DNA from: a virus
Length of the DNA: 64,000 nt
IMG/VR virus record: IMGVR_UViG_3300009182_003747
Location: 1 to 64,000 of that record
Direction: 5' to 3' (one strand)
Both the position numbers and the translations under genes were made by a program. The notes below the pieces were generated by a model that saw only the letters and a program-made list of their open reading frames with translations, ran no database searches and was not told the DNA's origin. This document shows positions 1 to 64,000 of this stretch, piece by piece; within the stretch, counting starts at the first letter, position 1; the number at the start of each line of letters is the position of its first letter.

Positions 1-2
1 AG

Positions 3-83
3 CGCGTGTGTCAGCGCATAGACGTCTACGATAGGTACGGCAACTACGTCGGCCAGCAGGTAGTCTGTCGGGACGTGGACTAA
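3..83 (+). CDS. C-terminal end of an upstream gene (partial)
   Basis: An open frame enters from the left edge and stops at TAA 81-83. It gives 26 residues ending in VVCRDVD, with the stretch VYDRYGNYVGQQ before that. The next gene starts 9 bases after this stop, so the two are probably co-transcribed. Too little is visible to assign a family. It is called coding because the frame is open to the edge and the codon use resembles its neighbours. Confidence 0.5.
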   Translation, partial: RVCQRIDVYDRYGNYVGQQVVCRDVD

Positions 84-91
84 GAGCTGAC

Positions 92-835
92 GTGGAGATA
101 CAGTTGATCAAGTACAAGGCGGTGTTCATATCCGACGTTCACCTCGGTACTCGCATGAGTCGTCCTGACTTACTCCTCGAGTTCATGAGGACGTTCGAGT
201 GCGAAGAGCTGTACTTGGTCGGCGACATCATCGACGGCTGGGCTATGTCTAGGTCCTTCTTCTGGCCGCAGGATCACAACGACGTGGTGCAGAAGATACT
301 CAGGAGAGCCCGTAAGAACACACACGTTACCTTCATTCCGGGTAATCACGATGAGTTCCTAAGGTCGTTCTGCGATAATCAGTTCGGTAATGTCTCGCTG
401 CTCAAGAGCGACATCTACGTGTCGGTCACAGGTAAGAGATATATAGTCATGCACGGCGACGAGTTCGACTCGGTCATCACGAACGCCAAGTGGCTGAGTC
501 ATCTCGGCAGCTGGGGCTACGACATGACGATCGTGTTCAACATCTGGTTGTCTAAGATAAGAGGCATGCTTGGTCTTCCATACTGGTCTCTCAGCGCGTA
601 CCTCAAGTACAAGGTTAAGAAAGCAGTAAACTTCATAAGTGGATACGAGGAGAATCTATCTTCATATGCGAAGACTAAAGCTGCTGATGGGGTCATATGT
701 GGTCATATTCATCATCCAAACATTCGTAAGATTGGTGAGATTGACTACATGAACTGCGGTGACTGGGTCGAGAGCTGCACGGCTCTGGTCGAGCACTTGG
801 ACGGTACGTGGGAGATAATAGACTACAAGAGATAA
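92..835 (+). CDS. Calcineurin-like metallophosphoesterase, LpxH/UDP-diacylglucosamine-diphosphatase type
   Basis: 247 residues with the full set of dinuclear metallophosphatase motifs: D15-x-H17 (ISDVHLG), GDIIDG at 44-49, GNHDE at 84-88, HGDEFD in the middle and GHIHHP at 204-209. This spacing matches the LpxH-like family, which hydrolyses UDP-2,3-diacylglucosamine in lipid A synthesis. It could therefore act on the host envelope or on nucleotide diphosphates. The substrate is inference, since the family also contains phosphodiesterases of other specificity. The start is GTG 92, chosen because it lies just before the first metal-binding strand and 9 bases after the preceding stop. No strong Shine-Dalgarno is visible. 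A tRNA-Ser follows directly. Confidence 0.8.
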   Translation: MEIQLIKYKAVFISDVHLGTRMSRPDLLLEFMRTFECEELYLVGDIIDGWAMSRSFFWPQDHNDVVQKILRRARKNTHVTFIPGNHDEFLRSFCDNQFGNVSLLKSDIYVSVTGKRYIVMHGDEFDSVITNAKWLSHLGSWGYDMTIVFNIWLSKIRGMLGLPYWSLSAYLKYKVKKAVNFISGYEENLSSYAKTKAADGVICGHIHHPNIRKIGEIDYMNCGDWVESCTALVEHLDGTWEIIDYKR

Positions 836-836
836 T

Positions 837-926
837 GGAAGGGTGGCCGAGTGGTTTAAGGCTCTAGTCTTGAAAACTAGCGTAGGTGAAAGCTTACCGT
901 GAGTTCGAATCTCACCCCTTCCGCCA
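837..926 (+). tRNA. tRNA-Ser (anticodon UGA)
   Basis: Acceptor GGAAGGG 837-843 pairs with CCCTTCC 916-922, followed by G and an encoded CCA. The anticodon stem is CTAGT/ACTAG with loop CTTGAAA and TGA at 871-873. The long variable arm is as expected of class II Ser tRNAs, and the T-loop is GTTCGAATC. Confidence 0.95.
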
Positions 927-928
927 TT

Positions 929-1005
929 GGTCACGTAGCTCAGCTGTATAGAGCATCGGTTTCCTAAACCGAGGGTCACAGGTTAGAGTCCTGTCGTGAT
1001 CGCCA
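929..1005 (+). tRNA. tRNA-Arg (anticodon CCU)
   Basis: Acceptor GGTCACG 929-935 pairs with CGTGATC 995-1001 (one G-U pair), then G and CCA. The anticodon stem is TCGGT/ACCGA with loop TTCCTAA and CCT at 963-965, reading AGG. The T-loop has TTAGAGT in place of the usual TTCRANY, a small departure that should not abolish the fold. Confidence 0.9.
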
Positions 1006-1021
1006 ATAAGAGGAGAGAGCA

Positions 1022-1225
1022 GTGGAAGAACTAAATCAGTTCGTCGGTAAGGAACTATCGTCTGTTAACGAACAGATAACAGATATCGCAAGCAAGAGTG
1101 GACTCACAGTCCAGCCTTGGCCTAAGGGCGTTGGCATTGTAGCCGGAGAACCTAAGACTCTTCTCGTGGTTGTCAACAACACGGAAGAGAATATCATAGA
1201 TCAGTTTATCGCGTACGAACCATGA
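1022..1225 (+). CDS. Small acidic protein, copy 1 of a tandem family of three
   Basis: 67 residues from GTG 1022, preceded by AGGAGAG at 1011-1017. Its plan is shared with the next two genes: a VGK motif near the N-terminus, a helix, a PWP-G loop, then a hydrophobic strand (LLVVVNN) and a final I-x-x-F segment. No family is recognised with confidence. The order (VG, helix, strand after a Gly/Pro loop, strand) is reminiscent of the potato-inhibitor-I/I78 protease-inhibitor fold, but this is only a hypothesis. Its stop overlaps the first possible ATG of copy 2, indicating coupled translation. Confidence 0.75.
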   Translation: MEELNQFVGKELSSVNEQITDIASKSGLTVQPWPKGVGIVAGEPKTLLVVVNNTEENIIDQFIAYEP

Positions 1226-1236
1226 TGGGAAGCAAT

Positions 1237-1443
1237 ATGAGAGATCTAGAAAAGTACGTGGGCAGGCGCTACTCGGAAGTTAACGAGGAGATCAAGTCAT
1301 ACGCTGAAGCCAATGGGCTCACGGCCTTCCCATGGCCTGACGGCATCGGCGGTGCTGGCGCAGACCCTGAGTCTCTCATCGTCATCATAAATAACGATAT
1401 CGATCAGATCATCGTTAGATTCAAGCACTTTGTAGAGGAATAG
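1237..1443 (+). CDS. Small acidic protein, copy 2 of the tandem family
   Basis: 68 residues from ATG 1237. An in-frame ATG at 1222 overlaps the previous stop (ATGA). The 1237 start is preferred because GGGAAG lies 6-7 bases upstream and because the N-terminus MRDLEKYVG then aligns with MEELNQFVG and MEDLSSYVG of the other two copies. It shares the FPWP-DG loop, a DPESLIVIINN strand and the I-I-x-x-F end. It belongs to a divergent paralogous series whose function is unknown. A soluble cytoplasmic protein is likely because no signal or membrane segment is present. Confidence 0.75.
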   Translation: MRDLEKYVGRRYSEVNEEIKSYAEANGLTAFPWPDGIGGAGADPESLIVIINNDIDQIIVRFKHFVEE

Positions 1444-1446
1444 TAG

Positions 1447-1650
1447 ATGGAAGATCTTAGTTCTTACGTAGGTAAAGTCTTAACATATATAGTTCTAGAA
1501 GAAATTAGCTCGAAGGCTTCTGCTTCTGGATTTAGAGCAGACGTATGCGCTAGAGATATGGAAGTCAATGATCCGGACCCAGAGGTCATCATCGTCTTTG
1601 TGGACAATATCGATGATATGATCATCACAAAGTTCTACATACCAAGTTAA
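1447..1650 (+). CDS. Small acidic protein, copy 3 of the tandem family
   Basis: 67 residues from ATG 1447 with GAGGAA at 1435-1440 as ribosome binding site. It is the most diverged copy. It keeps YVGK at the N-terminus and DPEVIIVFVDN-IDDMIITKF at the C-terminus but has lost the PWP loop, which is replaced by ADVCARD. The stop is immediately followed by tRNA-Val, so this mRNA is probably cut by tRNA processing. The function is unknown. Divergence among the copies suggests different targets rather than simple dosage. Confidence 0.7.
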   Translation: MEDLSSYVGKVLTYIVLEEISSKASASGFRADVCARDMEVNDPDPEVIIVFVDNIDDMIITKFYIPS

Positions 1651-1725
1651 GGCCGGTTAGCTCAGCGGTAGAGCACCTCGCTTACACCGAGGCTGTCGGC
1701 GGTTCGAGACCGTCACCGGCTACCA
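1651..1725 (+). tRNA. tRNA-Val (anticodon UAC)
   Basis: Acceptor GGCCGGT pairs with ACCGGCT (G1-U72 pair), then A and CCA 1723-1725. The anticodon stem is CCTCG/CGAGG with loop CTTACAC and TAC at 1683-1685. The D and T loops are standard. Confidence 0.93.
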
Positions 1726-1733
1726 TTTTTCAG

Positions 1734-1762
1734 TTGACATTAATTCCAGACTGTGGTATATT
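1734..1762 (+). promoter_or_regulatory. Consensus sigma70 promoter (TTGACA-N17-TATATT)
   Basis: TTGACA at 1734-1739, a 17-base spacer and TATATT at 1757-1762 precede the three-gene group starting at 1786. The -10 box and its preceding TGG are the same as in the promoter at 5996-6024. It lies directly after tRNA-Val and probably uses unmodified host RNA polymerase. Confidence 0.8.
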
Positions 1763-1785
1763 ATATACATAATGGAGATTTGGCA

Positions 1786-2193
1786 ATGAGCATGCACCTA
1801 GCACCAGTTTACTTTACCACGACGCGTTCAGGCCAGAAGAGTAAGGCATCAAAGAGCAAGAAGCTCGCCGACGCTACGGCCAAGCACGAGCAGTGGCTCA
1901 AGGCCAGAGGCCTGCATCCTAATCAGAGAGACCTGCAGAGAGCGTTCAAGGGTAGGTACGTCGAGGCACTACCCGACCTCAGCGTCGAGTCGCTCTATGA
2001 GCTCTCTAATGGCATAGGAAATGGATATAAGAATGGTATCATGGAGAATCTCCGCAGGGAGAAGCCAGAGGTTCAAAGAGAAATCCTTGAGAAAGCTCAG
2101 CGCACTACAGTCGCCTACAACAAGGGACCAACTATGTACTTCAGTCCCGAGTCAGACAAGACCAACCTTGGTTCAGGTTCACGGAGAGGATAA
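1786..2193 (+). CDS. Basic phage hypothetical protein
   Basis: 135 residues from ATG 1786, with GGAG at 1774-1777. An upstream in-frame GTG at 1753 is rejected because it lies between the -35 and -10 boxes of the promoter. The N-terminal third is rich in Lys/Ser, a central segment is predicted helical (LHPNQRDLQRAFKG), and the C-terminus has a YNKGPTMYFSPESDKTN-type tail. The N-terminus MSMHL and a C-terminal S-x-K-x-N signature resemble conserved tailed-phage proteins of unknown function. No catalytic motif is seen. It is the first gene of a tight three-gene unit. Confidence 0.7.
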   Translation: MSMHLAPVYFTTTRSGQKSKASKSKKLADATAKHEQWLKARGLHPNQRDLQRAFKGRYVEALPDLSVESLYELSNGIGNGYKNGIMENLRREKPEVQREILEKAQRTTVAYNKGPTMYFSPESDKTNLGSGSRRG

Positions 2194-2194
2194 T

Positions 2195-2407
2195 ATGTAC
2201 GAGAAAGTAGCGAGTACCTACGCATCAGAAGACGGTAGCCTAGAAGCTCAAGTCATCGAGGTAATTAAGATCGAGAAAGCTTACGAGGTACGCATGTATC
2301 GCGATGGTAAGCTGGTAGATAAGCGTTACTCTTCTGGTAAGAGTGAGCTCTACCATGAGAACATCGCTGAGAACTACGTCACCGGAGTCTTGAGTCTGGA
2401 GAGCTGA
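2195..2407 (+). CDS. Small hypothetical protein
   Basis: 70 residues from ATG 2195, with GGAGAGGA 6 bases upstream. The frame stays open further upstream but overlaps the previous gene, so this start is chosen by the ribosome binding site. The predicted product is largely beta-strand: an IEVIKIEKAYEVRMYRDG hairpin followed by a charged segment. This resembles many small phage proteins that present a single sheet. No membrane or signal segment is present. It sits 1 base from its neighbour on each side, so translation is coupled. Confidence 0.7.
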   Translation: MYEKVASTYASEDGSLEAQVIEVIKIEKAYEVRMYRDGKLVDKRYSSGKSELYHENIAENYVTGVLSLES

Positions 2408-2408
2408 G

Positions 2409-2585
2409 ATGGAGTTCATCGACATTCAGACTCGAGACCCAATGGGTGTGTGGAGAGTCTACGACACGACAATCAATGAGTCTCAGATAATCAGGGCGCG
2501 CATGCACGAGCTCAAGGACAGGTACCCTACCTTTCAGGTACGAGCTGTAGATAAAGACGGCAAGATAGTCGATTTCTTGGGTTGA
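2409..2585 (+). CDS. Small hypothetical protein (58 aa)
   Basis: ATG 2409 lies 1 base after the preceding stop, and TGA is at 2583-2585. The product has 58 residues: MEFIDIQTRDPMGVWRVYD at the start, a helix with REM-type charged residues, then a strand FQVRAVDKDGKIVDFLG. An alternation of strand-helix-strand with a conserved-looking DKDGK turn is visible, but no family is recognised. The stop codon TGA is embedded in the TTGACA box of the next promoter, a compact arrangement. Coding is supported by spacing and codon use. Confidence 0.6.
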   Translation: MEFIDIQTRDPMGVWRVYDTTINESQIIRARMHELKDRYPTFQVRAVDKDGKIVDFLG

Positions 2586-2621
2586 CATTTAATCTAACTC
2601 ATGATACTATCTTAATATAAT
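2582..2621 (+). promoter_or_regulatory. Promoter region in front of the structured RNA
   Basis: TTGACA at 2582-2587 is followed at 17-base spacing by TACTAT (2605-2610). A better -10, TATAAT at 2616-2621, follows with only a weak -35. Either would start transcription at about 2617-2628, just ahead of the folded region beginning near 2650 and with no open frame of normal size between. Confidence 0.5.
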
Positions 2622-2649
2622 CTGAATAACGCTGTTTGGCATTGCTAAA

Positions 2650-2873
2650 GAGAAAAGACAACTTCGGTTGTCTCTTCATGGATACATCAGAGCCCGAAGT
2701 GTGTGCACAATAATAAACACAGAGGTAGGTCCACCAAAGAATACAGCTATTTCGAATGTCGCTGGTGAGGTGTAGGCTAGACAGCTGGTGTATCCTTGAA
2801 GAGACAATTGTGATGGCGGAAAAGCCGCTGACTATATTAAAAAATGGCTTGGATATAATGATAAATCCAAACC
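2650..2873 (+). ncRNA. Candidate structured non-coding RNA with two competing folds
   Basis: No convincing gene occupies this stretch. A 7-bp hairpin capped by TTCG spans 2656-2673 (AGACAAC/GTTGTCT). The downstream half of that hairpin also begins a long-range helix: 2668-2690 pairs with 2785-2807 over 23 positions with one mismatch and one G-U pair. The two structures are mutually exclusive. Inside the long helix are smaller hairpins (CAGC/GCTG around 2744-2764). After it come GCGG/CCGC (2816-2828) and TTGGAT/ATCCAA (2849-2870). A promoter lies upstream and tRNA-Asn follows. The setting resembles the stable RNAs C and D encoded in the T4 tRNA cluster, but sequence identity to a known class is not claimed. 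Confidence 0.5.
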
Positions 2874-2906
2874 AGTTCCTTCTTCTTAAACTTTACAAAT
2901 AATTAT

Positions 2907-2983
2907 TCCTGGACGGTCACAAGGTGGGACAGCAGACTGTTAATCTGTTCATCAGGTAGGTTCGATTCCTACTCCAGGAGCCA
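2907..2983 (+). tRNA. tRNA-Asn (anticodon GUU)
   Basis: Acceptor TCCTGGA pairs with TCCAGGA 2973-2979, then G and CCA. The anticodon stem is GCAGA/TCTGT with loop CTGTTAA and GTT at 2939-2941. The D arm is irregular (GTC/GAC around ACAAGGTGG), while the T arm is normal. Confidence 0.85.
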
Positions 2984-2992
2984 ACCATTAAA

Positions 2993-3086
2993 GGCAGACC
3001 CACAGATAGCTGCCTCCGCCATACGCGAAAAGTGGGATGGGCTGCGTATGCGGGGTTTGGTAGTTTTCCTGACACAAGAAAAACTA
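2993..3086 (+). other. Hairpin-rich intergenic stretch after tRNA-Asn
   Basis: Three successive stems can be drawn: GGCAG/CTGCC (2993-2997 with 3010-3014), a bulged 10-bp stem CCGC-C-ATACGC with GCGTATGCGG (3016-3026 with 3044-3053), and TAGTTTT/AAAACTA (3061-3067 with 3080-3086). They could be the 3' part of the upstream structured RNA, with tRNA-Asn inserted in it, or a transcription end between convergent units. No poly-U run follows the last stem on either strand. Confidence 0.35.
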
Positions 3087-3093
3087 TCACCAG

Positions 3094-3540
3094 TTAATCG
3101 TTGGTTTGATGTTTCATAATAAGTATTGGCTTATCTGCAGAAGGCACTGCATTTTTAGCTCTATTGATATCACCTTGCCAATAATCTTTTACTTGTTGTG
3201 AAACAAATCCATTTGTAGAAATTTTTTGTGTCGGAACTGTTTTAGAGTGATCTATTGCGTGTTGAACACTATATCTTTGTTTGCCATCACCAAAAGTGCT
3301 TCCTGTAAAATAATCACCTTTTTTTCTAGCAGCTGTAGCTATTTTATCATGATCATCTGCTTCTTTTTTTGATAAAGGTTTTAAGTTATTTTGATCAATT
3401 ATTTTAGCATGAATTTGGTTATTATTATTCATAATAGCATTTTTACTTCTATTTAATCCATCAATAATGCTATGAGTATCTCCACTTAATTTAGAATTAA
3501 TATCTAAATCTTCATTTATGAATTGTAAAAATGTTTTCAT
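3094..3540 (-). CDS. Putative internal head protein with T4-type capsid-targeting peptide
   Basis: 148 residues from ATG 3540, chosen over upstream ATGs because AAGGAT lies just before it and a TATAAATA late promoter sits 35 bases upstream. The first eleven residues, MKTFLQFINED, match the capsid-targeting sequence of T4 internal proteins (MKTYQEFIAEA type), including an I-x-E site as cut by the gp21 prohead protease. The rest is hydrophilic, Asn/Lys/Asp-rich and lacks cysteine-rich or membrane motifs. The gene is far more AT-rich than its surroundings and is the only leftward gene in this rightward region, suggesting recent gain. Inference: it is packaged in the head and ejected with DNA. 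Confidence 0.6.
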   Translation of the reverse strand: MKTFLQFINEDLDINSKLSGDTHSIIDGLNRSKNAIMNNNNQIHAKIIDQNNLKPLSKKEADDHDKIATAARKKGDYFTGSTFGDGKQRYSVQHAIDHSKTVPTQKISTNGFVSQQVKDYWQGDINRAKNAVPSADKPILIMKHQTND

Positions 3541-3574
3541 TTTTTTATCCTTTTTAATTACATGAATTTTTATA

Positions 3575-3582
3575 TATTTATA
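3575..3582 (-). promoter_or_regulatory. T4-type late promoter TATAAATA
   Basis: Exact TATAAATA on the minus strand, 34 bases upstream of ATG 3540. This octamer is the recognition element of gp55-family late sigma factors, and a gp55 homologue is encoded at 24672-25271. Confidence 0.75.
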
Positions 3583-3617
3583 GATGATCACTACTTTGAC
3601 TCAAATCTAAGACAACA

Positions 3618-3692
3618 GCCCAAGTAGCACAGCGGTAGTGCAACGCACTTGTAATGCGTAGGTCGGGAGTTCAATCCTCTCCTTGGGCACCA
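3618..3692 (+). tRNA. tRNA-Thr (anticodon UGU)
   Basis: Acceptor GCCCAAG pairs with CTTGGGC 3682-3688, then A and CCA. The anticodon stem is ACGCA/TGCGT with loop CTTGTAA and TGT at 3650-3652. The T-loop is TTCAATC. Confidence 0.93.
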
Positions 3693-3697
3693 TATAT

Positions 3698-3773
3698 GCT
3701 GCCATAGCTCAGTTGGTAGAGCAGTTGATTAGTAATCATCAGGTCGCGAGTTCGACTCTTGCTGGCAGCACCA
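3698..3773 (+). tRNA. tRNA-Thr-like (anticodon AGU)
   Basis: Acceptor GCTGCCA pairs perfectly with TGGCAGC, then A and CCA. The anticodon stem GTTGA/TCATC has one T-T mismatch. The loop TTAGTAA puts AGT at 3731-3733. A bacterial Thr tRNA with A34 is unusual, because GGU normally serves ACU/ACC. The fold is otherwise standard, so it is kept as a functional gene with some doubt on decoding. Confidence 0.85.
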
Positions 3774-3778
3774 TTAAT

Positions 3779-3856
3779 GAGGCAGTGTGCAGGAATTGGA
3801 TACTGCGGGGTCTGCAAAACCTTAAAATGTGGGTTCGAGTCCCATCTGCCTCTCCA
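3779..3856 (+). tRNA. tRNA-Cys (anticodon GCA)
   Basis: Acceptor GAGGCAG pairs with CTGCCTC 3846-3852, then T and CCA. The D stem is GCAG/CTGC. The anticodon stem GGGGT/ACCTT contains two G-U pairs, with loop CTGCAAA and GCA at 3814-3816. Confidence 0.85.
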
Positions 3857-3880
3857 ACTAATAACTGTAACAAAAGATTT

Positions 3881-3955
3881 ATCGGTCAGGGAAAGTGGTA
3901 ATCCGCAGGTCTCCAAAACCTTGAGAACTCAGTTCGATTCTGAGGACCGGTGCCA
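3881..3955 (+). tRNA. tRNA-Trp (anticodon CCA)
   Basis: Acceptor ATCGGTC pairs with GACCGGT 3945-3951 (one T-G pair), then G and CCA. The anticodon arm AGGT/ACCT has loop CTCCAAA and CCA at 3913-3915. The T-loop is TTCGATT. Confidence 0.88.
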
Positions 3956-3989
3956 ACTCATATATAGATAGTATGCAACTGGAGTCTCT

Positions 3990-4634
3990 ATGGCAATAAT
4001 TGGTATATACGTGCATCACCCGTACTGCTCGGAAGATAGCGCAGTAGGTATATCGTCGGCTATAGGCAGCTCACACTCGTGTACTTACTTCGACGAGACA
4101 GACATAACTCCAGAGTTTCTCAGTCAGTTCGACCTTATAGTTTTTCCAGGAGGTATTGGAGATGCCGATAGGTTCAGCGACGTATTTCACTGGAAAAAAG
4201 CAGCTGCTGTAAATGAATACGTAAGATCTGGAGGAAAGTATCTTGGAATATGCATGGGTGCTTACTGGGCTGGTTCTCACTATTTTGATATTATCAGTGG
4301 CATAGACGCAGTGCAGTACATCAGACAGCCAGATGCTCTAGTAAAGAGAAGCTATGGTACTGTAGTCAACTGCGAGTGGAATAAAGAAGAAGAGGTCATG
4401 TACTTCTACGATGGCTGCACTTTTACTGGTAATATGACTGGTATAGAAGTGGTAGGCAGATACGCAGACGTCCACAAGCACCCAATGGCTATTATTCAGG
4501 GCAACGTCGGCTTGATAGGTACTCATCCCGAGGCACAAGACTACTGGTACGACACTTGGTCGTATATGCCTGACTCATATCACGAGGGTGTTCACTATAA
4601 GTTACTAAGAGAGTTCGTCGAGAAACTGCTTTAA
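3990..4634 (+). CDS. Class I glutamine-amidotransferase-fold protein (BPL_N-like)
   Basis: 214 residues from ATG 3990, with GGAG at 3981-3984. The fold signature is a strand ending in FPGG (52-55) and a nucleophile elbow GICMGAYWAG (86-95) with Cys88. This is the arrangement of the glutamine-amidotransferase superfamily and of the N-terminal domain of biotin-protein-ligase-like proteins (BPL_N). A later His-containing segment (HPEAQ, in GTHPEAQDYW) fits the usual GxHPE end of the class I amidotransferase triad. No synthetase domain is attached, so the acceptor reaction is unknown. A role in a small modification or hydrolysis step, possibly with the RNase H-like gene downstream, is inference. 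Confidence 0.65.
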   Translation: MAIIGIYVHHPYCSEDSAVGISSAIGSSHSCTYFDETDITPEFLSQFDLIVFPGGIGDADRFSDVFHWKKAAAVNEYVRSGGKYLGICMGAYWAGSHYFDIISGIDAVQYIRQPDALVKRSYGTVVNCEWNKEEEVMYFYDGCTFTGNMTGIEVVGRYADVHKHPMAIIQGNVGLIGTHPEAQDYWYDTWSYMPDSYHEGVHYKLLREFVEKLL

Positions 4635-4651
4635 TAAACTAGGAATACACC

Positions 4652-5122
4652 ATGAAGAAGATCGATATAGAAGAGGTAAGAGAGTTCATAGCGGCTCAGA
4701 CGCCAGAGACTAAGATCTATATCGGTGGTGACTCAGAAAGATTTAATATAAAGGGTCTGTGGTATGCAGACTACACTCTGGCCATAGTGGTGCACTACAG
4801 CGGTAATCGCGGCTGCAAGATATTCGGTGAGGTCCAGCGCGAGCGTGACTTCGACCAGCAGAAAGACAAGCCTCGGATGCGTCTTATGAATGAGGTCTAT
4901 AAGATAGCAGAGCTCTACATGAAGCTCGCGGAAGTACTGGAGGACAGACATGTGGAAGTGCATCTTGATATTAACCCAGATGAGCATTATGGTTCTTCCT
5001 GTGTTATTAATGAGGCTACCGGATATATTCGTGGTATGTGCAATATCGTTCCTTTGGTCAAGCCAAATGCTTTTGCTGCGTCCTATGCTGCGGACAGACT
5101 CAAAGAGATCCTAGCGGCGTGA
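4652..5122 (+). CDS. RNase H-fold protein of the YkuK/DUF458 type
   Basis: 156 residues from ATG 4652 behind AGGAAT. The first strand carries IYIGGDSER (22-30), the second acidic group is in HLDINPDEHYGSS, and a third conserved block KPNAFAASYAADR lies near the C-terminus. These are the recognisable motifs of the YkuK/DUF458 family, predicted to have an RNase H-like fold with an acidic metal site. The family is often found in phages and sporulating bacteria, and its substrate is not established. The gene follows the amidotransferase-like gene by 17 bases and precedes tRNA-Gly, so it may act on RNA during late infection. That role is inference. Confidence 0.7.
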   Translation: MKKIDIEEVREFIAAQTPETKIYIGGDSERFNIKGLWYADYTLAIVVHYSGNRGCKIFGEVQRERDFDQQKDKPRMRLMNEVYKIAELYMKLAEVLEDRHVEVHLDINPDEHYGSSCVINEATGYIRGMCNIVPLVKPNAFAASYAADRLKEILAA

Positions 5123-5135
5123 TATATAGAGATAT

Positions 5136-5210
5136 GCGGATGTAGCTCAGTGGTAGAGCGCGACCTTGCCAAGGTCGATGTCGAGGGTTCGACCCCCTTC
5201 GTCCGCTCCA
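5136..5210 (+). tRNA. tRNA-Gly (anticodon GCC)
   Basis: Acceptor GCGGATG pairs with CGTCCGC 5200-5206 (one G-U pair), then T and CCA. The anticodon stem is CGACC/GGTCG with loop TTGCCAA and GCC at 5168-5170. Confidence 0.95.
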
Positions 5211-5227
5211 TTTTTTAGGAGGAGCAT

Positions 5228-5542
5228 ATGAGATACTTAATACCACTGCTGCTTATGACCACCGCCGCTGTAGCACAACAGCAGAGCCAGAACCCGTGTG
5301 ATACCGCTCAGAAAGTACATGAATTTCTTACTCAGCAGTACGGCGAGAAGCCATTTATAGAGTTCAAAGACTCACAGGGTCGTCAGATGATAATGTATGT
5401 TAATCCTACTACTGGATCATATACAGTAATAACTACAAATAATATAAGTTCATGCGGTGTATCAGCAGGAAGTTCTTTTGCTCCCGCAGATCAAAATAGA
5501 TTTAAAGAATCAGAACCCAAGAAAAAAGAAGTTCCGAGTTAA
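5228..5542 (+). CDS. Small exported protein
   Basis: 104 residues from ATG 5228, preceded by the strong ribosome site AGGAGGA. The N-terminus MRYLIPLLLMTTAAVAQQ is a typical signal peptide with cleavage after AVA. The mature part is about 88 residues with two cysteines (one near the N-terminus, one in SSCGVS) that could form a periplasmic disulphide, and a Lys/Glu-rich tail. No enzyme motif is recognised. It is likely a periplasmic or cell-surface protein, perhaps modifying the host envelope during infection, which is inference. It is flanked by tRNA-Gly and a tiny membrane ORF. Confidence 0.7.
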   Translation: MRYLIPLLLMTTAAVAQQQSQNPCDTAQKVHEFLTQQYGEKPFIEFKDSQGRQMIMYVNPTTGSYTVITTNNISSCGVSAGSSFAPADQNRFKESEPKKKEVPS

Positions 5543-5545
5543 TAC

Positions 5546-5662
5546 ATGTACAAGATATTCAAGAGACTAGATAGAGTCTTTGATTTCATCATCAAGATAC
5601 TGTGGTTTGTACTCTTGTGCAAGTGGCTTCTTGGTACTGATATTATCAGTCTAATAAAGTAA
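5546..5662 (+). CDS. Possible 38-aa membrane mini-protein
   Basis: ATG 5546 follows the preceding stop by 3 bases, with TAA at 5660-5662 immediately before tRNA-Gly. The 38 residues start with a basic segment (MYKIFKRLDRVFDF), followed by a hydrophobic run (IIKILWFVLLCKWLLG) able to span a membrane. There is no good ribosome site of its own, so expression would depend on coupling to the upstream gene. The size and the amphipathic-basic then hydrophobic pattern are typical of small phage membrane effectors. Support is limited to spacing and composition. Confidence 0.4.
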   Translation: MYKIFKRLDRVFDFIIKILWFVLLCKWLLGTDIISLIK

Positions 5663-5664
5663 TT

Positions 5665-5739
5665 GCGGGTGTAGCTCAGTGGTAGAGCCTCAGTTTTCCA
5701 AACTGATTGTCGAGGGTTCGATCCCCTTCGCCCGCTCCA
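5665..5739 (+). tRNA. tRNA-Gly (anticodon UCC)
   Basis: Acceptor GCGGGTG pairs with CGCCCGC 5729-5735 (one G-U pair), then T and CCA. The anticodon stem is TCAGT/ACTGA with loop TTTCCAA and TCC at 5697-5699. Confidence 0.95.
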
Positions 5740-5740
5740 G

Positions 5741-5893
5741 AATTCGGTAGGCAGTGTAGATTCGCGGCCAAGTAAGCTCTCCACCCGATAGGTGTGTGGC
5801 TCTCTTACTTGGCGTGGTCGGGGAGGTATAAGCCTCATAACCATGGGAACCCGTGCACTGAAAAGAGGATGCATACTCGTTCCTACCGAACTT
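5741..5893 (+). ncRNA. Candidate multi-branched structured RNA
   Basis: This block between tRNA-Gly and the next promoter has no gene. A perfect closing helix joins TTCGGTAGG (5743-5751) to CCTACCGAA (5882-5890). Inside are a perfect 10-bp helix GCCAAGTAAG/CTTACTTGGC (5767-5776 with 5804-5813) capped by CACC/GGTG (5782-5785 with 5791-5794), a hairpin GAGG/CCTC (5823-5836), and a hairpin CATGG/CCGTG with a four-base GAAC loop (5842-5855). That gives a closed domain with at least three arms, about 150 nt. It lacks a T-loop and an anticodon arm, so it is not a tRNA. The class is unknown. Confidence 0.55.
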
Positions 5894-5928
5894 AATTGAT
5901 ACAAGAGGATTAAGATATATAGATTTAC

Positions 5929-5985
5929 CTGACTTTTATAGAGAGGGGTTTCTAGTAGACTAGAGCTCTCAAGTCAGTTATTATA
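5929..5985 (+). terminator. Probable intrinsic terminator after the structured RNA
   Basis: A long segmented hairpin: CTGACTT (5929-5935) with AAGTCAG (5971-5977), GAGAG (5941-5945) with CTCTC (5966-5970), and TCTAG/CTAGA (5951-5955 with 5960-5964) with a TAGA loop. It is followed by the U-rich TTATTATA. It lies just ahead of the next promoter, consistent with separating two transcription units. The U-tract is interrupted, so efficiency is uncertain. Confidence 0.5.
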
Positions 5986-5995
5986 AATTATCTAG

Positions 5996-6024
5996 TTGAC
6001 AGCTATTGATCTATATGGTATATT
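5996..6024 (+). promoter_or_regulatory. Consensus sigma70 promoter (TTGACA-N17-TATATT)
   Basis: TTGACA at 5996-6001, a spacer of 17, and TATATT at 6019-6024. It drives the unit containing a Leu-type tRNA, the outer-membrane protein, tRNA-Ser and the downstream acetyltransferase genes. It has the same -35, spacing and -10 as the 1734 promoter. Confidence 0.8.
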
Positions 6025-6042
6025 AATACTCTACCATAAAGT

Positions 6043-6119
6043 GCGCGTGTAGTCCAATTGGTAGAGGCGTTGGTCTTAGAAACCAAATGTTGGGGGTTCA
6101 AGTCCCTCCATGCGCACCA
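6043..6119 (+). tRNA. tRNA with Leu anticodon UAG but a short variable loop
   Basis: Acceptor GCGCGTG pairs with CATGCGC 6109-6115 (one G-U pair), then A73 and CCA. The anticodon stem is TTGGT/ACCAA with loop CTTAGAA and TAG at 6077-6079, reading CUA. Leucine tRNAs normally carry a long variable arm. Here only about five bases (ATGTT) separate the anticodon and T stems, and the D stem has only three good pairs. It may be a non-canonical Leu tRNA or be charged with something else. Confidence 0.8.
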
Positions 6120-6158
6120 AATTTCGGTCATGATGACCACAACACGGAGAAAGACTAT

Positions 6159-6812
6159 ATGAATAAGATCGTAATTACAGTAGCAGCTATGGCTGCTGCG
6201 ACTTCAGCTTATGCAACCGATCTTCCTAATAAGAAGAAGGCACCGACGCCGCCGGTTCAAACTGTAACTGCAGACGCCACTCAAGCGAGCGCAGACAGCT
6301 TGACGATTGCCTATGGACAAGATTTTGCTCCAGGTAAGTTCAGCTCAAAGACCGATGAAATGTATCAGCTCACGTACGCGCATAGTCTAGGCAATGGATT
6401 TACCGTAGGCGGCATGGCTCAGACTACACAAGTTCCAGGCTCTGCTTTAAACCAGAACTTAGAAGCACAGGCTGGCTACGCGCTTCCTGCTTTTTCTAAA
6501 GTTACACTGTCTGGTAAAGTTGGCGTAGGCGAGCGGTTTGGCACGTCTAACTTTCCATACTTTGCACTCTATGGCAATGCAGACTATAAGCTGAACGATA
6601 AGTTCACCATCAACGCCCTGCAGTATACATATACATCTGCATTCAACAGCGGTCGCGATGGTTATCAGAGCCATCAGCTTGGAACTGGCGTTACCTACAA
6701 CATCAACTCCAAGTACTCGCTGAGCGCCAGCGTCGCTCGTAACTTTGATACGACGACGAGCTTCAATGCTACCGGCGATCAGGTCATGCTCGGCATGAAT
6801 ATGAACTTCTGA
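6159..6812 (+). CDS. Outer-membrane beta-barrel protein (Rhizobiales Omp25/31-like)
   Basis: 217 residues from ATG 6159, behind GGAGAAAG. An upstream in-frame start at 6087 lies inside the tRNA and is rejected. A signal peptide, MNKIVITVAAMAAATSAYA, is followed by mature TDLPNKKKAPTPP, the ADLP-plus-proline-rich start seen in many rhizobial outer-membrane barrels. The rest alternates aromatic and polar residues in about eight amphipathic strands, and the last residue is Phe, as required for barrel assembly. A phage-coded porin-like protein could alter the host surface, for example blocking superinfection by receptor masking. That role is inference. It was probably acquired from a host. Confidence 0.75.
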   Translation: MNKIVITVAAMAAATSAYATDLPNKKKAPTPPVQTVTADATQASADSLTIAYGQDFAPGKFSSKTDEMYQLTYAHSLGNGFTVGGMAQTTQVPGSALNQNLEAQAGYALPAFSKVTLSGKVGVGERFGTSNFPYFALYGNADYKLNDKFTINALQYTYTSAFNSGRDGYQSHQLGTGVTYNINSKYSLSASVARNFDTTTSFNATGDQVMLGMNMNF

Positions 6813-6819
6813 TTATATT

Positions 6820-6907
6820 GGAGCGTGGGCAGGATGGTAATGCAGCGGTTTGCTAAACCGTACTACCTTAACTGGTAGAATAGGTTCGATTCCTATACGC
6901 TCCGCCA
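6820..6907 (+). tRNA. tRNA-Ser (anticodon GCU)
   Basis: Acceptor GGAGCGT pairs with ACGCTCC 6897-6903, then G and CCA 6905-6907. The anticodon stem is CGGT/ACCG with loop TTGCTAA and GCT. The long variable arm CTACC/GGTAG confirms class II. The final A is also the first base of the next ATG. Confidence 0.93.
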
Positions 6908-7323
6908 TGATACGACAAGCCAGACCGGAAGATGTTCCAATGCTCTTAGAGATAGAGCGGGACAGCTTCCGGTCTGATCTTTTATCTGAAGAAGAATTTA
7001 ATGACAGACTAGAAAGCATATACGTTCTTGAGTTAGATAAAGTAGTTGGATACTTCTGTGTAGAATACCACGATCATCCCTATCTCTATAGCATCGCAAT
7101 ACATAAATACTACAGACGAAAGGGATACTCTAAGCTCTTATTTGAATCATTCTTAGATATTAAGAGCCCGGCCCACATCCTGCATGTCGCTACTGATAAT
7201 GAGGCGGCTATAGCTCTATACAAAGCTTATGGATTTAAAGTAATGGATACCATTCCAAGCTTTTACGAGGACGGGGGATCTGCATTCTATATGCAGAAAA
7301 GAGATGAAGATAAAGATCAATAA
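6907..7323 (+). CDS. GNAT-family N-acetyltransferase (RimI-like)
   Basis: 138 residues. The N-terminus MIRQARPEDVPMLLEIERD is the canonical first strand and helix of GNAT enzymes, so ATG 6907 is the right start, although it shares its first base with the tRNA CCA end and has no Shine-Dalgarno. Later features are the acetyl-CoA-binding motif A region (HKYYRRKGYSKLLFESFL) and the end block VATDNEAAIALYKAYGFK. It probably acetylates a protein N-terminus, an amine or a small molecule. The substrate cannot be read from sequence. Translation may depend on tRNA 3' processing giving a nearly leaderless message. Confidence 0.8.
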   Translation: MIRQARPEDVPMLLEIERDSFRSDLLSEEEFNDRLESIYVLELDKVVGYFCVEYHDHPYLYSIAIHKYYRRKGYSKLLFESFLDIKSPAHILHVATDNEAAIALYKAYGFKVMDTIPSFYEDGGSAFYMQKRDEDKDQ

Positions 7324-7990
7324 CTTCTACGGCAGTCAAGATAAGTATGATCTGCAGCTCGTAAAGCTCGCTCTAGATCTAGAAGACTCGTGTGAGAGCG
7401 ATGCACTCGCTTGTGGATGGTCGATCTACAATGGAAAGTGGTACCACTCACGTCTAGTTAGAATTAATCTCGCTCTGTACAACAAGACGCCAAAGCTAAT
7501 TCCGAGTCATAGAGTAGCCCACGAGCACGACATACGCAAGATAGATGGTCTAACAGACGTCTATGATAAATTCATATCCCATAAGAAGTACCCTATAGTC
7601 TATGATCTGCTCAGCGACGCAGATAGATCTTCTGCCATGGTTATCTATAAGAATGATATTCCCGTTGCTGCCACTAAGTTCATAGAGTACGACTATGGAA
7701 TAGAGAGTCAGTTTACTATATGGGACTACGCTGAGCCAAAGCTTTCTTTAGGAAAAAAGATAGTGGACTACGAGGTGCAGTACGCTAGGGACTCTGGTCA
7801 TGAATATCTCTACATAGGTCCGGGGTACGGTGAGAACTCTGCCTACAAAGCCGGATTTCCAGGATTTGAGTGGTGGACTGGTGATAACTGGTCGACTGAT
7901 AAAGATAAATACCTCGAGCAGTGTAGATCAGACGATAGCGTTACAGACCTATGTGATCTGAATAAACTCTATAATGAGGAAGATAGATGA
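7304..7990 (+). CDS. GNAT/arginyltransferase-like protein
   Basis: 228 residues. The start overlaps the GNAT gene by 20 bases in another frame. The C-terminal third has SLGKKIVDYEVQYARDSG followed by EYLYIGPGYGENSAYKAGF. This resembles the C-terminal domain of arginyl/leucyl-tRNA-protein transferases (S-L-G, E-x-x-x-A-x-x-x-G, YLYLGY, YKAxF), which have a GNAT fold. The N-terminal half has no clear match, and the cysteine cluster of true arginyltransferases is not evident. It may transfer an amino acid or acyl group to an amine, and with the preceding GNAT gene and the tRNA genes it could form a tRNA-dependent modification pair. Function is inference. Confidence 0.55.
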   Translation: MKIKINNFYGSQDKYDLQLVKLALDLEDSCESDALACGWSIYNGKWYHSRLVRINLALYNKTPKLIPSHRVAHEHDIRKIDGLTDVYDKFISHKKYPIVYDLLSDADRSSAMVIYKNDIPVAATKFIEYDYGIESQFTIWDYAEPKLSLGKKIVDYEVQYARDSGHEYLYIGPGYGENSAYKAGFPGFEWWTGDNWSTDKDKYLEQCRSDDSVTDLCDLNKLYNEEDR

Positions 7991-8511
7991 AGTACGTCAA
8001 GATGCATTCGTTCAGAGAGCACCAGATGCTCAATGATCCTAGGTTTAAGAAAGCCTACGATCGACCAACTAAGATAGACAAGACTTATGACATACCATAC
8101 GTCGGTGGATACTCGAGTGATGGAAAGACAATATACTTTGATCGCCACATGAAAGAGATTTTCAACGGCAAGAGCATCATACCATTTCTCTTGGTACACG
8201 AGAGAACAGAGAAGTCACTCATGAACGTATTTGGTCTGTCCTATCAGCAGGCGCACCACATAGCAACGTACGTCGAGATGCACGCAGTAGAGAAAGCCGG
8301 ATTAAACTGGAGAGACTACAGCAAGCACATCGATACTTACGTTAAGTTGGATGCACACGAGCAGCTCAAGAGAGTCCCTAAAGATCTAGATCTCAAGCCC
8401 TATAGAGACGAGAGAGACAACAGGCTCTACTTCACTCTCGCTAAGAAAGAGAAGATCCAGTCAAAGCCAGGGAATGGTAAAGAAGTACCATATCCCGTTG
8501 GTAAGAAATAA
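7987..8511 (+). CDS. Hypothetical protein with HExxE helix, possible zincin-like
   Basis: 174 residues from ATG 7987, overlapping the previous stop by ATGA. The central block has strand TIYFDRHMKE, then a helix FLLVHERTEKSLM with HExxE spacing, then YQQAHHIATYVEMHAVEKAG containing further His and Glu residues. The order of a beta strand, an HE helix and a second His/Glu helix suggests a metal site as in minimal zinc peptidases, but HExxH itself is absent. Similar proteins occur as unannotated genes in rhizobia and their phages, from memory of the pattern. The last 51 bases overlap the convergent gene at 8461. Confidence 0.6.
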   Translation: MKYVKMHSFREHQMLNDPRFKKAYDRPTKIDKTYDIPYVGGYSSDGKTIYFDRHMKEIFNGKSIIPFLLVHERTEKSLMNVFGLSYQQAHHIATYVEMHAVEKAGLNWRDYSKHIDTYVKLDAHEQLKRVPKDLDLKPYRDERDNRLYFTLAKKEKIQSKPGNGKEVPYPVGKK

Positions 8512-8994
8512 AGAGCCGAGCACTCCAAACATTATAGACACGAATAGAAGCTCCATGCTTACCGCGAGGATAGCAGTAGAGCTCAATACTATCGCGATCT
8601 GTAAGAACGCAGCTGCAAAGTTGAAGTACGGGCTCTTCTTCTTAGCCTCATCTCTTTCAGCTTCTAGTTTTCTTGCCTTATCGTATTGCTCTTGTCTTCC
8701 TTCTTCAAGTCTCTTTATATAACCGCTGTATGTATCTCTTAGTGTCTTATCGGTCGTGGTAGTTAGCTCAAGTTCAAAGATAGTCTGCTTGATAGACTTA
8801 GCTTGATAGTACGCCCACGTATCAGAAGCCAGTATGTTGTTTGACAATACCTTACCGCTGATGCTTCCGCCAATGAGAGTGCAGATGGCGAGGAGCGCGG
8901 CGTATATCGATATGGTTATCGCACCTCGGCTCTTCATGACTGCCTCGCCTTCTGAGCGAGACAGTACCTTACCTGTCTTGTCTTTTAGCACCAT
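8461..8994 (-). CDS. DUF4337-like integral membrane protein
   Basis: 177 residues from ATG 8994, with GGAAAGAAG upstream. Three hydrophobic segments are visible at about 27-46, 125-145 and 150-172. The loop after the first carries the DTWAYYQAKSIKQT block characteristic of DUF4337 proteins, followed by a charged coiled-coil (about 88-120, rich in Glu/Arg/Lys). The family occurs in many proteobacteria and its function is unknown. Its place after an exported transglycosylase and two other membrane-associated genes suggests a role in lysis or envelope remodelling, which is inference. Its 3' end overlaps the convergent rightward gene by 51 bases. Confidence 0.75.
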   Translation of the reverse strand: MVLKDKTGKVLSRSEGEAVMKSRGAITISIYAALLAICTLIGGSISGKVLSNNILASDTWAYYQAKSIKQTIFELELTTTTDKTLRDTYSGYIKRLEEGRQEQYDKARKLEAERDEAKKKSPYFNFAAAFLQIAIVLSSTAILAVSMELLFVSIMFGVLGSLFLTNGIWYFFTIPWL

Positions 8995-8995
8995 C

Positions 8996-9592
8996 TTACT
9001 TCTTTCCTGCTTTTAACCACTGAAGATCTTTTTCAATGAGAGCAATCCTCTTGTCTAGTTCTGCTCTGGCCAATGCTGCATTTCTCTCAATGGCATCTAC
9101 GTGATCGGAAAGATCATTTGTTAACTTATTAGCTAGTGCAGCACCATCAGATCTAATGGCTGAGCGAGCTTGAGCAGCATCAGCCATCATTTCCATTCGC
9201 TGCTTTTCTAGAGCTGCAAGCTGTTTCTCTCTTTCAAGCGTCATATTAGCTCTTGCGAGGGCTGCATCTTTTTCCACTTTATCAATTTTTTCTCCCAATT
9301 CACTTGCATTCTTATCTATCTTAGAGTTAAGATTCTCGCGAATTTGGGCCATATCGATAGTAGTACCCTGCGGTGGAATTGCCTTGTTGTCATTGTTAAC
9401 GACCACTGCGATCTTGCTCTCTAGAACTGTTATCGCATGATTAGATGAACTCAATGCCGTGAATAGGTATACCACGCACGAGAAGAGAATAGGAACTGCT
9501 GCAAATACGATCTTCTCTACCAACGCACTCTTACTGGCACTGGCTGCCAGTGTCTCGCTCATCTGAGCTGTCTTATCTGATACTGTAGACAT
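8996..9592 (-). CDS. Single-span membrane protein with long coiled coil
   Basis: 198 residues from ATG 9592, preceded by AAGGAAA. One transmembrane segment (about 28-46, IVFAAVPILFSCVVYLFTA) is followed by a largely helical region with heptad-like charged repeats from about 85 to 195. That region is rich in Ala/Glu/Lys/Arg, and an ALARA-type segment recurs four times with regular spacing. The architecture (short cytoplasmic N-terminus, one span, long periplasmic coiled coil) is compatible with a spanin- or holin-associated protein or a membrane tether. No family is recognised. It is adjacent to a membrane gene on each side, so it may form a complex with them. Confidence 0.6.
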   Translation of the reverse strand: MSTVSDKTAQMSETLAASASKSALVEKIVFAAVPILFSCVVYLFTALSSSNHAITVLESKIAVVVNNDNKAIPPQGTTIDMAQIRENLNSKIDKNASELGEKIDKVEKDAALARANMTLEREKQLAALEKQRMEMMADAAQARSAIRSDGAALANKLTNDLSDHVDAIERNAALARAELDKRIALIEKDLQWLKAGKK

Positions 9593-9601
9593 GTTGTTTC
9601 C

Positions 9602-10096
9602 TTACCTACATAATGCTGTCATTAGAGGGATGATACTTCTCATACCGTGACATGCCATAAAATCTACTGCCCCCCATACCAGTAGACCAATCCATATTAG
9701 TATTGGTAGGACTACGAAGATAGAGAACACAGCCCAGAACAACTCCCAGAATTCTTCTTTTCTCCTCTGAGCTTCTACCTTGAGTCTGTGGATCTCTTTG
9801 GCAGCCTCAGCTCTAGCCCTGTAGAACTCTTGTCTCTGAGCTGGAGACATCCTAGAGATCATCTCCTGCTCTTGCTCGGCCGCGATCTCTCGCATGGCCT
9901 GCTCGCGCAGAGTATTGTTATTGCGAATAATCTGGTTATTTATCTCGGTGATTCTATTCTGAGCTAATACTTTTCTATTATTAGCTTCTTTCTGGGCGGG
10001 TGCATTCCTAACTACATCGACGATACCAAACACCGCGTCAGTTATTCCCTTACCATACGCGCCGCCGATCTTAGCGGCTGACTTTGGATCTATCAT
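9602..10096 (-). CDS. Membrane-anchored coiled-coil protein
   Basis: 164 residues from ATG 10096, chosen over an upstream start at 10150 because AGGGGAT stands 6 bases before it. It has a Gly/Ala-rich N-terminus, a long helical Arg/Glu/Gln/Asn-rich region (about 35-115), then a hydrophobic stretch near 118-142 (FWAVFSIFVVLPILIWIGLLVW) and a short tail with two cysteines. Transcription probably comes from TATAAATA 10172-10179. The function is unknown. A membrane location in the late lysis region makes a holin-related or tail-assembly-associated role possible. Confidence 0.6.
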   Translation of the reverse strand: MIDPKSAAKIGGAYGKGITDAVFGIVDVVRNAPAQKEANNRKVLAQNRITEINNQIIRNNNTLREQAMREIAAEQEQEMISRMSPAQRQEFYRARAEAAKEIHRLKVEAQRRKEEFWELFWAVFSIFVVLPILIWIGLLVWGAVDFMACHGMRSIIPLMTALCR

Positions 10097-10171
10097 TTTT
10101 ATCCCCTGAGATTTTATGAAATAATTACAAAAATCACGAGAGACATACAAGAGCCATGGTTCTATTAGTAT

Positions 10172-10179
10172 TATTTATA
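10172..10179 (-). promoter_or_regulatory. T4-type late promoter TATAAATA
   Basis: Exact octamer on the minus strand, 75 bases ahead of ATG 10096 and partly inside the A-tract of the terminator for the preceding gene. This arrangement ends one late unit and begins the next within about 30 bases. Confidence 0.6.
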
Positions 10180-10205
10180 AAAAAATAGGCCCCGAAGGGC
10201 CTATT
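10178..10205 (-). terminator. Intrinsic terminator with UUCG loop
   Basis: On the minus strand, a 9-bp stem AATAGGCCC/GGGCCTATT (10197-10205 with 10184-10192) has a TTCG loop and is followed by a run of seven T. It sits 9 bases after the transglycosylase stop, ending that unit. Confidence 0.85.
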
Positions 10206-10213
10206 CTATTCTC

Positions 10214-10636
10214 TTAGTTGTTCATGTTCTTTAGCACCAGTCTACAGTAGGCTGATCTTCTTGTACTGCGAATTGATCCAGCGCTATATACTGTAGAAGC
10301 ATTGCAGACGTCTCCATCTGCTATCTTTAGAGCCTCACTGAGGTAGAGCATCGTGTACTCAAGATTAGTCTCAGGATCTGATAGCTCTCTGCACTTTCCA
10401 TTAAAGCCCTCACCCTTTGCCGTTGTGCATAGGATTTGTCCGAGTCCGTATTCACCTCTTTTACCAATAACTCTTGGATTATAGTTGGACTCGATCTTTA
10501 TCACCGCGTGCGCGAATTTCTCAGGCACGCCATGACTAACCGCTTTTCTCGTGACCATATCTTGAACCGACTCTTGTGCCGATACCGCTATGGTCATCGA
10601 TAGCAATGCAGCGGTTGCTATTGCCATTACTCTCAT
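10214..10636 (-). CDS. Exported lytic transglycosylase (SLT-like endolysin)
   Basis: 140 residues from ATG 10636 behind AAGGAG. The signal peptide MRVMAIATAALLSMTIAVSA is followed by an SLT-type lysozyme fold: helix with AVIKIESNYNP (catalytic Glu in the K-I-E-S motif, about residue 49), GEYGLGQI (the GxxGLxQ motif) and a C-terminal YSAGS segment matching the usual A-Y-N-A-G block. It cleaves peptidoglycan between MurNAc and GlcNAc. The signal peptide implies Sec export to the periplasm, so it need not rely on a holin. It could act in lysis or, less likely given the export signal, in virion entry. A terminator follows directly. Confidence 0.85.
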   Translation of the reverse strand: MRVMAIATAALLSMTIAVSAQESVQDMVTRKAVSHGVPEKFAHAVIKIESNYNPRVIGKRGEYGLGQILCTTAKGEGFNGKCRELSDPETNLEYTMLYLSEALKIADGDVCNASTVYSAGSIRSTRRSAYCRLVLKNMNN

Positions 10637-10709
10637 TTCTACTCCTTAGGGTTGGGATATTGATTCTTTCAATATCTTACTTCGCGCCAAAGGATACAGC
10701 GCGAATGAC

Positions 10710-10717
10710 TATTTATG
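10710..10717 (-). promoter_or_regulatory. Possible late promoter CATAAATA
   Basis: One base from the TATAAATA consensus on the minus strand, 74 bases upstream of the transglycosylase ATG 10636, in the short gap after the 10731 gene. The match is weak on its own, but it is the best element available for a gene expected to be late. Confidence 0.35.
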
Positions 10718-10730
10718 ATGATGGGAAATA

Positions 10731-11096
10731 TTATAGAGGCTCTTCGGCCGCTTCTATAATTGGCTCTTCGTCCTCGAGGACGCGTAGGTTGTCGATCATG
10801 AAGTATTGTATATCACTATCGACTTTATCTTCGGGCTTTAGTATCTCCCGAATCTTGGTCAGCTGCGTAATGGCAGTCTTGATGGTATTCTGTACTACCT
10901 TGTCGTTGTGTCCCATCTCTAGGTCGGTCAGAGCCGACTCTAGATTCCAATCGAGCGAGTAGTCTATGTGATACTTATTTCCGGCCTCGTCTGTTTTTTT
11001 AGTTGGAGGAGGAAACAGTATATTCTTTACGGACTCTAACTTCTGGTATTCTGATGATCTATTCTTCTTAGACTTAAAAGCCATAATCTTAAACAT
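10731..11096 (-). CDS. Hypothetical protein downstream of RegA
   Basis: 121 residues from ATG 11096, chosen over GTG 11114 because TAGGAA is correctly spaced before it. An alternative ATG at 11084 gives MAFKSKKN. The N-terminus is basic (FKSKKNRSS), the middle has a proline-rich FPPPTKK segment, and the C-terminal half is helical and acidic, ending EEPIIEAAEEPL. No family is recognised. It directly follows regA, so it belongs to the replication transcription unit. Small acidic-tailed proteins at this place could be replication or transcription cofactors, but nothing in the sequence proves it. Confidence 0.55.
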   Translation of the reverse strand: MFKIMAFKSKKNRSSEYQKLESVKNILFPPPTKKTDEAGNKYHIDYSLDWNLESALTDLEMGHNDKVVQNTIKTAITQLTKIREILKPEDKVDSDIQYFMIDNLRVLEDEEPIIEAAEEPL

Positions 11097-11113
11097 AATA
11101 TAATTCCTAATCA

Positions 11114-11512
11114 CTATACTTTTTTGCGTCCTATGTTGTACTTAGCCACGAGCTCCCACTCGCCCTTCTCTTTATGAGGAAGGATCTTTATCTGATTCAT
11201 GGGTGCCTTCGGCTCTCTGATGTTCTCTGGTTCTACTATCTTAACGAGCTCCCACTCTTCCAGAAGAGTCACGATAGCATTGCGGCGGCCCATGTCTTCC
11301 TCAGAGAAGTTTGATGGCTTGCCGTCTAGAGCAAACAGCTCCTTGAAGTGAACGATGTAGTACCTGCCCTGCTTGTGCAGAATATGACAAGACTGATACA
11401 GCTTCTTCTCTTTACGAGATGCAACGCCGATCCTGGTGAGAGTCTCTTTGATCTTGAGAAAGTCTTCTTCTTGGCCTATCTTCACTTCCACTAGTGTATC
11501 TACCACATTCAT
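11114..11512 (-). CDS. regA: RegA translational repressor
   Basis: 132 residues, close to the 122 of T4 RegA and in the T4 order (45-44-62-regA). The family pattern is recognisable: an N-terminal VEVKIGQEEDFLKIKETLTRIG, then LYQSCHILHKQGRYYIVHFKELFALDG, which covers the conserved region containing the RNA-binding residues, and WELVKIVEP. RegA binds the initiation region of many early mRNAs and represses their translation. Its own start overlaps the gp62 stop. The slightly longer C-terminus (YNIGRKKV) is basic. Confidence is high from sequence pattern plus synteny. Confidence 0.88.
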   Translation of the reverse strand: MNVVDTLVEVKIGQEEDFLKIKETLTRIGVASRKEKKLYQSCHILHKQGRYYIVHFKELFALDGKPSNFSEEDMGRRNAIVTLLEEWELVKIVEPENIREPKAPMNQIKILPHKEKGEWELVAKYNIGRKKV

Positions 11513-11886
11513 TTAATGCCACCTTTTTCTTGTTTTTGTTTTATAGCATCTATCTGCTCAGCCGACAGTATGGTCATTGCCAACTCTGTCTTCTTATGAT
11601 TATATCCGTAGTACTCCTGTACTGCAGAGAAGTCGGCGTCTTTAATGGGTTTATTCCACTTAGAAAATCGCTTTCCCTTTCTTATGGTATTTATTAGATA
11701 GGAGAATTGAAGTTTATTATCCAGATGATGATTTAGATTCATCTCTTGAGCGTACATAATTGTGTCTGGAAAATAAGACAGACCTCGGTTGACCATGAAG
11801 CCGTTGTATGACTTCTCACTTGCATCGTCCGTGATCAGGTTCTCCTTGGTGAGAGTGATTGCCTTGATTACGTCAAATGGGTTCAT
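11509..11886 (-). CDS. gp62: Clamp loader small subunit gp62
   Basis: 125 residues, starting within the gp44 stop (ATGA overlap) as in T4. The protein begins MNPFDVIKAITLTKENLI, followed by a YNGFMVNRGLSYFPDT block typical of T4-type gp62 proteins. It is shorter than the T4 protein (187), as is usual in phages outside the enteric group. gp62 forms a 1:4 complex with the ATPase gp44 and loads the gp45 clamp. It has no ATPase motif itself, as expected. RegA follows with a 4-base overlap. Confidence 0.85.
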   Translation of the reverse strand: MNPFDVIKAITLTKENLITDDASEKSYNGFMVNRGLSYFPDTIMYAQEMNLNHHLDNKLQFSYLINTIRKGKRFSKWNKPIKDADFSAVQEYYGYNHKKTELAMTILSAEQIDAIKQKQEKGGIK

Positions 11887-12821
11887 GAGAAGTCAAGCTC
11901 CATCATGATCTCAGTCAAGCATGCCATTAGGTTGATCTCATGGTCTGCAGAGAAAGCAGCTTGATACTGGTACTTCGATAGAATGAGAATGAGCATAGGC
12001 ACCGACTGGGCGCCGAGGTAGTCGGATGCGGTATCATACAGCTTGCGGAAGATAGAGTTCTGGTCTGCGTCTGAGTTCTCGCCGACCCACTTTCTTACGT
12101 CGGTGAACTGCTTGTTCTTCATCATATCAATTAGTGACTTCATGGATATCTCAGCCATGTTAGTCAGTATACCCGTATCAATCTGACCGGTCGCTGAGTA
12201 TCTCTGCAGCTCGTTTAGGACTCGGCGCCAGTCTGGGAAGTGCTTCTTAATGACTTCGGCAACCACGGCTGGGTCGTTAGGTACACCCTCATTATGTAGT
12301 ATGTTGGTGACTCGCTTGAAGAATTGCGCTGCAAGCTTAGAAGTATCTCGTCCGGATATTTTGAAGTCGATGACCGAGCACCTCGAGTGGAGCGGCTCGA
12401 TGATCCTGTTCTTGTAGTTACAAGTAAGTATGAAGCCGCAGTTCCTACTAAACTCCTCGATGAAATTTCGTAGAGCCGGCTGCGTCGAGTTGGCATTGAG
12501 GTAGTCAGCTTCGTCCAAGATGACGTACTTACGTCCTCCAGCCAGAGATACTGAGGAAGCGAAGTTAAGGATATCGTTTCTAAGCGTATCGATGTTTCCA
12601 TTCATAGACCCATTGATCACGATGTAGTCGCATCCCAACTCCTCGAGCATGGCACGTGCTACGGTTGTCTTACCCACACCGGCGGATCCGGATAGGATCA
12701 AGTTAGGTATATTCTGCTGGTCTATAAACTGCTGAAAGACAGCCTTTAGCTCAGCAGGTAAGATAGTATCAGCGATAGTCTTTGGACGATACTTCTCGAC
12801 CCATAAAAAGTCTTGATTCAT
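11883..12821 (-). CDS. gp44: Clamp loader ATPase gp44
   Basis: 312 residues (T4: 319). The AAA+ motifs are complete: N-terminal WVEKYRP (residues 7-13), Walker A GSAGVGKT 45-52, Walker B VILDEAD (about 104-110), sensor 1 FILTCNY and the arginine-finger SRC motif (LHSRCSVI). It forms the clamp loader with gp62 and opens the gp45 ring using ATP. It is preceded by a sigma70-type promoter overlapping an inverted repeat at 12842-12895, so it may be expressed separately from gp45. Confidence 0.95.
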   Translation of the reverse strand: MNQDFLWVEKYRPKTIADTILPAELKAVFQQFIDQQNIPNLILSGSAGVGKTTVARAMLEELGCDYIVINGSMNGNIDTLRNDILNFASSVSLAGGRKYVILDEADYLNANSTQPALRNFIEEFSRNCGFILTCNYKNRIIEPLHSRCSVIDFKISGRDTSKLAAQFFKRVTNILHNEGVPNDPAVVAEVIKKHFPDWRRVLNELQRYSATGQIDTGILTNMAEISMKSLIDMMKNKQFTDVRKWVGENSDADQNSIFRKLYDTASDYLGAQSVPMLILILSKYQYQAAFSADHEINLMACLTEIMMELDFS

Positions 12822-12841
12822 AATAACCCCATAATATAATA

Positions 12842-12887
12842 AAGTGCAAGTCAGTTGCGTATTTATATACTATACCGACTTGCACTT
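12842..12887. repeat. Perfect 11-bp inverted repeat between genes 45 and 44
   Basis: AAGTGCAAGTC at 12842-12852 is complementary to GACTTGCACTT at 12877-12887, with a 24-base gap. One arm lies in the spacer of the 12867-12895 promoter, the other just downstream of the start site. It can act as an operator dyad or form an RNA stem in transcripts coming from gene 45. Confidence 0.75.
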
Positions 12888-12895
12888 ATTGTCAA
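12867..12895 (-). promoter_or_regulatory. Sigma70-type promoter for gene 44 (TTGACA-N17-TAGTAT)
   Basis: Minus strand -35 TTGACA at 12890-12895, spacer of 17, and -10 TAGTAT at 12867-12872. A TATAAATA octamer (12860-12867) overlaps the end of the -10 box, so both early and late polymerase could start here. Confidence 0.7.
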
Positions 12896-12901
12896 TCAAA
12901 A

Positions 12902-13564
12902 TTAGAAGCTAGAAGATGCTTCAACCGCCACGAAGTAGTCAGCCACATCACCTCTGAAGTGTGAGATACCCTTAGAAGAGATATCCACGTCGTAGTCTCC
13001 AGCGATTAGCTTGATGTTCTCAGACTTAAAGATCATCTTGAAGGTCTTGTCTGTCGAGCCAACCGCGATGGAGTAGACATCAGACGATGTGTTCTTTGAG
13101 TCCATCGCCTGTAGGTTGATGTCCTGTCCGTCGCCCACGACTGCGATCTCAGGCAGTCGTAGAACTCCAAGGCCCTTCATGACGTCATTGAGTGCGTCAT
13201 TAGTAAGCTTAAAAGATACGTCGGTGGTAGGCAGCTTGATCTCTTTATCGGGAGGCGAGATGACCGTAGAGGTATCAGCAAACCGATACTGCATCTTCTT
13301 TCCAGAGCTTAAGATCGTGACGTGCTTCTCGTTGATCTCAAGAGTCGGATCATTGAACAGGGATAGAGTGCTCAAGAATCGCGATAGATCATAGATAGCA
13401 AACTGACTCTCGAACTGCTGTCCGATTGTAGCCTTTGCCATGATCGTCTTGTTAGGCGAGATTGTAGTTAAGACGCTACCTGGCTTTACCAAGATAGACG
13501 GGTTGATAGTAGAGAAGTTCTTCAACACCGCGATGGTCTTTTGTTCTAGCTTAATGGTCTGCAT
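12902..13564 (-). CDS. gp45: Sliding clamp gp45
   Basis: 220 residues (T4: 228). The pattern is that of T4 clamps: N-terminal helix and strand KLEQKTIAVLKNFSTINPSI, a SILVKPGSVLTTISPNKT region, FAIYDLSRFLSTLSLF (the inter-domain segment) and the C-terminal DYFVAVEASSSF, with the final hydrophobic residue used for polymerase contact. It forms a trimeric ring that tethers the polymerase and, in T4, activates late transcription together with gp55 and gp33. Gene 44 follows after an 80-base regulatory gap. Confidence 0.92.
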   Translation of the reverse strand: MQTIKLEQKTIAVLKNFSTINPSILVKPGSVLTTISPNKTIMAKATIGQQFESQFAIYDLSRFLSTLSLFNDPTLEINEKHVTILSSGKKMQYRFADTSTVISPPDKEIKLPTTDVSFKLTNDALNDVMKGLGVLRLPEIAVVGDGQDINLQAMDSKNTSSDVYSIAVGSTDKTFKMIFKSENIKLIAGDYDVDISSKGISHFRGDVADYFVAVEASSSF

Positions 13565-13581
13565 AATATACTTCCTTCAAT

Positions 13582-14436
13582 TTACTTCTTATTCTTACCG
13601 CCGAGTGCGCCTGGATCTGCCGTAGCAGCAGCACCGATAGACGCTAGGTCGGCAAGTGAGCCGCCAAAGATATAGGTACCTACGTGCTGCATCTTCATCC
13701 AAGGGCAGAACCAAGTCTTGAGGTTTAGCTCTTGAATCTTCTGACAGAACCAGTAGTCCTCAGAGAGATAGCGATTAGATACTGGATCGATCTCAGCTTG
13801 GAAGTACTGCATGATCTGACGAGTACCATCGAAGTGCTCTGTGCGAACGTGATCTGGCTTGTAGAGATACTGCTTGAAGCTGTCAGCGAACTTCTGCATC
13901 GTAGCTTTCTTAATCATCATGAAGCCCGTGCCAATCTCAAGTACCTCGACTGGCTCCGCGATGGAGATGCTTCCCGCACCGCCCTTTGGATTGAACACGT
14001 AGTCACCCACGAAGTTCTCAAGAACGTTTGGATCTTTATCGGCGATACCCTTGTCGACCGCGAGTTTGATCTTCTCCCAGCTGATGCACTTCTTAGGATA
14101 TGGACCGCCGATGACGTCGTACTCATTGCCTTCCTTGATAGACAAGGCGAGGAGGGCGATAACATCCTGTGGGTTGAATCCAATATCTGAGTCGATAAAC
14201 ATCAGGTGAGTTGCGTCAGAGCGCATGAACTCGTCACAGCAGTAGTTACGTGCGCGAGTAATAAGCGACTCGTTAAACAAGAAGTAGAACTGCAGCGGGA
14301 TGCCATAGTGAGTGCAGAGTGCTGACAAGTCAGCGATAGAGCGAGTAAACATGCCCGCGCACATGCCGCCATACATCGGTGTGGCGATCATGATCTTGTG
14401 CTTGCGAAGCTCCTCAATCGGTACGTTAATTTCCAT
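13582..14436 (-). CDS. GT-A type glycosyltransferase (GT2-like)
   Basis: 284 residues. Residues 13-90 form a GT-A nucleotide-sugar domain: KIMIATPMYGG, LITRARNYCCDEF and the metal-binding DSD at 82-84 in HLMFIDSDIGFNPQD. Further on is the usual acceptor-side acidic motif YLSEDYWFCQK. A Gly/Ala-rich C-terminus ends NKK. A related enzyme lies at 47732-48439. The gene is the last of the modification block and is translationally linked to the DUF3310 gene (one-base overlap). The acceptor could be modified DNA or a surface glycan. Its position beside a DNA methyltransferase and a GT-B enzyme favours DNA or nucleotide, which is inference. Confidence 0.75.
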   Translation of the reverse strand: MEINVPIEELRKHKIMIATPMYGGMCAGMFTRSIADLSALCTHYGIPLQFYFLFNESLITRARNYCCDEFMRSDATHLMFIDSDIGFNPQDVIALLALSIKEGNEYDVIGGPYPKKCISWEKIKLAVDKGIADKDPNVLENFVGDYVFNPKGGAGSISIAEPVEVLEIGTGFMMIKKATMQKFADSFKQYLYKPDHVRTEHFDGTRQIMQYFQAEIDPVSNRYLSEDYWFCQKIQELNLKTWFCPWMKMQHVGTYIFGGSLADLASIGAAATADPGALGGKNKK

Positions 14437-14861
14437 TATTTAGACTCCTTGTTGTGTTCTTGATCATGAACATATAGTTGCATCATTGCGTAGTGAATGA
14501 CCTTCATCATGTCTTTTCTCCAGTCTTCTGGAGAACCCTTCCTGCCGTATCGCTGGGCGTACTTTAGTACATTCCCTACGCAGAAACCTGTGCCGTGTCC
14601 TGAGTCCATGATAAACTCAGTGGCTTGAAACTTATTCTTTGAGTAGTGCTCTCCGTATGTATTATTAATATACACCGTAAGCTCATTTAAGTAAACCCCT
14701 TCGTTGTACTTATATGGAATTTCTTTCTTGACGTCTACTTTGGTTATATTAAAACTCATGTTGATGTCTGTCTCGACGTATCCATCCTTTGGCCCTGTCG
14801 AGTACATAGGTTTCTTATCAGAACCACGCGCCCCAACTGTATATTTGCCTATTACATCCAT
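14436..14861 (-). CDS. DUF3310-like protein
   Basis: 141 residues. The C-terminal 40 residues, GNVLKYAQRYGRKG followed by PEDWRKDMMKVIHYAMM, match the DUF3310 (SaV-like) signature of a Lys-Tyr helix plus a second amphipathic helix, widespread in tailed phages and often loosely called nucleotide kinase without a P-loop. The N-terminal 90 residues are extra and mainly beta. The gene starts 10 bases inside the end of the methyltransferase gene, so the two are coupled. Its function is unknown. Its company suggests nucleotide metabolism. Confidence 0.6.
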   Translation of the reverse strand: MDVIGKYTVGARGSDKKPMYSTGPKDGYVETDINMSFNITKVDVKKEIPYKYNEGVYLNELTVYINNTYGEHYSKNKFQATEFIMDSGHGTGFCVGNVLKYAQRYGRKGSPEDWRKDMMKVIHYAMMQLYVHDQEHNKESK

Positions 14862-16045
14862 GCTGTAATGTCTCCTCCACTCTTAGCTTTAACTTCATAC
14901 TCTTGCGATAGATTACTCTGATAGACATAGTCTGTATCTAGCTCTTCTAAGCTACCCTCAAGCCACTTCTTGATCTCACTCGCCATATCTCTCGCGGTGA
15001 CTACCGGAACGTTCTGACAGATGTGGTTGTAGTTCTTGTGGGCGTCGAGAAGCTCGAAGTTATCAGGCAGACCCATGATGGTCATCGCCTCCCTGTAGTT
15101 TATATAGCGGTCTTCATGGGGATGCGTCAGGCAGGTTGGGTAGTGACCGACGAACGCGCCGATGTAGTCCTTAGGCACTATGGTACCACGACGCATGATA
15201 GATCCACCGGCATTTAGCTTGTCGTACTTGTACTGACACTTTGCCACCTCGCGCTCTAGCCCCTGAGCGGCCATCCACTCACCGACTTGCGCGTAGTTAT
15301 ACCCGAGCTTCTCGATATAACCAGACACGTCATTGCCGCGGGCGTTTGATGGCTCCATGATATCAAAGAACTCTCTGTGCGAGATACCGCCGTGGATGTT
15401 CTCTAGGATAAAACGGTAGTACGGGTCTTGACTAGGTGTCTTCTTGTTGATTGGATCGCGCTGACTGTTACCGAGCGCGCCGAGGATTACGTCCTCGATC
15501 TTTGTGTACGGGCGATTGAAGTAGCCTAAGACTGGTGTCTTATCGCTCTTCCAGAAGAAGTAGAATGAGCGCTCGCGAACTTGAGAACCACCGTGGAGCT
15601 TCGTCCTCGTGCGATAGACAGTCATGGTATAGCCGTTGTCCTGACCGATCTTACGAAGCTGCTTGCGGACGTTCTCACCGATCTTGCCGGCAAATCCGGG
15701 AGCGTTCTCACCCCAGAGTACCTTAGGCTGTACTTCCTCGAGAACGTACTTTGTTGTCTCGATCATCCACTTGTTATTCTGATTGTGATCGCCATAACCC
15801 TGAGACAGCATCGACAGGCCAGCGCATGGGCATACAGAGCCTACCACGTCTACCTTGACGTCAGGCTTCTGGTTCTTATCTAGTACGTAGTAGGGAACGT
15901 CTTGATAGTGATTGACGATATGCTGGTCGTTGGACCAGAACGCCTCGTACGACATGAGGTACTCAGGTCGAGTACCAAACGCTAGTTCTTGACCAATGGT
16001 CTCGCCGCCGATCAGGGGGACGATAGTCGCATGCTTAAAAGTCAC
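14852..16045 (-). CDS. C5 cytosine-specific DNA methyltransferase
   Basis: 397 residues with the ordered motifs of C5-MTases: a motif I-like PLIGGETIG (10-18), catalytic motif IV CPCAGLS with Cys74, motif VI ENAPGF at 113-118 (ENV in most enzymes), motif VIII QVRERSFYFF at 155-164 and motif X CQNVPVVTARDMASEI near the C-terminus. The enzyme transfers methyl from SAM to C5 of cytosine through a covalent Cys adduct. The PCAGLS form instead of PCQPFS is a phage-type variant. It could protect phage DNA or be part of a cytosine hypermodification pathway with the neighbouring TS-fold and glycosyltransferase genes. Confidence 0.85.
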   Translation of the reverse strand: MTFKHATIVPLIGGETIGQELAFGTRPEYLMSYEAFWSNDQHIVNHYQDVPYYVLDKNQKPDVKVDVVGSVCPCAGLSMLSQGYGDHNQNNKWMIETTKYVLEEVQPKVLWGENAPGFAGKIGENVRKQLRKIGQDNGYTMTVYRTRTKLHGGSQVRERSFYFFWKSDKTPVLGYFNRPYTKIEDVILGALGNSQRDPINKKTPSQDPYYRFILENIHGGISHREFFDIMEPSNARGNDVSGYIEKLGYNYAQVGEWMAAQGLEREVAKCQYKYDKLNAGGSIMRRGTIVPKDYIGAFVGHYPTCLTHPHEDRYINYREAMTIMGLPDNFELLDAHKNYNHICQNVPVVTARDMASEIKKWLEGSLEELDTDYVYQSNLSQEYEVKAKSGGDITAWM

Positions 16046-17142
16046 TTATTAGCCTCCAGTACGCGAGTAAGCTCTGCTCTCTCGGCCGCTTTATCTAGTG
16101 GGTGGTTATCATATAGACATTCGTACTGGTATTTAGCTAGCTTCTCTAGCTGGCTTTGGTCCATACCCTCGATGTCAGCTACGCTCAGACCGGTGAAGGC
16201 GTCACCGTAGATCTTACCCTCAGTATCCTCACAGTACAGGATAGAACCTGCGTCTACGACCTGCTGGACGCGAGAGCGCCACCATCCAGACCCAGCGTGG
16301 TAGTAGGCAGGCATCAGACAACCCCAGTGATTATTGTAAACTCGGCACATGTCCGGCTCTGTCACGCGCATGCTCTTGTGCTCACCGCGACGAGCGCCGT
16401 AGCTCATGACTTCCCAGTTGGCGGTCTTGCTGCTGAGCCACTTCTTTGTCTTATTTTGAATCAGCGATGAGAATACCCAGCCGCGAATCTTTTTATCTGG
16501 GCCGACGTCGTTGTCATCAAAGAAAGAGCCTAGGCCTTCTTCGCCGTAGTTATTCGTCGGCCCGCGATTTAAGTTATATGGGTTGGGATTGAATGAGAAT
16601 AATCTATCTGAAGGAAACCCATTCTTTAGTTTTGTAAGATCACCGCCTGCAAAGGCGCATACCATGAGTCGGTTCTTGCGAGACAAGACGATGTCGATGG
16701 CATCGATGTAGTCTTGCTTATGTGCCTTTACGGTCTCTTGGCTTGAGTTTCCAGAATACAGCTCGAACATATAGTCGCGAAAAGGCTTGTACTTCTCTTC
16801 GTCGAGTAAGTTCCTCTTGTACTGAGGATAGCTCGCCATCACCTGGTCGATCTGCCAGTCATCATGAGCAAAGATAGCATCAGGCCTAGCCTTGATTGCA
16901 TACAGCCCATCGTATAGATTCTGACAGAAAGACTGAATGCTGTGAAGGTAGATGATCACCTCGTCGTAGTGACTGATGTCCTCGCCGATTGTCACCGCGC
17001 GCTGCTCTACAGTCCAACCCATGTCCTCTAGGCATCTCACGAGCGAGTAGTGAGAGTTGAGGATCTTTAGTTCTTTCTTGAGGAAGTAGTCGCGTACGCA
17101 CTGCTCGCGATTCATACCGGTGATGAGTATCTTCTTAGCCAT
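16042..17142 (-). CDS. GT-B type glycosyltransferase, possible DNA glucosyltransferase
   Basis: 366 residues. Two Rossmann-like halves are visible: N-terminal KKILITGMNREQC with a helix SLVRCLEDMGWTVEQRAV and strand DEVIIYLHS, and a C-terminal half with SMRVTEPDMCRVYN and WWRSRVQQVVDAGSILYCED. That second segment resembles the nucleotide-sugar-binding region of GT-B enzymes, where T4 beta-glucosyltransferase has a similar R-V-W-E-x-x-A run. Length (T4 beta-GT: 351), order of elements and genome context agree with an enzyme that adds sugar to hydroxymethylated cytosine in DNA. No direct proof; a surface glycosyltransferase remains possible. Confidence 0.65.
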   Translation of the reverse strand: MAKKILITGMNREQCVRDYFLKKELKILNSHYSLVRCLEDMGWTVEQRAVTIGEDISHYDEVIIYLHSIQSFCQNLYDGLYAIKARPDAIFAHDDWQIDQVMASYPQYKRNLLDEEKYKPFRDYMFELYSGNSSQETVKAHKQDYIDAIDIVLSRKNRLMVCAFAGGDLTKLKNGFPSDRLFSFNPNPYNLNRGPTNNYGEEGLGSFFDDNDVGPDKKIRGWVFSSLIQNKTKKWLSSKTANWEVMSYGARRGEHKSMRVTEPDMCRVYNNHWGCLMPAYYHAGSGWWRSRVQQVVDAGSILYCEDTEGKIYGDAFTGLSVADIEGMDQSQLEKLAKYQYECLYDNHPLDKAAERAELTRVLEANK

Positions 17143-17515
17143 GGATATATTCCTTACACTTCACGAGCTGCTCTAGCTCATAGCTCTTATCATTTAGCTT
17201 TCTATTTAGTCCCGATGGATGGGGAAGCACGTGGTGCTCTACATTAATTTTTCGTAGTGCTTGAGATGGAAAGTTACCGAGTGCAATCACCTTGGCGTGT
17301 CCCTCTGTGCATGACTTCAGCATATCCAGATCGATGTCCTTAAACTTATAAGAACCAGGCTCACTGATGCAGTTGGTGAATGAGAACAGGTCTAACTCTA
17401 GATAGTCAGCCCAAGCAGGCAGACGCCGCCATGTGGTATTCTGCTTGAGCTTTGCTGCAGACGGGTTGATACCAACGATGAGTACCCTACCAAGCTTCTG
17501 GTTCGCTGACGGCAT
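17135..17515 (-). CDS. Uracil-DNA-glycosylase-fold protein (family-4/DUF1643-like)
   Basis: 126 residues. Strand VLIVGINPSA (12-20) is motif 1 of the UDG superfamily, KVIALGNFPSQAL (76-88) is the central strand, and HVLPHPSGLNR (95-105) is the typical second catalytic loop HPSGxNR. The protein is about half the size of a full UDG and lacks the Fe-S cysteine pattern of family 4, so it is a compact member. It could read or excise an altered pyrimidine, or act on free modified nucleotides. It overlaps dCMP deaminase on one side and the glycosyltransferase on the other. Confidence 0.7.
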   Translation of the reverse strand: MPSANQKLGRVLIVGINPSAAKLKQNTTWRRLPAWADYLELDLFSFTNCISEPGSYKFKDIDLDMLKSCTEGHAKVIALGNFPSQALRKINVEHHVLPHPSGLNRKLNDKSYELEQLVKCKEYIHG

Positions 17516-17984
17516 CTAGTAGTTCTCCAGTTTTATAGTCGTATCTAGCTGCGAATACACCAGCTTCTTTGAACATCATAGACGTGAACTTATATGCATC
17601 ATGCCATATGGGAGCGATATCAGCAGGATGGCAGATAAACACACGCTTGATACCTACCTGTATGACTCCCTTGGCGCACTCAGAGCAAACAGGAAGACCA
17701 TGTACGTACAGGTCCGCGCCGTTGAGACTAGTACCATTGAGCGTAGCATTATATATGCAGTTCTGTTCTGCGTGCACTACGAACTTGTACTTGGTCTCTC
17801 TGTCATGCAGGCGTTCTTGACTATCTTCTACCCCACGCGGGAAGCCGTTGTAGCCCTGCGAGAGGATCTGTCCGTGTTTGCCTACGGCCACAGCTCCAAC
17901 TTGCGTGCTTGGATCTTTAGACCAAGACGATATATGCTGAGCTAACCTGAGGTAGTTCTGCGTCCACTTATACGACAAGATCAA
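17487..17984 (-). CDS. dCMP deaminase
   Basis: About 165 residues. Zinc and catalytic motifs: VVHAEQN (HAE) and LPVCSECAKGV (PxxC-x-x-C), preceded by the usual WTQNYLRLAQ start and STQVGAVAV. No ATG fits. The long upstream frame lies inside the TS-like gene, so the likely start is TTG 17984, with GAGAGG just upstream and the conserved Trp six residues in. Deamination of dCMP gives dUMP. In T4 the same enzyme balances dTMP against hydroxymethyl-dCMP synthesis, and it directly follows a TS-fold enzyme here. Confidence 0.85.
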   Translation of the reverse strand: MILSYKWTQNYLRLAQHISSWSKDPSTQVGAVAVGKHGQILSQGYNGFPRGVEDSQERLHDRETKYKFVVHAEQNCIYNATLNGTSLNGADLYVHGLPVCSECAKGVIQVGIKRVFICHPADIAPIWHDAYKFTSMMFKEAGVFAARYDYKTGELLDAVSEPEAW

Positions 17985-18624
17985 AATGCCTCTCGTATAC
18001 GTGAAGGCTGCCGACCTGCCACGTGATCTCACCTGCGATGACACCGAGATCTGCCGCCAGCTTCTGCTGCACGTGTTTCTGCCAGGCATAGTCGTTCTTA
18101 TATCCATAGACGACATCATTGGATCGCATCTGAACTACAGTCTGGAGCTTACCATCTCGAATCATGTACTGAACTGCGTTGGTGCACATGAAGTCAGACC
18201 GACCGTTGTAGTCATAGTCATACCACATGCTGGGCCGAGTATAGATCATGATTGCGCGACGAGACAGTGGGTTCCTAATTAGCTCTTCAAAGCAATTCTT
18301 ATACTGGTTCTCATTCTCAGAAGTGTAGATACACCAGCCGTAGTTTGAGTTGATAAATCCATCATGGTCTGCAACCTGCTGCCAGATCGCTGGTGCACCA
18401 CCTGGAATATCATACACGTTTAGAGACTTAGAGTTATACCAATCGATCTCGCGCTTGATGTAGTCATCATTTGGAGTGCCAAAGATAGCTGGTTCATTAG
18501 CTCGAAACTGTGCGCCGACCATCTCGAGCATCTTAACGCCGGTCTTATCGGTAACAAAGTCCTCACGCTCGAGCATGCTCTTGAAAGCGCCGCGGATAGT
18601 ATTGATTGTGAACATATAGTCCAT
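17968..18624 (-). CDS. Thymidylate-synthase-fold enzyme, probable dCMP (hydroxy)methyltransferase
   Basis: 218 residues. Conserved TS residues are present: paired phosphate-binding Arg122-Arg123, nucleophile Cys147, Gln152, R167-S168-x-D170, and H208-x-Y210. The residue that aligns with the pyrimidine-reading Asn177 of E. coli TS is Asp178 (segment YGYKNDYAW). Asn-to-Asp at this site is what distinguishes T4 dCMP hydroxymethylase (Asp179) from thymidylate synthase, and it converts TS to dCMP specificity. The C-terminal folate-closing tail of TS is absent. Best reading: a cytosine-specific C5 (hydroxy)methyltransferase supplying modified dCMP. Ordinary TS is the alternative. Confidence 0.7.
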   Translation of the reverse strand: MDYMFTINTIRGAFKSMLEREDFVTDKTGVKMLEMVGAQFRANEPAIFGTPNDDYIKREIDWYNSKSLNVYDIPGGAPAIWQQVADHDGFINSNYGWCIYTSENENQYKNCFEELIRNPLSRRAIMIYTRPSMWYDYDYNGRSDFMCTNAVQYMIRDGKLQTVVQMRSNDVVYGYKNDYAWQKHVQQKLAADLGVIAGEITWQVGSLHVYERHFDLVV

Positions 18625-19061
18625 TAGAGATCTCCTGGTCTAGCGATTGGATTGATACCAAAGCCCGGCGCGCCTGACATAGTAAATGCATTATCTTGCG
18701 GACGAAGTTTTGGTACTTTTTCAAGCATGATCTTGCGATTAAGAAAGTCGCGATCTGCATCTTGGCCTTCGACCTTACCACGAGCATACGCCACGAAGAA
18801 CGAAGCGTAGTTGATTAGGTCCTTTGCTGAGTCTTCTAGCGACTCAAAGTTCTGCGTGTAGCCAGGATCGTTCTGCATGGCTTCCATGACAGACCGCATG
18901 CGAAGCATCTTGGCGTGCATGATCTCGTGGATAGTCAGACAGCCGGATGGATAGTAGTCTGACTGCTTGATCTTTGAGTTGGGATTCTGATAGTCACGTG
19001 ACTTCTTGAGCTGAAGATCAATGCACTCTTGAAGAACTTTTACTGACTCACGTTGTTCCAT
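18624..19061 (-). CDS. Nmad1/DUF1599-like protein
   Basis: 145 residues. The motifs SRDYQNPNS (the K-x-x-D-Y-x-N type), LTIHEIMHAKMLRMRSVM and ESLEDSAKDLINYASFF (E-S-x-x-D-x-x-x-D-L-x-N-Y) match the helical nucleotide-modification-associated domain Nmad1 (DUF1599), a family named for its repeated location next to modified-base genes in phages. Its start overlaps nothing, and its end overlaps the TS-like gene by one base (TAATG), so the two are coupled. An NTP-pyrophosphatase-like role for modified nucleotides is suspected for the family. Confidence 0.65.
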   Translation of the reverse strand: MEQRESVKVLQECIDLQLKKSRDYQNPNSKIKQSDYYPSGCLTIHEIMHAKMLRMRSVMEAMQNDPGYTQNFESLEDSAKDLINYASFFVAYARGKVEGQDADRDFLNRKIMLEKVPKLRPQDNAFTMSGAPGFGINPIARPGDL

Positions 19062-19062
19062 A

Positions 19063-19629
19063 TTATACTCCTAGGTCGATGCAATCGCCATAGCTGATTG
19101 CTGATGCGTGATTAAACTTGTAGGGACTCATTCCAGTTGTATTCTTTATAATATACCGCGAAAGCTTTTTACTGTCAATAAGAAACTTCGGTCTGTACTT
19201 ATACGTAAGAGGCTTTAGTTCTTCATAGGCCATAACCAGAAAGAAGTCATTGAGCTTGGTTGAGCGAATAACAGACTCGCACTGACCGTCGCTGATGTAC
19301 CACACCGAATACTTACCGTTCATGGTCTTGACCTCACCGGACTTATCCTCGCAGATAACATCTTTCTTACGCTGAGCATACGTCAATCCAGCCGCGTCCT
19401 CTGTTATAGGATGCGCCTGCTGAAAGTCCTCAATCTGTTGGATTGCAATCTCGGCGCCGAGACCTACCGCGGTATTTCGAACCACTGTATCTCTCGAGCG
19501 TGCGCCGCGTCGACGGCACTCTGTCTTCCAGTTTGTCTCTACCATCATATCTAGATCACCCCTGTGATCCAAGAGATTAATGGTGGTGGATAGACTACGA
19601 AGTTTTTCTACAATAGAATTGCTGAGCAT
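19063..19629 (-). CDS. Putative PD-(D/E)XK nuclease-like protein
   Basis: 188 residues. An N-terminal helical region with a CRRRGARSRD basic stretch is followed by GLGAEIAIQQIEDF (helix with Glu), then the strand pair KKDVICEDKSGEVKTM, in which D-x(9)-E-x-K fits the PD-(D/E)XK catalytic core, and KYSVWYISDG. This is the order of many restriction-like nucleases. No family is recognised with certainty. It is the first gene of the modification block behind a perfect promoter, so it might cut unmodified DNA, for example host DNA, while glycosylated phage DNA is resistant. That is inference. Confidence 0.5.
   Translation of the reverse strand: MLSNSIVEKLRSLSTTINLLDHRGDLDMMVETNWKTECRRRGARSRDTVVRNTAVGLGAEIAIQQIEDFQQAHPITEDAAGLTYAQRKKDVICEDKSGEVKTMNGKYSVWYISDGQCESVIRSTKLNDFFLVMAYEELKPLTYKYRPKFLIDSKKLSRYIIKNTTGMSPYKFNHASAISYGDCIDLGV
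19150..19178 (-). promoter_or_regulatory. Gene-internal sigma70-type promoter (TTGACA-N17-TATATT)
   Basis: Minus strand -35 TTGACA 19173-19178 and -10 TATATT 19150-19155, inside the 3' part of the nuclease-like gene. It would add transcription of the Nmad1, TS-fold and dCMP deaminase genes. Confidence 0.6.
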
Positions 19630-19655
19630 GTTTCACCTTATTCATAATATAACTC

Positions 19656-19684
19656 ATTATAACATGCTCAGCAATATTTGTCAA
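19656..19684 (-). promoter_or_regulatory. Perfect consensus sigma70 promoter (TTGACA-N17-TATAAT)
   Basis: Minus strand -35 19679-19684, spacer of 17, and -10 19656-19661, ahead of ATG 19629. The -35 hexamer is followed by AAT and the -10 preceded by TGT, features repeated in the promoters at 27188-27216 and 59523-59551. Confidence 0.85.
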
Positions 19685-20082
19685 TAGGTAATCATGGTGA
19701 ACAACCCGTGATTACCCTCGTGTGATGGAGCTTTCCATCCCTCAGGCTTGATTAGATCTGGTAGGCCGAGAGGGTTAGGCCGCTCTGGCTTAACACCCGT
19801 CTTCTTATTCATGTTAGCTTCTAAGACCTCGTCCCAAGCTCTATGAGAGTCGACGCCAAAACCGTCGAGAGTTCCAATTGCAACGACGCACAGGTCGATC
19901 AGAGCGTCGACCACGTCCTCGGCTCCACTTGCTTTTCTGAGCTCATCGAGTTCTTCTTGCAAGAAGTTAATGCGAAACTCGAGAAACTTTGCAAGAGTCT
20001 CAGAGTCCATCTTATCAATAACAGGATGTACTCCATAGTGCTTATGCATCCTCCAAATATCTTTTACCCAGTCTTTAGACAT
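19681..20082 (-). CDS. MazG-like/phosphoribosyl-ATP pyrophosphatase-like NTP pyrophosphohydrolase
   Basis: 133 residues. The all-alpha NTP-PPase core is seen in FLEFRINFLQEELDELRKA (metal-binding E-E-x-x-E) and DVVDALIDLCVVAIGTL (D-x-x-D), followed by AWDEVLEANMNKK, the usual third helix. These enzymes hydrolyse NTPs or modified dNTPs to monophosphates. A phage that makes a modified nucleotide commonly carries one to remove the unmodified dNTP. The C-terminal proline-rich tail (ERPNPLGLPDLIKPEGW) is the usual end of the phage subgroup. Its start overlaps the previous gene by 8 bases. Confidence 0.75.
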   Translation of the reverse strand: MSKDWVKDIWRMHKHYGVHPVIDKMDSETLAKFLEFRINFLQEELDELRKASGAEDVVDALIDLCVVAIGTLDGFGVDSHRAWDEVLEANMNKKTGVKPERPNPLGLPDLIKPEGWKAPSHEGNHGLFTMITY

Positions 20083-20611
20083 TAATCCACTCCGGTGCTT
20101 CTCGTTTTTTCCAATTATGCATCTTGGCTTTACCTATCTTATAATAGTTTCTGTAATTTGTCAATGGGTCGCTGCTGATCTTGTACTCGTCTGCCATAGC
20201 CGATGGCATTGGAGTCCAGTCGTAAGACTGTAGGTTCTTAGGAGGTGACTGAAGATAGTAGCCCATGTCATAGCACTTGTGCTTCTTGCCATAGCGATAT
20301 GTATACTCCTCGCACAGCGCAAAGAAGTGCTCTACGAGCCAGTTGTAGTTCTCTATGGACTCACGACACCAAACTGCAGAGGGATGGTTCATGTGAGTGG
20401 CCGCGTACATGATCGTGTCGCGAGCATCTGGAAGAGTCCACCTCTTTACCTTGCGGCCTAGCTTAGACAAGCCGACTTGCATCTCGCCGTCGAGTACGCG
20501 ATGAGCAGTCGAGAGCAGTTGTGCTGACTCGAGGATCATCTTTACCACGTGTTTATCCACCATCCAGCGCGCTGCCTGCACCGGATCTTCATCAATATAA
20601 AAGATATTCAT
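20075..20611 (-). CDS. Conserved phage protein, pyrimidine-dimer-glycosylase-like annotation family
   Basis: 178 residues. The N-terminus MNIFYIDEDPVQAARWM is followed by DKHVVKMILESAQLLSTAHR and HMNHPSAVWCRESIENYNWL. This is a highly recognisable conserved tailed-phage protein that databases label either hypothetical or pyrimidine dimer DNA glycosylase. The His/Glu-rich helices could hold a metal or a DNA lesion. I recognise the family pattern but not a proven activity. It is flanked by the FkbM methyltransferase and the MazG-like gene with short overlaps, and an internal promoter lies in its 3' end. Confidence 0.65.
   Translation of the reverse strand: MNIFYIDEDPVQAARWMVDKHVVKMILESAQLLSTAHRVLDGEMQVGLSKLGRKVKRWTLPDARDTIMYAATHMNHPSAVWCRESIENYNWLVEHFFALCEEYTYRYGKKHKCYDMGYYLQSPPKNLQSYDWTPMPSAMADEYKISSDPLTNYRNYYKIGKAKMHNWKKREAPEWINV
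20136..20164 (-). promoter_or_regulatory. Gene-internal sigma70-type promoter (TTGACA-N17-TAAGAT)
   Basis: Minus strand -35 TTGACA 20159-20164 followed by AAT, spacer of 17, and -10 TAAGAT 20136-20141, near the 3' end of the gene at 20075 and ahead of the MazG-like gene. Confidence 0.5.
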
Positions 20612-21291
20612 TATTTACTCGCGTATATCATGCTTGCCCAGTTATTCTTAGGATCTTGCGCAGTGACCACCTTAAATTCCTTTGATAGGTAGTCGACAGT
20701 CCACTTGAACTTGTCTTTTGTCTTACCGTCGCGAAGAGCATTCTGGTGCCATTCCATTACCATGGCCTCGATCGGAGTCCAGTCGACTACGTCATTTTGG
20801 AAGATGTCCCACTCACCGCCCTCGATGTCGAGCTTGAGCTTGTTGGCGCCAGACTCAGCTAGCGCTCTAGAGAATCTAGTTGCCTTCGCAGTAGTAAAAT
20901 CTCGGCCTCTACTCGTAACCGTCGAGTGCATGCCCTTGTTCTTGAGCTTGTTGATGAAGAACTTGATCTCGCTATCGTCAGAACCGATAAGAGCCAGATT
21001 ATGGAGAGTAACATTCGAGCACCCGTTCCGTTCTAAGTTCTTACGGGCGATCTCGTAGTTGTCGGCATCGGGTTCGTATGATACCACTCGGCTCACGAGC
21101 TTTGAAACTCGCGTCGAGTAGGCAGCGATATTACAGCCGGCATCCATTACCACATCAGTTGGCTTATAGCTCATCACGTCATTGAAGTAAGTACTACGGT
21201 AGCACTCGTCTACCACGTATTTATCTAGAGTTTCAGGTCGAGTATAGAATGTCTCATTCTCATTCTTACGCGTGTAGTCCTCAAGCAACAT
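20611..21291 (-). CDS. FkbM-family SAM-dependent methyltransferase
   Basis: 226 residues. A Rossmann methyltransferase core: motif I VVMDAGCNIAAYS (about 47-59), acidic strand-2 end VVSYEPDADNYE, NVTLHNLALIGSDD (typical FkbM strand), then LKLDIEGGEWDIF, the family's D-I-E-G-x-E signature. FkbM enzymes O-methylate sugars or small molecules. Here it might methylate a DNA-linked or surface sugar. It overlaps peptide deformylase by 11 bases and the following gene by one. Confidence 0.8.
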   Translation of the reverse strand: MLLEDYTRKNENETFYTRPETLDKYVVDECYRSTYFNDVMSYKPTDVVMDAGCNIAAYSTRVSKLVSRVVSYEPDADNYEIARKNLERNGCSNVTLHNLALIGSDDSEIKFFINKLKNKGMHSTVTSRGRDFTTAKATRFSRALAESGANKLKLDIEGGEWDIFQNDVVDWTPIEAMVMEWHQNALRDGKTKDKFKWTVDYLSKEFKVVTAQDPKNNWASMIYASK

Positions 21292-21784
21292 TTTTAACTC
21301 CTTGGAATAGTGAATCGCGCTTCTTGAATGCTAGCTCGCGATGGTACTTGTTAGCTCGGTTATAGAACAAGATGCCGTCGAGATGGTCGATCTCATGCTG
21401 GAATACTCGAGCGGTCATGCCTGTAAACATCTCAGTTCGTGTGTCGCCATTTGGCATGGTGAATCGAACTCGAACGTGCTGAGACCGCTTTACCTTTACC
21501 ACGAGACCCGGATACGACATGCATCCCTCGTCGAGTAGTACTTTCTCGTCGCTGGCCATAACGATCTTTGGATTAAAGCACACGAAGTTCTCAGGCATGC
21601 TTCTCATGGCAAAGACGCGATATGGAACTCCAACCTGATTAGCCGACAAGCCAATTCCATTATTATCGCGCATGAACTTAACGAGATCTTTTGCGAACTC
21701 GATTGGATCAAACGGAGGACTTGCAAAGTCAAACTCCATGCACTCGCGTGTTAAGATAGGGTTACTTCCAGTCACTAGATCCAT
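21281..21784 (-). CDS. def: Peptide deformylase
   Basis: 167 residues. All three deformylase motifs are intact: GIGLSANQVG (43-52), EGCMS (86-90) with metal ligand Cys88, and QHEIDH (129-134) with the two histidine ligands and catalytic Glu. It removes the formyl group from new polypeptides. Phages with this gene often have late proteins that saturate the host enzyme. The ATG overlaps the gp46 stop by one base (TAATG), so it is coupled to gp46, and a perfect internal promoter in gp46 (21872-21900) can express it separately. Confidence 0.95.
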   Translation of the reverse strand: MDLVTGSNPILTRECMEFDFASPPFDPIEFAKDLVKFMRDNNGIGLSANQVGVPYRVFAMRSMPENFVCFNPKIVMASDEKVLLDEGCMSYPGLVVKVKRSQHVRVRFTMPNGDTRTEMFTGMTARVFQHEIDHLDGILFYNRANKYHRELAFKKRDSLFQGVKNVA

Positions 21785-23493
21785 TATGCTACCATCCTTG
21801 AAAAGTTCTTGTGCTTCTCGAACCGAATAACGTTGTCGAACTTATCCGCGATTTGATCCGTCTTATGGCTTATTATATACACATTTGAGTCATTTGTCAA
21901 CTGATTAATTATCTTCATGAACTCCTCAGTTCCATTGGCGTCAAGTGAGCTGTCGAACACCTCGTCCATGATGAGGATGTTGGTGTTGATAGAGTTGCGA
22001 AGCTTGGCAACTGCCCTCCACGTGAAGAGAACTGCAAGGTTGATCCTCATCTTCTCACCCTCCGAGAAAGAAGCGTAGGAGAACTCATCGCGGTATCTTG
22101 ACTTGATGGTCTCATTGAAGTTCTCGTCGAGGTTGAACTCAACGAAGAAGTCCATGGCCGCGAGGTACTTGTTGATGAGCTTGTTGATGATTGGGATGTA
22201 CTGCTTGATCATGCGCGACTTGATACCGCCGTCTTTCAAGAGCATTCCCGCTGCAGACAGAAGAAGCTGCTCCTCACCTAGGTCTACTATCTTGTTCTTA
22301 GTGTCTTCTAGCTCTCTAAGAAGATCATCGATCTTGGTGGTGTCCTGCTGCTCTTGGTCTTGCTTGATGTTGTCGATCTCATCTTTGAGCTGGTCTTTAT
22401 AAGACTGAAGCGAGTCGATCTTGGTGATGACCCTGTGGCGATCCATCTTCTTGGTGTTGATGTCGTTGTGTATATTTAAGATCTCATCGAGCTTCTGACT
22501 CGCGGCCTCGTACTCGGCGGTGAGCTGGTCGAGTCCTTGGTCTACCGCAGTGATATCGTCGGTCTTCTTCTGAATTGACTCAGCCCTGAATCCCTCGTCA
22601 ATCTGCTGCTGACATGTCGGGCAGTTCTCGTGGTTGTTTAGGAACTCGATGTCACCGCGATAGGTGGCGATCTTTGCCTCGAGCTGGTGCTTCAGTGTAG
22701 ACAGCTTGTTCTTACGACGAGTTATAGTGTCCTCATCGGTAAGCTTAGAATTTAACTCCGAGATGTCTCTGTCGAGAGAGAACTTGGTCTCTATGTTTCT
22801 ACTGATCTCATCTGTGGTAGACTTGATGCGATCTTTCTTCTCTGCGATGATCTTTGCGTTGTTCTTGTCGTTCTCAGCGATATGCTCGCGCACGAGCTTG
22901 ATCTTCTCTTCTACGAGATCTTTATCCTTGTCGGCCTTCCATATGTTGTTTGAGTTGTCCGACACTTTCTGCTTGAGCAGCGTGTTCATCGTAGTGAAGA
23001 TCTGAAGGTCGAGTAGGTCCTCGATGATGTCCCTGCGCTGGCCGGCGGGAAGCTGCATGAACGGCACGAATGAAGCCGATCCTAAGACTACCACCTGACA
23101 GAACGACTTGTGGTTTATCTTTAAGATCTGCTTCTCTAGGATCTCCTGGTAGTCGCGTACATCCGACGACTGGTTCAAGAGAGCTCCGTTCATGTAAACC
23201 TCGAAGAAGTTCGGCCGAACTCCGCGAGAGATCTTGTACATGTTCTGACCGATGCTGAACTCGAGCTCGACCACCAGATCTTTCTTGGTGATTGAGTTGA
23301 GAAGCTGAGGTTTATTTATCTTTCGGAACGGCTTGTTGAATAAGCCGTATGATAGGGCATCAAGAATAGTAGACTTGCCTGCACCATTCTCACCTATGAT
23401 GAGAGTGTTGTTGGACTTGTCCAGTGGTATCTCTGTGAATAGATTGCCCGTAGATAGAAAGTTCTTATAACGGATCTTGTGGAATACTATCAT
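21784..23493 (-). CDS. gp46: Recombination endonuclease subunit gp46 (Rad50/SbcC-like)
   Basis: 569 residues (T4: 560). Walker A GENGAGKS at 34-41, long coiled-coil arms around a zinc hook ENCPTCQQQ near the middle, the ABC signature FSEGEKMRINLA, Walker B ILIMDEVFD and the distal H-loop. With gp47 it forms the Mre11/Rad50-type nuclease that resects ends for recombination-dependent replication. The start overlaps the gp47 end by four bases (ATGA), as in T4-like phages. Confidence 0.95.
   Translation of the reverse strand: MIVFHKIRYKNFLSTGNLFTEIPLDKSNNTLIIGENGAGKSTILDALSYGLFNKPFRKINKPQLLNSITKKDLVVELEFSIGQNMYKISRGVRPNFFEVYMNGALLNQSSDVRDYQEILEKQILKINHKSFCQVVVLGSASFVPFMQLPAGQRRDIIEDLLDLQIFTTMNTLLKQKVSDNSNNIWKADKDKDLVEEKIKLVREHIAENDKNNAKIIAEKKDRIKSTTDEISRNIETKFSLDRDISELNSKLTDEDTITRRKNKLSTLKHQLEAKIATYRGDIEFLNNHENCPTCQQQIDEGFRAESIQKKTDDITAVDQGLDQLTAEYEAASQKLDEILNIHNDINTKKMDRHRVITKIDSLQSYKDQLKDEIDNIKQDQEQQDTTKIDDLLRELEDTKNKIVDLGEEQLLLSAAGMLLKDGGIKSRMIKQYIPIINKLINKYLAAMDFFVEFNLDENFNETIKSRYRDEFSYASFSEGEKMRINLAVLFTWRAVAKLRNSINTNILIMDEVFDSSLDANGTEEFMKIINQLTNDSNVYIISHKTDQIADKFDNVIRFEKHKNFSRMVA
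21872..21900 (-). promoter_or_regulatory. Perfect gene-internal promoter (TTGACA-N17-TATAAT)
   Basis: Minus strand -35 21895-21900, spacer of 17, and -10 21872-21877, within codons of the last 40 residues of gp46 and 88 bases ahead of the deformylase ATG. The full consensus match inside a coding region is notable. Confidence 0.75.
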
Positions 23494-24545
23494 TCTACGC
23501 TCAGTGCCTCGTTGTATAGATTGCTTATGACTCTCTCGAGCTTGTCTTTATCAAGGTGCTTGGTGTTGATCTGGTCGATATACTTCTTGAAGATGGTCAT
23601 GGTATCCTCAGCTTCCTGAACGATATCGCCGTCGTCTTCCATGTTGAGGTTCAGGTGATCCTCGACGATCTGCACTTGACTTGGGTTTGCCTTCTCAAGG
23701 TTGTCGATGAACATGTCGAACCAGTACGGGTTGGTCTTGTTCTGCACGATGACCTTTACGATCTTATCCTTGTATTGAGCGTAGTCGTACTCTGCTATAA
23801 AGTCGATGCCGACGTTCGAGTCGTTGTACCATATCTTCTTAAAGATCTTATATGGATTGCGAACAAAACCTAGCGCTCGAGTCTCTGTATCAAAGACGTG
23901 AAAACCTCTGTCGTCGTCGTAGTCGCTCCAAGTAAACTCAGAGTGGCTGCCAAGATAGTGGATATTCCCAGTGCTAGACTTATGATGATAATGACCACTG
24001 AGTACTGTATCAAACTTATCAAAGAGACCAACATCGTCTCCATGTGTACTAATGCTTCCCTTAAACATCTCAAAGCCCTGGAGCTCCAGGTGTCCCATTG
24101 CAATCTGCGCATCTGTCTTTCTCAGTAGATCTAGTGTCTGCTCGCGATTATCCTGACATATCCAGGGGATAAAAAGCACCTTGGTATCATCGAAGGTGAT
24201 CTCGGTTGCCGTCTCATATCTCTGGATACCATTGTAGAGCTCTGAGATCGCGTTCACGTCGTTCGTGTTCTTGTAGTACACGTCGTGGTTACCGAGTATC
24301 TGGTGGTAGTCGATGTTCCGCTTAGCGAGAGGCTCCATGAAGTCCTCGCGAAGTCTCTTGGCGGTGTTGAAGTTTATGTACTTGCGGCGATCTACCAGAT
24401 CACCCAGGTGAACCACGGTAGTGATACCCTCGGCGTCCAGCAGTGGAAAGAACACGTCGTCGAGAAACTTCTTGGTGTAGTCGTAGAACAACGCGTTGTC
24501 ATTGCGCACTCCCCAGTGCGTGTCAGTTATAATTGCTATCTTCAC
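23490..24545 (-). CDS. gp47: Recombination endonuclease subunit gp47 (Mre11/SbcD-like)
   Basis: 351 residues (T4: 339) from GTG 24545. That start is fixed by its GTGA overlap with the stop of the small upstream gene. Metallophosphatase motifs: D8-x-H10 (TDTHWG), HLGDLVDRR, LGNHDVYY, MGHLEL and GHYHHKS. It is the nuclease partner of gp46, acting with UvsY/UvsW in recombination and repair. The C-terminal 80 residues are acidic and helical. Confidence 0.95.
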   Translation of the reverse strand: MKIAIITDTHWGVRNDNALFYDYTKKFLDDVFFPLLDAEGITTVVHLGDLVDRRKYINFNTAKRLREDFMEPLAKRNIDYHQILGNHDVYYKNTNDVNAISELYNGIQRYETATEITFDDTKVLFIPWICQDNREQTLDLLRKTDAQIAMGHLELQGFEMFKGSISTHGDDVGLFDKFDTVLSGHYHHKSSTGNIHYLGSHSEFTWSDYDDDRGFHVFDTETRALGFVRNPYKIFKKIWYNDSNVGIDFIAEYDYAQYKDKIVKVIVQNKTNPYWFDMFIDNLEKANPSQVQIVEDHLNLNMEDDGDIVQEAEDTMTIFKKYIDQINTKHLDKDKLERVISNLYNEALSVE

Positions 24546-24715
24546 TTGCGGCTTGCCTTTGGCTTCTCTACCTGTAGATTATAATCGCAGAAGTCCCTGA
24601 TGGCTTCTAGACGGCCGCGATACGTATCTCTCATGTTCTCTACTCTTGAGTTCTTTAGATTCTCAGCGATATCAACTATCACTTGTGGAATCAAGTGCAT
24701 CTTCTTGGACAGCAT
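24542..24715 (-). CDS. Small protein between gp55 and gp47 (57 aa)
   Basis: 57 residues from ATG 24715, overlapping the end of gp55 by 44 bases in another frame and ending in TGA that overlaps the GTG of gp47 (GTGA). The sequence has a short hydrophobic start (MHLIPQVIVDIAENL), a basic helix (NMRDTYRGRLEAIRDF) and a basic tail KPKASRK. The overlap at both ends and its place inside a tightly coupled operon argue that it is translated. No family is recognised. Confidence 0.6.
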   Translation of the reverse strand: MLSKKMHLIPQVIVDIAENLKNSRVENMRDTYRGRLEAIRDFCDYNLQVEKPKASRK

Positions 24716-25271
24716 CTTCAGTCACCTCTGCAAATTTCTCAATACCCATCTTAACACGCTTTGTATTTTTTGTCAACTTCTCTTCGAAGTTCCTGATGAT
24801 GTCGTCCGAGTACGGGTTGTGCTTGACCATAGGGCTATTACCCTCGCCACCCTCCCAGAGCTCATCCATAATTCCTGAGTTCTCAAAGTTCTTATGCTTT
24901 ATATAAGCCTGCTTCTTCTCCTTCGTTATTCGACGGATGAATGCATTCCAAGCGATCTGCGTGAAGTAGGCAAATGGATTCTGAGTTCTCGAGGGATCAA
25001 AGTTATCCACAGAAGCAAGGCAGTTCTCAATGCCGTCGGCCACCATCTCGTCTCTATACGAGTAGCTCATGAAGTTAGGTTTTGTCGAGAGCTTATTGCA
25101 GATCATCATGAGGCACTCGCCGACGTACCGAGGTACTCTAGGCTTTGGCTTACCGTCTAGAACTGCCTGGTCTACATCGGCCTTGTACTTGACCATCGCC
25201 TCGTAGAAGTCCTTGTTGTTGACGTAGTGTCTCTTGGACCGCGGCTTGATAACTCTAGGTCTTGCTGTCAT
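24672..25271 (-). CDS. gp55: Late sigma factor gp55
   Basis: 199 residues (T4: 185). Recognisable sigma-region-2-like segment: YVGECLMMICNKLSTKPNFMSYSYRDEMVADGIEN, then NPFAYFTQIAWNAFIRRITKEKK, the helix that reads the TATAAATA element. A basic N-terminus and an acidic C-terminal tail are present. It directs host RNA polymerase to late promoters, which are abundant downstream in this window (28-62 kb). It overlaps UvsW by 17 bases. Confidence 0.93.
   Translation of the reverse strand: MTARPRVIKPRSKRHYVNNKDFYEAMVKYKADVDQAVLDGKPKPRVPRYVGECLMMICNKLSTKPNFMSYSYRDEMVADGIENCLASVDNFDPSRTQNPFAYFTQIAWNAFIRRITKEKKQAYIKHKNFENSGIMDELWEGGEGNSPMVKHNPYSDDIIRNFEEKLTKNTKRVKMGIEKFAEVTEDAVQEDALDSTSDS
24748..24776 (-). 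promoter_or_regulatory. Possible internal promoter in gp55 (TTGACA-N17-TAAGAT)
   Basis: Minus strand -35 24771-24776 and -10 TAAGAT 24748-24753 within the last 35 codons of gp55, upstream of the 57-aa gene and gp47. The -10 matches only four of six positions, so support is moderate. Confidence 0.4.
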
Positions 25272-26718
25272 TTTTTAATCCCACATTATAGATCTTATAT
25301 TCAAATTTCTCTTCGTTATATATCTTAATTCTCTCCACAAAGTGGAGTAGAGTAAAGTTCTTTCTGCTCTTCCACACCATGTCGTCTGCTATATCGTACA
25401 GAGTAGCTGTAGTCTTTGTATCTGACTTTCTCAATCCGCGACCAATCGACTGTAGGTTTCTCACCCTAGATTTCGAAGGACTAGCGAATATAACGTTATG
25501 CAGATTACGAATATTAATTCCGGTAGAATAAGTCCCGTAGCTAGCGACGATAACACAGGATGGAGAAGACTCCACGAGCTTGCGTATTTCTTCACGATCT
25601 GAACCATCAATACCCCCATGAACAAAATAGACCGGCTTGTCGGTCTCATTCTTAATTAGATTATATAATACTTTTCCGTGTTTGTCAACCATCTGGAACA
25701 AAAGAAGTGTATTACCCTCCAGTGATAGAGCCAAGTTCTTGATGAAGTTGTTTCTGGCTTGGCTCTGTATTAGATAGTCGATCTCGGTCTTGTAGTCGGT
25801 CTTGGCTATAAGCTGTCTTACGTTATCTGGATACTTAAGAAGTATACACTTGATCGACAGGTCTGATATGTGCTTCTTCTCTATGAGCTCAGTAGTGGTG
25901 ATTACTTTTCTCACCGCCCCGAATAGACCCTCGAGAACCAGCTTGTGTGTCTGAGTGCCGTCGAGCGTTCCAGTGAACCCGAACCTGTAAGCGCACTTGC
26001 CGAGCTTCTCCATTATGGACTGCAGGGACTTCGCCTTGAACAGGTGGGCCTCGTCTCCTATGACAACATCAAACGATTCGTAATACGATTTAGGAAGCTT
26101 GTAAATCGACTGCCATGTTGAGATTGTAATTGGTTTACTCGTGGTCTTAGCTTCTCCCGCAAAGACGCGGTGTACATACCTGTCACTATCAAGCCCGTAG
26201 TCAGCAAAGTCAGTAGCAAGCTGAGAGACGAGAGAAGTAGTAGGTACGATGATGAGAGTACGCGCATTATAGTACCTCGTCAGTAGGTAGATGATGAATG
26301 ATTTTCCGGATGCCGTAGGCGAGAGGAGAACACCCCTCTTGTTTCTGACGGCGTGAGTGAATGCCTCGACCTGATAGTCCCTAGGCTCCATCTTGGGATT
26401 GAGCTTCTTGATGAACTCTCTGGCCTCGAGAAGTGAGAACTCCTCTGGGTCGTAGCGATCAGTCACCGTCTCGAACTCGTATCCCCTGTCCTTACAGAAC
26501 TTCTCTACGTAGTTGATGAGGCCGGCGTAGAGCAGGCACGACATGACGTTGAACAGGCGTATCTTGCCGTCCCACATCTTATTGCGATAGGCCGGCATGA
26601 ACTTAGCGCCGGGTACGTCGAAGGTGAAGTAGTCGTTTATCTCAAACGCAACACCAGGATCACACTGGATCTTCATGTGCGTCTCGTCGTGGTACTCTAT
26701 CTTCACCGTGTCAGTCAT
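25255..26718 (-). CDS. uvsW: UvsW RNA-DNA/DNA helicase
   Basis: 487 residues (T4: 503). An N-terminal DNA-binding region (1-100) is followed by a superfamily 2 helicase: RDYQ Q-motif-like 113-116, Walker A SPTASGKS 133-140, DEAH in VIGDEAHLF, SAT-like FTGT and C-terminal motif VI SIGRGLRKSD. UvsW unwinds R-loops and Holliday structures, switching T4 from origin-dependent to recombination-dependent replication. The start touches the UvsY stop. An internal perfect promoter lies in the middle (25660-25688). Confidence 0.93.
   Translation of the reverse strand: MTDTVKIEYHDETHMKIQCDPGVAFEINDYFTFDVPGAKFMPAYRNKMWDGKIRLFNVMSCLLYAGLINYVEKFCKDRGYEFETVTDRYDPEEFSLLEAREFIKKLNPKMEPRDYQVEAFTHAVRNKRGVLLSPTASGKSFIIYLLTRYYNARTLIIVPTTSLVSQLATDFADYGLDSDRYVHRVFAGEAKTTSKPITISTWQSIYKLPKSYYESFDVVIGDEAHLFKAKSLQSIMEKLGKCAYRFGFTGTLDGTQTHKLVLEGLFGAVRKVITTTELIEKKHISDLSIKCILLKYPDNVRQLIAKTDYKTEIDYLIQSQARNNFIKNLALSLEGNTLLLFQMVDKHGKVLYNLIKNETDKPVYFVHGGIDGSDREEIRKLVESSPSCVIVASYGTYSTGINIRNLHNVIFASPSKSRVRNLQSIGRGLRKSDTKTTATLYDIADDMVWKSRKNFTLLHFVERIKIYNEEKFEYKIYNVGLKNDSKT
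25660..25688 (-). promoter_or_regulatory. Perfect gene-internal promoter (TTGACA-N17-TATAAT)
   Basis: Minus strand -35 25683-25688, spacer of 17, and -10 25660-25665, within uvsW codons (VDKHGKVLYNLIK region). It is about 390 bases upstream of the gp55 start, so it could supply gp55 early. Confidence 0.7.
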
Positions 26719-27149
26719 CAGGCCCCATGAGTAAATCTATGCCAATCAATTGCATTCTTAATAGAATACCCTCTATTTACAAGCGACTTAATAGCGGCCT
26801 CAAGATACTCAACTTTCTCCTGCTGATACCCGATCTTCAGGCTGGTGTCGATTATATCACCATCAGACTCCATGTACATGGGGATATCCGACTTGAGTAT
26901 GAGACCGCGGGATGGAAGCTTCCATTCTCTAGGCGTGTCCTCATTGGGACCCTGAGTGTAGAACTCGTACTTCTCGAACTTAAGCGTCTTGAAGTCTGCT
27001 TCCATCTTCCTCAGTCGTAGTCTCTCTGTAGAGAACAGCTTGTAGTACTTGCTGTGGAGCTGTGGGATCTTTAAGCTCTCCTCACCCAGCTCTGTTCTAT
27101 CGATATCGCAGTCCTTAGACCACATCTCCATGATATCTTCAAGTGTCAT
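26718..27149 (-). CDS. uvsY: UvsY recombination mediator
   Basis: 143 residues from ATG 27149 (MTLEDIMEMW). GGAG stands 6 bases before this ATG, while two in-frame ATGs upstream (27161, 27152) are too close to or before it. T4 UvsY (137 aa) also begins M-x-LEDL. It is a helical charged protein with YYKLFSTERLRLRKMEADFKTLK in the family's central basic region. UvsY loads UvsX recombinase on gp32-coated DNA. The gene is driven by the perfect promoter 27188-27216 and followed immediately by uvsW. Confidence 0.9.
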   Translation of the reverse strand: MTLEDIMEMWSKDCDIDRTELGEESLKIPQLHSKYYKLFSTERLRLRKMEADFKTLKFEKYEFYTQGPNEDTPREWKLPSRGLILKSDIPMYMESDGDIIDTSLKIGYQQEKVEYLEAAIKSLVNRGYSIKNAIDWHRFTHGA

Positions 27150-27187
27150 CATATACTCCATAGTATAATTACTTTGTCAATATAGCT

Positions 27188-27216
27188 ATTATAACAAGTA
27201 TCTCAGTATTTGTCAA
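27188..27216 (-). promoter_or_regulatory. Perfect consensus sigma70 promoter for uvsY (TTGACA-N17-TATAAT)
   Basis: Minus strand -35 27211-27216, spacer of 17, and -10 27188-27193. The gp3-like stop codon TGA (27213-27215) is embedded in the -35 box. It has the same TTGACAAAT and TTGTTATAAT shape as the plus-strand site at 59523. Confidence 0.88.
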
Positions 27217-27737
27217 CCTGCTTTATCAATACTATACGAAAGATATCTAAACTCCGAGGATACCTCTAGGAAGTTTACATCACTGGAAGTAGTATTAAAA
27301 GTAAGATCACCGAGACTTACTGGGTACGCATCGTGAAAAGTAACGCTGTAGTTTGGATTCTTTGCGGAAGTTAGTATCATGAGATACATGTCTGATACTA
27401 TTCCGTTGCCCGTGTACGACGGATGAGAAGCCAGATTGGCATACTGCTGGAAGTTCTCTGGCTTGCTGAGCCCGACTATCCAGTCTCTTATCTCCATGTA
27501 GTTCGTGAGATCTTCGTCTACCTTGAAGGTTATATTGAGACTGCCGTAGTTCAGGTGGTCGCCTGCGTATGGTATCTTAACGAATGGAGTCGGTATGTCT
27601 ATCGACTGAACGGATATCGACGGCAGGTTTATTCTCTGTATGAAGAAGTTAACGTGCGGTGCTCTCTTGAGCCTAAACGTAAAGTTAAGCGGCGATAGAA
27701 AGTTCTTGTTACTAGGGGTATTATCTAAAGCTGACAT
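27213..27737 (-). CDS. gp3: Tail-tube-fold protein, probable tail terminator gp3
   Basis: 174 residues, close to T4 gp3 (176). The N-terminus NFLSPLNFTFRLKRAPHVNFFIQ and strands SVQSIDIPTPF and GSLNITFKVDEDLTNYMEIRDWI parallel the tube protein gp19 of this phage (SIGSISIPYF, DWSITVINDEDF), so it has the tail-tube fold. In marine T4-like phages gene 3 lies directly downstream of gene 23, as here apart from one inserted gene. gp3 caps the tail tube at the head-proximal end. A second tube-initiator-type protein cannot be excluded. Confidence 0.7.
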   Translation of the reverse strand: MSALDNTPSNKNFLSPLNFTFRLKRAPHVNFFIQRINLPSISVQSIDIPTPFVKIPYAGDHLNYGSLNITFKVDEDLTNYMEIRDWIVGLSKPENFQQYANLASHPSYTGNGIVSDMYLMILTSAKNPNYSVTFHDAYPVSLGDLTFNTTSSDVNFLEVSSEFRYLSYSIDKAG

Positions 27738-27740
27738 CTA

Positions 27741-28094
27741 TTATGCTCCATCGACAGATTTAACTAGATCCCATTGCGCTTTAGCATCTGGATGTGGATT
27801 ATCTGACTTACGGTATACTGTATGACCGAGGATCTTACCGCGGTTGGTGATAGCAACATGCATCTTGTGCTTATTGCCAGAGTTAGTTAATATTACACTT
27901 CTTGTTTTTCCAGGTCCTTGATCAAACTCACTCTCTTCTTTACCATAGATGTCAGGATGATCGTACGAATTTACATAATTTATAAATGATTGGTGTCTAT
28001 GAAGAGCGCGAATTTGAGATTTATTTAAGATTTCATGCATCTGTTTTGGACGAGTTGTATTTTCTTCTTGAATGAATTCTTTAAACGTTTTCAT
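27741..28094 (-). CDS. Second putative internal head protein with capsid-targeting peptide
   Basis: 117 residues from ATG 28094. An upstream in-frame ATG at 28106 contains the GGAG that serves this start. The product begins MKTFKEFIQEEN, again the T4 capsid-targeting type with I-x-E as predicted gp21 cut site. The body is basic and His-rich (LHRHQSF, NKHKMHVA), with a strand RGKILGHTVYRKSD. It sits just downstream of gp23 and its terminator, with a GATAAATA late element 22 bases upstream. Inference: a protein packaged in the prohead and delivered with DNA, analogous to T4 internal proteins. Confidence 0.6.
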   Translation of the reverse strand: MKTFKEFIQEENTTRPKQMHEILNKSQIRALHRHQSFINYVNSYDHPDIYGKEESEFDQGPGKTRSVILTNSGNKHKMHVAITNRGKILGHTVYRKSDNPHPDAKAQWDLVKSVDGA

Positions 28095-28116
28095 GGTGAT
28101 CTCCATCTGCTCTATA

Positions 28117-28124
28117 TATTTATC
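28117..28124 (-). promoter_or_regulatory. Late promoter variant GATAAATA
   Basis: One mismatch from TATAAATA on the minus strand, 22 bases before ATG 28094 and directly after the gp23 terminator. It gives the internal-protein gene its own late transcript. Confidence 0.55.
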
Positions 28125-28128
28125 CCAT

Positions 28129-28153
28129 AAAAAAAGGGGAGCCGAAGCTCCCC
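28129..28153 (-). terminator. Intrinsic terminator of gene 23 with UUCG loop
   Basis: Minus strand stem GGGGAGC/GCTCCCC with loop TTCG (28136-28153), followed by seven T (28129-28135). It is 42 bases after the gp23 stop. Confidence 0.92.
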
Positions 28154-28194
28154 AATAGTAGTGTCAGGTTATTCCTGATCTTAAAGTATATATC

Positions 28195-29574
28195 TCACAT
28201 CAAGTTGTTTACGATTACCTTGCGGTAGTAGAAGTTGCTGTTTGGCGAGAGAACGCCCGAACCAGCTGTAAGACCCTGAGCAAAAGGATTCGCCACGATA
28301 CCGTAACGAGTCTTGAAGCCGATCTTTGGCTGGAAGGACATCTGATCGACCGCACGAACCATCTGTAGGGGAACGTATGGGCAGTAGAATAGACCAGCGT
28401 CGAATGCAGACGAGCCCTTGTAGCCGACGGTGAGGTAGTTACCACCGGTTGCATATGGATCGATGTACACGCGGAGACGACCGTTGAGAACACCAGCGAA
28501 GGTGTTGCCTGTATCGTCGACCTGGAGGTTGTTGCTGTTGAGAGCAGGAGCGTAGTCAAGAACACCGGCCATCTGAAGGGCAGACGCAACGTCTGACGAG
28601 CAGATAACGATGTTACCCTTACCACGACGTGTTGTCTTGGCAATCTGGTTAGCTTCGCGCTCTAGCTGGAACATAAGACCCTTGAACTTCTCAACTGACC
28701 AACGACCGTTTGAGTCGGTATCAAGATCGAACACGCCGGCTGTCGTTGTGTTGTCTTGTGCGCCGAGGACGCCGGTGATGTTGATCTCGCGGATAACTTC
28801 GCGGTTGATTTCCGCGAGAATTTCTGCCGAGAGGATGTTCGAGAGCTCGGTCTCAGCGTCAAGGCCGTGAATTGCCTTGAGATCCTGAGCGAGTTCCATC
28901 GTGTACTCAGCCTTGAGGGCGCGAGTCTTAGCGGTAACGGTTACCTTCTCGATCGAGAAAGCCATCTGAGCGAAGTCGCTTGCACCCGAGTTGTTCGAGC
29001 CGAGAGCTTCACCAGTTGCAGTCGACATACCAAACGAGGTATTGTAGAATGCGGTGTTGACCATGGCAGTGGTGTTGGTCTGACCTGGGATCGAGTTGTT
29101 GGCACCGATGTTGTTGCCCTGACCGAAGGTCGTGTTACCAGCGACGACGGTTGAGAACGCGGTGTTGACTTCGTTGTAGAAGGTTTCGCCACCGGTCTGG
29201 TTGGCATAGCGCGAGCGCATTGCGAAGATAAGGCCGGTAGGACCAGTCATCGGCTGAACGCCGCAGACGTCATATGCCATTAGGTTAGGCATTGCACGAC
29301 GTACGAGCGAGATGAGAACTGGATCGAATGTGTCGATGCCGCCAGCGCCTGCTGTCGAGCTCGATGCACCCATGAAGTTTACAGCAGATGGAGCGATACC
29401 AGCTTCTGTAAGTGTCTGATAGTCACCGTGAGCGCCAGCCTCGCGGAGGGCCTTCTCGGTGGTCTCGAGCATAACTGCAGTGACCGAACGACGATGACGA
29501 TCGGCAATTGGGTTAAGATCTGAGTGGTCCAGAATTGGAGCCCACTTGTTTTGAATTTCCTCAGCTAGATACAT
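28195..29574 (-). CDS. gp23: Major capsid protein gp23
   Basis: 459 residues (T4: 521). HK97-fold capsid protein of the T4 family: N-terminal delta region, then FDPVLISLVRRAMPNLMAYDVCGVQPMTGPTGLIFAMRSRY, the diagnostic block of T4-like capsids. A gp21 cleavage site L-T-E at 55-57 before AGIAPSAVNF would remove 57 residues (T4 removes 65). C-terminal strands contain MSFQPKIGFKTRYGIV. It forms the head shell. It is transcribed from AATAAATA 29606-29613 and ended by a strong terminator. Confidence 0.97.
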   Translation of the reverse strand: MYLAEEIQNKWAPILDHSDLNPIADRHRRSVTAVMLETTEKALREAGAHGDYQTLTEAGIAPSAVNFMGASSSTAGAGGIDTFDPVLISLVRRAMPNLMAYDVCGVQPMTGPTGLIFAMRSRYANQTGGETFYNEVNTAFSTVVAGNTTFGQGNNIGANNSIPGQTNTTAMVNTAFYNTSFGMSTATGEALGSNNSGASDFAQMAFSIEKVTVTAKTRALKAEYTMELAQDLKAIHGLDAETELSNILSAEILAEINREVIREINITGVLGAQDNTTTAGVFDLDTDSNGRWSVEKFKGLMFQLEREANQIAKTTRRGKGNIVICSSDVASALQMAGVLDYAPALNSNNLQVDDTGNTFAGVLNGRLRVYIDPYATGGNYLTVGYKGSSAFDAGLFYCPYVPLQMVRAVDQMSFQPKIGFKTRYGIVANPFAQGLTAGSGVLSPNSNFYYRKVIVNNLM

Positions 29575-29605
29575 TTGTTTCTCCCTTGTGCTTTAGGAAC
29601 TGTTA

Positions 29606-29613
29606 TATTTATT
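29606..29613 (-). promoter_or_regulatory. Late promoter variant AATAAATA for gene 23
   Basis: One mismatch from TATAAATA on the minus strand, 32 bases before the gp23 ATG 29574, in the 44-base gap after gp22. Confidence 0.6.
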
Positions 29614-29618
29614 AAAAG

Positions 29619-30935
29619 TTATTTCTTAATAGTTCTCGCGATCGCCTGAACGTACTTGCTCACAGACGGATCTGAAGACATAGTATTCTTCTCTGGCTCT
29701 TCAAAGCTCTCTGTCATTATGTTAGACTCGAGTTTTGGAGTCTTGAAGTAAGTCTCCTTGATGATGTCAAGCTTTCTGGCATACTTCTCGACGTCGCCGT
29801 CGAACTCAATGCCTTCCGCGAGAGCACGGAATCTCTCTTGTTGTGTGAGAGCTAAACCTGAGATAGCTTCCACAAATACTTCTCTCATACCTGTGTTTAC
29901 CATTTCTCTCTTAAGCTCTACATTCTCAACGATAACGCCGTTGAGCATGTCTTCTAGCTCTTCTACCTTGGTCGCGAGAGACTCGACTACGTCTACCTTA
30001 TCAGAAGGAAGATCGAAGTAGTGCTCAGCGAAGAGATTCTTGAGTCCGCCGATGAACTCATCCATGAGCTCATTGCGCAGGGTAGAGTCGATGGCAACTT
30101 GATTCTCAGTCATGAACTGCTCTACGACGTAGTCGAGATAGGTATCAAGACCATTTGTAAGCTCTTCTGCGATCTCTGATACTTCTTCTTCTAGTATCTC
30201 GGCATATGCCTCTTCAAGGCGAACTTGCTCGGTGATTACGCGAGCAGATACTGCAGCCTCGAATAGAGTAGAAACTTTCTCTTTGAACTCTTCAGTGAGA
30301 TCCTGTCCTTCAAACATATCTTCGACGTCTTCTCTAACAGAGATCATAGGCATTGGCATATTAGCTGTTGGACCAGATTTGCCGACTGCGTATGAGCCCT
30401 TCATGCGAATTGACGCCTCGTTGCTCTTCTCATTTGAATTAGGTGAGAGATAAGAAGCTTCCTTGCCGATGAGAGCCATAGCCTGATCGAAAAATCTCGT
30501 GCAATCGTCTTTACTCATGCCGGCCATATAACCGGAGAGTGAGTTCATCATGCCGATCTTAGAAGCTGAGAGGGCCTTTGGATCGCTGACTGCGCGAGCT
30601 GCTGGGTGTAGCGAGTCCTCAGCCGAGGTTCCTTCGTACATCTGAGCTTCTTCAGCGGAGATTTTTCTCTGCTTTGACATAGGAAGCGATGCTCTAGTTT
30701 CATCTTCGCGTTCTTGTTCTTCTTTGTTGCGAGCGTACTTATCAAACTTTTTAGCTTGATTTTTATAGATTTTCGAAGCTGCTGTGCCTGATTTGGTGCC
30801 ATTATCGAGATCATACGCTTGTGTCAATGCTTTATGTCTAGCGCGCGCTGCAAGTTTCGAAGAAACTTCATTAATCTGAGCTTCATCGGCCTGTAGCAGT
30901 TCGTGCATTTCTTGGTTATCTTCTAAGTTTGACAT
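29619..30935 (-). CDS. gp22: Prohead scaffold protein gp22
   Basis: 438 residues (T4: 269, longer here as in marine T4-like phages). It is very charged and almost entirely helical: coiled-coil tracts rich in Glu/Leu from about 215 to 360, including EEVSEIAEELTNGL and VDVVESLATKVEELEDML. It forms the assembly core of the prohead and is degraded by gp21. It lies in the canonical position between gp21 and gp23. An exact late promoter (30963-30970) stands upstream. Confidence 0.88.
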   Translation of the reverse strand: MSNLEDNQEMHELLQADEAQINEVSSKLAARARHKALTQAYDLDNGTKSGTAASKIYKNQAKKFDKYARNKEEQEREDETRASLPMSKQRKISAEEAQMYEGTSAEDSLHPAARAVSDPKALSASKIGMMNSLSGYMAGMSKDDCTRFFDQAMALIGKEASYLSPNSNEKSNEASIRMKGSYAVGKSGPTANMPMPMISVREDVEDMFEGQDLTEEFKEKVSTLFEAAVSARVITEQVRLEEAYAEILEEEVSEIAEELTNGLDTYLDYVVEQFMTENQVAIDSTLRNELMDEFIGGLKNLFAEHYFDLPSDKVDVVESLATKVEELEDMLNGVIVENVELKREMVNTGMREVFVEAISGLALTQQERFRALAEGIEFDGDVEKYARKLDIIKETYFKTPKLESNIMTESFEEPEKNTMSSDPSVSKYVQAIARTIKK

Positions 30936-30962
30936 TATGGTTTCTCCATTAGAACTTTGAAT

Positions 30963-30970
30963 TATTTATA
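30963..30970 (-). promoter_or_regulatory. T4-type late promoter TATAAATA for gene 22
   Basis: Exact octamer on the minus strand, 28 bases before ATG 30935, in the gap between gp21 and gp22. Confidence 0.75.
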
Positions 30971-30975
30971 ATAGA

Positions 30976-31647
30976 TCAATCTTTGATAACTGCGAGTGCT
31001 GAAAGATAGTTCTCAAATATATCTAACTGCATCTGTTCAAGTTGATTGCGATCTGTGTTGTGAATTACTTTCTTCATGCTATTTAGCTTCTGCTCAAGCC
31101 ACGTGTCTCTTACAGGATCATATAGCCAGTCCACGTTCTCCATGATACCCTGAACGAAAGCTCCAGGAGCCGATGGATCGGCCACGATGTCCGCTGCGGT
31201 GGCAAGACGGAAGTCAGCGCCGACTACCATGGCGCCGTCTTTACCTGGTGATAGAGATCCGAGGCCTCGCGACGAGACACCGAGACTCGCACCTGACTTC
31301 ATCAGTCCCTTTGCGATGTTACCCATCGGTGTGTCGGTAAGCTTTGCCTTGCCGATGAAGTGATTGCCGTCTCTCTTTAGATCGATGATCATGTGCGACA
31401 CGCGATCGAGATTGATCTGCGGGCCCTGTGGATGACCGAGCTCACCGTATGCGCGATTCTGCTTTACGGTATCTTTCATGTAGCGCTCGACTTCAGGCTC
31501 CATGACGTGCATTGGATACACGCGGCCGTTCTTGTTCTTCGTCTCGGCGACGAGAAACACACCCCTGATGTAGTGCTCTTTCTCGCCGGACTCTCTGGCC
31601 TCGGTGAGATACTCTACGCTCTCGACTAGTTCTGTGATGAGCTTCAT
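30976..31647 (-). CDS. gp21: Prohead maturation protease gp21
   Basis: 223 residues (T4: 212). Core block YIRGVFLVAETKNKNGRVYP, then AYGELGHPQGPQINLDRVSHMI with the candidate catalytic His85 and GASLGVSSRGLGSL with the catalytic Ser region (125-126), the herpes-type serine-protease arrangement known for T4 gp21. The N-terminus contains L-T-E-A (14-17), a likely self-cleavage site. It processes gp23 and core proteins at (I/L)-x-E sites, which are also present in the two putative internal proteins. Confidence 0.93.
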   Translation of the reverse strand: MKLITELVESVEYLTEARESGEKEHYIRGVFLVAETKNKNGRVYPMHVMEPEVERYMKDTVKQNRAYGELGHPQGPQINLDRVSHMIIDLKRDGNHFIGKAKLTDTPMGNIAKGLMKSGASLGVSSRGLGSLSPGKDGAMVVGADFRLATAADIVADPSAPGAFVQGIMENVDWLYDPVRDTWLEQKLNSMKKVIHNTDRNQLEQMQLDIFENYLSALAVIKD

Positions 31648-31657
31648 CTTAGCTTCC

Positions 31658-31936
31658 TTAGTTCTTATAGGCTACAGCTACAGCGCTTAGTGAAGTATCT
31701 GTGCTGTTTGAAGTTAATATATCAGTCGCGCCTTTCTGCACAATTACAGCATCACCACCGACAATGGACATAGTCCAGTTGATATTAGTGTTTGTTGTGT
31801 CTTTGCAGGTTATTAGCGCTTTAGTAGTAACCGCAGAAGAGTGAGTAAGTCTTACTAGAGTGTTATTACCATACGAACTAAAAGTAGTAGTATTGCAACT
31901 TATTTCTGTGCCTAATGGCTTTACGATAGCAGACAT
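31658..31936 (-). CDS. Small head-region structural protein
   Basis: 92 residues. An almost all-beta, Thr/Ser/Asn-rich sequence with two cysteines: KPLGTEISCNTTTFSSYGNN, TLVRLTHSSAV, ITCKDTTNTNIN, GGDAVIVQKGATDILTSN. Small proteins of this composition lie next to gene 21 in marine T4-like phages. A decoration or head-vertex role is possible but unproven. It is 3 bases from the stop of the 766-residue protein and 10 bases ahead of gp21, so it belongs to the head operon. Confidence 0.6.
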   Translation of the reverse strand: MSAIVKPLGTEISCNTTTFSSYGNNTLVRLTHSSAVTTKALITCKDTTNTNINWTMSIVGGDAVIVQKGATDILTSNSTDTSLSAVAVAYKN

Positions 31937-31938
31937 TT

Positions 31939-34239
31939 TTATACCCTCGATATGTCTAGATTGTAAGCTGGAATTGTATTTACTGGTCCCGAGCGAGTGT
32001 AGTTCATCGGTGTATCTGCGGGAGCAGACTCATCTTCATCGTGATCGCCATAGACCATGTAGTCGTGAACAGAAGACACCATCTCTTTTGCCTGAGCGAT
32101 CTTTGCCTGAACCCAAGGCTCGATGTGCATCTTGTCCGGCATGCTCATTACCAAGTGCATCGCCTTGTTAGAGAGAGCGCGAAGCTCTGTCTTGACCATA
32201 TCGACCGCCTCGTCCTCGTATACGTCATAGGACTCTCTCATTGAGGGAGTATAGCTGCATTCGGTGCACATCATCCTACCTTCGGTCATCTTATAGTGAC
32301 CTTTGCCGCACTCCTCGCACATCATCTTCTCTTTGATCATATGCTTGCCTCTAGGCATTACTTCTTCTTTAACGCCTTTCTTCTGCTTCTGCTTCATCAA
32401 GGCGGCCTTGGCAAGGTGCTTAGCCTCAGAGTGTCCACCCTCGCGCGTGTGTCTTACCGGCTTCTTGTCTGCGTCAAATGGTGCATTATCTATGTCTGAC
32501 TTTTCTTCTCTAACAGCAGCACTGACTACCTTGCGACGATTCTTTAGATAGCTGTCGGTTGAATCTACCTTGCCGTCGTTGTTGATGTCATCGTCTTCTC
32601 TGCCAACCGGATCGAGTCGCAGCTGTCTGGACTTATTATAGCGATCTTTTGCACCGGCTCTTTGATTCTTAATAGAACCCAGCGCTTCATTAAATTCAGC
32701 TTCTTCATTGCGCTGCTTGGCGTAGTAAGCTGCGACAGCCTGCTTCATGCGCTCTTTTCTCGACTTGCCTGCAAACTTAGGGTTATCTGAGTGAACAAAG
32801 TCGTGAATCCAAGACCCGATAGGTGTCTTCTTGGTGAGGACCTCATCGATCTGCTCGATCTCTTCCTTGGCAACTCTCTTGCGAAGACCCGCTCGAGTTC
32901 CGGCAAATGTAGCAGAAACTCCCTGCGTAAACCTTGGATCGACTACCGCCGTCGTGCCTCTAGCCTTTTCGCCACCCCGCATGGCTTTCTTGATAGCGCC
33001 GCGAGGAATGTTAGATACTGTACCGGTCTCGATCTTATGGATCTTGTCTTTAGCACTAGCTACCGCCTGAGCTGCCAATGCTGCCATTTCAGCCTTAGTC
33101 ATCTCGTCGATCTGATCAACTTCTTCTTTAAGTTTTGCTATAGCATCACCGATAGTTGATGAATCTGGCATTGATATAATTTGTTTGTATTTTTCTTTAG
33201 ATTTTATAAAATCCGGATGATTTCTTTTCATATTATCAGGAATACCCATATGAGTATGAAATTTATATTCATTTCCTCCAAATGCAGCGTATACAGCTTT
33301 TCTATAATCAGGTTCATTAGCCTGCTGCTCTTCTCTTATGCCGAGCTTCTTTCGTATGGCAGCTTGATTGTCGGACGAAGAGCCAGGAGGTCCACCGATC
33401 TTATCATTTGGATTCATGCCACCGAGCGAGCTTATATCTCCAGGAGTTGGTAGAGCTACTGGACCACTGATGGTAGGCTGAATGCGCTTACTGACGTCTA
33501 CTTCTTTGACGATCCTGCGGGTTGGATCGGCGCGCAGGGTACCGCGGTTTAGAACAACTCTAGTAGAAGTCTTGCCAGGAATCATCGAGCCGATCTGAGC
33601 AGACACGGCGTCTTTCTGATTTTGAGTTGCCTCACTCATATTACCTGCATCTCTAACTAGCTTTGCATCGCGAGCTGCTTTGGCTGCCTTATATGCATCG
33701 CTCTTATGCCACTCGTCGTTCTCTTTGTCGCGCTGATATCCTGCAGGATCATAGCGGCGCTTGATCTCTTTAGCAGCTCTATCCATAGAATCGTCTTGCA
33801 TATCTTTAAGATCTTGAGCTGCATCTACTCTTTTTTGAAATTCTTTATCAAAATTTCTTCGAGTATCTACTACAGCATCGTTCTTAGCGTTGCTTCTAGC
33901 GATCATATCTTTTGTATTCTTCTTGACAGTTTCTGGATCATAATCATCTTCTTCTGAGTCGTCCGCTGCCTCGTAGACGTCTTGATCTTTGCCTCTCTTG
34001 TGACCGTGTCGTGGTTCTTTCTTCTTGTCGTCGAGTGCGTACTTGATGTTAGATGCAGAGTACAGATCAGGCCCGTTGCCCTTGCGGCTCGCCCACTTCT
34101 CTGTCTTGTGCTTGGCCACGAACTTCTGCTCATCGCCCATCTTTGGATCGTAGTCTACACCTGGGTTCGTGCCGGTTGAACCCGGAACTACCTTAGATGA
34201 CTTCACGCCCATGAGGACGTCGCTGAGCTTCTTGGCCAT
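31939..34239 (-). CDS. Large head-core-region protein with zinc-ribbon and EF-hand-like motifs
   Basis: 766 residues in the position of T4 gene 68 (between 67 and 21). Highly charged, low-complexity and helical in the first half. About residues 548-560 carry DINNDGKVDSTD, an EF-hand/dockerin-like calcium loop followed by YLKNRRK, common in marine myovirus virion proteins. About 640-660 hold two CxxC pairs (MCEECGKGHY, MCTECSY), a zinc ribbon. Several I/L-x-E sites may be cut by gp21. A local AT-rich patch near 33130-33330 suggests an insertion. A prohead-core or internal role is inference. Confidence 0.6.
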   Translation of the reverse strand: MAKKLSDVLMGVKSSKVVPGSTGTNPGVDYDPKMGDEQKFVAKHKTEKWASRKGNGPDLYSASNIKYALDDKKKEPRHGHKRGKDQDVYEAADDSEEDDYDPETVKKNTKDMIARSNAKNDAVVDTRRNFDKEFQKRVDAAQDLKDMQDDSMDRAAKEIKRRYDPAGYQRDKENDEWHKSDAYKAAKAARDAKLVRDAGNMSEATQNQKDAVSAQIGSMIPGKTSTRVVLNRGTLRADPTRRIVKEVDVSKRIQPTISGPVALPTPGDISSLGGMNPNDKIGGPPGSSSDNQAAIRKKLGIREEQQANEPDYRKAVYAAFGGNEYKFHTHMGIPDNMKRNHPDFIKSKEKYKQIISMPDSSTIGDAIAKLKEEVDQIDEMTKAEMAALAAQAVASAKDKIHKIETGTVSNIPRGAIKKAMRGGEKARGTTAVVDPRFTQGVSATFAGTRAGLRKRVAKEEIEQIDEVLTKKTPIGSWIHDFVHSDNPKFAGKSRKERMKQAVAAYYAKQRNEEAEFNEALGSIKNQRAGAKDRYNKSRQLRLDPVGREDDDINNDGKVDSTDSYLKNRRKVVSAAVREEKSDIDNAPFDADKKPVRHTREGGHSEAKHLAKAALMKQKQKKGVKEEVMPRGKHMIKEKMMCEECGKGHYKMTEGRMMCTECSYTPSMRESYDVYEDEAVDMVKTELRALSNKAMHLVMSMPDKMHIEPWVQAKIAQAKEMVSSVHDYMVYGDHDEDESAPADTPMNYTRSGPVNTIPAYNLDISRV

Positions 34240-34241
34240 TT

Positions 34242-34493
34242 TTATTCCTCTTCTCCGATATCTTCGTCTTCTTCGTCGCCCCAGTCGTCATCCTCATCTG
34301 TGTCTTCTGGATCATAGTCTGCGGCAAACATGCTCTGAGATAACTCTAGCTTTCTGTCGTCTACCGCAGCGGTGATCCGATCTAAGATCAGAGAGTTGAA
34401 CACGTCGCCGAACTCAATTGGCTTCTCTGCAGCGCTGTAGTTGAGTAAGTCGCTTGCTGTATATTTATTATCTTCGGACATCTGAGTCTCCAT
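34242..34493 (-). CDS. gp67: Prohead core protein gp67
   Basis: 83 residues (T4: 80), in the T4 position after gene 20. It has a helical N-terminal half with FNSLILDRITAAVDDRKLELSQSMF and an extremely acidic C-terminus (DPEDTDEDDDWGDEEDEDIGEEE, given here only to show composition in part: mostly Asp/Glu), which is the hallmark of gp67. It helps assemble the prohead core. ATG 34493 overlaps the portal stop (TAATG). ATG 34481, preceded by GGAG, is an alternative start. Confidence 0.8.
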   Translation of the reverse strand: METQMSEDNKYTASDLLNYSAAEKPIEFGDVFNSLILDRITAAVDDRKLELSQSMFAADYDPEDTDEDDDWGDEEDEDIGEEE

Positions 34494-36202
34494 TACTTAT
34501 TTTTTGCTACTATCTGTGCGACCGACTTCAGCTCGGCCTCGTCTCTAAGTGATTTATTCTTCTTGTTCATGAGAAGATTATATCTAGCCTTTGCATTTGC
34601 GATCTTCTTCAGTCGAGCGCTATGCTCATCGTCAGGAGCTGCATTTGAGTCTAATCCGCCGCCCTGCTGTTGTCCATCTTCAGGAGGCGCATTGGGATCG
34701 GGCTGAGGCTGAGGATTGAATATAGGATCCTGCTGCTCCTGCATGATCTGCTGTCTGATCTCTTGTATTTCCTCGTCGGTCTGCATGAGTATGTGCTTTA
34801 GCGCCCACTCACGTGAGTAGAAAGTTCCTAGTAGAGGAGTCACTGCGTTGAACGTATTGATCCTGTTCGTGAGGATCTCAGAGTCCTTGAGCTCGGTGAA
34901 GTAGTTATCACCGGAGAAGATATACTTGACGTCGCCAGATATATTCTTCCAGTCTTCAATCGTCATCACGCCCTTGAGTACCAGCTGCTTCCCGAGTATC
35001 TCGGTGAACATCTGCGCGAACTTTGCCCTCAGGCGAGTTACGAACCTGCCGAACTTGATCTCATCGCGTGTGATCTCAGTTGCCCTACCGAGCGAGAACA
35101 GAGCGTCGCTGTTCAGTCGGTTGATCGGAACGTTCAGTGTCTGATAGAGCTTCTTCTGGAAGTAGAGCACGTCGTCCATCTGACCGAGATTCTGACCACC
35201 GGGAAGCGTGGTAACTTCCGTACCGCGACCGCCCTCGCGACGGGGAATCCAGTAGTCCTCGAGCATCGTCATGAACTTGCGGTCGTCGCGAACCTCGCCG
35301 GTGTTGCCGTCGTAGATCAGGCGGTTCTTGTGCTTGACCATGATCTCACGAACGTACTGCTCGGCCTTCATCTTAGGGAGGTTACCGATGTCGATGTACC
35401 AGATACGACGCTCAGGTGCTCTAGCCAGACGATAGATGACCAGCGAGTCTTCCAGAGTGCGGAGCTGATTGAGGGCCTTGATGCCCTTGTGCATGTAGGA
35501 GAGAACCATCGTTCCCTGAGTATCCGTGAGTCCGGATGTAGTATAGACGATCGCGTCCTTTGCGATCTTAAGACCCGTGGTCGATGGACCTACCGACTTA
35601 TTGCCGTAGTTGAAACCGCGGTCGTTGAATATGTAGTACTCGTTCTGTACTTTCTGGATGACGGCCTCGCCCTGCTCGCCGCCCTTGACTCTGCGCTTGC
35701 TGACTTCGCGAATCTTACGGATCTTACGAGGATCGATATAGCGAAGTTCCTTGATTCCCTCGCGTGGATTCTTCTCATCGATCATGACGTGATAGTAGAG
35801 TCGGCCGTCGATATACCAGCGGCGATAGATCTCATAGGCATGGCGTCCAAAGTCGAGGATATTGAGGCAGTTCTTGAACTCGTCGAGCATGACTTTCTTG
35901 ATCTGGTCTGACACCTCGATGTCGTCTAGGACGATCTTTACGATATCGTCTTCCTCGATATTCATCGTCTCGTTGACGATCTCGTCGATGGCCGCGTCGA
36001 CCTCAGGCTGCAGTGACATCTCGCGGTACTTGGTGACGAGCTCTGCTTCTGTTCTGATAGTACCGTCTAGATCTAGATAAGTTCCATAAGACCCCGTGGC
36101 AGATACTACCGCGGCGCCGTCGTCTTGCTCGGCGGGCACAAACGAGGGTCTTACCTCGCCTTCTACTTTTCGCTTAAATTCAAATCCAAAGAGTTCCGCC
36201 AT
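34493..36202 (-). CDS. gp20: Portal vertex protein gp20
   Basis: 569 residues (T4: 524). The family blocks used as T4-phage markers are clear: YIDPRKIRKIREV, SYMHKGIKALNQLRTLEDSLVIYRLARAPERRIWYIDIG shown here in part, and the MLEDYWIPRREGGRGTEVTTLPGG region. It forms the dodecameric ring for DNA passage and nucleates head assembly. The C-terminus has a Pro/Gln-rich linker (PQPQPDPNAPPEDGQQ). The gene follows the gp19 terminator after about 20 bases. Confidence 0.97.
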   Translation of the reverse strand: MAELFGFEFKRKVEGEVRPSFVPAEQDDGAAVVSATGSYGTYLDLDGTIRTEAELVTKYREMSLQPEVDAAIDEIVNETMNIEEDDIVKIVLDDIEVSDQIKKVMLDEFKNCLNILDFGRHAYEIYRRWYIDGRLYYHVMIDEKNPREGIKELRYIDPRKIRKIREVSKRRVKGGEQGEAVIQKVQNEYYIFNDRGFNYGNKSVGPSTTGLKIAKDAIVYTTSGLTDTQGTMVLSYMHKGIKALNQLRTLEDSLVIYRLARAPERRIWYIDIGNLPKMKAEQYVREIMVKHKNRLIYDGNTGEVRDDRKFMTMLEDYWIPRREGGRGTEVTTLPGGQNLGQMDDVLYFQKKLYQTLNVPINRLNSDALFSLGRATEITRDEIKFGRFVTRLRAKFAQMFTEILGKQLVLKGVMTIEDWKNISGDVKYIFSGDNYFTELKDSEILTNRINTFNAVTPLLGTFYSREWALKHILMQTDEEIQEIRQQIMQEQQDPIFNPQPQPDPNAPPEDGQQQGGGLDSNAAPDDEHSARLKKIANAKARYNLLMNKKNKSLRDEAELKSVAQIVAKNK

Positions 36203-36220
36203 TTATTACTTCTTTCAATT

Positions 36221-36246
36221 AAAAAGGGGCTACGAATAGCCCCTTT
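36221..36246 (-). terminator. Intrinsic terminator of gene 19 with UUCG loop
   Basis: Minus strand stem AAAGGGGCTA/TAGCCCCTTT with loop TTCG (36223-36246), followed by T residues. It is 46 bases after the gp19 stop and just before the gp20 start. Confidence 0.9.
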
Positions 36247-36292
36247 GTCTTGTAAGTTGAGGCCATAATATATATATACTTGCTTCAGATAG

Positions 36293-36892
36293 TTATATGC
36301 CTACTTGTCCAGCGTAGCGGTCGATGCTGTAAGGTGTAGCCTCGCCTGCCTGCGTTGGGATGAAGTAGTCGTAGGTAAAGTTACACGTAAAGCGCTCGAT
36401 CTGGTTTGTATTATCCCAGCCAAGTGATATAGCCGAGATATCAGTTGGGAATAGACCGTGGAACTCATACTGGCGAATCACGTCGCCGCCCTTGCCGAAC
36501 TGAGTGACGATAGTGCCGTCTGACTTATATCCAACCGCAGCAGATGGGCTCGTAACGAGTCTTCTGTTACCGGCTAGAGTATTAAGCGAGTTATGCCATG
36601 TCTCGAGTAGAGCGCGAACTGCAAAGTCCTCGTCGTTGATGACCGTGATCGACCAGTCTTGGAACGTGCGGTCGCCTGCCATCTTGATAGATCTTCCGAA
36701 GTATGGAATTGAGATAGAACCGATAGAAGAACCAGGAAGTTCTGCAGACTCGCAGAGGAAAGTTACCTTGCTTCTTGAGTTCTGATTTAGATTCAATCCG
36801 CCTGGTGTGGCTAGCTGGATCTCGAACAGGGAAGATCTAGCTCCCCCGTACTGTACGCCGCTGGCCTTGAAGTTATTGATATTAAAGGACAT
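36293..36892 (-). CDS. gp19: Tail tube protein gp19
   Basis: 199 residues (T4: 163). Tail-tube fold: ARSSLFEIQLATPGG, FLCESAELPGSSIGSISIPYFGRSIKMAGDRTF in the central sheet region, DWSITVINDEDFAVR and NQIERFTCNFTYDYF at the end. It polymerises into the rigid tube inside the sheath. It directly follows gp18, in T4 order. A late-promoter variant lies at its start, and its transcript ends at a strong terminator, so tube protein can be made in excess. Confidence 0.95.
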   Translation of the reverse strand: MSFNINNFKASGVQYGGARSSLFEIQLATPGGLNLNQNSRSKVTFLCESAELPGSSIGSISIPYFGRSIKMAGDRTFQDWSITVINDEDFAVRALLETWHNSLNTLAGNRRLVTSPSAAVGYKSDGTIVTQFGKGGDVIRQYEFHGLFPTDISAISLGWDNTNQIERFTCNFTYDYFIPTQAGEATPYSIDRYAGQVGI

Positions 36893-36913
36893 CTTTTTTC
36901 TCCCTCTTTCCTT

Positions 36914-36921
36914 TATTTATT
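36914..36921 (-). promoter_or_regulatory. Late promoter variant AATAAATA for gene 19
   Basis: One mismatch from TATAAATA on the minus strand, 22 bases upstream of ATG 36892. It overlaps the gp18 stop codon. Confidence 0.55.
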
Positions 36922-39100
36922 AGAACTGGCCAACGACTTCGGAGAATTGAACACCTGTTCTTACAGCAACGAAGTTGAGCTGTATGAAGTTGATCGAGCG
37001 AGCAGGCTTGATATAGATATCGCCCCAGAACTCATTGCGATCAATTCTCTCAGGTGTGTTGTTCGTATCGTCGCAGACCACGAGGAAGTCAGTGATGCCG
37101 CGACGGCCCTTGATGTCCCTGAGGTATGGATTTACAAGGCTGGTAAACTGAGCCCTAGTGAACTGATCGTTGAACTCGAACAGCGTGAACTTGGCAGATG
37201 TCGAGATCGCCTTCTCGAGAACGATGAAGAGACGGCGAACGTTGATGCGGTCGAACGCAGAAGGCTTAGCCAGATGGGTCTTATCGCCGTACAGGACAGT
37301 TCCCTGACCTGGGAAAGACACCACCGGATTGACACCCTGAGGATAGAGCTGATCGCGAGCAGCCTTATTTGGATTGTAGGCGAGCTTGATTAGGTTCTTG
37401 ATCTGACCGCGGTTGAAACCAGCAGGAGAGTACCATGGGTCTCTCTGGTTGTCAGTACGCACGCACAGACCAGCAGTATCGCCATTGAGAGGCACGTAGC
37501 GATAGATATCGTTGTAGCGATCGTACATGTACTTGTATCCGGAGTCCATGACTGCGTATGAGCTTGATCTGATCGCCTGACTGAAGGCGATGATGTTCGT
37601 CATCTCATATCCAATCTGATTCACTACGTCGGCGTAGCGAGGTGATACGAATACGATGCAGTCTTTTCTCTGCTCAGCGATATTGTCGATGAGATAGTTG
37701 GCGAGATTTACGTTTGTTGACTTACCGGTTAGAACAAGCGAGATGTCTATATTCTCAGCCGATGCATACAGATCGTAAGACCTCGTGATGTCAGTGAGAG
37801 GCATAGTTGTCTCATCGGCGCCGTTTGTTCCCTGCCAGAATTCATGCGTCTGAGGCTTGGTGAGAGAAGTTCCAGTAGCTGTAGCCACGCTTACTGCAGT
37901 ATTAGATGGAGCACTGCTGTCGTCGTTGATCATGTACACGTACTGAGACTGCTCATTGATCACGTTCTTAACATAGATCGTCGCGCCGTCAGGAGACTTG
38001 GAGTCGGTAGCACGCGATAGGTGAGGGTACACCTCTAGGATAGTATTTGGAACACCGGTGATAGTACCGTCGTGGTCTGCTACTACAACGTGAATCTCGT
38101 CGAGCTGAGCACTTGTATTTGCGATCTGAGCAGCCGTGTTGCCGAAGTTCGCCACGTAGTTTGACCTGCCAGGAGCTTTATCTACGTTAGGTGAGTACTC
38201 CCAGTTGCGCTGGAATGTAGTAGTAGAGTAGTCAGCGGCTAGGCGATACGTATCGTAGAAGCTGATCACGAACGTGGTCCAGTTTGTCGTATTTGAATAA
38301 CCAGTTCTGTATGAACCGTTTGAGTACGCGCCGTTCGAGGCCTGCATGTTGTTCGCTATTGCGTTGGGTGCAGTTATAGAAGATATCTGCAGGTACTGAG
38401 TTCCGATAGTCGAGTTACCAACTAGAATTCTATCCCCTACAGTAAGAGCATTGATTGCCGTTTGAGCTTGAGCATAGGTCTTTGTGATATCGCCTGATGC
38501 GCCTGGTCCAACTATCACTGTAGCTACGTTTGAGTTCTGAGCCATGTAGAAGACACTCGACGTGGCATTTGTCTCTGCTGCGTTGGCGCTCGGCACAGTA
38601 ACGTTGCTCTGGAATGCATTGGCACCCTCGCAGACGGATATCTTGAGGGCATTTCCAAGGGCACCTGGATACCTGGCGACGTAGTAGAAGTCAGATGGGA
38701 ATGTATAGGATGCATTGGCTACCTTCGCGATGTAGTCATCGTGGTTCTTTATGGTGCCAAGAGCTAGATTTGTATTGGTCTGAGCCGTGTTATCAGTAAA
38801 GCTCGCCATCGCAGTGTAGGCGACATTTGAGCCGGTAGTCGTGTTCGCTGAGCGAGTCACATAGAGTTGATTGCCGTAACCAAGGAAGCTGGCCGCGGTG
38901 AACCAAGTCTCTGCGTTGAATGTCGTGGGCTTACCGAATCTCGTTGCGAGTGTCGTCTCGTTGTCGATGAACACTCTCTCGTCGATTGGACCCCATAGAA
39001 AAGGCCCTGCGATTACACCCTGTGTTGTGGCTACTGCTGGGACGATAGTCGTTAGGTCAATTTCCGTTATATTGACGCCAGGACTTACTTGGAATGGCAT
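36920..39100 (-). CDS. gp18: Contractile tail sheath protein gp18
   Basis: 726 residues (T4: 659). N-terminal SPGVNITEIDLTTIVPAVATTQGVIAGPFLWG is the conserved T4-type sheath start. The middle region is long and variable with an Asn/Thr-rich insertion. The C-terminal LRDIKGRRGITDFLVVCDDTNN and GDIYIKPARSINFIQLNF are the sheath core. It contracts to drive the tube through the envelope. Confidence 0.97.
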   Translation of the reverse strand: MPFQVSPGVNITEIDLTTIVPAVATTQGVIAGPFLWGPIDERVFIDNETTLATRFGKPTTFNAETWFTAASFLGYGNQLYVTRSANTTTGSNVAYTAMASFTDNTAQTNTNLALGTIKNHDDYIAKVANASYTFPSDFYYVARYPGALGNALKISVCEGANAFQSNVTVPSANAAETNATSSVFYMAQNSNVATVIVGPGASGDITKTYAQAQTAINALTVGDRILVGNSTIGTQYLQISSITAPNAIANNMQASNGAYSNGSYRTGYSNTTNWTTFVISFYDTYRLAADYSTTTFQRNWEYSPNVDKAPGRSNYVANFGNTAAQIANTSAQLDEIHVVVADHDGTITGVPNTILEVYPHLSRATDSKSPDGATIYVKNVINEQSQYVYMINDDSSAPSNTAVSVATATGTSLTKPQTHEFWQGTNGADETTMPLTDITRSYDLYASAENIDISLVLTGKSTNVNLANYLIDNIAEQRKDCIVFVSPRYADVVNQIGYEMTNIIAFSQAIRSSSYAVMDSGYKYMYDRYNDIYRYVPLNGDTAGLCVRTDNQRDPWYSPAGFNRGQIKNLIKLAYNPNKAARDQLYPQGVNPVVSFPGQGTVLYGDKTHLAKPSAFDRINVRRLFIVLEKAISTSAKFTLFEFNDQFTRAQFTSLVNPYLRDIKGRRGITDFLVVCDDTNNTPERIDRNEFWGDIYIKPARSINFIQLNFVAVRTGVQFSEVVGQF

Positions 39101-39143
39101 GGGATGTCTCCTTTCATGCAGAAATAACTGATATGCTTTTGGA

Positions 39144-39151
39144 TATTTATA
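39144..39151 (-). promoter_or_regulatory. T4-type late promoter TATAAATA for gene 18
   Basis: Exact octamer on the minus strand, 44 bases before ATG 39100, between the terminase and sheath genes. Confidence 0.75.
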
Positions 39152-39163
39152 ACTTGCTCGTTC

Positions 39164-40792
39164 TCAACGCATCAGCCAGTTCGCCTGCTCACCCTCTATA
39201 ATCATGTCTTTATCAGGATCAAACCCATCGTCCATGAATCCAAATGGCAGGAGATCTCCCATCATCTCCTCGTCCGTCTTTTCTCTGAGTCTCATGAGTG
39301 TATTTATGTCCGTCAGATCTCTAAAGTAGTTCTGATCTGACATCCATCCGAACAATACCAATGGCATAACTAAGTCATCATGTGCACCTGACTCAGCCTC
39401 GTAGCTCTCTCTTTTCTTAGAGAAAGTGGATAACTCTCGTATGGTCTCGAAGTCGTTTATTATAAGCTGGTTCTGCTCTATAAGCATCTTGAGCATCGAG
39501 CAGCCTACCGCCTTAACTGTCTTGGAAGTCCTGACTCCTCGCTCTTGTCCATGACCACCGAATCCGCTGGATATCTTCTTGCCCCTAGGAGTGTGTTCGG
39601 TATAGAGGATGTTAGGATACTCGAACTCAAACAGGAGGTCTCTCGCGACTTGATCGCCAACGTCATTGAGCTCGACTAGAACACCTGCGTTGTTATAGAG
39701 CTTGCATATGTTGTTCACGACGCTCGCATAGTCCATCGTCGTGATGACATTACTCCTATAGGTGCAGACCTGATTGTAAGGCATGGATGTCACGTCTATG
39801 ATCTGGAAGCACGAGTAGTCAAGTCCCTTACCCTGTGAAACGTCTACTACACAGACGTAGTAGTGTCCCTTCTCTGGCTTTGCGTACTGACTGAGTCCCT
39901 CGTGCTGAGCCAAAGGCATCTGATACGTGAGCTCCTTGAGCTTCCAGCCTGCTATCAGGGTACCGGAAGAACCCATGAACTCGACTTCCATCTCCTGAGC
40001 AAACTTCTCAGTGTCGCCGTTCATACCAGATAGAACTTGCGCCTTCCACTCCTCATTGCGGCCGGGAATGTCGTACCACATGACCTTTATAGGATTGTAG
40101 CTATTTCTACCCTCGACGGCACCTATCCACGTCTTATAGAAGTGGTTCAAGCCGAGAGGCGTAGACACGAGCACCACCTTGGTCGTATTACCTGAAGTGA
40201 TGGTAGGAAAGACCGACGTGAAGAACTCATCCCAGTTCTCGATGTGCGCGGCCTCGTCGATGAAGAGCAGATTGATGGTATAACCACGGATGGCGTCCGC
40301 TGACGTAGCGCCGGCTATAACTCGAGACTGATTCTCGAGCTCGAATGAACCCTTGTTCCACTCGACGACACCCTGCTGCAGCCACTTGGGGAGATGCTGG
40401 TAGGCCAGCTGCACTCGACCGAGGATCTCTCGAGCGGTGTCTCCTTTGTTGGCGAGAAGTGCCACTGTCTTCTCTGAGTGGAATATGATGTACCACAGTA
40501 TGAACGCGCATGTGGTCGTCGACTTGCCGGCCTGTCGAGCGGTCGCTATGATCGTATACCTGTTGTCAGACATCGACTGCAGCATGTTCTTCTGGTAGTC
40601 GTACAGGTTGAAGTTTATCAAACCCTTGTCGACGTTGATGATCTTCATGTACTTCTCGGTGAAGTACACTACGTCCTGAGAGCACTTTAGGTACTCCTGT
40701 ATTAGATCTGGAGTCCAGTCGACCGCGATGCCAGTTCTCTTGATGTTCGCGTTGCCGTTGTATCCCTTGTAGTTGGCAATATTGTCAACCAT
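39164..40792 (-). CDS. gp17: Terminase large subunit gp17
   Basis: 542 residues (T4: 610). ATPase motifs: Walker A-like ATARQAGKST 83-92 and Walker B LLFIDEAAH with catalytic Glu. C-terminal nuclease: VVDVSQGKGLDYSC (first Asp), VELNDVGDQVA and SGAHDDLVMPLVL (last Asp pair). It packages concatemeric DNA through the gp20 portal. It begins inside the end of the gp16 gene (8-base overlap). Confidence 0.97.
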   Translation of the reverse strand: MVDNIANYKGYNGNANIKRTGIAVDWTPDLIQEYLKCSQDVVYFTEKYMKIINVDKGLINFNLYDYQKNMLQSMSDNRYTIIATARQAGKSTTTCAFILWYIIFHSEKTVALLANKGDTAREILGRVQLAYQHLPKWLQQGVVEWNKGSFELENQSRVIAGATSADAIRGYTINLLFIDEAAHIENWDEFFTSVFPTITSGNTTKVVLVSTPLGLNHFYKTWIGAVEGRNSYNPIKVMWYDIPGRNEEWKAQVLSGMNGDTEKFAQEMEVEFMGSSGTLIAGWKLKELTYQMPLAQHEGLSQYAKPEKGHYYVCVVDVSQGKGLDYSCFQIIDVTSMPYNQVCTYRSNVITTMDYASVVNNICKLYNNAGVLVELNDVGDQVARDLLFEFEYPNILYTEHTPRGKKISSGFGGHGQERGVRTSKTVKAVGCSMLKMLIEQNQLIINDFETIRELSTFSKKRESYEAESGAHDDLVMPLVLFGWMSDQNYFRDLTDINTLMRLREKTDEEMMGDLLPFGFMDDGFDPDKDMIIEGEQANWLMR

Positions 40793-41201
40793 TCTTCATG
40801 TCCGCTATCATCTTCTGCAGTTCAGCGGTGCTGCCGACAAACATGTTGTTGTTTATGGTCTTGGCCTGAGAGCCGACTGGTCTGTCGGCATCGTTGAGCT
40901 GGCGTATGCTCTTCTGGATATCCATGAGATCTTTGTTGGCATCGAGTATCGTCTTCATGACGGTGGCCACAACCTCGTAGGCACGGGGATGCTGCGACTG
41001 GTCCGCTATCTGCCCGAGGTTCTGCATTGCCTCCATGCCAGTCTCGATCACCCGATATATGTTTGATCTTGCGTAGTCGAAGTCCTTAGTCGCGCTGTCG
41101 TCGTGCGCTTGCACCAGCATGTCATGAACTATGCCGTCTTTTACAAGAGGATTCATACCTAGAGCTGAGCTTATGGGATCATTGTTTGCTTGGTCACTCA
41201 T
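40785..41201 (-). CDS. gp16: Terminase small subunit gp16
   Basis: 138 residues (T4: 164). A central pair of long helices (NIYRVIETGMEAMQNLGQIA and AYEVVATVMKTILDANKDLM) forms the oligomer-forming core of gp16. The C-terminal NNMFVGSTAELQKMIADMK is a signature of T4-type small terminases. It recognises DNA and stimulates gp17. It overlaps gp15 by 4 bases and gp17 by 8. Confidence 0.93.
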   Translation of the reverse strand: MSDQANNDPISSALGMNPLVKDGIVHDMLVQAHDDSATKDFDYARSNIYRVIETGMEAMQNLGQIADQSQHPRAYEVVATVMKTILDANKDLMDIQKSIRQLNDADRPVGSQAKTINNNMFVGSTAELQKMIADMKNG

Positions 41202-42025
41202 TCTATCTCGTTCACGTTTATTACAAATCCAAAGTCATCGGCTATAGTTATCTGGTCTACTGGTATAGAAAGTGAAGAATTACCGGTAGGCATGCCGTTT
41301 GCAGTGAGACCCGGCTGTATGTGCACGTTATAGTGACTGAGTAGCTGAGTGTTGGCTGACTTGATCTCATCTGTAGTGGCAACGTAGAAGTTCGTGTTCG
41401 CGTACTTTATGATCTTGCTCGACTTGACTGGACCGTAGATGTATCCCTTGAGAGTGAAGGTGAGAGTCCAAGTCAGACTCCTCCTCGTCTTAAAGCTCTC
41501 TTCGTACTGGTCGTTGAGACGAACTGTATTCAAGATAATCGGTATGTCCATGACTACGTTCATCTCTGGTATCAGCTTAACTGTGCTCGTCCAGTCTGGA
41601 GTAAAGAACGGCAGTATCTGCTCGATGATCTTTGTGCCATCCTCGGCGTTCTTTACCATTATATTTAGCTCAAAGTCTATATTGTATGGTACGGGATTGT
41701 ACTGATAGCTGATGGCATTTGGACTGGCAGAGTTGGCAGTCACAATCTTATTGACAGTAGGGAGCTTCCTGCTTCCATCGTATGATATCGACTTCATCTC
41801 GAATGACATGATCGGCAGCTGTACTGCGAACTGCCTGTCTATATTAGGGTCTGCTATAACGCGAGCTAGCATCTTGTCTTTTGGACCGTAGGCAAGCGGT
41901 ACCTTAAGCACGGAGGTCACACTTCCGGCTTTACTCTTTCTGATGATGTGAACATCATTGAACAGGGTGCCGAATAAGATGACGTACTTGCGTATTGTGT
42001 CGAAATAAAATGTCTGGCCGAACAT
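41198..42025 (-). CDS. gp15: Tail sheath stabiliser/tail completion protein gp15
   Basis: 275 residues (T4: 272), in the T4 position between 14 and 16. Recognisable blocks are FYFDTIRKYVILFGTLFNDVHI at the N-terminus, VPLAYGPKDKMLARV and VQLPIMSFEM with the RKLPTVNK segment. The C-terminus ends with a short strand (GFVINVNEIE). It caps the sheath and makes the neck joint with gp13/gp14. Confidence 0.95.
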   Translation of the reverse strand: MFGQTFYFDTIRKYVILFGTLFNDVHIIRKSKAGSVTSVLKVPLAYGPKDKMLARVIADPNIDRQFAVQLPIMSFEMKSISYDGSRKLPTVNKIVTANSASPNAISYQYNPVPYNIDFELNIMVKNAEDGTKIIEQILPFFTPDWTSTVKLIPEMNVVMDIPIILNTVRLNDQYEESFKTRRSLTWTLTFTLKGYIYGPVKSSKIIKYANTNFYVATTDEIKSANTQLLSHYNVHIQPGLTANGMPTGNSSLSIPVDQITIADDFGFVINVNEIE

Positions 42026-42759
42026 CAGAATACTCCCATCTCAGAGAAGGGATCTTTCTCAGTGAAGTCGACAAACCCATTCGACTCGGTCTGAACATCG
42101 CCTATGACGTCTATATTCGCCTGACTAGATGCTCCCTCAAATGTCTCTACGACAAGATAGTCACTGTCTTCTGTCATCAGGTAGTTTCCGTCTTCATCTA
42201 GTATCGTCCAGTCGAGAACATTCTCGCTGAACTTTGTCTGCATGATGTCTATCTCAGGGATGCCGGTGTTGAATACCTCACTCGAGTACTCGAATAACTC
42301 GCATGTCATCTCGTAGGTCTGCAGGGCTCCGAGCTGATAGAACATCTCGAACTTGTTCGTGAACTTGATCTGGAAGCACTTCCTGTTGAGCGGGAAGTAT
42401 ATGAGATCGCCCTCGTTCGGTCTGATCTGACCTGTTATAGTCTGGATCTCCTCGTTGAACGTCCTCTGCGCGACCGAGAACACCACCTGATCTCTGATCT
42501 CAAGACCGAACTTGCTCATGAAGTTGCCGTCGCCTGAGAACCCGTCGATGGACTTTATATACATGCAGACGAGTATGGCTTTCTCATATCGCGATGAGTC
42601 GTCTTCCGTATATAGATCGTCTTTATTAGCGATCACGCGAGGAATGTAGTACATGTCCTGCCCATAGATCGAGATGGCCTCCACTACGAGGTCCTCGAGC
42701 AGACGCTGCTCCTGTGAGCTCTGGAAATTATTGAAGAAGAAGCTCGACATGCCTGCCAT
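42025..42759 (-). CDS. gp14: Neck protein gp14
   Basis: 244 residues (T4: 256). N-terminal SSFFFNNFQSSQEQRLLEDLVVEAISIYG is the family start; MYYIPRVIANKDDLYTEDDSS and GDLIYFPLNRKCFQIKF are further conserved blocks. It forms the head-tail neck with gp13. It ends on the first base of gp15 and starts 2 bases after gp13, so the neck genes are coupled. Confidence 0.95.
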   Translation of the reverse strand: MAGMSSFFFNNFQSSQEQRLLEDLVVEAISIYGQDMYYIPRVIANKDDLYTEDDSSRYEKAILVCMYIKSIDGFSGDGNFMSKFGLEIRDQVVFSVAQRTFNEEIQTITGQIRPNEGDLIYFPLNRKCFQIKFTNKFEMFYQLGALQTYEMTCELFEYSSEVFNTGIPEIDIMQTKFSENVLDWTILDEDGNYLMTEDSDYLVVETFEGASSQANIDVIGDVQTESNGFVDFTEKDPFSEMGVF

Positions 42760-42760
42760 G

Positions 42761-43501
42761 TTAATATATCATGTCGCTGACTGGAATGCTGTAGCTCTCG
42801 ATCATCTCTTTCTCAAGCGCGGCTCTCTCTTGAACCGCCTCGTTGTAGATCTGCTGGCCGTTGAACGTCATGCCACCCGGTAGCTGCATTCCCTGGTACT
42901 TCTTGATGTTCTCTCCCCACTGCTGCTTTATCAGGCACGTGGCGTACCTAGCGAGCCAGCGATCGCCCCAGGTCTTGGTGTATACGTCTGGATCGATCAC
43001 CTGATAGGCCTCGACGATGAGGTAGTTACCTACACTCAGCTTTCCCCAGTCCATGTCGATGTATAGCTTATTGACGTGTCGATTATAGCGGATAGGCTGC
43101 TTGCCGACGAGAATCTGCTCTAGAAACTGAATGTGCGTCAATGCCATGACGTACGGTACCATCGACACGGATGTCAGAGTGTACAAGTCGTTGAGGGCGA
43201 TCTGATAGCGGATGTTGAACAGGTTGTTGGTGTTGAGAGAAGCGCCGACGTCAAAGATGTTTATCACGCCGATGATGTTGTCCGGCATCGTGATGTACTT
43301 GTTGTCTATGTCGGTCTGAGTTACAGGCCACTTGTAGTAAGTCTTATCGGTACCGTCGAAGTGATAGTCTGCAAAGTACAGGAGTGCCTCAGAGATGCGG
43401 TCGTCTACCTGATCGTCGTCGACGTTGATCTCGATGACGGGCTTACCCAGCTTGCGCAGGCAGTACTGCTTGAATGATTCTCTACTGGTAGGTATAGCCA
43501 T
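42761..43501 (-). CDS. gp13: Neck protein gp13
   Basis: 246 residues (T4: 309, shorter as in marine homologues). The N-terminus TSRESFKQYCLRKLGKPVIEINVDDDQVDDRI followed by ALLYFADYHFDG is a strong family match. The C-terminal segment carries LPGGMTFNGQQIYNEA. It is driven by an exact late promoter immediately upstream. Genes for whiskers (wac) and baseplate, which precede gene 13 in T4, are replaced here by the fibre array. Confidence 0.95.
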   Translation of the reverse strand: MAIPTSRESFKQYCLRKLGKPVIEINVDDDQVDDRISEALLYFADYHFDGTDKTYYKWPVTQTDIDNKYITMPDNIIGVINIFDVGASLNTNNLFNIRYQIALNDLYTLTSVSMVPYVMALTHIQFLEQILVGKQPIRYNRHVNKLYIDMDWGKLSVGNYLIVEAYQVIDPDVYTKTWGDRWLARYATCLIKQQWGENIKKYQGMQLPGGMTFNGQQIYNEAVQERAALEKEMIESYSIPVSDMIY

Positions 43502-43521
43502 AAGTAACTCCTGTTTATCAG

Positions 43522-43529
43522 TATTTATA
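43522..43529 (-). promoter_or_regulatory. T4-type late promoter TATAAATA for gene 13
   Basis: Exact octamer on the minus strand, 21 bases before ATG 43501, in the 30-base gap after the glycine-rich fibre gene. It starts the 13-14-15-16-17 transcript. Confidence 0.75.
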
Positions 43530-43531
43530 AG

Positions 43532-45106
43532 TTACTTGATAACATACACGCGAACTTCGCCGCGAGATCCTGGTTGATTAGTAATGCCGCAGCCGCCGCC
43601 GCCTGGAGTACTAGAACCCGTAGTGCCATTGGCACCGTATCCGCCAAATATAGAAATACCAACGCCTGCGGTTGTTGTGCCCATGCCGCCGCCGCCGCCA
43701 AAGACAGAATTTCCAGCAGCTCCTGTCATAGCCGCACCTCCGGCTCCACCAAATATAGATGTTCCACCATTGCCGGCAACACCTCCGCTGGTACCGCCGC
43801 CGCCACCACCACCGAACGTGCTAATACCTCCAGCAGTACCAGAAGCACCGCCAAGTGGTCCTCCAGCTGTTCCGCGGCCGCCGTTGTTAAATGTACCGCC
43901 CCCTCCGCCGCCAAGTCCAGTACTGCCTGCTCCGCCGCCTCCGTACGCTAATAAAGTTCCAAAGCTAGAATTACTCCCGTTTGCTCCAGCCGTGCCGCCT
44001 GATCCAACTGTCACACTAGCAGAAGTTGCTATAGAGCTGTTAGACAATAGAAACATTCCCTGTTCATATCCACCGCCACCACCACCTGAGTTATTAGTCG
44101 AGTTATTTCCACCACCGCCGCCACCCCACATCATTACAAACACTGTTTCATTTCCAGATAAAAACGGCCGTATAAAGTTATTCGTGTCATTTAACGGATT
44201 AATCCAAGTTTGCGTAGTGGTTGAATCCGTAAAGATCTGAGTATTGACTATGGCACCTAGAGGAACAGATGCTCCTGGAAAGCCAATTCCATTCCAAGTA
44301 ACACCGCTTAGAGTGAGAGATGGAACAGATATGCCATAGGGAGTTATGATGCTGGTATTACCGGTGTTAAACGTGTTAGAATTTACGTTGACTGTTCCGT
44401 ATGTGCCAGTGCCAACTCTAATGGTCGTTGTATCACTGAATGCAAAGTTAGAAAAATCAGAAGTAAAAGTACTAGACCCAGGAGGCGCGTACGAGAATGT
44501 AAACCCACTTCCGCTAAACTCACAATTCATTATAATTCTTATTCCATAGTACTGACCCGCAACAAGATTAGCTGTAGCTATATTTGGTCCAGCACTTGAG
44601 TTGATGTTTAAGTTCGAGTACAAAGCATTGGCACTTTGAAGATACTGGTTAGTGCTGTTAGCAATGCCTAGACCGGCATTTGCTCCTAAAAATATACCTA
44701 TTAAGTTATAAGCATAACTTGCGTCTGTAGACAGATTAAAAGACCACTGACCTGTTGTTCTCGGCAGCAAGTATCCAGTCCACATATAAGAAGTTGAAAT
44801 CTGTACTCCATCAAGAGTATCAGAGCTATTATTCAAGCTTCTGAAGTCAAAATAAGTGGTATAACCTATGTTATTAGCATAGTAGTTGCTGTCGAAGATA
44901 TGATTTATATTTCCATCCCCATACCAGCCGATACCTTGCTGTGCGTACTCTGTGAATAAAAGACCATTACTGAGAGGGCCAGAAGCGACCACAGACGGGC
45001 CAATAGACGTATTATTAGTATTAGCTATAGTCAAGCCATTAAAAGATAAGCTTGAAGAAGTTATGACAGAGTTAGATATATTTGCATTGGCTACTATTAA
45101 TTGCAT
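43532..45106 (-). CDS. Tail-fibre adhesin: PA14-like domain plus glycine-rich tip
   Basis: 524 residues. N-terminal beta segment (1-45); a PA14-like carbohydrate-binding domain around 50-220 (MWTGYLLPRTTGQWSFNLS, NLIGIFLG and FTFSYAPPGS match the PA14 strand order); a linker to about 325; then about 185 residues with more than half Gly arranged as GGGG-x-x-GG runs, ending GSRGEVRVYVIK. Glycine-rich tips of this kind form packed polyglycine-II helices with variable loops in adhesins such as gp38 of phage S16. Probable host-receptor binding. No own late promoter is seen. Confidence 0.75.
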   Translation of the reverse strand: MQLIVANANISNSVITSSSLSFNGLTIANTNNTSIGPSVVASGPLSNGLLFTEYAQQGIGWYGDGNINHIFDSNYYANNIGYTTYFDFRSLNNSSDTLDGVQISTSYMWTGYLLPRTTGQWSFNLSTDASYAYNLIGIFLGANAGLGIANSTNQYLQSANALYSNLNINSSAGPNIATANLVAGQYYGIRIIMNCEFSGSGFTFSYAPPGSSTFTSDFSNFAFSDTTTIRVGTGTYGTVNVNSNTFNTGNTSIITPYGISVPSLTLSGVTWNGIGFPGASVPLGAIVNTQIFTDSTTTQTWINPLNDTNNFIRPFLSGNETVFVMMWGGGGGGNNSTNNSGGGGGGYEQGMFLLSNSSIATSASVTVGSGGTAGANGSNSSFGTLLAYGGGGAGSTGLGGGGGGTFNNGGRGTAGGPLGGASGTAGGISTFGGGGGGGTSGGVAGNGGTSIFGGAGGAAMTGAAGNSVFGGGGGMGTTTAGVGISIFGGYGANGTTGSSTPGGGGCGITNQPGSRGEVRVYVIK

Positions 45107-45110
45107 CTTA

Positions 45111-46679
45111 TTATCCTACGTGTGTTATCCATACTCTGACCTCGCCGCGCGCACCTGCGCTATATGTGCTGACACCAGTGCCGCCTCCACCTGGAATACC
45201 TGCAAGTTGAGACGTATTAGCGCCCTTTCCTCCAAAAGTCGAAGTAGTAACAGCAAGAGCGCCTGTACCACCGCCTCCACCGTATATACTAGATCCGCCG
45301 GCATTGACACCAGTGCCGCCTCCGCCTCCTCCGTATACAGACCAACCGGCTGCGGTCGTATTATTAGATCCAGCGCCGCCGCCGAATGTAGAATTTGAAG
45401 AAGTGCTATTACCTCCTAGGGGACTTCCTCCAGTAACAACAGTGCTGTTACCTATTGCGCCCGCTGAAAAAGTACCGCCTCCAGATCCACCCGAAGATCC
45501 TGTGGTAGAATTTGCAAATCCACCGCCGCCGCCATATGCTGTGATAGAGAAAGTAGTGTTTGCATAGAAGATAGAGTTACCGCCAATACCTCCGTTTGCA
45601 CCTGTAGTGCCTGCTGCCCCGCCTAGTCCCACTACAACGTTACAAGTGGCATTGCACTGGCTAGCTAGAAGATTAACCACAGTGCATCCGCCACCGCCGC
45701 CGCCGTTGTTTATGGTATTAGCAGACCCGCCACCACCACCACCCCACATCATTATTGTGATCAAGTCGCCGCTCGTCGTATTAGCTGGTTTAGTCCAAGT
45801 TCCATTCGCCGTGAACACCTGGTAGTTCGATGTATTACCAAGAGGTGCAGAGGGGAAAGACGTGTAGTTCGTTCCGTTGATAGTTATGCTGTTTGTTGAT
45901 AGTCCGCTGGAATTTATAACAGAATTGCCAGCTGCTATAGAAGTGCTATTAATAACAACGTTGCCTACTGATATATTTTGATACGTCGTAATAGAAAGTG
46001 TCGGAGTATAACTTGACGGAGAAGTTCCAATTTCTAGCTGTGGACCCCAGATATACATTCCTGAAGTTCCATCGCCGGTGTATGTCTGATAAATTCCAGA
46101 TACATCTGTTAAGTAGTACGAGAATACTAAATTCTGCTGGTTACTAACAGTAAACGGAACATAGACTCTATACCAACCGTTTCCAACATAAGTTGTATTT
46201 CCAAAGTAATTGCCGATAGCTGAACCATATGAAGTAGTAGTATAATACGCTCCGTTATTGAGAAGATCAAAATTATATCCAAGGCCATCAGTATAAGATA
46301 TATCTTCGCACATAAGTTCCGCATAGCGCTTCTCTGCTGCCTTAAAGTACATGCTGAAGCAGATAGGAGTTGTGCCTGGCCAGCTTGGAAATGAAGATTG
46401 AGATACAGGGTTATTATAGTAAGATATATTGTGCCTGCTGTAGCTCGTGTCTTCTGTCAATTTATAGGCGGTGAGAGTTCCATCGGGAGCGATAGTCGCG
46501 TTGGCTGTTAATGTAACACCAGTTTGATTCCATGCTGCGCCGCTGAATGTCTTACTATATAAAAATCTATTCTCTCCGCCGCCTGCAGATATGGTCTGAG
46601 TGCTCGTAGTATTACCTATTACGAGAGTATTGGCTTGTATAGAACCGACATATACAGTCGTGGCATTTACCTGTGACAT
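45111..46679 (-). CDS. Tail-fibre adhesin: CBM-like domain plus glycine-rich tip
   Basis: 522 residues. N-terminal segment (1-35), then a carbohydrate-binding-like jelly-roll domain (about 36-235) with FSGAAWNQTGVTLTANATIAPDG and TAYKLTEDTSYSRHNISYY, a motif set frequent in phage structural proteins. A linker follows, then the Gly-rich tip from about 310, ending GARGEVRVWITHVG. It shares the tip with its neighbours, but the middle domain is different: modular exchange. It ends on the first bases of the preceding fibre gene's intergenic region and overlaps the next gene's start by one base. Confidence 0.72.
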   Translation of the reverse strand: MSQVNATTVYVGSIQANTLVIGNTTSTQTISAGGGENRFLYSKTFSGAAWNQTGVTLTANATIAPDGTLTAYKLTEDTSYSRHNISYYNNPVSQSSFPSWPGTTPICFSMYFKAAEKRYAELMCEDISYTDGLGYNFDLLNNGAYYTTTSYGSAIGNYFGNTTYVGNGWYRVYVPFTVSNQQNLVFSYYLTDVSGIYQTYTGDGTSGMYIWGPQLEIGTSPSSYTPTLSITTYQNISVGNVVINSTSIAAGNSVINSSGLSTNSITINGTNYTSFPSAPLGNTSNYQVFTANGTWTKPANTTSGDLITIMMWGGGGGGSANTINNGGGGGGCTVVNLLASQCNATCNVVVGLGGAAGTTGANGGIGGNSIFYANTTFSITAYGGGGGFANSTTGSSGGSGGGTFSAGAIGNSTVVTGGSPLGGNSTSSNSTFGGGAGSNNTTAAGWSVYGGGGGGTGVNAGGSSIYGGGGGTGALAVTTSTFGGKGANTSQLAGIPGGGGTGVSTYSAGARGEVRVWITHVG

Positions 46680-47728
46680 TAGTAGAGCTTCCTTAGTGTG
46701 TAGACACGAACTTCACCGCGTGCCCCGGTCGTGTTTGTCAATCCCGAACCTCCACCCCCAGGAACTGCAGCAGCCACCGAAGAATTTGCGCCAGATCCAC
46801 CATAGATTGATTGGCCGCCGGTACCAGTAGTTCCCGCTCCACCGCCGCCTCCATATATAGATTGGCCGCCGGCGCCAGTAGTACCAGATCCACCTCCACC
46901 GCCATAAACTGAACCACCGGCTGCAGTTGCAGAAATTGTACCGCCGCCCCCACCAAATGTTGAATTATTAGACGCCGCAGAACCACCGACTGCGCCAAGA
47001 GGACCGCCACCGGTATTAGCAGTGCCCGCACTACTCCAGCCGCCACCACCGCCGCCTACAGTAGTATTCGCTGCGCCGCCACCGTATGCAGTTAGTAGAT
47101 TGCCGATGATGTCAGAAATAGAGCTATTACCACCAGCGATACCAGCAGTGCCGCCGCCCCCAACAACTACGTTAGCAGTGTAACCAGCACCCGCGCCACC
47201 AAGACCCGGACCTTGATCGCCATAGATACCATATACCATAGCACCGCCACCACCGCCAAAACCAGTAGTTGTATTACCACCAGCCCCTCCGCCCCACATG
47301 TAGACAAAGTACAACTCGTGGCCCGTATTAGCCCAAGCCGGCCTCGTCCATTGTCCATTCGCGGTGAATATCTGTGTGTTGACCAACTCAGTTGTAAAGC
47401 TGAAATTAGTCAATAAAGAATTAGCCCCTATTCCATTCGCGGTGAATAGATGTCCTCCGCTGTTATAGCGATTATATGCGTTTGAGGCATAGTAAGAAGC
47501 AGCGTTTGTATATCCGCCGACGTAGATAGATGGAGTCACTATAGTGGAAGACAAGATAACATTGGAAGTAGAATTACCGACTACTATCGAAGTAGTATTC
47601 GTTGTTATATTGTTAGATATAGGAATATACGAAGTAGAATTAATTGTGAGATTAGAAATACCCCCTAACACCAGAGTATTTGCGTTTAGATATGTTACAG
47701 TCAGAGTTGATAGCTGAAGTGTCGACAT
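46679..47728 (-). CDS. Tail-fibre adhesin: short, glycine-rich tip
   Basis: 349 residues: an N-terminal beta segment (1-60), a short linker with FTANGQWTRPAW, a phrase that recurs before the tip in the neighbours, then about 200 residues of GGGG/GG repeats, ending GARGEVRVYTLRKLY. Internal 63-bp DNA repeats near 46800-46900 encode repeated QSIYGGGGGAGTTG units. It is the minimal form of the family with no middle lectin domain. An exact late promoter lies 33 bases upstream inside the 3' end of the glycosyltransferase gene. Confidence 0.75.
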   Translation of the reverse strand: MSTLQLSTLTVTYLNANTLVLGGISNLTINSTSYIPISNNITTNTTSIVVGNSTSNVILSSTIVTPSIYVGGYTNAASYYASNAYNRYNSGGHLFTANGIGANSLLTNFSFTTELVNTQIFTANGQWTRPAWANTGHELYFVYMWGGGAGGNTTTGFGGGGGAMVYGIYGDQGPGLGGAGAGYTANVVVGGGGTAGIAGGNSSISDIIGNLLTAYGGGAANTTVGGGGGGWSSAGTANTGGGPLGAVGGSAASNNSTFGGGGGTISATAAGGSVYGGGGGSGTTGAGGQSIYGGGGGAGTTGTGGQSIYGGSGANSSVAAAVPGGGGSGLTNTTGARGEVRVYTLRKLY

Positions 47729-47731
47729 TCT

Positions 47732-48439
47732 TTATCCCGTCTTATATTCGAATATACCAGTATTTATAGGTTTGATACCAGTTAAGATCTCTACTAAAGC
47801 GCCTTGAGTTCCCGCATGGTTGAATGGAACTGCTGGATCGCACCAGATATCTAGACCGGACTCGATAGCTCGCTTGCAGAACACGTAGTCCTCACCCCAG
47901 AACTCACCGTCTATCAGCTCGGTGTTGAAGAATGCATACCCGTCTTCTATCTCTCCTAGTATGTTCACCACGCTGTAGTAGAGCTTGGAGTGGAACTCCT
48001 GCATCTTCTCTACTGCAGATCTCGTCATCATGAGAAATCCAGCCGGCACCCCTAGCATCTTGAGCAGGTTGCCCTCGGACTCTATCGCTCCATTCTCTAT
48101 CGTCTTCGGTATGAACAGGAACTTCTTTCCCACGTCGGCGTTCGTTCTAGCCGGATACACGCCCGCCACTATGTCCCTATCATAATTCAGAAACTTGAGA
48201 GGCGCCTCTGGATGCCAGGCTAAGTCGCTGTCGATGCAAAGCAAGTGAGTGCAGTCGGACTCGACAAATGCTTGAACTATCTCGTTGCGCTCTCTGGCGA
48301 GTATAGAGCCGGTCGTAGGAAGCAGGAGCTCCGTCTTTACTTTTGCTTGGTCTAGTATATAGAGGCTTCGAGTTAGAGATAGAACATATGCGTTGTCAAC
48401 TTTACCGTGGTGGCATGGCGTTGCGATCATAAGCTTCAT
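47732..48439 (-). CDS. GT-A glycosyltransferase in the fibre array
   Basis: 235 residues. KLMIATPCHHG at the N-terminus, SILARERNEIVQAFVE, and a metal-binding DSD (70-72) in LLCIDSDLAWHP. C-terminal acceptor motif FWGEDYVFCKRA. It is clearly related in plan to the enzyme at 13582-14436 (same ATP-MY/PCH, ARN, DSD and EDY/EDYVF order). Placed among late fibre genes, it may glycosylate fibre proteins or the host surface. It is preceded by an adhesin gene and contains the late promoter for the next one. Confidence 0.72.
   Translation of the reverse strand: MKLMIATPCHHGKVDNAYVLSLTRSLYILDQAKVKTELLLPTTGSILARERNEIVQAFVESDCTHLLCIDSDLAWHPEAPLKFLNYDRDIVAGVYPARTNADVGKKFLFIPKTIENGAIESEGNLLKMLGVPAGFLMMTRSAVEKMQEFHSKLYYSVVNILGEIEDGYAFFNTELIDGEFWGEDYVFCKRAIESGLDIWCDPAVPFNHAGTQGALVEILTGIKPINTGIFEYKTG
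47761..47768 (-). promoter_or_regulatory. T4-type late promoter TATAAATA inside the glycosyltransferase 3' end
   Basis: Exact octamer on the minus strand, 33 bases before ATG 47728. It is embedded in the last codons of the glycosyltransferase, giving the glycine-rich adhesins their own transcript. Confidence 0.65.
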
Positions 48440-48454
48440 AATATAAGTTCTCCA

Positions 48455-49933
48455 TCATGTCTTTATGTATATGTATGTGTTTCCATAGTTAGCAGTCGCA
48501 GTGTCATAAACTGGAATCCCTCTAGCTGTGCCGTAGTACTCTTCTAAGAAAGGCGGCGTGATGAACTGCGTGTTGGAGTTATAAGGTATAACTTTGCTAT
48601 AGATAGTATTGCCTAACCCCTGCGAAGAGCCTCCAACTACCACATATACGTTGTTACCATATGAGATATTTAAAGCTCCCCATGAACCTAAACCACCATA
48701 ACCACTACCGCTGCTAACAACTCCGCACGCTTTAGTAAGTATAGAAGACGAGATATTTGTCCACGTTATGCCGTCTGTAGACGTCTGTGTGCTGCTCATT
48801 CCGCCGCCGCCATATGATGGACCTAAGCCGCCGATGGACTGTGCGCCAAGAGCAAAGAATCTACCGTTCACGAACTTTATGGTGCTTATGCCTGTATAGC
48901 TATTTGCCGTCTGTCGCGCAGTCCAGTTAACACCGTCTGTTGATGTCTGTACCCATCCTCTACTGTAATAAAGACTTGCGTCAAGAACAAACGTACCATT
49001 TCCATAATCGCCAGTGTAGTGTGTATTATTATTAGCAATATAAGCATAATCACCGTCAAATGCTCCGGTTCTAGTAGTCCAAGTAATAAGATCCGTGCTA
49101 GTTGATATGCTTGGTCTTCCAACGCTATTAGCGCTGGCGCAAACATACACGCCATTTCCATACATCAAGGCACCGTAGACCCAGCTATTAGAAATCGTGA
49201 AAGGTATAGTATACGCGCTACTCCAAGTTGTTCCGTCTGTAGACTTAATGGTATTGGCAGACGACCCCGACGTCGTTCCATTTAGATATGAACTTACAAC
49301 GAATGTATTATTAACTATATAAACTTGACCTGTGTTTCCAGTTCCTAAAGTTATTCCTGCTGCGGTGTACGCTGATGAAGTTGCATTAGACCAAGTAATA
49401 GCGTCTGTAGAATTATATACGTTTAGACCAACATCAGAGTATACGAACTTGCCGTTTCCGTACGCTATTGCCGTGCCGCTGTATCCTACCGGATAAACTG
49501 CGCTTTGCGTCCATGTTATACCATCGGTTGATCTTAAGTATAATGAATTGCCTCCAATTATTGTAGCTACAAAAACGCCGTTTCCGTATACGATACAGTT
49601 CGCCCCATACACAGATGGGTTGGGGACTGTCCCCGATGAAAATGGATTAGATACCCATGAGTTTGAAGAAGAGACAATTGTGGAGAGATTTGGATAGTCG
49701 ACACTATTATACGGGGTGTTGCTCACTGATATATATCCAGCAGGCGCGGTACTGTTTGCGCTTAGAAGATAAGTACCCGTAGAGTTGTACTGAGAAGATG
49801 AAGCCGCGCTCACGAGAGACTGAGTGTTCGTGGCAATTCCGTTTGCAGTTATGGTCACACTATTATTCGAGAAGTTCACGCCGTTGACGCTACCGCTGTC
49901 AAAGTAGATTGAGTTGGTCTGAAGTATCGACAT
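48455..49933 (-). CDS. Beta-propeller-like fibre protein, copy 1
   Basis: 492 residues. N-terminal fibre-joining beta segment (1-100), then recurring units with the pattern YGNGVFVA followed 15-25 residues later by S-T-D-G-I-T-W-T/S. At least six units are visible, resembling sialidase/BNR-type propeller blades. The C-terminal 50 residues (GIPVYDTATANYGNTYIYIKT) are a different beta domain. A six- or seven-bladed propeller that binds a surface sugar is the likely role. One of three tandem paralogues, each overlapping the next by one to three bases. Confidence 0.65.
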   Translation of the reverse strand: MSILQTNSIYFDSGSVNGVNFSNNSVTITANGIATNTQSLVSAASSSQYNSTGTYLLSANSTAPAGYISVSNTPYNSVDYPNLSTIVSSSNSWVSNPFSSGTVPNPSVYGANCIVYGNGVFVATIIGGNSLYLRSTDGITWTQSAVYPVGYSGTAIAYGNGKFVYSDVGLNVYNSTDAITWSNATSSAYTAAGITLGTGNTGQVYIVNNTFVVSSYLNGTTSGSSANTIKSTDGTTWSSAYTIPFTISNSWVYGALMYGNGVYVCASANSVGRPSISTSTDLITWTTRTGAFDGDYAYIANNNTHYTGDYGNGTFVLDASLYYSRGWVQTSTDGVNWTARQTANSYTGISTIKFVNGRFFALGAQSIGGLGPSYGGGGMSSTQTSTDGITWTNISSSILTKACGVVSSGSGYGGLGSWGALNISYGNNVYVVVGGSSQGLGNTIYSKVIPYNSNTQFITPPFLEEYYGTARGIPVYDTATANYGNTYIYIKT

Positions 49934-51420
49934 TATGTTGCCCTCAAGTATGATATTTGATCTCCAGCAGTAACTTTAGTACGCAGCTTGAAGTAAGTCT
50001 GCGGGTCGTATGAGAATAGATTACTTCCAAAGGTAGTACCTAAAGATCTAAATGTCCCATTTAGATAAGCATTAGCTGTACTGTAGATATAAGGGCCGGA
50101 AGTCAGACCGGCATTACCGTCTAAAAGATACCCAATAGTAGAAGTATTAGTCGGAATTATATAAGATCCTAAAGATCCCTGATAGATTATAGAACCATTA
50201 ACAGAAGCAATACAACCGCCTATAGACGGGCTTAGAACACCATTAGAATAAAAATTCGCGCTATTGTCAGCCGATGTAATGTTAGTACTTCCTGTTATGT
50301 GAATTGTATTAATACTGGAGAGATATAGAAAATTCTGACTTCCAGTCTGCAAATTTACCATAGAAGGTAAAATTGTATTTGTACTGCTGGTGGTAGAGGT
50401 GCCGTCTAGATTAGACACAGTCCAGGTAGTACCGTTCGTGGACCTGCATATCCTCAATCCGCCGCTCCCTCCACCAGAAGGAGGTCCATACCCTACGGCC
50501 ACAAAGTATCCGTTCGCGTATCCGACGTTAGTAAACACGCAATTGCTGGTAAATGGATTAGTTCTATTTGTCCAAGTTATTCCGTTTGTTGATGTCTGTA
50601 TACTTCCTATTGACGTAAGAGGAAATGAGTATACTGCACTAATACCAAGTGCTCCGGTATTACCACCTACAGCCACGAAGACACCATTCCCATAGGCAAC
50701 AGAGTAAGGCTCTGTAGATGTATTTGCCAGAGTTCTAAGGGTCCAAGAAGACCCATTAGAAGAAGTCTGCAGTGTAGATGATCCATTTAACGAGTTCGAA
50801 ACTGCTTGAGCTATAATGAAGACGCCGTTTCCATATGCAAGAGCACCTGGATTATAATAATTACTAGCTGAGGTCATATTAGGAGAGCTTGTGGTGTAAG
50901 TCCACGTTACAGAGTCTGCGCTGTAGTATACAGCATTAGCATTTAATCCCCCTGATAATCCATCATATCCAATTCCCACGTATACGTTATTTCCAAAAAC
51001 ATAATCAAATATTGCGCATGACTGTGGCGCGGTAGTAGTGTTGGCTAACAATACCACCGGAGTATATAAAAGTAGATCTGCATATGAGTAGGCATAGGTA
51101 TTATAGTAACCCAGCCAAGTTGAGTTCGCATTCTTATTCTGCAGGATACCAGTGGGAATTAGATTGGCATTAGTAAAAGTTGCGCCGCTTGGGAAGATTA
51201 CATACTCATTGATCTTGGTCTCGTTTACGGCAGAGCCGTTGAAGTAAGCCGCAGTGGAGTTGACAACCATATTTGCTGAGGATACAGAAGTAGAGTTGAT
51301 GATGTATGTCTGCGTGTTCGCAACTATATTGAGCGTCTGGTTAGTAGGACTCGACGTATTAGCGTATATCCTGTTGTTACCAGAAGAGTCGAAACTTAAG
51401 TTTGATACTACTATGGTCAT
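49933..51420 (-). CDS. Beta-propeller-like fibre protein, copy 2
   Basis: 495 residues with the same plan as copy 1: N-terminal beta segment, then blades marked by AYGNGVFIIAQ, AYGNGVFVAVGG and YANGYFVAVGYG, each paired with S-x-N-G-x-x-W-T. The C-terminus is unrelated (PQTYFKLRTKVTAGDQISYLRAT) to those of copies 1 and 3, so the exposed or anchoring ends have been exchanged. The start overlaps the stop of copy 3 (ATGA). It probably forms part of one multi-protein receptor-binding complex. Confidence 0.65.
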   Translation of the reverse strand: MTIVVSNLSFDSSGNNRIYANTSSPTNQTLNIVANTQTYIINSTSVSSANMVVNSTAAYFNGSAVNETKINEYVIFPSGATFTNANLIPTGILQNKNANSTWLGYYNTYAYSYADLLLYTPVVLLANTTTAPQSCAIFDYVFGNNVYVGIGYDGLSGGLNANAVYYSADSVTWTYTTSSPNMTSASNYYNPGALAYGNGVFIIAQAVSNSLNGSSTLQTSSNGSSWTLRTLANTSTEPYSVAYGNGVFVAVGGNTGALGISAVYSFPLTSIGSIQTSTNGITWTNRTNPFTSNCVFTNVGYANGYFVAVGYGPPSGGGSGGLRICRSTNGTTWTVSNLDGTSTTSSTNTILPSMVNLQTGSQNFLYLSSINTIHITGSTNITSADNSANFYSNGVLSPSIGGCIASVNGSIIYQGSLGSYIIPTNTSTIGYLLDGNAGLTSGPYIYSTANAYLNGTFRSLGTTFGSNLFSYDPQTYFKLRTKVTAGDQISYLRAT

Positions 51421-52862
51421 CAGCTGCTCCTCACGTATATATAAGTATTTGTCATTATATCAGTTGTTGGGATCGCGTTAGATGTGTTCCATCCTGTATA
51501 CTGCGCTATCTTGTTGTTTCTTCCATAAAATCTAGAGAACACGGTATTTGTGACGTACGCGTATGGCAGAGTCGGTACGTATATCTCGGTGCTAGCAAGA
51601 GTAGTTAGGACGTAGGGGGTGCTAGCAATCGTTCCGACAGAGGCCAGCATATTTAAAGTAGGCGAGTAGGCAATACCGGCTACAGCATACGATGCAGTAT
51701 TAGACAATACACCCAGAAGATTACTTCCCATATAATCCCAAGTATTACCATCAGTCGTTCTATATGCAACCCCAGAAGTACCTAGCGCGTAGAAGTAACC
51801 ATTGGCATATGTAACTGCTGATAAATAACTATAGAAACCCGTCGAAGTCCATGTAGTCCCGTTTGTAGATCTAGCGCTATAATTGGTATATCCGACGGCT
51901 AAGAAGACTCCATTACCGTACGCCACAGAATATAAGTTTGAAGATATAGGGGAAGTTTGCTGTGTCCATGACGTGCCGTTAGTAGATGACTGAATGGTTC
52001 CATTGGATCCAACAGACACGAATACGCCGTTTCCATAGGCTATAGAAAAACCAGCATAGTTATTAGCGGAAGTTCTGCGCGTCCACGTGGTGCTGTCTGT
52101 AGAAGTCCACACACCATTCCCAGCATAATTGCCAAGGCTGTTAGCTTGTTTAGTAGTAGCAACGTACACACCGTTGCCATATGCCACGCTCTGTGGATAA
52201 GAATTCGAACCTGTCACAGCTTGCACATAAGTCCACGTAACTGCGTCTGTAGAACTCAATATAACACCGCTTGAAGTCGCGAGGTTAGAGTTATTAGACG
52301 CGCCGACGGCCACGTACTTGTCGTTTCCATATGCTACACCGAGTAGCAAGCAGTTGGCACCAGCGCCACTAACGCTTCTGTTAGTCCACGTTAGTCCGTC
52401 TGGAGAAGTCTGTATCATCCCGGCATTTCCGGTACTAACAGAATTACCTCCTACCATGACGAATTGGTTATTTCCCCACGTGATAGACTGAATACTATTT
52501 GCTAAACTCGCGTTCGCGTGCGTTCTTTGATTCCAAATGACACCAAAGTCAGGCTGGTTGTTCTGAAGTACGGGATAGAGAGTAGCCCACTGAGAAGACG
52601 CGCTATTTATGATGGCGCTGGCATTCACGCAGTTGGCTAGAGTAGTCGCATTGCTGCTGAAGACGTAGGTTCCAATAGCTTGACCGGGAGGGACGAGAGG
52701 AACTATCTGCTTCGTGGTGTTGTTTCCGACAGATAGAGACGTTGTGTTTACTCCGAGTAGAACAGTATTAGACTGGAATATTGTTACGTTTACGCCGTCG
52801 AAGTGTATTCGATTATTTCCGGTCGGCTCTAGGTGTACGTTGGCTACTACTATTGTGCTCAT
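51420..52862 (-). CDS. Beta-propeller-like fibre protein, copy 3
   Basis: 480 residues; the clearest repeats. WGNNQFVMVGG, AYGNDKYVAVGA, AYGNGVYVATTK, AYGNGVFVSVGS, AYGNGVFLAVGY and TYANGYFYALGT are spaced by 45-55 residues, each before an S-T-D/N-x-T-W-T turn. That makes six or seven blades. The C-terminus ends with NTYIYVRSS, similar to the NTYIYIKT end of copy 1. It lies 17 bases after the small fibre gene at 52880. Receptor binding or virion-surface sugar hydrolysis are possible; catalytic residues of sialidases are not evident. Confidence 0.67.
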   Translation of the reverse strand: MSTIVVANVHLEPTGNNRIHFDGVNVTIFQSNTVLLGVNTTSLSVGNNTTKQIVPLVPPGQAIGTYVFSSNATTLANCVNASAIINSASSQWATLYPVLQNNQPDFGVIWNQRTHANASLANSIQSITWGNNQFVMVGGNSVSTGNAGMIQTSPDGLTWTNRSVSGAGANCLLLGVAYGNDKYVAVGASNNSNLATSSGVILSSTDAVTWTYVQAVTGSNSYPQSVAYGNGVYVATTKQANSLGNYAGNGVWTSTDSTTWTRRTSANNYAGFSIAYGNGVFVSVGSNGTIQSSTNGTSWTQQTSPISSNLYSVAYGNGVFLAVGYTNYSARSTNGTTWTSTGFYSYLSAVTYANGYFYALGTSGVAYRTTDGNTWDYMGSNLLGVLSNTASYAVAGIAYSPTLNMLASVGTIASTPYVLTTLASTEIYVPTLPYAYVTNTVFSRFYGRNNKIAQYTGWNTSNAIPTTDIMTNTYIYVRSS

Positions 52863-52879
52863 GATATCTCTCTATTCAA

Positions 52880-53509
52880 TTATACGCCGATCGCTAGATA
52901 ATATACGTTAGCAGTTGTTGTTGTTGAAGACGATCTAAGGTTAGCAGAAGTTAAACCAGATGCAGAAACATATGGTACGTTAGCGCCAGCTAATACAGTA
53001 TTATCTCTAGCAGACATTGTTATTGAATAAACAGCTGTTGTAAATGGCGTAGGCCATGTAGTAATACTTGTCGTATTACACACTAATGTTCCCCACTGCA
53101 GCAGCAGTCCGTTTGGAAGACGGGTATAGCCGTTTGCTGTGATCGATGATGTACCGAGTGCGAGACTGTTGCCGGTTACTGCCACCTGACCATTACCGTA
53201 AACGCTCATGAACGTAGAAGTCGCGTTGACAAATGAGGCCACAGTGCCAGTGTTCGACTGAACGTATATGCCTGTGCCGGTATTCGAGACAAACTGACCG
53301 CCTACGCTGGTATTAGACTGACCATATAAACCATAGCCAGTGCTTGAGTAAGCAACAACAGCGTGATCTGCTTGACTGTTATTGCCTACTACCATCCTAC
53401 CAGTGTTCGACCACAGGGAAATACCTGGATTGCCGGTGTTTCCAGTAGATATCGACAAGTCGGTGGTGCCGTTTGCTGTTCTTATATTTGTCGTGCTTAG
53501 AGTGCTCAT
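52880..53509 (-). CDS. Short fibre protein with gp53-like C-terminal domain
   Basis: 209 residues. The first 130 residues are Asn/Thr/Gly-rich beta-helix-like repeats (VGGQFVSNTGTGIYVQSNTG type). The last 75 residues begin NGYTRLPNGLLLQWGTLV and end VYYLAIGV, the tail-fibre gp53-like C-terminal domain that folds into a knob in phage fibres. The same domain ends the protein at 57569-59254. Probable distal fibre subunit. Confidence 0.7.
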   Translation of the reverse strand: MSTLSTTNIRTANGTTDLSISTGNTGNPGISLWSNTGRMVVGNNSQADHAVVAYSSTGYGLYGQSNTSVGGQFVSNTGTGIYVQSNTGTVASFVNATSTFMSVYGNGQVAVTGNSLALGTSSITANGYTRLPNGLLLQWGTLVCNTTSITTWPTPFTTAVYSITMSARDNTVLAGANVPYVSASGLTSANLRSSSTTTTANVYYLAIGV

Positions 53510-53519
53510 CTCATTTTCC

Positions 53520-56500
53520 TTAGACTATGACCCATCTTGATCCAGTTTGTATAGTAACGTCCGCATTCAGAGTTATAGGTCCGGCGGACATATAGTTATA
53601 GGCGGTCTGCGCCGTGTAGTTAGTATTGACTGTCTTACCGCTGATGAAGAAATTGGTGTCTGAACCAGCTCCAGTACCAGTACCAATTCCAGGATTGGTC
53701 GTCATTGTCGATCCGTCTGAGAACTTAATACCGCTCGCTGTGAACTCGAGTTGACCAGCTACAGTAAGCTTAGATGCCGGCGCGCTGTTGCCTATGCCTA
53801 TATTACCGTTGGCATAGATACCAGCAAAAGTAGCAGTAGCATTAGCAAATAGTGCTACTATACCTGTGTTTGACTGTGCATAAAGACCATATCCAGTATT
53901 TGATATACCATAGATGCCACCACCGCCGCCTCCATTTACACCGCCAATGCCCTGTACGCCATAAGAAGAATTTGATTGACCATACACGCCAACGCTGGAG
54001 TTTGATAGACCACTAATAGCAATTACTGCAGCTGTCGTTGAGCCGGCAGTAATTGTAGCAGAATTAACTGAAGTGGCATTAACAACACCGGTATAAACAC
54101 CGGCAGAGTTAACAACTGTAGATGTACCTACCGTATAAGACGCAGAGTTAATCGTTGTGGCATTAACAACACCGGTATAAACACCAGTGGAGTTAGCAAC
54201 TGTAGATGTACCTACCGTATAAGAATAAGCATTCACCGAACCGGTAGCAAGAATGCTAGCTACTGTAGAGTTACCACCAGGTGTTATCTGTACATTACCT
54301 GCAGAGTTAGCTATATTTATGATCGATGTAGTCTGAGTGGTGGTGCTGTTACCAATCGATAAAGAGCCGGTATTTGATATAGTTACAGTCGGTAGTGTCG
54401 TTGTGTTACCGGCGTATGAGATAGAAGTATTTGATATAGTTAAGACTGTGCCGACAGTATAAGATGCAGAGTTAACACCAGCAACAGATATATTAGAAGA
54501 ATTTATCGCAGTATTAACATCAGCTGCCTGAAGTGATGTTAATGCGATATTTGTACCATCGCCGCGAAGATAGTAAGCTGCGGTTGCGCCACCTGCGAGA
54601 GCATTGAGCGCAGCCTGTCTTGTGGTTGCACTAGTACCACCTTGTGCAAAACCAACAGCCGTGAAACCCGTGGCCAATGAGCCAGAAGCAAGAGCACCGG
54701 TACCAGTTATACCGGTATATGAACCTGTTAGCTGTCCATTTGGTAATGTACCGGTTGTTATATTTGTAGCATTTGAGTAGTAAGAAGCAAGCTGGCCATT
54801 TAGATATGTTGTGTTATTTGAAGTTCCAGAATAAGATGTAGAGTTGAGTATGGTAACTGTAGAGTTACTTATTGTTATAGAGTTAGCCGCAATAGATCCA
54901 GGTACTGTACTATTAGCTGATATACTAATAGAAGTTGAATTTACAACAAACGCGCCTAACGAGCCATATGGCTGAAGAAATGCCTGTAGGCTGCCTGTGG
55001 TAGTATTAGCGGATGTAGTGTCGATAGTAGAAGACGTATTTGGATTATTCTTTGTTCCAAATATTCTATATACTGGATTGCTGTTTGAAGATGAAGCCGC
55101 TATCCTAGCCACGCCAGAGTACCAAGTTACAGTTGAGTTGCCAGCAGGAGAGAAGAAGCCGGTGTCTACTACATCAGTATTAGTATTATTAAGGCCAAGC
55201 TCAATGATATTATCATTTACTATGAGGTTCTGTGTGTTAACAGTGAGTGTTGTACCGAGAATTGTTAGATTTCCAGATATAGTAGCGTCACCTGTTACAC
55301 TCAGGGAATTAGACGTTATATTATTCACGTAGGCATTCGCTGCAGTGATATTTCCCGCAAATACTGTGCCCGTGCTGCTCATTGTCTGACGTATAATACC
55401 GCCGCTGACCAGTGACAGCTGGCCGTTAGCTGGATTATACATACCCGTATCTGAGTTTGCAGCAAATGAGTAAGATGGTGATCCAGCAGTTCCAGGATTA
55501 GCTAGAACAGTATTAGCGCTTATGTTATTACTGAGAGTTAAGTTTTTATTTGCGCTGTTGAATGTGAACGCAGCGTCTCCACCGAATGATCCCGAGCTGT
55601 TGTACTGCACCTGCGTGTTAGATCCACCGGCACTGAACAGTGTCGTGCTCGTCATGGTGGTCCCATCTGGGAACTTAACACCGCCTGTTGTAGACTCGAT
55701 AATACCAGCTACAGTCAGCTTAGAACCAGGGGTTGTATTACTGACGCCAACTCTGCTGTTGGTGGTGTCAACAAATAACAGGCTCGTATTGAAGCTCGAG
55801 TTTGGTCCTGCTACTGTGATGCCGTTTGAGAAGTTGCCAGATGATCCAAATACGGTCCACCTGCTTGTACTATTACCGAGAGCGTACGCATTTGTAGAAG
55901 GAATAATATCGCCAGTACCAGTGCCCGTGTACGTAATGGCGCCTGTTACTATAAGATCGCCGCCTACTCTAAGAGTACCAGTAATATTAGCAGAAGCTCC
56001 AGTCGCGTTAAAGCTATTGGTCGTGATATTATTTGTGGATATTGTTAGAGAAGTTACGTTACCTGTTAAGTTGCCTGTTATAGTAGTAGCAGCGACGTTG
56101 CCAGTTAAGTTGCCTGTTATAGTAGTGGCAGTAACGTTACCTACAAGATTACCGGAGATGTTAGTTGCATTTACGTTGGTAGCTATGACGGTATTTGTAT
56201 ACACATTAGCCGAAGCGTTTACCACGGTTGCAGAGACATTGCCAATCAAGATACCTGTTAAGTTGCCTGTTATAGTACTGGCAGTAACGTTACCTACAAG
56301 ATTACCGGAGATGTTAGTTGCATTTACGTTGGTAGCTATGACGGTATTTACGTTTACAGCTGTGGCATTGAGGTTTGCGGTGGCGTTGATATTACCGAAT
56401 GCTCCATTTCCAGAAGCAGAGATATTACCCTCAACGCGAAGCTTGTCAGCAGGAGCACTATTACCTATACCAACTCTGCTGTTTACTGAGTCGACAAAGA

Positions 56501-57116
56501 GAGTATTACCAGCTACGTTTAAGTTGGCACTCGTGATGTTGATTGTGTTTGTGGATGTGGAAGATCCACCGATGATGTAGAATCCAGAAGAGTTGCTTAA
56601 TAAACGAGTATCATAGTCATCAGCTAGAGGGGTCTTAAAGTCGATGTATCCGCCGTTCGATCCGCCGATCTCAATTCTACCTTGATTGTTCGAGTCGTTA
56701 GTTATGATAACTTGGCCATTAACGGTGGAGTTCGCCGAGTAAACAGAGATGCTCGTTGAGTTCATCGTCACGTTGGCGATGCTGTTGCCTATCGTAGCTC
56801 CAAAAGTGGTGATCTGAACGTTCGCGCCGACATTTGCAGATGTACTAGCGTATATGGTACCAGTGTTGGTCTGGTTTGTGATGTTAAGCGCCGATACGGC
56901 AGCCAGCTGTGTAACGTTGAGGTTGCCGGTGTTAGTAGTAGCGGTGACCGTGAGGTTCGAGGCAAGAGCGACATTGCCAGATACGTTCGCTGTTCCAACT
57001 ACTGAGAAAGTTGCGTCTGGGGAAGCCGTATTGACACCAACTTTGCCGGCTGTAGCTACAATTAGACTGGTGTTTACTATGATGCCGTTCTTAACGACAA
57101 AGTCTTTATCAGACAT
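53520..57116 (-). CDS. Long tail fibre protein
   Basis: 1198 residues, very rich in Asn, Thr, Ser, Val. The N-terminus MSDKDFVVKNGIIVNTSLIV plus GKVGVNTASPDATFSVVG is the usual start of marine myovirus fibres. A repeat zone (about 255-340) alternates ATNVNATNISGNLVGNVTA and TTITGNLTGN; its DNA holds a 93-bp near-perfect direct repeat. Later modules include NTQVQYNSSGSFGGDAAFTF and a VNSASYTVGTSTV repeat. The C-terminus ends GSRWVIV, shared with the 57151 protein. An elongated trimeric shaft is likely. A late promoter lies upstream. Confidence 0.78.
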   Translation of the reverse strand: MSDKDFVVKNGIIVNTSLIVATAGKVGVNTASPDATFSVVGTANVSGNVALASNLTVTATTNTGNLNVTQLAAVSALNITNQTNTGTIYASTSANVGANVQITTFGATIGNSIANVTMNSTSISVYSANSTVNGQVIITNDSNNQGRIEIGGSNGGYIDFKTPLADDYDTRLLSNSSGFYIIGGSSTSTNTINITSANLNVAGNTLFVDSVNSRVGIGNSAPADKLRVEGNISASGNGAFGNINATANLNATAVNVNTVIATNVNATNISGNLVGNVTASTITGNLTGILIGNVSATVVNASANVYTNTVIATNVNATNISGNLVGNVTATTITGNLTGNVAATTITGNLTGNVTSLTISTNNITTNSFNATGASANITGTLRVGGDLIVTGAITYTGTGTGDIIPSTNAYALGNSTSRWTVFGSSGNFSNGITVAGPNSSFNTSLLFVDTTNSRVGVSNTTPGSKLTVAGIIESTTGGVKFPDGTTMTSTTLFSAGGSNTQVQYNSSGSFGGDAAFTFNSANKNLTLSNNISANTVLANPGTAGSPSYSFAANSDTGMYNPANGQLSLVSGGIIRQTMSSTGTVFAGNITAANAYVNNITSNSLSVTGDATISGNLTILGTTLTVNTQNLIVNDNIIELGLNNTNTDVVDTGFFSPAGNSTVTWYSGVARIAASSSNSNPVYRIFGTKNNPNTSSTIDTTSANTTTGSLQAFLQPYGSLGAFVVNSTSISISANSTVPGSIAANSITISNSTVTILNSTSYSGTSNNTTYLNGQLASYYSNATNITTGTLPNGQLTGSYTGITGTGALASGSLATGFTAVGFAQGGTSATTRQAALNALAGGATAAYYLRGDGTNIALTSLQAADVNTAINSSNISVAGVNSASYTVGTVLTISNTSISYAGNTTTLPTVTISNTGSLSIGNSTTTQTTSIINIANSAGNVQITPGGNSTVASILATGSVNAYSYTVGTSTVANSTGVYTGVVNATTINSASYTVGTSTVVNSAGVYTGVVNATSVNSATITAGSTTAAVIAISGLSNSSVGVYGQSNSSYGVQGIGGVNGGGGGGIYGISNTGYGLYAQSNTGIVALFANATATFAGIYANGNIGIGNSAPASKLTVAGQLEFTASGIKFSDGSTMTTNPGIGTGTGAGSDTNFFISGKTVNTNYTAQTAYNYMSAGPITLNADVTIQTGSRWVIV
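54073..54234. repeat. 84-bp tandem repeat inside the long fibre gene
   Basis: Two consecutive units, starting at 54073 and 54157, share GTGGCATTAACAACACCGGT and CTGTAGATGTACCTACCGTA with a few differences. The period of 84 bp is 28 codons, so the repeat keeps frame and doubles a NSxSYTVGTSTVxNS-type segment of the fibre. Confidence 0.7.
56104..56196. repeat. 93-bp direct repeat in the fibre gene, copy A
   Basis: Identical to 56257-56349 at 92 of 93 positions (single G/C difference in AGTAGTGGC versus AGTACTGGC). The offset is 153 bp (51 codons), so it is in frame, encoding the VIATNVNATNISGNLVGNV segment followed by a TGNLTGN unit. Confidence 0.9.
56257..56349. repeat. 93-bp direct repeat in the fibre gene, copy B
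   Basis: Second copy of the repeat at 56104-56196. Near identity at DNA level, although the surrounding shaft repeats have diverged, implies a recent duplication or ongoing gene conversion. It could allow shaft-length change by recombination. Confidence 0.9.
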
Positions 57117-57147
57117 ACTGGTTCCCTTTCCCCAGGATTATTTTAAT

Positions 57148-57155
57148 TATTTATA
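57148..57155 (-). promoter_or_regulatory. T4-type late promoter TATAAATA for the long fibre
   Basis: Exact octamer on the minus strand, 32 bases before ATG 57116. It overlaps the stop codon region of the 57151 gene. Confidence 0.72.
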
Positions 57156-57567
57156 CGATGACTATCCTCGTACCGCTTGTTACTGTGAGAGTAAAGCCGG
57201 TATTTACCGTATAGGGACCCGCTATTATAGTGTTGACGTTTGCGGGCGTGGTGTAGCTGTAGAGCAAGTTCTGTGGGTTCTGAAATCCAAGCGAAGAGAA
57301 AGTAGATACGGAGTTCATAGTGCTGTTGACGGTGGAGTTACCTATCGTCATGTTCTGCTGGTCGTTATTCCAGACAAAGTTGGTATTACCGTTCATATTT
57401 CCAGAGCTGTTGAACTGTATGCTCGTGTTAGAGCCACCAGCAGTCTGATAAGGACCGGTTGCAACCGCCCAGTAGCTGTAGTTGTTTATGTAGACGTAGG
57501 TGAGACCGGACGTGGCATCGCTGAATACTTGACCATTTGCTGGTGATGATGGGAAGTCTAAAGCCAT
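57151..57567 (-). CDS. Small tail-fibre protein
   Basis: 138 residues. It starts MALDFPSSPANGQVFSDATSGLTYVYI, a short collar-like domain found at the N-terminus of phage fibre proteins, followed by GGSNTSIQFNSSGNMNG, the Q-F/Y-N-x-S-G module found in three other fibres here, and a C-terminus GTRIVIV like that of the long fibre. It lies 1 base from the next gene upstream. Probably an adaptor or tip subunit. Confidence 0.65.
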   Translation of the reverse strand: MALDFPSSPANGQVFSDATSGLTYVYINNYSYWAVATGPYQTAGGSNTSIQFNSSGNMNGNTNFVWNNDQQNMTIGNSTVNSTMNSVSTFSSLGFQNPQNLLYSYTTPANVNTIIAGPYTVNTGFTLTVTSGTRIVIV

Positions 57568-57568
57568 C

Positions 57569-59254
57569 TTATACTCCTATCGCCTGCCACTGACAGAGAT
57601 TCGTCGCGGCAACAGCCTGTGAGCTTCTTACCTGCAGAACAGTCGTGTTAGCACCCGCGGCATATCCATAGAAGCCCGTTAGTCCAGAAGTAACCGACCA
57701 GTTGTATATAGTGGTGAATGCTGTGGAGAACGTGATGTTGCCCACAGAAGTATTAGCCAGTATGTTACCCCACTGCATCAGCAGTCCATTTGGAAGACGC
57801 GTGTAACCGTTGTTAGCTACGATAGATGAAGTACCAAGGGTAAATGTGTTTGTCTGCACGGTCGCGTTGGTTGATATCTGTAGCGGAACTGCTATGTTAA
57901 GGTTACTGGTGTTGTTGTTACCGAATACAGACCAAATTGCTCTCTGCTGGTTCAGCGTGTTAGTTGAGTAGAACACAAAGTTATCGTCGTTCTGCTGTAT
58001 GAAGTATACGTTAGATCCACCAGCCACAGGCGTGAATGTTAATTTCTGATTATTAAGAGTAGAAGAGAAGCCTGCATTAGAGAACACGCCGCTTGAGTTC
58101 GCCACTATACCGGTACCTACAGTATGTGATGCAGCATTGATAGAGCCAGTTGTAGTTATAGCATTGTATGTTATATTACTAAAAACAGTAGAGTTGCCGA
58201 CGGCAATAGCAGTGGTGTTGATAAGTGATCCACCAACGGTGCTAGCGTTGGCGTATGTACCAACTTGAATATTAGCAGAAGCATTAACGACAGAAGATAC
58301 GACGTTGCCGGTAAGAATACCGGTTACGTTTGCTGTAACAGTCGTCGTGGTAATTGCCGTCGAGTTTACTACAGAGTTTACTGTTGAGTTACCGACGTTG
58401 AACGATGCAGCCACCGCGTTCGCAGCCAAGACTATACCATATGGGTTGATGGTCAAGTTAGCGCTGCTGTTCGCTATATACACGGAGCTCGAGTTCATGG
58501 TGGCATTACCAGCCGAGTTCTGAACTGAGACGTAGCTCGCGCCGTTGCCGACAAGTATCAAGCTGAACGGGTTGATCGATGCATTTCCTATTGTGTTGCC
58601 AACGTATACTGTAGTGGCGTTAGCCAGCATGGTAGTCCCGACTGTATAAGATGTGGCATTCACGGTGCTGACGTTTACGGTCGTAGTGTTAATAGTCGTC
58701 GCGCCGACGTTTAGTACGGCGGTCGTCTTATTGAAAGTGAGAGAAGCCGATCCGTTAGAGTAGCCAGAATCGCTGAACTGGATGTACGTATTACCGCCTT
58801 TGGCAGCCAAAGTACCGCCACCAATCGCTGCCTCTACCCACTGATTAGACGTGCCGTCTGTGTAGTAAACAAGCGCTTTACCGATGTCGCTATTCCAGTA
58901 CATCTGACCGTTCTGTGGTGAAGTTGGAAGAGTATTCTGCACCGCCACTACAGTAGTTGTAGTACCCCAGTAAGTACTCGTGCCGTTGGATACAAGAGCG
59001 TATCCAGAAGTACCATTACTTCCGTTTGCAGACAAAGTCTTTATGGTGATGGTATTACTAACATTGACGTTGGTGTTGTTCGCACCGATCTCTATGAGAA
59101 GAGTGCCGTCCGACGTGTACAAGATCCTGTCGGTCATATTCAGCGCGAGCTCACCCGCGTTTATGTACTGACTATTAGAAGAGTTAGTAGTATTAGGAGT
59201 CCTACCAGAGGTACTACTTCTCTTCACTTGAATTATGTTACTGCCTACGGCCAT
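57569..59254 (-). CDS. Tail fibre protein with gp53-like C-terminal domain
   Basis: 561 residues. The N-terminus IIQVKRSSTSGRTPNTTNSS and GELALNMTDRILYTSDG is the fibre attachment type shared with 59564-62095. There is one Q-F-S-D-S-G module near 155, Asn/Val/Thr-rich shaft repeats (VNATSYTVGTTMLANATTV), and from about 485 the domain NGYTRLPNGLLMQWGNIL ending LCQWQAIGV (gp53-like C-terminal). The knob probably contacts the cell surface. No late octamer is visible directly upstream; a 12-bp palindrome CGGTATATACCG lies there (59270-59281). Confidence 0.72.
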   Translation of the reverse strand: MAVGSNIIQVKRSSTSGRTPNTTNSSNSQYINAGELALNMTDRILYTSDGTLLIEIGANNTNVNVSNTITIKTLSANGSNGTSGYALVSNGTSTYWGTTTTVVAVQNTLPTSPQNGQMYWNSDIGKALVYYTDGTSNQWVEAAIGGGTLAAKGGNTYIQFSDSGYSNGSASLTFNKTTAVLNVGATTINTTTVNVSTVNATSYTVGTTMLANATTVYVGNTIGNASINPFSLILVGNGASYVSVQNSAGNATMNSSSVYIANSSANLTINPYGIVLAANAVAASFNVGNSTVNSVVNSTAITTTTVTANVTGILTGNVVSSVVNASANIQVGTYANASTVGGSLINTTAIAVGNSTVFSNITYNAITTTGSINAASHTVGTGIVANSSGVFSNAGFSSTLNNQKLTFTPVAGGSNVYFIQQNDDNFVFYSTNTLNQQRAIWSVFGNNNTSNLNIAVPLQISTNATVQTNTFTLGTSSIVANNGYTRLPNGLLMQWGNILANTSVGNITFSTAFTTIYNWSVTSGLTGFYGYAAGANTTVLQVRSSQAVAATNLCQWQAIGV

Positions 59255-59286
59255 GTGGCATTCCTTCTATCGGTATATACCGAGGA

Positions 59287-59502
59287 TTAAAAGTCGCTAT
59301 CTTTGGTCTTCACTATCTTCTTATTATGAAGAGTTTCAAACTTAGATAGCTTCTCAGATAGTTCTTCAATTATCTTTATGTCGTCAGCAATCTTCTTCTG
59401 CATGATCTCAATGTGTGTCTGATACAGAAGCTCAGCCCTTACATGCTCGTCTATCTTCTTAGCCATCTTCTCAATATAAGCATTGATAAATTCTTGGTCC
59501 AT
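59287..59502 (-). CDS. Small coiled-coil protein in the fibre array
   Basis: 71 residues, helical throughout with heptad hydrophobics: FINAYIEKMAKKIDEHVRAELLYQ and IADDIKIIEELSEKLSKFETL. The tail is basic and acidic (KKIVKTKDSDF). It could be a fibre-assembly chaperone or trimerisation factor, by analogy with small helical proteins (such as T4 gp57A) coded near fibre genes. That is inference from size and fold only. The ATG at 59502 is preceded by GTGAGGA. Confidence 0.55.
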   Translation of the reverse strand: MDQEFINAYIEKMAKKIDEHVRAELLYQTHIEIMQKKIADDIKIIEELSEKLSKFETLHNKKIVKTKDSDF

Positions 59503-59522
59503 AGTTAATCCTCACTTTTTAG

Positions 59523-59551
59523 TTGACAAATTACAAATAGCTTGTTATAAT
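59523..59551 (+). promoter_or_regulatory. Perfect sigma70 consensus on the plus strand, antisense to a fibre gene
   Basis: TTGACA 59523-59528, spacer of 17, and TATAAT 59546-59551, in the 61-base gap between two leftward genes. It points into the antisense strand of the gene at 59564-62095. It is a near copy of the uvsY promoter (TTGACAAAT start, CTTGTTATAAT end). Confidence 0.65.
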
Positions 59552-59563
59552 AGATTTATATCT

Positions 59564-62095
59564 TTAGAATGCACCACCGTCGAGTGAGCCGTAGGCAGGA
59601 AGGTTGTTGGTAACCTGTAGTACCTGACCATTTGATCCAATACCAAGCTTAGATAAAGCAGTAGTTCCTGATGCGTAGAGCACGTCACCTATTGTGTACG
59701 ACGTCTGACCAGTACCACCAGATCCAGCAACGAGACCTGTTGTCAGAGTCAAGCTGTTAGCAGTGAAGTTGACGTTGACTGTGCTGTTTGCTGTTATTGT
59801 AACCGCCAGTGAGTTGGCTACAAATGCGCCTGAAAGCCCGTATGGAAGGAGGTAAGCTTGGAGAGATCCTATGGTATAAGCCGTAGCTGTATTATCTACG
59901 ATTGTCGTAGGCTCTGTATTCGAAGCAAAGATCTTGTACAGTGGATTTGTATTAGAAGACCCACTGTGATCTCTGTAAAAACCACTGTACAGAGTAGTAC
60001 CAGTATTACCAAACGAGCCGTAGAAGCCAATGTCGTAAACATCAGTGAACGTCGTGGTAGAAGCTTCCGAGTCTGCAAGCTTGATCATAGGATCTTTTAC
60101 TTGCAGCGAAGTAGTGTCGATGGTAGTTAAAGTTCCCTGAACAGTCAAGTTACCAGAGATTGTAGCATCGCGCACTCGAAGCAGAGAAGACGTCATGTCG
60201 ACATTTGCGCCTGTGATGGATACGCTGCCGCCTAGAGTAGTGCTGCCATTTACAGAGAGCTTATCTGCGGGAGCGCTGTTACCTATTCCAAAGTTACCAT
60301 TTGATACGTGGAATGCGGCAGTTCCAATAGTCACAGTATTCGTACTAGAAGTTAAGTTTGCAGCTGATAGCGCATTATTAACAATTAATGAGTTAGCTGT
60401 TAATGCGCCTTCAACACGAAGTTTATCTGTAGGCGCACTGTTACCTATGCCAACGTTGCCGTTAGATACAAAGTAAGAGCCCGTGCCGATTGTTACTGTG
60501 TTTGTCTGAACATATAATGAAGCAGCATTTACGACAGTTGAGTTAGCGCTAAAGCTAGTTGAGTTCACACCGCTGGTGTTTACTGATGTAGCACCAATAG
60601 TTAATGCGATTGATGTGAGGTTTGCGATGGTAGTCGAGTTTGCGACTTGAACTTGAGTGCCTGAGATATTCGTATTAACGGTCGTGTTAGTTCCAACAAC
60701 AAGCTGAGTGGTGCTCAAGAATACGTTGCTGCTTGGACCTACTGCCGTGCTATTTACGTATGCGGTGCCTATTACTAGGTTTGCCGCAGAGAGATTAGCA
60801 GTAGAAGTAGAGTTGGTAACTTGAAACAACGTGTTGTTTACTGTGGCGTTTGTACCAAGAAAAAGAGTATTCGCTAAAGTTACGTTGTTTGTTGCCTTCG
60901 CGAATGTAAAGCCAGCTGCACCAGCGAGAGTACCACCGTCGTTGTACTGCATCTGAGTTGTACTGCCGGCAACCGTTGCGGCTGCCGAAGACCAGTATAC
61001 AGTTCCCGTGCTACCGCCCGATGCGAGTACCTGACCTGCAGTGCCTATAGTTCCGTTTGTCTGTATTGTATTACCGGAAAGAACTAAGTTGGCAGCAAGC
61101 GTAGTACTACCACCAATGTACATCGCTCCGGATACGTTCGCGGTGCCAGTTACTTGGAGCTTTGCATTAGGGTTTGTGTTGCCTATACCGACGTTTGCTC
61201 CCGCATCGATGCGCATCACCTCATTTGTAGCGAGGGTACCGTTGGCAAAGAACTGAATTGACTTGGCTGAGGCCGTACCGATAGCCATGGTGCCATTGGC
61301 AGCATAAAGATATCCATCGTCTGCGCCGTTGATCGTCCACGTGGTATTTGACCATCCAGAGCCGTTGATACCAAGATCGACGTAGTTAGTGGTGTCGGTG
61401 TAGTTGTCCGCATTTATAATATAATCAGCAGAAGAAGAAGGTCCGGTGTTACTGTTGGTGAGCTGCACCTGTGCGTAGTTGTTAGCGTTTCCGTGCCAGT
61501 GCTGAAGCTGCTGGCCGCCGCCGGTTACATATCCCAACTGCACGTTGACGGAAGAATTACCAACCGTAATAGCGCCGGTTATGTAGTCGTAATTAAAGTT
61601 AGAGGCACCGGTGTTTATACCGCTGTTATTGAACAAGAAGTTGCCGTTCGCTCCAACCGCGGCACCTGTTCTACCGGCGACGTATGTGACGATAGAAGCA
61701 GAAGTGACGATCTCATTGCCTGTGCCGCCACCAGAAGTATTACTTCCTATAACAGACGAGTTAGCAAAGCTAGATACGGAGTTGATGAGAGGCGCAGTTA
61801 TTGTACCAGAAGAAGTTGTCTGAATAACAAGACCCTGCGTGTACACGCTTGAGTTAAACGAGTTTGAATCGAGTATGACCACCGCGTTTGCGGTCTGGAC
61901 ACCTGGATTTCCTGCGTTATCTAGGTAGCCGTACTTAGAACCGCCGATCTTTAAAGCGGTTGCGCCTATACCTGTCTGAGCTCCTATGAAGAAGCTGTTA
62001 GATGCGTAAGAGTAAGCCAGCTCACCAGCGTTTAGCGTAGTTGTAGGAGTAGAAGTACTACTACTTCTTTTTATCTGAATAAGATTATTGGCCAT
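59564..62095 (-). CDS. Large tail fibre protein
   Basis: 843 residues. The N-terminus NNLIQIKRSSSTSTPTTT followed by LNAGELAYSYASNSFFIG is the attachment domain shared with 57569. The middle has a TQMQYNDGGTLAGAAGF module and several VGIGNTNPNAKLQVTG / VGIGNSAPTDKLRVEG repeats, each marking a shaft unit. The C-terminus SLDGGAF resembles the end of the 62154 protein (NIDGGTF). It is an Asn/Thr/Ser-rich trimeric shaft. A late-promoter variant lies upstream. Confidence 0.75.
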   Translation of the reverse strand: MANNLIQIKRSSSTSTPTTTLNAGELAYSYASNSFFIGAQTGIGATALKIGGSKYGYLDNAGNPGVQTANAVVILDSNSFNSSVYTQGLVIQTTSSGTITAPLINSVSSFANSSVIGSNTSGGGTGNEIVTSASIVTYVAGRTGAAVGANGNFLFNNSGINTGASNFNYDYITGAITVGNSSVNVQLGYVTGGGQQLQHWHGNANNYAQVQLTNSNTGPSSSADYIINADNYTDTTNYVDLGINGSGWSNTTWTINGADDGYLYAANGTMAIGTASAKSIQFFANGTLATNEVMRIDAGANVGIGNTNPNAKLQVTGTANVSGAMYIGGSTTLAANLVLSGNTIQTNGTIGTAGQVLASGGSTGTVYWSSAAATVAGSTTQMQYNDGGTLAGAAGFTFAKATNNVTLANTLFLGTNATVNNTLFQVTNSTSTANLSAANLVIGTAYVNSTAVGPSSNVFLSTTQLVVGTNTTVNTNISGTQVQVANSTTIANLTSIALTIGATSVNTSGVNSTSFSANSTVVNAASLYVQTNTVTIGTGSYFVSNGNVGIGNSAPTDKLRVEGALTANSLIVNNALSAANLTSSTNTVTIGTAAFHVSNGNFGIGNSAPADKLSVNGSTTLGGSVSITGANVDMTSSLLRVRDATISGNLTVQGTLTTIDTTSLQVKDPMIKLADSEASTTTFTDVYDIGFYGSFGNTGTTLYSGFYRDHSGSSNTNPLYKIFASNTEPTTIVDNTATAYTIGSLQAYLLPYGLSGAFVANSLAVTITANSTVNVNFTANSLTLTTGLVAGSGGTGQTSYTIGDVLYASGTTALSKLGIGSNGQVLQVTNNLPAYGSLDGGAF

Positions 62096-62133
62096 CCTGG
62101 CGTTTCCTTTTTATAGAACTTCTTATTATGACC

Positions 62134-62141
62134 TATTTATT
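62134..62141 (-). promoter_or_regulatory. Late promoter variant AATAAATA
   Basis: One mismatch from TATAAATA on the minus strand, 39 bases before ATG 62095, in the 58-base gap after the 62154 gene. Confidence 0.5.
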
Positions 62142-62153
62142 CCAAAAAACCAC

Positions 62154-62408
62154 TCAAAAAGTACCACCATCTATATTCACGACCGTTACCGGTAATATCT
62201 TTACGTCATACTTGTTCGTTGTTGAATTGTATACTAAAGTAGATCCATTGTCAGGATTGCTCTCTACTACATCTAGAAGATTATGAACGTAGTTCTGGCT
62301 GATTTGAACTGACTTGAGAACGAGATCTGGATTAGACTGAGTTGAGGTCAGCGAGTACGTATTTGCCTTTATTATAGTCGGACGCTGTACGGTTACCGAT
62401 ATAGTCAT
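62154..62408 (-). CDS. Small virion structural protein
   Basis: 84 residues, mostly beta: ISVTVQRPTIIKANTYSL, DLVLKSVQISQNYV, then STLVYNSTTNKYDVKILP and an end NIDGGTF. The GSTLVYNSTTNKY turn is frequent in phage fibre and baseplate accessory proteins. The TATGA/ATG overlap with the preceding gene shows coupling. Probably a tail or baseplate accessory subunit. The exact role is unknown. Confidence 0.6.
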   Translation of the reverse strand: MTISVTVQRPTIIKANTYSLTSTQSNPDLVLKSVQISQNYVHNLLDVVESNPDNGSTLVYNSTTNKYDVKILPVTVVNIDGGTF

Positions 62409-62734
62409 TATCTAGTTACCCTGGGAGTTACTGTGACTATACCCTCTACTACTCTCGATATCGTGTTGGCTGCATCCGTGAGGAAGATATCGTAGACGTA
62501 TCTTCCAGACTCTAGATTAGAAGTCTGATTCGCTGTTAGAGCTAGAGTAACGGATCCATTGCTGATATTAGCGGTGAATACAACTGTGGCATTCGAGCTG
62601 CTGTACCACTTGCGAATCTGAGAGTTGGCTGTGTAGCCAACTGTATCTAATGGATCACCATTCTCATCTTTGAGATCGACAATGGTGTTGAATGTGGTAC
62701 CTTGGTCTATTACTATGTTAGCCTTCGTAGCCAT
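62408..62734 (-). CDS. Small Ig-like structural protein
   Basis: 108 residues with an all-beta pattern of about eight strands: NIVIDQGTTFNTIVDLKDENGDPLD, a Y-x-A-N-S-Q-I-R-K-W block, SVTLALTANQTSNLESGRYVYDIFL, and VVEGIVTVTP. It resembles baseplate/tail accessory domains with an immunoglobulin-like fold (T-x-x-L-x-x-G-R-Y-x-Y-D). A link between baseplate and fibres is plausible. Gene spacing (4 bases upstream, 1-base overlap downstream) indicates one operon. Confidence 0.6.
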   Translation of the reverse strand: MATKANIVIDQGTTFNTIVDLKDENGDPLDTVGYTANSQIRKWYSSSNATVVFTANISNGSVTLALTANQTSNLESGRYVYDIFLTDAANTISRVVEGIVTVTPRVTR

Positions 62735-62738
62735 ATTT

Positions 62739-63368
62739 TTACACCGATACTAGAGTCTTGCTTATAATGAGATTTGTGTTCGTAGAAGTTGGAGTGAATA
62801 GTATGTTTACGTTTCCTGAAGCTATATTAGCAGAGAACGTTCCAATGGTGTTGTTGCTCAGTAGAGTCGCGTACTCTGTCAAGTAGACATTACCACCGCT
62901 CTGTAGAACCAGTATCTCAGTCGTCTGGTAGTTATTGACTACGTTATCGTCCACGCTTATGACATACTTTCCAGATCTATAGGTGCTGGTGCTGAAAGTG
63001 TCGATAGATACAGTAGAAGTTCCTGTAGTTGCAACGTTAGAAGACGCCATGTAAGTTAGGCCTTGACCTATGGTCAGGCTACCGTTTACAGATACAGTGT
63101 TACCTGTAAAATTCGTGTTTGATAGAACACTGATCGCGGCGTTTGTCTGTACATTTCCGCCCCTGATACTAGTTGCGGCGATGGTATTTGAGCTAAAGAT
63201 TCCGCTGACAAATGCATTGCCCGAGGTGAGATCGCCGTTTGCAGTAAGTCCCGCGGTAACGACCACTGTGGTCAGTGCTGAAATGGCGTTATTTGTCTTT
63301 GCTATCCATCCCGTGAAAGTATCAGATGAGACATTTACTGATGGGAGTACTGCTGTGTTAACTGCCAT
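62739..63368 (-). CDS. Fibre/baseplate-associated structural protein
   Basis: 209 residues. N-terminal helix DTFTGWIAKTNNAISALTT, typical of phage fibre attachment regions, followed by Thr/Ser/Asn-rich beta-helical repeats (NTNFTGNTVSVNGSLTIGQGLT) and a C-terminal beta domain. It is similar in composition to the fibres to the left but short. Its start overlaps the end of the 63358 gene. Probably part of the baseplate-fibre junction. Confidence 0.6.
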   Translation of the reverse strand: MAVNTAVLPSVNVSSDTFTGWIAKTNNAISALTTVVVTAGLTANGDLTSGNAFVSGIFSSNTIAATSIRGGNVQTNAAISVLSNTNFTGNTVSVNGSLTIGQGLTYMASSNVATTGTSTVSIDTFSTSTYRSGKYVISVDDNVVNNYQTTEILVLQSGGNVYLTEYATLLSNNTIGTFSANIASGNVNILFTPTSTNTNLIISKTLVSV

Positions 63369-63579
63369 TATTTACCGCCTGTGCTATTATTCTTAACATG
63401 TCTTTTATCTCAGAGACATCACCCTTTAGAGTATTCATCTCTGATCTTAGATTATTAAGCTCAACTGCCCTGTTTATCTGTTCTCTATACAATTTGAGCT
63501 CATCCATATTCATATTTATAACGGCGTTTGTGCTCATATCTCGCATCAAACCTGGAACGTTAGTCTTAGCGTATTTCAT
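63358..63579 (-). CDS. Small coiled-coil structural protein
   Basis: 73 residues. N-terminal MKYAKTNVPGLMRDMSTNAVINMNMDEL, then a coiled-coil ELKLYREQINRAVELNNL with SEMNTLKGDVSEIKDMLRII, and a short tail. Small proteins with this M-K-Y-x-(K/R) start and a C-terminal coiled coil lie in the baseplate gene clusters of T4-like marine phages. An exact TATAAATA within this gene (63513-63520, minus) could serve the next gene but may be chance from Asn/Met codons. Confidence 0.6.
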   Translation of the reverse strand: MKYAKTNVPGLMRDMSTNAVINMNMDELKLYREQINRAVELNNLRSEMNTLKGDVSEIKDMLRIIAQAVNNGS

Positions 63580-64000
63580 TATGCAGAGACACCTATAGCT
63601 CTTATACTCGCCACCATCGGCACGACAGATGGGTATTTAGCGAGCAATACAATCTTAAACTGCATTGTATCATAAGTATCAAACGTAACGTTATTGCCGT
63701 TGTAGTATCTCACGACATTGTTGTTGTTCTTATTTGTGAAAGCTTGATACGGAGTACCACGCGCCGTGACATATCCAGTTGACGACAGCGCCTCTGCTCT
63801 GCCTACCAGCGATATATTCAGTCCCGAGCCAACTACGCCGTACTGAGTTAGTACTGAATCGTTGATGTTAATAGAGGTATCGCTGTCTATAGTATTGACC
63901 ACCGCTATCTGATAGTTAGTAGGAAATAGAGGTGATGAGATCTTAACGATATCGCCTACCCTGTAGTCCAGACCAAACGTAGTTCCAATTCCAACTATAT
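63579..64000 (-). CDS. Baseplate-wedge-type protein, C-terminal part (5' end outside window)
   Basis: The frame is open from the right edge to the stop at 63579, so the GTG at 63902 is internal and the gene is truncated by the window. The visible 140 residues end RYYNGNNVTFDTYDTMQFKIVLLAKYPSVVP shown here as key parts (FDTYDTMQFKIVLL, VPMVASIRAIGVS). This F-D-T-x-x-x-x-x-I-K-I-V-x-L ... VP-x-x-x-x-x-R-A-I end is characteristic of large baseplate wedge proteins of marine T4-like phages (gp10/gp8 neighbourhood). The specific subunit cannot be named. Confidence 0.6.
   Translation of the reverse strand, partial: IVGIGTTFGLDYRVGDIVKISSPLFPTNYQIAVVNTIDSDTSININDSVLTQYGVVGSGLNISLVGRAEALSSTGYVTARGTPYQAFTNKNNNNVVRYYNGNNVTFDTYDTMQFKIVLLAKYPSVVPMVASIRAIGVSA

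Follow-up and report, generated by a model that had tools for sequence, protein, structure and literature searches.

A structured non-coding RNA with two palindromic loops beside the tRNA genes of a freshwater phage

The locus and its relatives

The stretch of DNA analyzed here (64,000 nucleotides, hereafter the window) comprised positions 1-64000 of the 104,111-base IMG/VR virus record IMGVR_UViG_3300009182_003747, which belongs to a freshwater virus that infects bacteria. In profile searches, the portal, tail sheath, and large terminase of this phage were assigned to T4-type families, and the portal protein matched those of T4-like phages of many hosts. A first-pass annotation of the DNA had placed a structured RNA containing a long helix at 2650-2873, behind a promoter and beside tRNA genes. 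Both neighbors were recovered, as a promoter-like sequence upstream and a tRNA-Asn downstream (Table 1), and a second copy of the promoter sequence (86% identity) was present at 96246-96295 (-) of the virus record, upstream of an ORF. The region 2640-2875 had a folding energy of -68.6 kcal/mol, which was not equaled by any of 200 dinucleotide shuffles (z = -4.1). The 3′ boundary given at 2873 proved too far downstream, the conserved unit stopping at about 2808. The RNA proper spans window positions 2668-2807, or ~140 nt (about 128-145 nt across homologues), and its overall fold is a three-way junction of helices P1, P2, and P3-P4. Judged by sequence comparison, it is a structured non-coding RNA of a previously uncatalogued family.

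Table 1. Features at and around the RNA, in window positions.
Feature	Positions	Strand	Remarks
Sigma-70-like promoter, TTGACA-17-TACTAT, extended -10	2582..2610	+	Putative; from consensus and sequence likeness only
Local 5′ hairpin, core GACAAC-UUCG-GUUGUC (2657-2672)	2652..2677	+	Covaries; in most of 23 distinct homologues
P1, 5′ strand	2668..2690	+	98% of main-helix cells paired; two-sided changes at several pairs
P2 arm	2692..2726	+	GCC 2692-2694 / GGU 2724-2726; GUGU 2699-2702 / ACAC 2717-2720
Palindrome 1, P2 loop, UGUGCACA, core GUGCAC (2703-2708)	2702..2709	+	Putative kissing loop
P3 and P4	2729..2777	+	P3 GUC/GGC, ACC/GGU; P4 CAGC 2744-2747 / GCUG 2761-2764
Palindrome 2, P4 loop, UUCGAA	2751..2756	+	Putative kissing loop
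Junction strand UAGAYAG, P3 to P1	2778..2784	+	Conserved in the alignment
P1, 3′ strand	2785..2807	+	U2796 opposite U2679 at the always-mismatched pyrimidine position
tRNA-Asn	2907..2983	+	ARAGORN

Homologues were sought with eight pattern scans of IMG/VR (2.9 million viral contigs) and with a covariance model, R1. The loosely specified viral scans also returned coding or chance false positives, which were spotted by sequence or model and left out. After removal of the coding false positives, 34 full-length rows remained, 23 of them distinct (the near-identical L004 being counted together with the window sequence), and the last scan contributed six further distinct members, for ~29 in total. 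R1 scored full-length members at 86-161 bits, with E-values that are rough owing to a short calibration. All true full-length members adjoined phage tRNA clusters, apart from those in which the stored part of the contig breaks off at the RNA. In 10 of the 23 distinct homologues, P1 is followed after 0-7 nt by a tRNA, and in L020 a tRNA ends on the other side of the RNA. Because this spacing is tight in many relatives, tRNA processing could set the ends of the RNA.

Searches of Rfam 15 with strict and lax settings yielded no match to the RNA; apart from one Atu_At1 match in L014, they returned tRNAs, a permuted tmRNA at another locus, and weak matches attributable to chance; a search of the region with E-values up to 10 gave the tRNA and two weak chance matches only. 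The Rfam check proposed in the first-pass annotation, with the GOLLD, ROOL, and tmRNA models included, thus produced no match at 2650-2873, and the GOLLD and ROOL covariance models matched neither the window nor the homologues. We rejected a tmRNA identity for 2650-2873, where no tRNA-like domain, tag frame, or model match was found by ARAGORN or Rfam. Comparison by blastn with cultured phages and plasmids returned chance pieces only. When 84,980 prokaryote genomes were scanned with a 17-nt pattern, the eight matches were all due to chance and none fitted R1.

Secondary structure and covariation

The long helix described earlier, pairing 2668-2690 with 2785-2807 over 23 positions with 21 Watson-Crick pairs, was reproduced with the same arms, and its two other positions were a U-G pair (2687 x 2788) and a U.U mismatch (2679 x 2796). 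At the latter, which is P1 position 12, pyrimidines were mismatched in every one of the 23 sequences (16 U.U, 6 C.U, and 1 U.C), as well as in 6 of 6 members found later. Covariation analysis of homologues had been suggested as a check, with arms that change without compensation as a refuting outcome; instead, P1 exhibited two-sided changes at several pairs, and uncompensated changes were confined to a few cells. Since G-U cells in P1 outnumbered A-C cells by 33 to 1 across the homologues, the molecule under selection is the RNA of the + strand.

Taken together over 21 distinct sequences, P1 and P2 had 97.4% of their cells paired and eight pairs with two-sided changes, those of P2 including UA/CG and GC/CG/UA exchanges. 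Cells with two-sided changes numbered 30, as compared with 9.4 in shuffles, a comparison that cannot be read as a probability because the homologues share descent. When the partners were slid by 1-3 columns, pairing fell to 35-46%. P1, P2, and P3 covaried in the homologue alignment, and all three were recovered by an unguided RNAalifold prediction. P4 was assigned by inspecting the sequences within two P3 subtypes, between which P3-P4 alignment was difficult; its stem varied from CAGC/GCUG to CUGC/GCAG, CCGUC/GACGG, and CCACU/AGUGG. The earlier reading of the region as a structured RNA is therefore upheld by homologues, secondary structure, and covariation.

Upstream, a local hairpin is formed by GACAAC (2657-2662), UUCG (2663-2666), and GUUGUC (2667-2672), extending to 2652-2677 with one mismatch, such that its 3′ strand is also the outer 5′ strand of P1. 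Its loops in the homologues were often UUCG or GNRA (GAAA, GUAA); L020 lacked the hairpin, and L018 and L039 had only a weak one. Scored with its own arm, the hairpin reached 7.15, as compared with 6.30 when arms were swapped between members (0 of 300 as high) and 4.73 with shuffled leaders. Because the hairpin strand fits its own arm better than swapped or shuffled ones, and given the two-sided changes in P1, both pairings of the shared strand are evolutionarily maintained, in agreement with the initial description of one strand with two alternative stems. The full P1 was computed to be more stable than the hairpin in 23 of 23 members, by 0.7-12 kcal/mol; the window sequence had an advantage of about 12 kcal/mol, and several other members one below 2.5.

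Palindromic loops and comparison with known RNAs

No alignment sites other than the loops of P2 and P4 had two or more different 6-nt palindromes. In P2, the loop variants were GUGCAC, GCGCGC, and CUGCAG, stretched to eight letters in several members (UGUGCACA, UGCGCGCA, UCUGCAGA, and AGUGCACU), and a 6-nt Watson-Crick palindrome was present in 17 of 18 distinct P2 hairpins, as compared with 4.9 expected on shuffling. A short-P2 subtype (L013, L015, and six held-out members) carried a 4-nt palindrome, GAUC, which was unvarying and without covariation. The P4 loop appeared as UUCGAA, UCCGGA, CAGCUG, CAGCGCUG, UCGCGCGA, CGGCCG, and GGUACC, and as CCGG only in L018. Held-out members, retrieved with a pattern from outside the loops, had a P4 palindrome in 6 of 6 cases, including the new UCGCGA and UGGCCA. 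Seven of eight different hexamers were palindromic, for which the chance would be about 2e-12 if they were random, a figure that shared descent renders only indicative.

Mean self-pairing runs were 7.6 and 6.1 for the two loops, against 3.8 for cross-pairing of P2 with P4, and complementarity between the two loops was rejected on these values. An intramolecular hairpin as the cause of the P2 palindrome was also rejected, the remaining loop being too short in most variants. Energy models, which take in no loop-loop contacts, left the palindromes only partly unpaired (0.17-0.99), which speaks against freely accessible loops. Kretsch et al. took compensating changes between neighboring loop letters, which are unable to pair inside a single chain, as a sign of intermolecular contacts in OLE L9.3 and GOLLD L21a (PMC12286853). 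By the argument applied to OLE and GOLLD (PMC12286853), and because the loop palindromes here covary and are self-complementary, we infer from sequence that copies of the RNA associate through P2 and P4 kissing loops as homo-oligomers.

Among known RNAs, GOLLD and ROOL are the closest in character, being phage-encoded, tRNA-adjacent, and structured. Both are homo-oligomers held by kissing loops, and GOLLD has covarying palindromic loop letters (PMC12286853). However, they run to many hundreds of nucleotides and have another architecture, whereas this RNA measures about 140 nt, bears two palindromic loops, and has a closing stem in common with other inserts; moreover, GOLLD and ROOL do oligomerize, while oligomerization here is deduced from the covarying palindromes. 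With respect to the traits of GOLLD, proximity to tRNAs in phages was observed, while its length and conserved 3′ domain were absent. The RNA is a new family, most like the self-assembling, tRNA-adjacent GOLLD and ROOL and a member of neither. A more distant likeness concerns the dimerization initiation site of HIV-1, the loops of which are GCGCGC or GUGCAC. Both six-letter self-complementary sequences are also common P2 loops here, although the virus is unrelated and the hairpin context and function differ, so that the resemblance is convergent only.

The closing stem, rival explanations, and neighboring elements

Stems of the P1 type also enclosed other inserts in tRNA clusters, often in tandem; these inserts were unrelated and about 24-125 nt long. 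The stem with its pyrimidine mismatch was present in 15 of the 17 other units listed, among which one (L008 3488) looks like a chance occurrence. In tandem arrays such as L036 and L007, the local hairpin arises between neighboring units, its strands being the 3′ arm of the first and the 5′ arm of the second. Tandem units with differing inserts on one stem were seen in L036 (7733-8245), L037, L007, L038, L043, L039, and L012, and one tandem insert (L017, L036, L037) holds a tRNA T-arm-like sequence, GACGGTTCGAATCCGTTAC.

Model R1 also matched the source phage itself (28.9 bits) at 93414-93507 (-). This is the segment that separates the two pieces of a circularly permuted tmRNA located at about 93,250-93,600 (-), which was recognized by the Rfam models alpha_tmRNA (E = 3e-26) and tmRNA_permuted (E = 1.5e-18) and has the tag AKKAHNDNINYSAMKIAA. 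The inner part of the intervening stem of this two-piece tmRNA precursor has GGAUACAUC and the U.U mismatch in common with P1, and the intervening insert resembles short ones located ahead of tRNAs in other phages. Because the P1-type stem is reused around other inserts and around the tmRNA segment, the centrally mismatched stem probably serves all of them as a handle for recognition or processing. Two other phage permuted tmRNAs were noted, one (L071 9250-9603 (-)) with an intervening segment closed by a P1-like stem motif, the other (L079 11699-12057) with a different intervening stem that is devoid of the P1 motif.

The account we favor, and hold to be reasonably probable as a whole, is that of a non-coding RNA of the tRNA cluster that folds first as a hairpin and then as P1, associates with itself through kissing loops, and uses its stem as a handle. 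The ~140-nt RNA would be made within the tRNA-cluster transcript, its 5′ UUCG hairpin forming first during transcription. As the 3′ arm emerged, P1 would zip up by branch migration and close the three-way junction of P1, P2, and P3-P4. Enzymes of tRNA processing would help to set the ends, and mature copies may then join through the self-complementary P2 and P4 loops into dimers or larger assemblies during infection. Our best guess for the role is that the RNA serves the lytic phase as a structural element or scaffold.

The same stem could, alternatively, be mainly a processing signal that cuts the tRNA precursor, such as a tRNA-processing guide or an RNase III site (the helix has about two turns and is mismatched at its center), its interior being only a spacer. 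Such a signal would fit the related stem around the tmRNA intervening segment and the recurrence of the pyrimidine-mismatched stem, in tandem and beside tRNAs, around inserts of several kinds, but the strong conservation of the interior, with its junction nucleotides, two covarying arms, and two palindromes, would be needless in a spacer, and we regard this explanation as unlikely; a processing role and a functional RNA are in any case compatible. Less likely again is a regulatory folding switch in which a ligand, a protein, or transcription speed toggles between the UUCG hairpin and P1. The first-pass annotation had suggested a switch or co-transcriptional refolding, and the shared strand indeed has two pairings that are each conserved and covarying. 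However, the two were not of comparable stability, P1 being favored computationally in every member, the hairpin is missing or weak in the three members named above, in tandem arrays it simply forms between neighboring units, and no downstream coding region in the window depends on it. Of the two suggestions, the bistable switch is thus disfavored and refolding during transcription is plausible. Given the modeled stabilities, we read the hairpin as a co-transcriptional structure, or as a processing or insulating element, rather than as a switch.

An analogy to the packaging RNA (pRNA) of phi29, acting on the phage motor or head, was also considered. pRNA is built as a terminal helix joined to a three-way junction and makes contacts between molecules through its loops; this RNA resembles it in being a small phage RNA whose terminal helix leads into a three-way junction with two loop-bearing arms. 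The phi29 pRNA is also a recognized natural RNA multimer (PMC12286853). Yet the loops of pRNA pair with each other, whereas those of this RNA are each complementary to themselves, and the source phage has a T4-type portal, sheath, and large terminase, with no sequence match to pRNA and no Rfam family match for the RNA, rendering a packaging function very improbable. Finally, inverted repeats and palindromes occur as DNA features too, but a DNA-level palindrome or cruciform element is hardly credible in light of the excess of G-U over A-C cells in P1, the constant orientation upstream of tRNAs, and the covarying three-way junction.

Beyond the favored account of a self-associating RNA of the tRNA cluster, it is conceivable, though we lean against it, that the elements make up a modular system in which several unrelated inserts are carried in tandem on one mismatched stem, arise from tRNA-cluster transcripts, and are served by one common factor, with at least one insert self-assembling through two kissing loops into a structure made of RNA alone during infection. 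Natural self-assembling RNAs are rare, and the known phage cases (GOLLD, ROOL, and pRNA) are very large or tied to one motor. If the favored account is true, a ~140-nt RNA with two evolving self-complementary loops would provide a small, easily made test system, which could be used to probe why phages carry self-assembling RNAs. The shared stem, in turn, suggests that the RNAs of phage tRNA clusters are processed or bound by a common factor that has yet to be described.

Several other elements were observed in these clusters. A second uncharacterized conserved structured RNA lies after the tRNA-Asn, at window positions 2991-3095, with a possible pseudoknot (ACCCAC/GUGGGA) followed by a hairpin, and 13 related contigs hold copies of it that are 77-97% identical. 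A third candidate structured RNA, at 5743-5889, is closed by TTCGGTAGG/CCTACCGAA (-58.8 kcal/mol), and had a 95.6% identical stretch in L005, a weaker match in L018, and no Rfam match. In L014, a match above threshold (64.2 bits) to Atu_At1, a Rhizobiales sRNA family, was located at 9875-9982 (-), between two phage tRNA genes and on the opposite strand. ARAGORN called tRNA-SeC genes with anticodon TCA in three phage tRNA clusters (L020 8019-8096, L078 1301-1378, and L084 7327-7404); tRNAs that carry selenocysteine or read UGA would be unusual for a phage. Opposite the tRNAs of the window, at 3094-3591 (-), an AT-rich ORF reading MKTFLQFINE... after an internal start had a weak PHROG match only, and looks like a recent insertion in the tRNA cluster.

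Follow-up and report, generated by a model that had tools for sequence, protein, structure and literature searches.

Hydroxymethylation and glucosylation of cytosine in bacteriophage T4 involve gp42, gp56, gp1, cd, a-gt, b-gt and denA/denB/alc, and surplus dCMP is converted to dUMP for thymine by dCMP deaminase. In TET-type phages 5-methylcytosine (5mC) is a pathway intermediate, and thymine-hypermodifying phages also possess a TS-fold enzyme, dCMP deaminase and Nmad1. Many phages carry glycosyltransferases (GTs) that act on surface structures, and the genes for UDP-galactopyranose mutase (UGM) and GalE are well known from surface polysaccharides. Other described cytosine modifications are the 5-arabinosyl-dC of RB69 and Mosigvirus (PMC6024577; PMC13390438) and 5-carbamoyloxymethyl-dC (MetaGPA, PMC8670742). 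Here we describe a cassette in an incomplete 104-kb record from a T4-like phage, the first 64,000 nucleotides of which form the stretch analysed (the window). We consider it very likely that this cassette makes a genome containing glycosylated 5-hydroxymethylcytosine (hmC), the base chemistry being predicted from the genes.

Gene content of the cassette

The cassette (13582-19629, minus strand) is an operon in which nearly all of the leftward genes overlap their neighbours, by 1-29 bp, and it is bordered by the genes for the gp45 sliding clamp and the recombination protein gp46:

12902..13564, minus strand: gp45 sliding clamp, left border (32% identity to T4 gp45, E 3.6e-25)
13582..14436, minus strand: GT-A-type glycosyltransferase, conserved gp45 neighbour (phrog_1574, 2.1e-57; invariant FIDxDI)
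14436..14861, minus strand: DUF3310 protein (PF11753, 5.8e-10)
14852..16045, minus strand: C5-cytosine-methyltransferase-family enzyme (PF00145, 3.2e-16; M.HaeIII and M.HhaI profile matches in PDB)
16042..17142, minus strand: GT-B, candidate DNA (hydroxymethylcytosine) glycosyltransferase (phrog_14998, 3.8e-35; predicted fold)
17135..17515, minus strand: UDG-superfamily-like protein with GINPS and HPSGLNR motifs (PF03167, 4e-4, below cut-off)
17487..17978, minus strand: dCMP deaminase, start codon uncertain (PF00383, 7.6e-18; phrog_174; HAE/CSEC zinc motif)
17968..18624, minus strand: dCMP hydroxymethylase, T4 gp42 type (60% identity to T4 gp42, E 1.7e-93)
18624..19061, minus strand: Nmad1 (DUF1599) protein (orthologues match PF07659)
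19063..19629, minus strand: candidate endonuclease with a D...ExK pattern (weak DenB similarity; phrog_1360, DenB-like, 0.003)
19681..20082, minus strand: MazG-like nucleotide pyrophosphohydrolase, candidate dCTPase (PF01503, PRA-PH/MazG, 1.7e-7; phrog_671)
20075..20611, minus strand: pyrimidine-dimer DNA glycosylase-like protein of the DenV family (PF03013, 5.8e-6)
20611..21291, minus strand: FkbM-type methyltransferase, incidental (PF05050, 2.3e-8)
21784..23493, minus strand: gp46 recombination endonuclease subunit, right border (36% identity to T4 gp46, E 2.5e-106)

An earlier sequence-only reading of this DNA had proposed a cytosine hypermodification and glycosylation cassette, and all of the genes that it named are present, leftward and nearly all overlapping, as judged by Pfam and phrog profiles, orthologue profiles and the predicted GT-B fold. 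The GT-A, DUF3310, C5-methyltransferase (C5-MTase), dCMP deaminase (with its HAE...CxxC zinc motif) and MazG-like assignments were each confirmed by the profile matches listed above, but the nuclease gene between Nmad1 and MazG had been missed, as had the exchange of genes within fixed slots among relatives. The FkbM gene, which had been noted just upstream of the cassette genes, was rejected as a member, being present in one of 53 distinct GT-B loci in which the hydroxymethylase and the C5-MTase each occur 51 times; most of these loci share ancestry and synteny, so that such counts are not independent. The DenV-family gene is a frequent neighbour of the cassette and lies outside the pathway. 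A nucleotide-level search (megablast) of phage records gave no match.

The TS-fold enzyme had been said to carry a cytosine-type Asp, and this was upheld: the protein matches PF00303 (2.1e-17), and the Asp aligns with D179 of T4 gp42, the residue that determines specificity for dCMP over dUMP (PMC6400193). Every one of the 53 aligned sequences has Glu60, Cys148 and Asp179. The protein is the most T4-like of all the T4 homologues found in the record and is only 28% identical to the RB69-type 5-hydroxy-dCMP synthase (048c), against 60% to gp42; by sequence it is a dCMP hydroxymethylase of the T4 gp42 type, with the corresponding predicted activity. The dCMP deaminase reading frame extends back into this gene. 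The window Nmad1 protein itself falls below threshold for PF07659 (Nucleotide modification associated domain 1), and its identification stands through its orthologues, 10 of 15 of which match this family (best 1.1e-7); the family has 29 invariant columns, and a PDB profile search with Nmad1 returned no significant match. The T4 dCTPase gp56 was not found in the record (G000) or in a 150-kb relative, both possibly incomplete, and was found in G002; MazG and Nmad1 are candidate substitutes for it. No match to the hmdCMP kinase gp1 was obtained in 10 possibly incomplete records, in a search that had no positive control, and a TET/JBP dioxygenase (PF12851) is absent from the 104-kb record, itself incomplete.

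The UDG-fold assignment is tentative: 25 of 26 orthologues match PF03167 (best 4.6e-6), but the window protein does not reach the cut-off, and neither a structure search for the fold nor a PDB profile search gave a significant match. No match to this protein was found in 50,697 phage records. A role in repair or in the nucleotide pool is more plausible for it than a role in the pathway. In the slot at 19063-19629 the relatives carry diverse small nuclease-like proteins, and a profile of the window family ranks T4 DenB best of 830 T4 ORFs (E 0.0017), making its product a candidate nuclease of DenB-like or PD-(D/E)xK type; denA and alc gave no BLAST match in the record. The DUF3310 slot is occupied in other lineages by a DexA-like exonuclease.

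The GT-B protein and its sugar donor

The GT-B protein belongs to phrog_14998, annotated as of unknown function. It has no match in Pfam, including PF11440 (AGT) and the BGT family, and its profile shows no detectable homology to T4 AGT, T4 BGT or RB69 ORF003c; its link to the T4 enzymes therefore rests on fold and context. Comparison of a predicted structure with T4 beta-GT had been suggested as a check; among the 23 PDB matches to the AlphaFold2 model (pLDDT 88.7) that reach E<=0.001, the first nine and the fourteenth are T4 BGT or AGT. In relatives the GT-B slot is filled by a true T4 alpha-GT (PF11440, 310 bits in L026; also in L019) or by TAGT (PF20691, in L031), and in L027-L031 the C5-MTase gene lies directly before uvsX-gp41, adjoining the position of 42 and b-gt in T4. 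Homologues of GT-B adjoin a TET dioxygenase in phage C48C1, lie within an arabinose cluster of RB69 type in Providencia phage PSTRCR_121, and adjoin UGM in gp42-carrying Aeromonas and Erwinia phages. By gene content, then, one GT family is paired with three routes to a C5 hydroxyl (TET, RB69-type and gp42). GT-B is very probably a previously unnamed DNA glycosyltransferase that adds a sugar to hmC, and phrog_14998 is likely to be a third family, by sequence, that shares the fold of the T4 DNA glucosyltransferases. A family formerly without a function thus gains a likely one, tied to different sugar modules, and in PSTRCR_121, whose sugar cluster resembles that of RB69, the homologue becomes a candidate arabinosyltransferase.

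UGM occurs in 88 of 50,697 phage records but in 23 of 43 GT-B records, adjoining GT-B in four genomic settings. These carriers form one clade of the GT-B tree (2 label changes, compared with 24 when labels are shuffled) to which the window does not belong, for which reason UGM was rejected as a general partner of GT-B in the window clade. For the UGM clade we predict from the linked genes galactofuranosyl-hmC, with UDP-galactofuranose supplied by the mutase and, in some phages, GalE. This prediction concerns culturable Aeromonas and Erwinia phages and can be tested without an uncultured phage. No report of galactofuranose on phage DNA was found in a search of open-licence literature. Agrobacterium phage Atu_ph04, which has both a dCMP hydroxymethylase and UGM, is resistant to nine restriction enzymes (PMC6630229). 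The UGM of Rhizobium and Ochrobactrum phages was rejected as additional support, as no glycosyltransferase is annotated beside it. In the window clade the cassette lacks a gene devoted to supplying a sugar donor and a 125-kb relative has no UGM, and a nucleotide-sugar dehydratase of the record (near 101.6-102.6 kb) was rejected as a donor gene because it is missing from the closest long relatives. The donor for the window-clade GT-B is probably a host nucleotide sugar.

Proposed pathway and alternative explanations

Cytosine hydroxymethylation followed by DNA glycosylation, as the sequence-only reading proposed, is strongly supported by the gp42-type hydroxymethylase, by the BGT/AGT fold of GT-B and by the exchange of its slot with T4 alpha-GT and TAGT. 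In such a pathway dCTP would be converted to dCMP by MazG and/or Nmad1, and dCMP to 5-hydroxymethyl-dCMP by the gp42-type enzyme, whose family and catalytic residues are evident, while the deaminase would turn surplus dCMP into dUMP for thymine. After polymerisation of hmdCTP into DNA, hmC would be flipped and glycosylated by GT-B in the manner of T4 BGT and AGT, whose fold it shares. Unmodified host DNA may be degraded by the nuclease encoded at 19063-19629, the substrate of the C5-MTase-family enzyme may be hmC or those cytosines that were not hydroxymethylated, and the most likely, if weakly supported, task of the UDG-like protein is the repair of deaminated hmC or U.

A different, possibly branched base had also been suggested. 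On this reading GT-B and GT-A would act in sequence to build a disaccharide on hmC, as in T6-type and arabinobiose phages; we regard it as possible but doubtful. GT-A is found in 44 of the 53 distinct GT-B loci, just before gp45 in 40 of them, and an interaction of T4 a-gt with the gp45 clamp has been reported (PMC6024577); GT8 (L136), GT4 (L111) or GT2 (L101) genes are added beside GT-B in other cassettes, and Cr30 and DLP_6 have TET genes in the vicinity of GT-A as well. The FIDxDI motif, of DxD type, is invariant in 12 relatives, and no Pfam family scores above cut-off. However, GT-A occupies the same place beside gp45 in DLP_6, Cr30 and phiM12, and in phiM12 no gp42-type hydroxymethylase or TET was detected, so that GT-A need not act on the base; it also stays where GT-B has been replaced (L019, L022), and thus behaves as a clade-wide gene and not as a pathway step. 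With the UDG-like protein better placed in repair or the pool and FkbM incidental, the suggestion of a different base is only partly supported. A role for the glycosyltransferases in decorating virion proteins or the glycans of the host surface, next to a hydroxymethylase operon with which they have no connection, is very improbable. UGM and GalE are typical of surface polysaccharides, surface GTs are common in phages, and the record has a GT4 gene beside the dehydratase at ~100-103 kb; yet the closest folds to GT-B in the whole PDB are the T4 DNA glucosyltransferases, contradicting for this protein a surface-polysaccharide family, true DNA glycosyltransferases take its slot in relatives, and its occurrence follows that of hydroxymethylase and TET genes in phages that are not related to one another.

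The C5-MTase raises a sharp question, namely why hmC phages keep an intact enzyme of this kind beside the hydroxymethylase though its target carbon should be occupied. Its catalytic residues (C74, E113, N114, Q155, R157, R159) are complete and invariant in all 61 sequences; the PC, EN, QxRxR and motif X residues are present, and motif I reads VPLIGG, not FxGxGG. In a genome where hmC takes the place of every C, such an enzyme would have little purpose. It could write 5mC after replication as the final base, the hydroxymethylase serving the pool only or being vestigial; its intact residues and the role of 5mC as an intermediate in TET-type phages favour this, but we judge it very improbable, as the hydroxymethylase is equally intact and no TET was found in the record. 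An unlikely though somewhat better-placed idea is that the enzyme acts on hmC in DNA through a Cys-C6 adduct, removing or exchanging the hydroxymethyl group at chosen sites, which would give two layers together with the bulk sugar added by GT-B (galactofuranose in the UGM clade). That the base is a thymine or uracil derivative of hmU type is extremely unlikely: the TS-fold enzyme, deaminase and Nmad1 are shared with thymine-hypermodifying phages, but the specificity Asp is universal among the aligned sequences, and neither the identity to gp42 nor the distance from the RB69-type synthase fits this reading.

Comparison with known systems

Among the known systems closest to the glycosylated hmC pathway favoured here is that of T4, with which the window shares the hydroxymethylase, dCMP deaminase, a glycosyltransferase of BGT/AGT fold, a candidate host-DNA nuclease and a placement among replication genes. 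It differs in that the genes form a single operon flanked by gp45 and gp46, the GT-B sequence belongs to a family of its own, MazG and Nmad1 replace a recognisable gp56, and C5-MTase, UDG-like and GT-A genes, which T4 does not have, are linked to the others. With RB69 and Mosigvirus the window shares a base-hydroxylating enzyme of the TS superfamily and a DNA glycosyltransferase, and the PSTRCR_121 homologue sits in a sugar cluster of RB69 type; the window enzyme, however, is of the T4 type, arabinose genes are absent from the cassette and GT-B is not detectably related to ORF003c. The TET/C5-MTase pathway with TAGT likewise brings together a C5-MTase family and a DNA glycosyltransferase, and L031 and C48C1 connect the two systems, but in the window record, which has no TET, hmC would arise on the nucleotide via gp42. 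The contigs with 5-carbamoyloxymethyl-dC resemble the cassette in clustering a TS-type hydroxymethylase, dCMP deaminase and PRA-PH/MazG, with a carbamoyltransferase in place of the glycosyltransferase. Finally, the UGM-GT-B pair of Aeromonas Tulanevirus and Erwinia FBB1 places a GT-B homologue (27-28%) beside UGM in gp42-carrying T4-like phages, though it is located by motA and shares no operon with gp42, and no C5-MTase was found there.

The operon between gp45 and gp46

The phage record in IMG/VR is 104,111 bases long, 64 kb of which are covered by the window, and its matches to T4 regA, gp62, gp44, gp45, gp46, gp47, gp55, uvsW, uvsY, gp17, gp18, gp20 and gp23, among others, form a T4-type core. 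No match to T4 was found in the record for the polymerase/primase region, and the record was therefore treated as incomplete. Twelve tRNA genes form a rightward cluster at 837-6907 of the window. The operon runs leftward with most genes overlapping, in the order GT-A, DUF3310, C5-MTase, GT-B, UDG-like, dCMP deaminase, dCMP hydroxymethylase, Nmad1, candidate nuclease, MazG, pyrimidine-dimer-glycosylase-like, FkbM and peptide deformylase (families assigned with Pfam and PHROGs).

12902-13564, gp45, left border of the operon
13582-14436 (-), GT-A glycosyltransferase
14852-16045 (-), C5-MTase
16042-17142 (-), GT-B, candidate hydroxymethylcytosine (hmC) DNA glycosyltransferase
17968-18624 (-), hydroxymethylase
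19063-19629, candidate nuclease
21784-23493, gp46, right border of the operon

A GT-B profile search gave 321 loci, of which 80 were kept and 53 distinct ones counted; hydroxymethylase and C5-MTase are each found in 51/53 and GT-A in 44/53. The thymidylate synthase-like protein is 60% identical to T4 gp42 and only 28% to RB69 048c, the Mosigvirus enzyme having been described as a 5-hydroxy-dCMP synthase (PMC13390438). Glu60, Cys148 and Asp179 (T4 gp42 numbering), the last of which sets the choice of dCMP over dUMP (PMC6400193), are conserved in all 53 distinct aligned hydroxymethylases, and the predicted product is, with high confidence, 5-hydroxymethyl-dCMP. Cytosine hydroxymethylation and glycosylation, as proposed in the sequence-only reading, is a prediction well supported by sequence and structure. 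Two of the weaker names in that reading, Nmad1 and UDG, hold through orthologues, the window protein by itself being insufficient; the FkbM gene is present, but in only one of the 53 distinct loci.

GT-B and its exchanged position

GT-B belongs to phrog_14998 (unknown function) and has no Pfam match. Sequence profiles revealed no relation to T4 alpha- or beta-glucosyltransferase (AGT, BGT), which places it outside both sequence families. A structure model built from 40 relatives (pLDDT 88.7, pTM 0.87) was searched against the PDB; the nine best fold matches were T4 BGT or AGT, and these two enzymes account for 14 of the 23 matches at E<=0.001. The top match had E 2.6e-7 (TM about 0.55-0.6 for BGT) and the best other protein 7.5e-5. 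As modelled, GT-B is a DNA-glycosyltransferase-like enzyme, which probably works like AGT and BGT.

Relatives of the C5-MTase in IMG/VR lie in the same operon, with differing genes in the glycosyltransferase position: a true T4 AGT in L019 and L026 (PF11440 at 310 bits in L026), a TET-associated glycosyltransferase in L031 (PF20691; phrog_842, beta-glucosyl-HMC-alpha-GT), GalE, GT-B and UDP-galactopyranose mutase (UGM) in L015-L018, and unfamiliar enzymes in two loci.

L022:4691-8734 and L028:4889-9998, slot of the hydroxymethylase to C5-MTase cassette encoding 383-402-aa, 339-351-aa, 300-305-aa (PLP enzyme) and 360-370-aa proteins

The PLP enzyme is threonine-dehydratase-like (phrog_7093), the 360-370-aa protein is 27% identical to the product of an Aeromonas ZHF gene adjoining its UGM-GT-B pair, and the set is possibly a non-sugar route of hmC hypermodification. 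In L027-L031 the C5-MTase is directly upstream of uvsX and gp41, adjoining the 42/b-gt position of T4. This context of exchange argues that GT-B modifies DNA. In other cassette lineages extra glycosyltransferase genes adjoin GT-B (GT8, L136:5302-5985; GT4, L111:4906-5985; GT2, L101:4877-5632), a hint of oligosaccharides on the base.

Sugar supply and GT-A

The C5-MTase comes directly after GT-B in 30/53 distinct loci; in 21/53, UGM stands between the two. UGM carriers cluster on the GT-B tree, including phages C48C1 (TET-GT-B-UGM), Aeromonas ZHF and Erwinia FBB1 (both UGM-GT-B). Within this group Providencia PSTRCR_121 is the exception, though its placement is unsure given long branches; its GT-B lies inside an RB69-like sugar cluster (homologues of 055c, fused 053c+052c, 051c, 050c and 048c, 49-84%). 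Phages with arabinose genes yet without a known arabinosyltransferase were noted earlier (PMC8056088). Among 50,697 phage records, UGM occurs in 88, GT-B in 43 and both in 23; most of these 23 are near-identical Aeromonas phages, so that the co-occurrence amounts to about three independent lineages. The sugar transferred by the UGM clade is predicted to be galactofuranose or a different furanose made by UGM. This prediction does not extend to the window, whose GT-B belongs to a UGM-free clade together with that of its 125-kb relative, in which no UGM was found; the simplest guess at the donor there is a host UDP-sugar. Elsewhere in the record (about 100.6-102.6 kb; L003:16617-18619), a group-1 glycosyltransferase adjoins a nucleotide-sugar dehydratase with a close homologue (56%) only in G021 among the relatives searched; the pair is probably a separate glycan module.

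GT-A adjoins gp45 in the TET carriers Cr30 and DLP_6 and in phiM12. Since neither a gp42-type hydroxymethylase nor TET was found in phiM12, GT-A is not counted as a demonstrated pathway step. In both TET carriers the TET/JBP dioxygenase domain (PF12851) is part of a gene whose annotation reads SNF2 DNA repair protein (Caulobacter Cr30, L041:14039-15367; Stenotrophomonas DLP_6, L040:5440-6786); neither genome yielded a PF00145 C5-MTase.

The C5-MTase and the candidate nuclease slots

The C5-MTase matches the M.HaeIII and M.HhaI profiles, with VPLIGG rather than FxGxGG as motif I. All 61/61 distinct sequences share the motif I GG, the PC Cys, EN, QxRxR and the motif X Asn, and with its catalytic residues thus kept the enzyme is not decaying. 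Complete replacement of C by hmC would block its usual target carbon. Possibly replacement is partial and the remaining C is methylated; other possible substrates are host DNA, early DNA and hmC itself; C5-MTases catalyse loss or exchange of the hydroxymethyl group on hmC in vitro.

Fast-changing small nuclease-like proteins adjoin the hydroxymethylase, at 19063-19629 in the window and, for L068-L119, at the position upstream of Nmad1. They differ by lineage and many show by eye a D...ExK pattern, for which family-level support was searched and not found; for the window protein, DenB ranks first among all T4 ORFs with a weak match. This slot possibly holds enzymes, particular to each lineage, that act against unmodified DNA. 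The DUF3310 slot, between C5-MTase and GT-A, is occupied in other lineages by a DexA-like exonuclease (27-32% to T4 DexA).

L117:9295-9930, DexA-like exonuclease
L136:8348-8974, DexA-like exonuclease
L111:8345-8968, DexA-like exonuclease

Both slots fit a cassette that distinguishes phage from host DNA, and T4 DexA itself treats unmodified host DNA and 5hmC DNA differently (PMC12153337).
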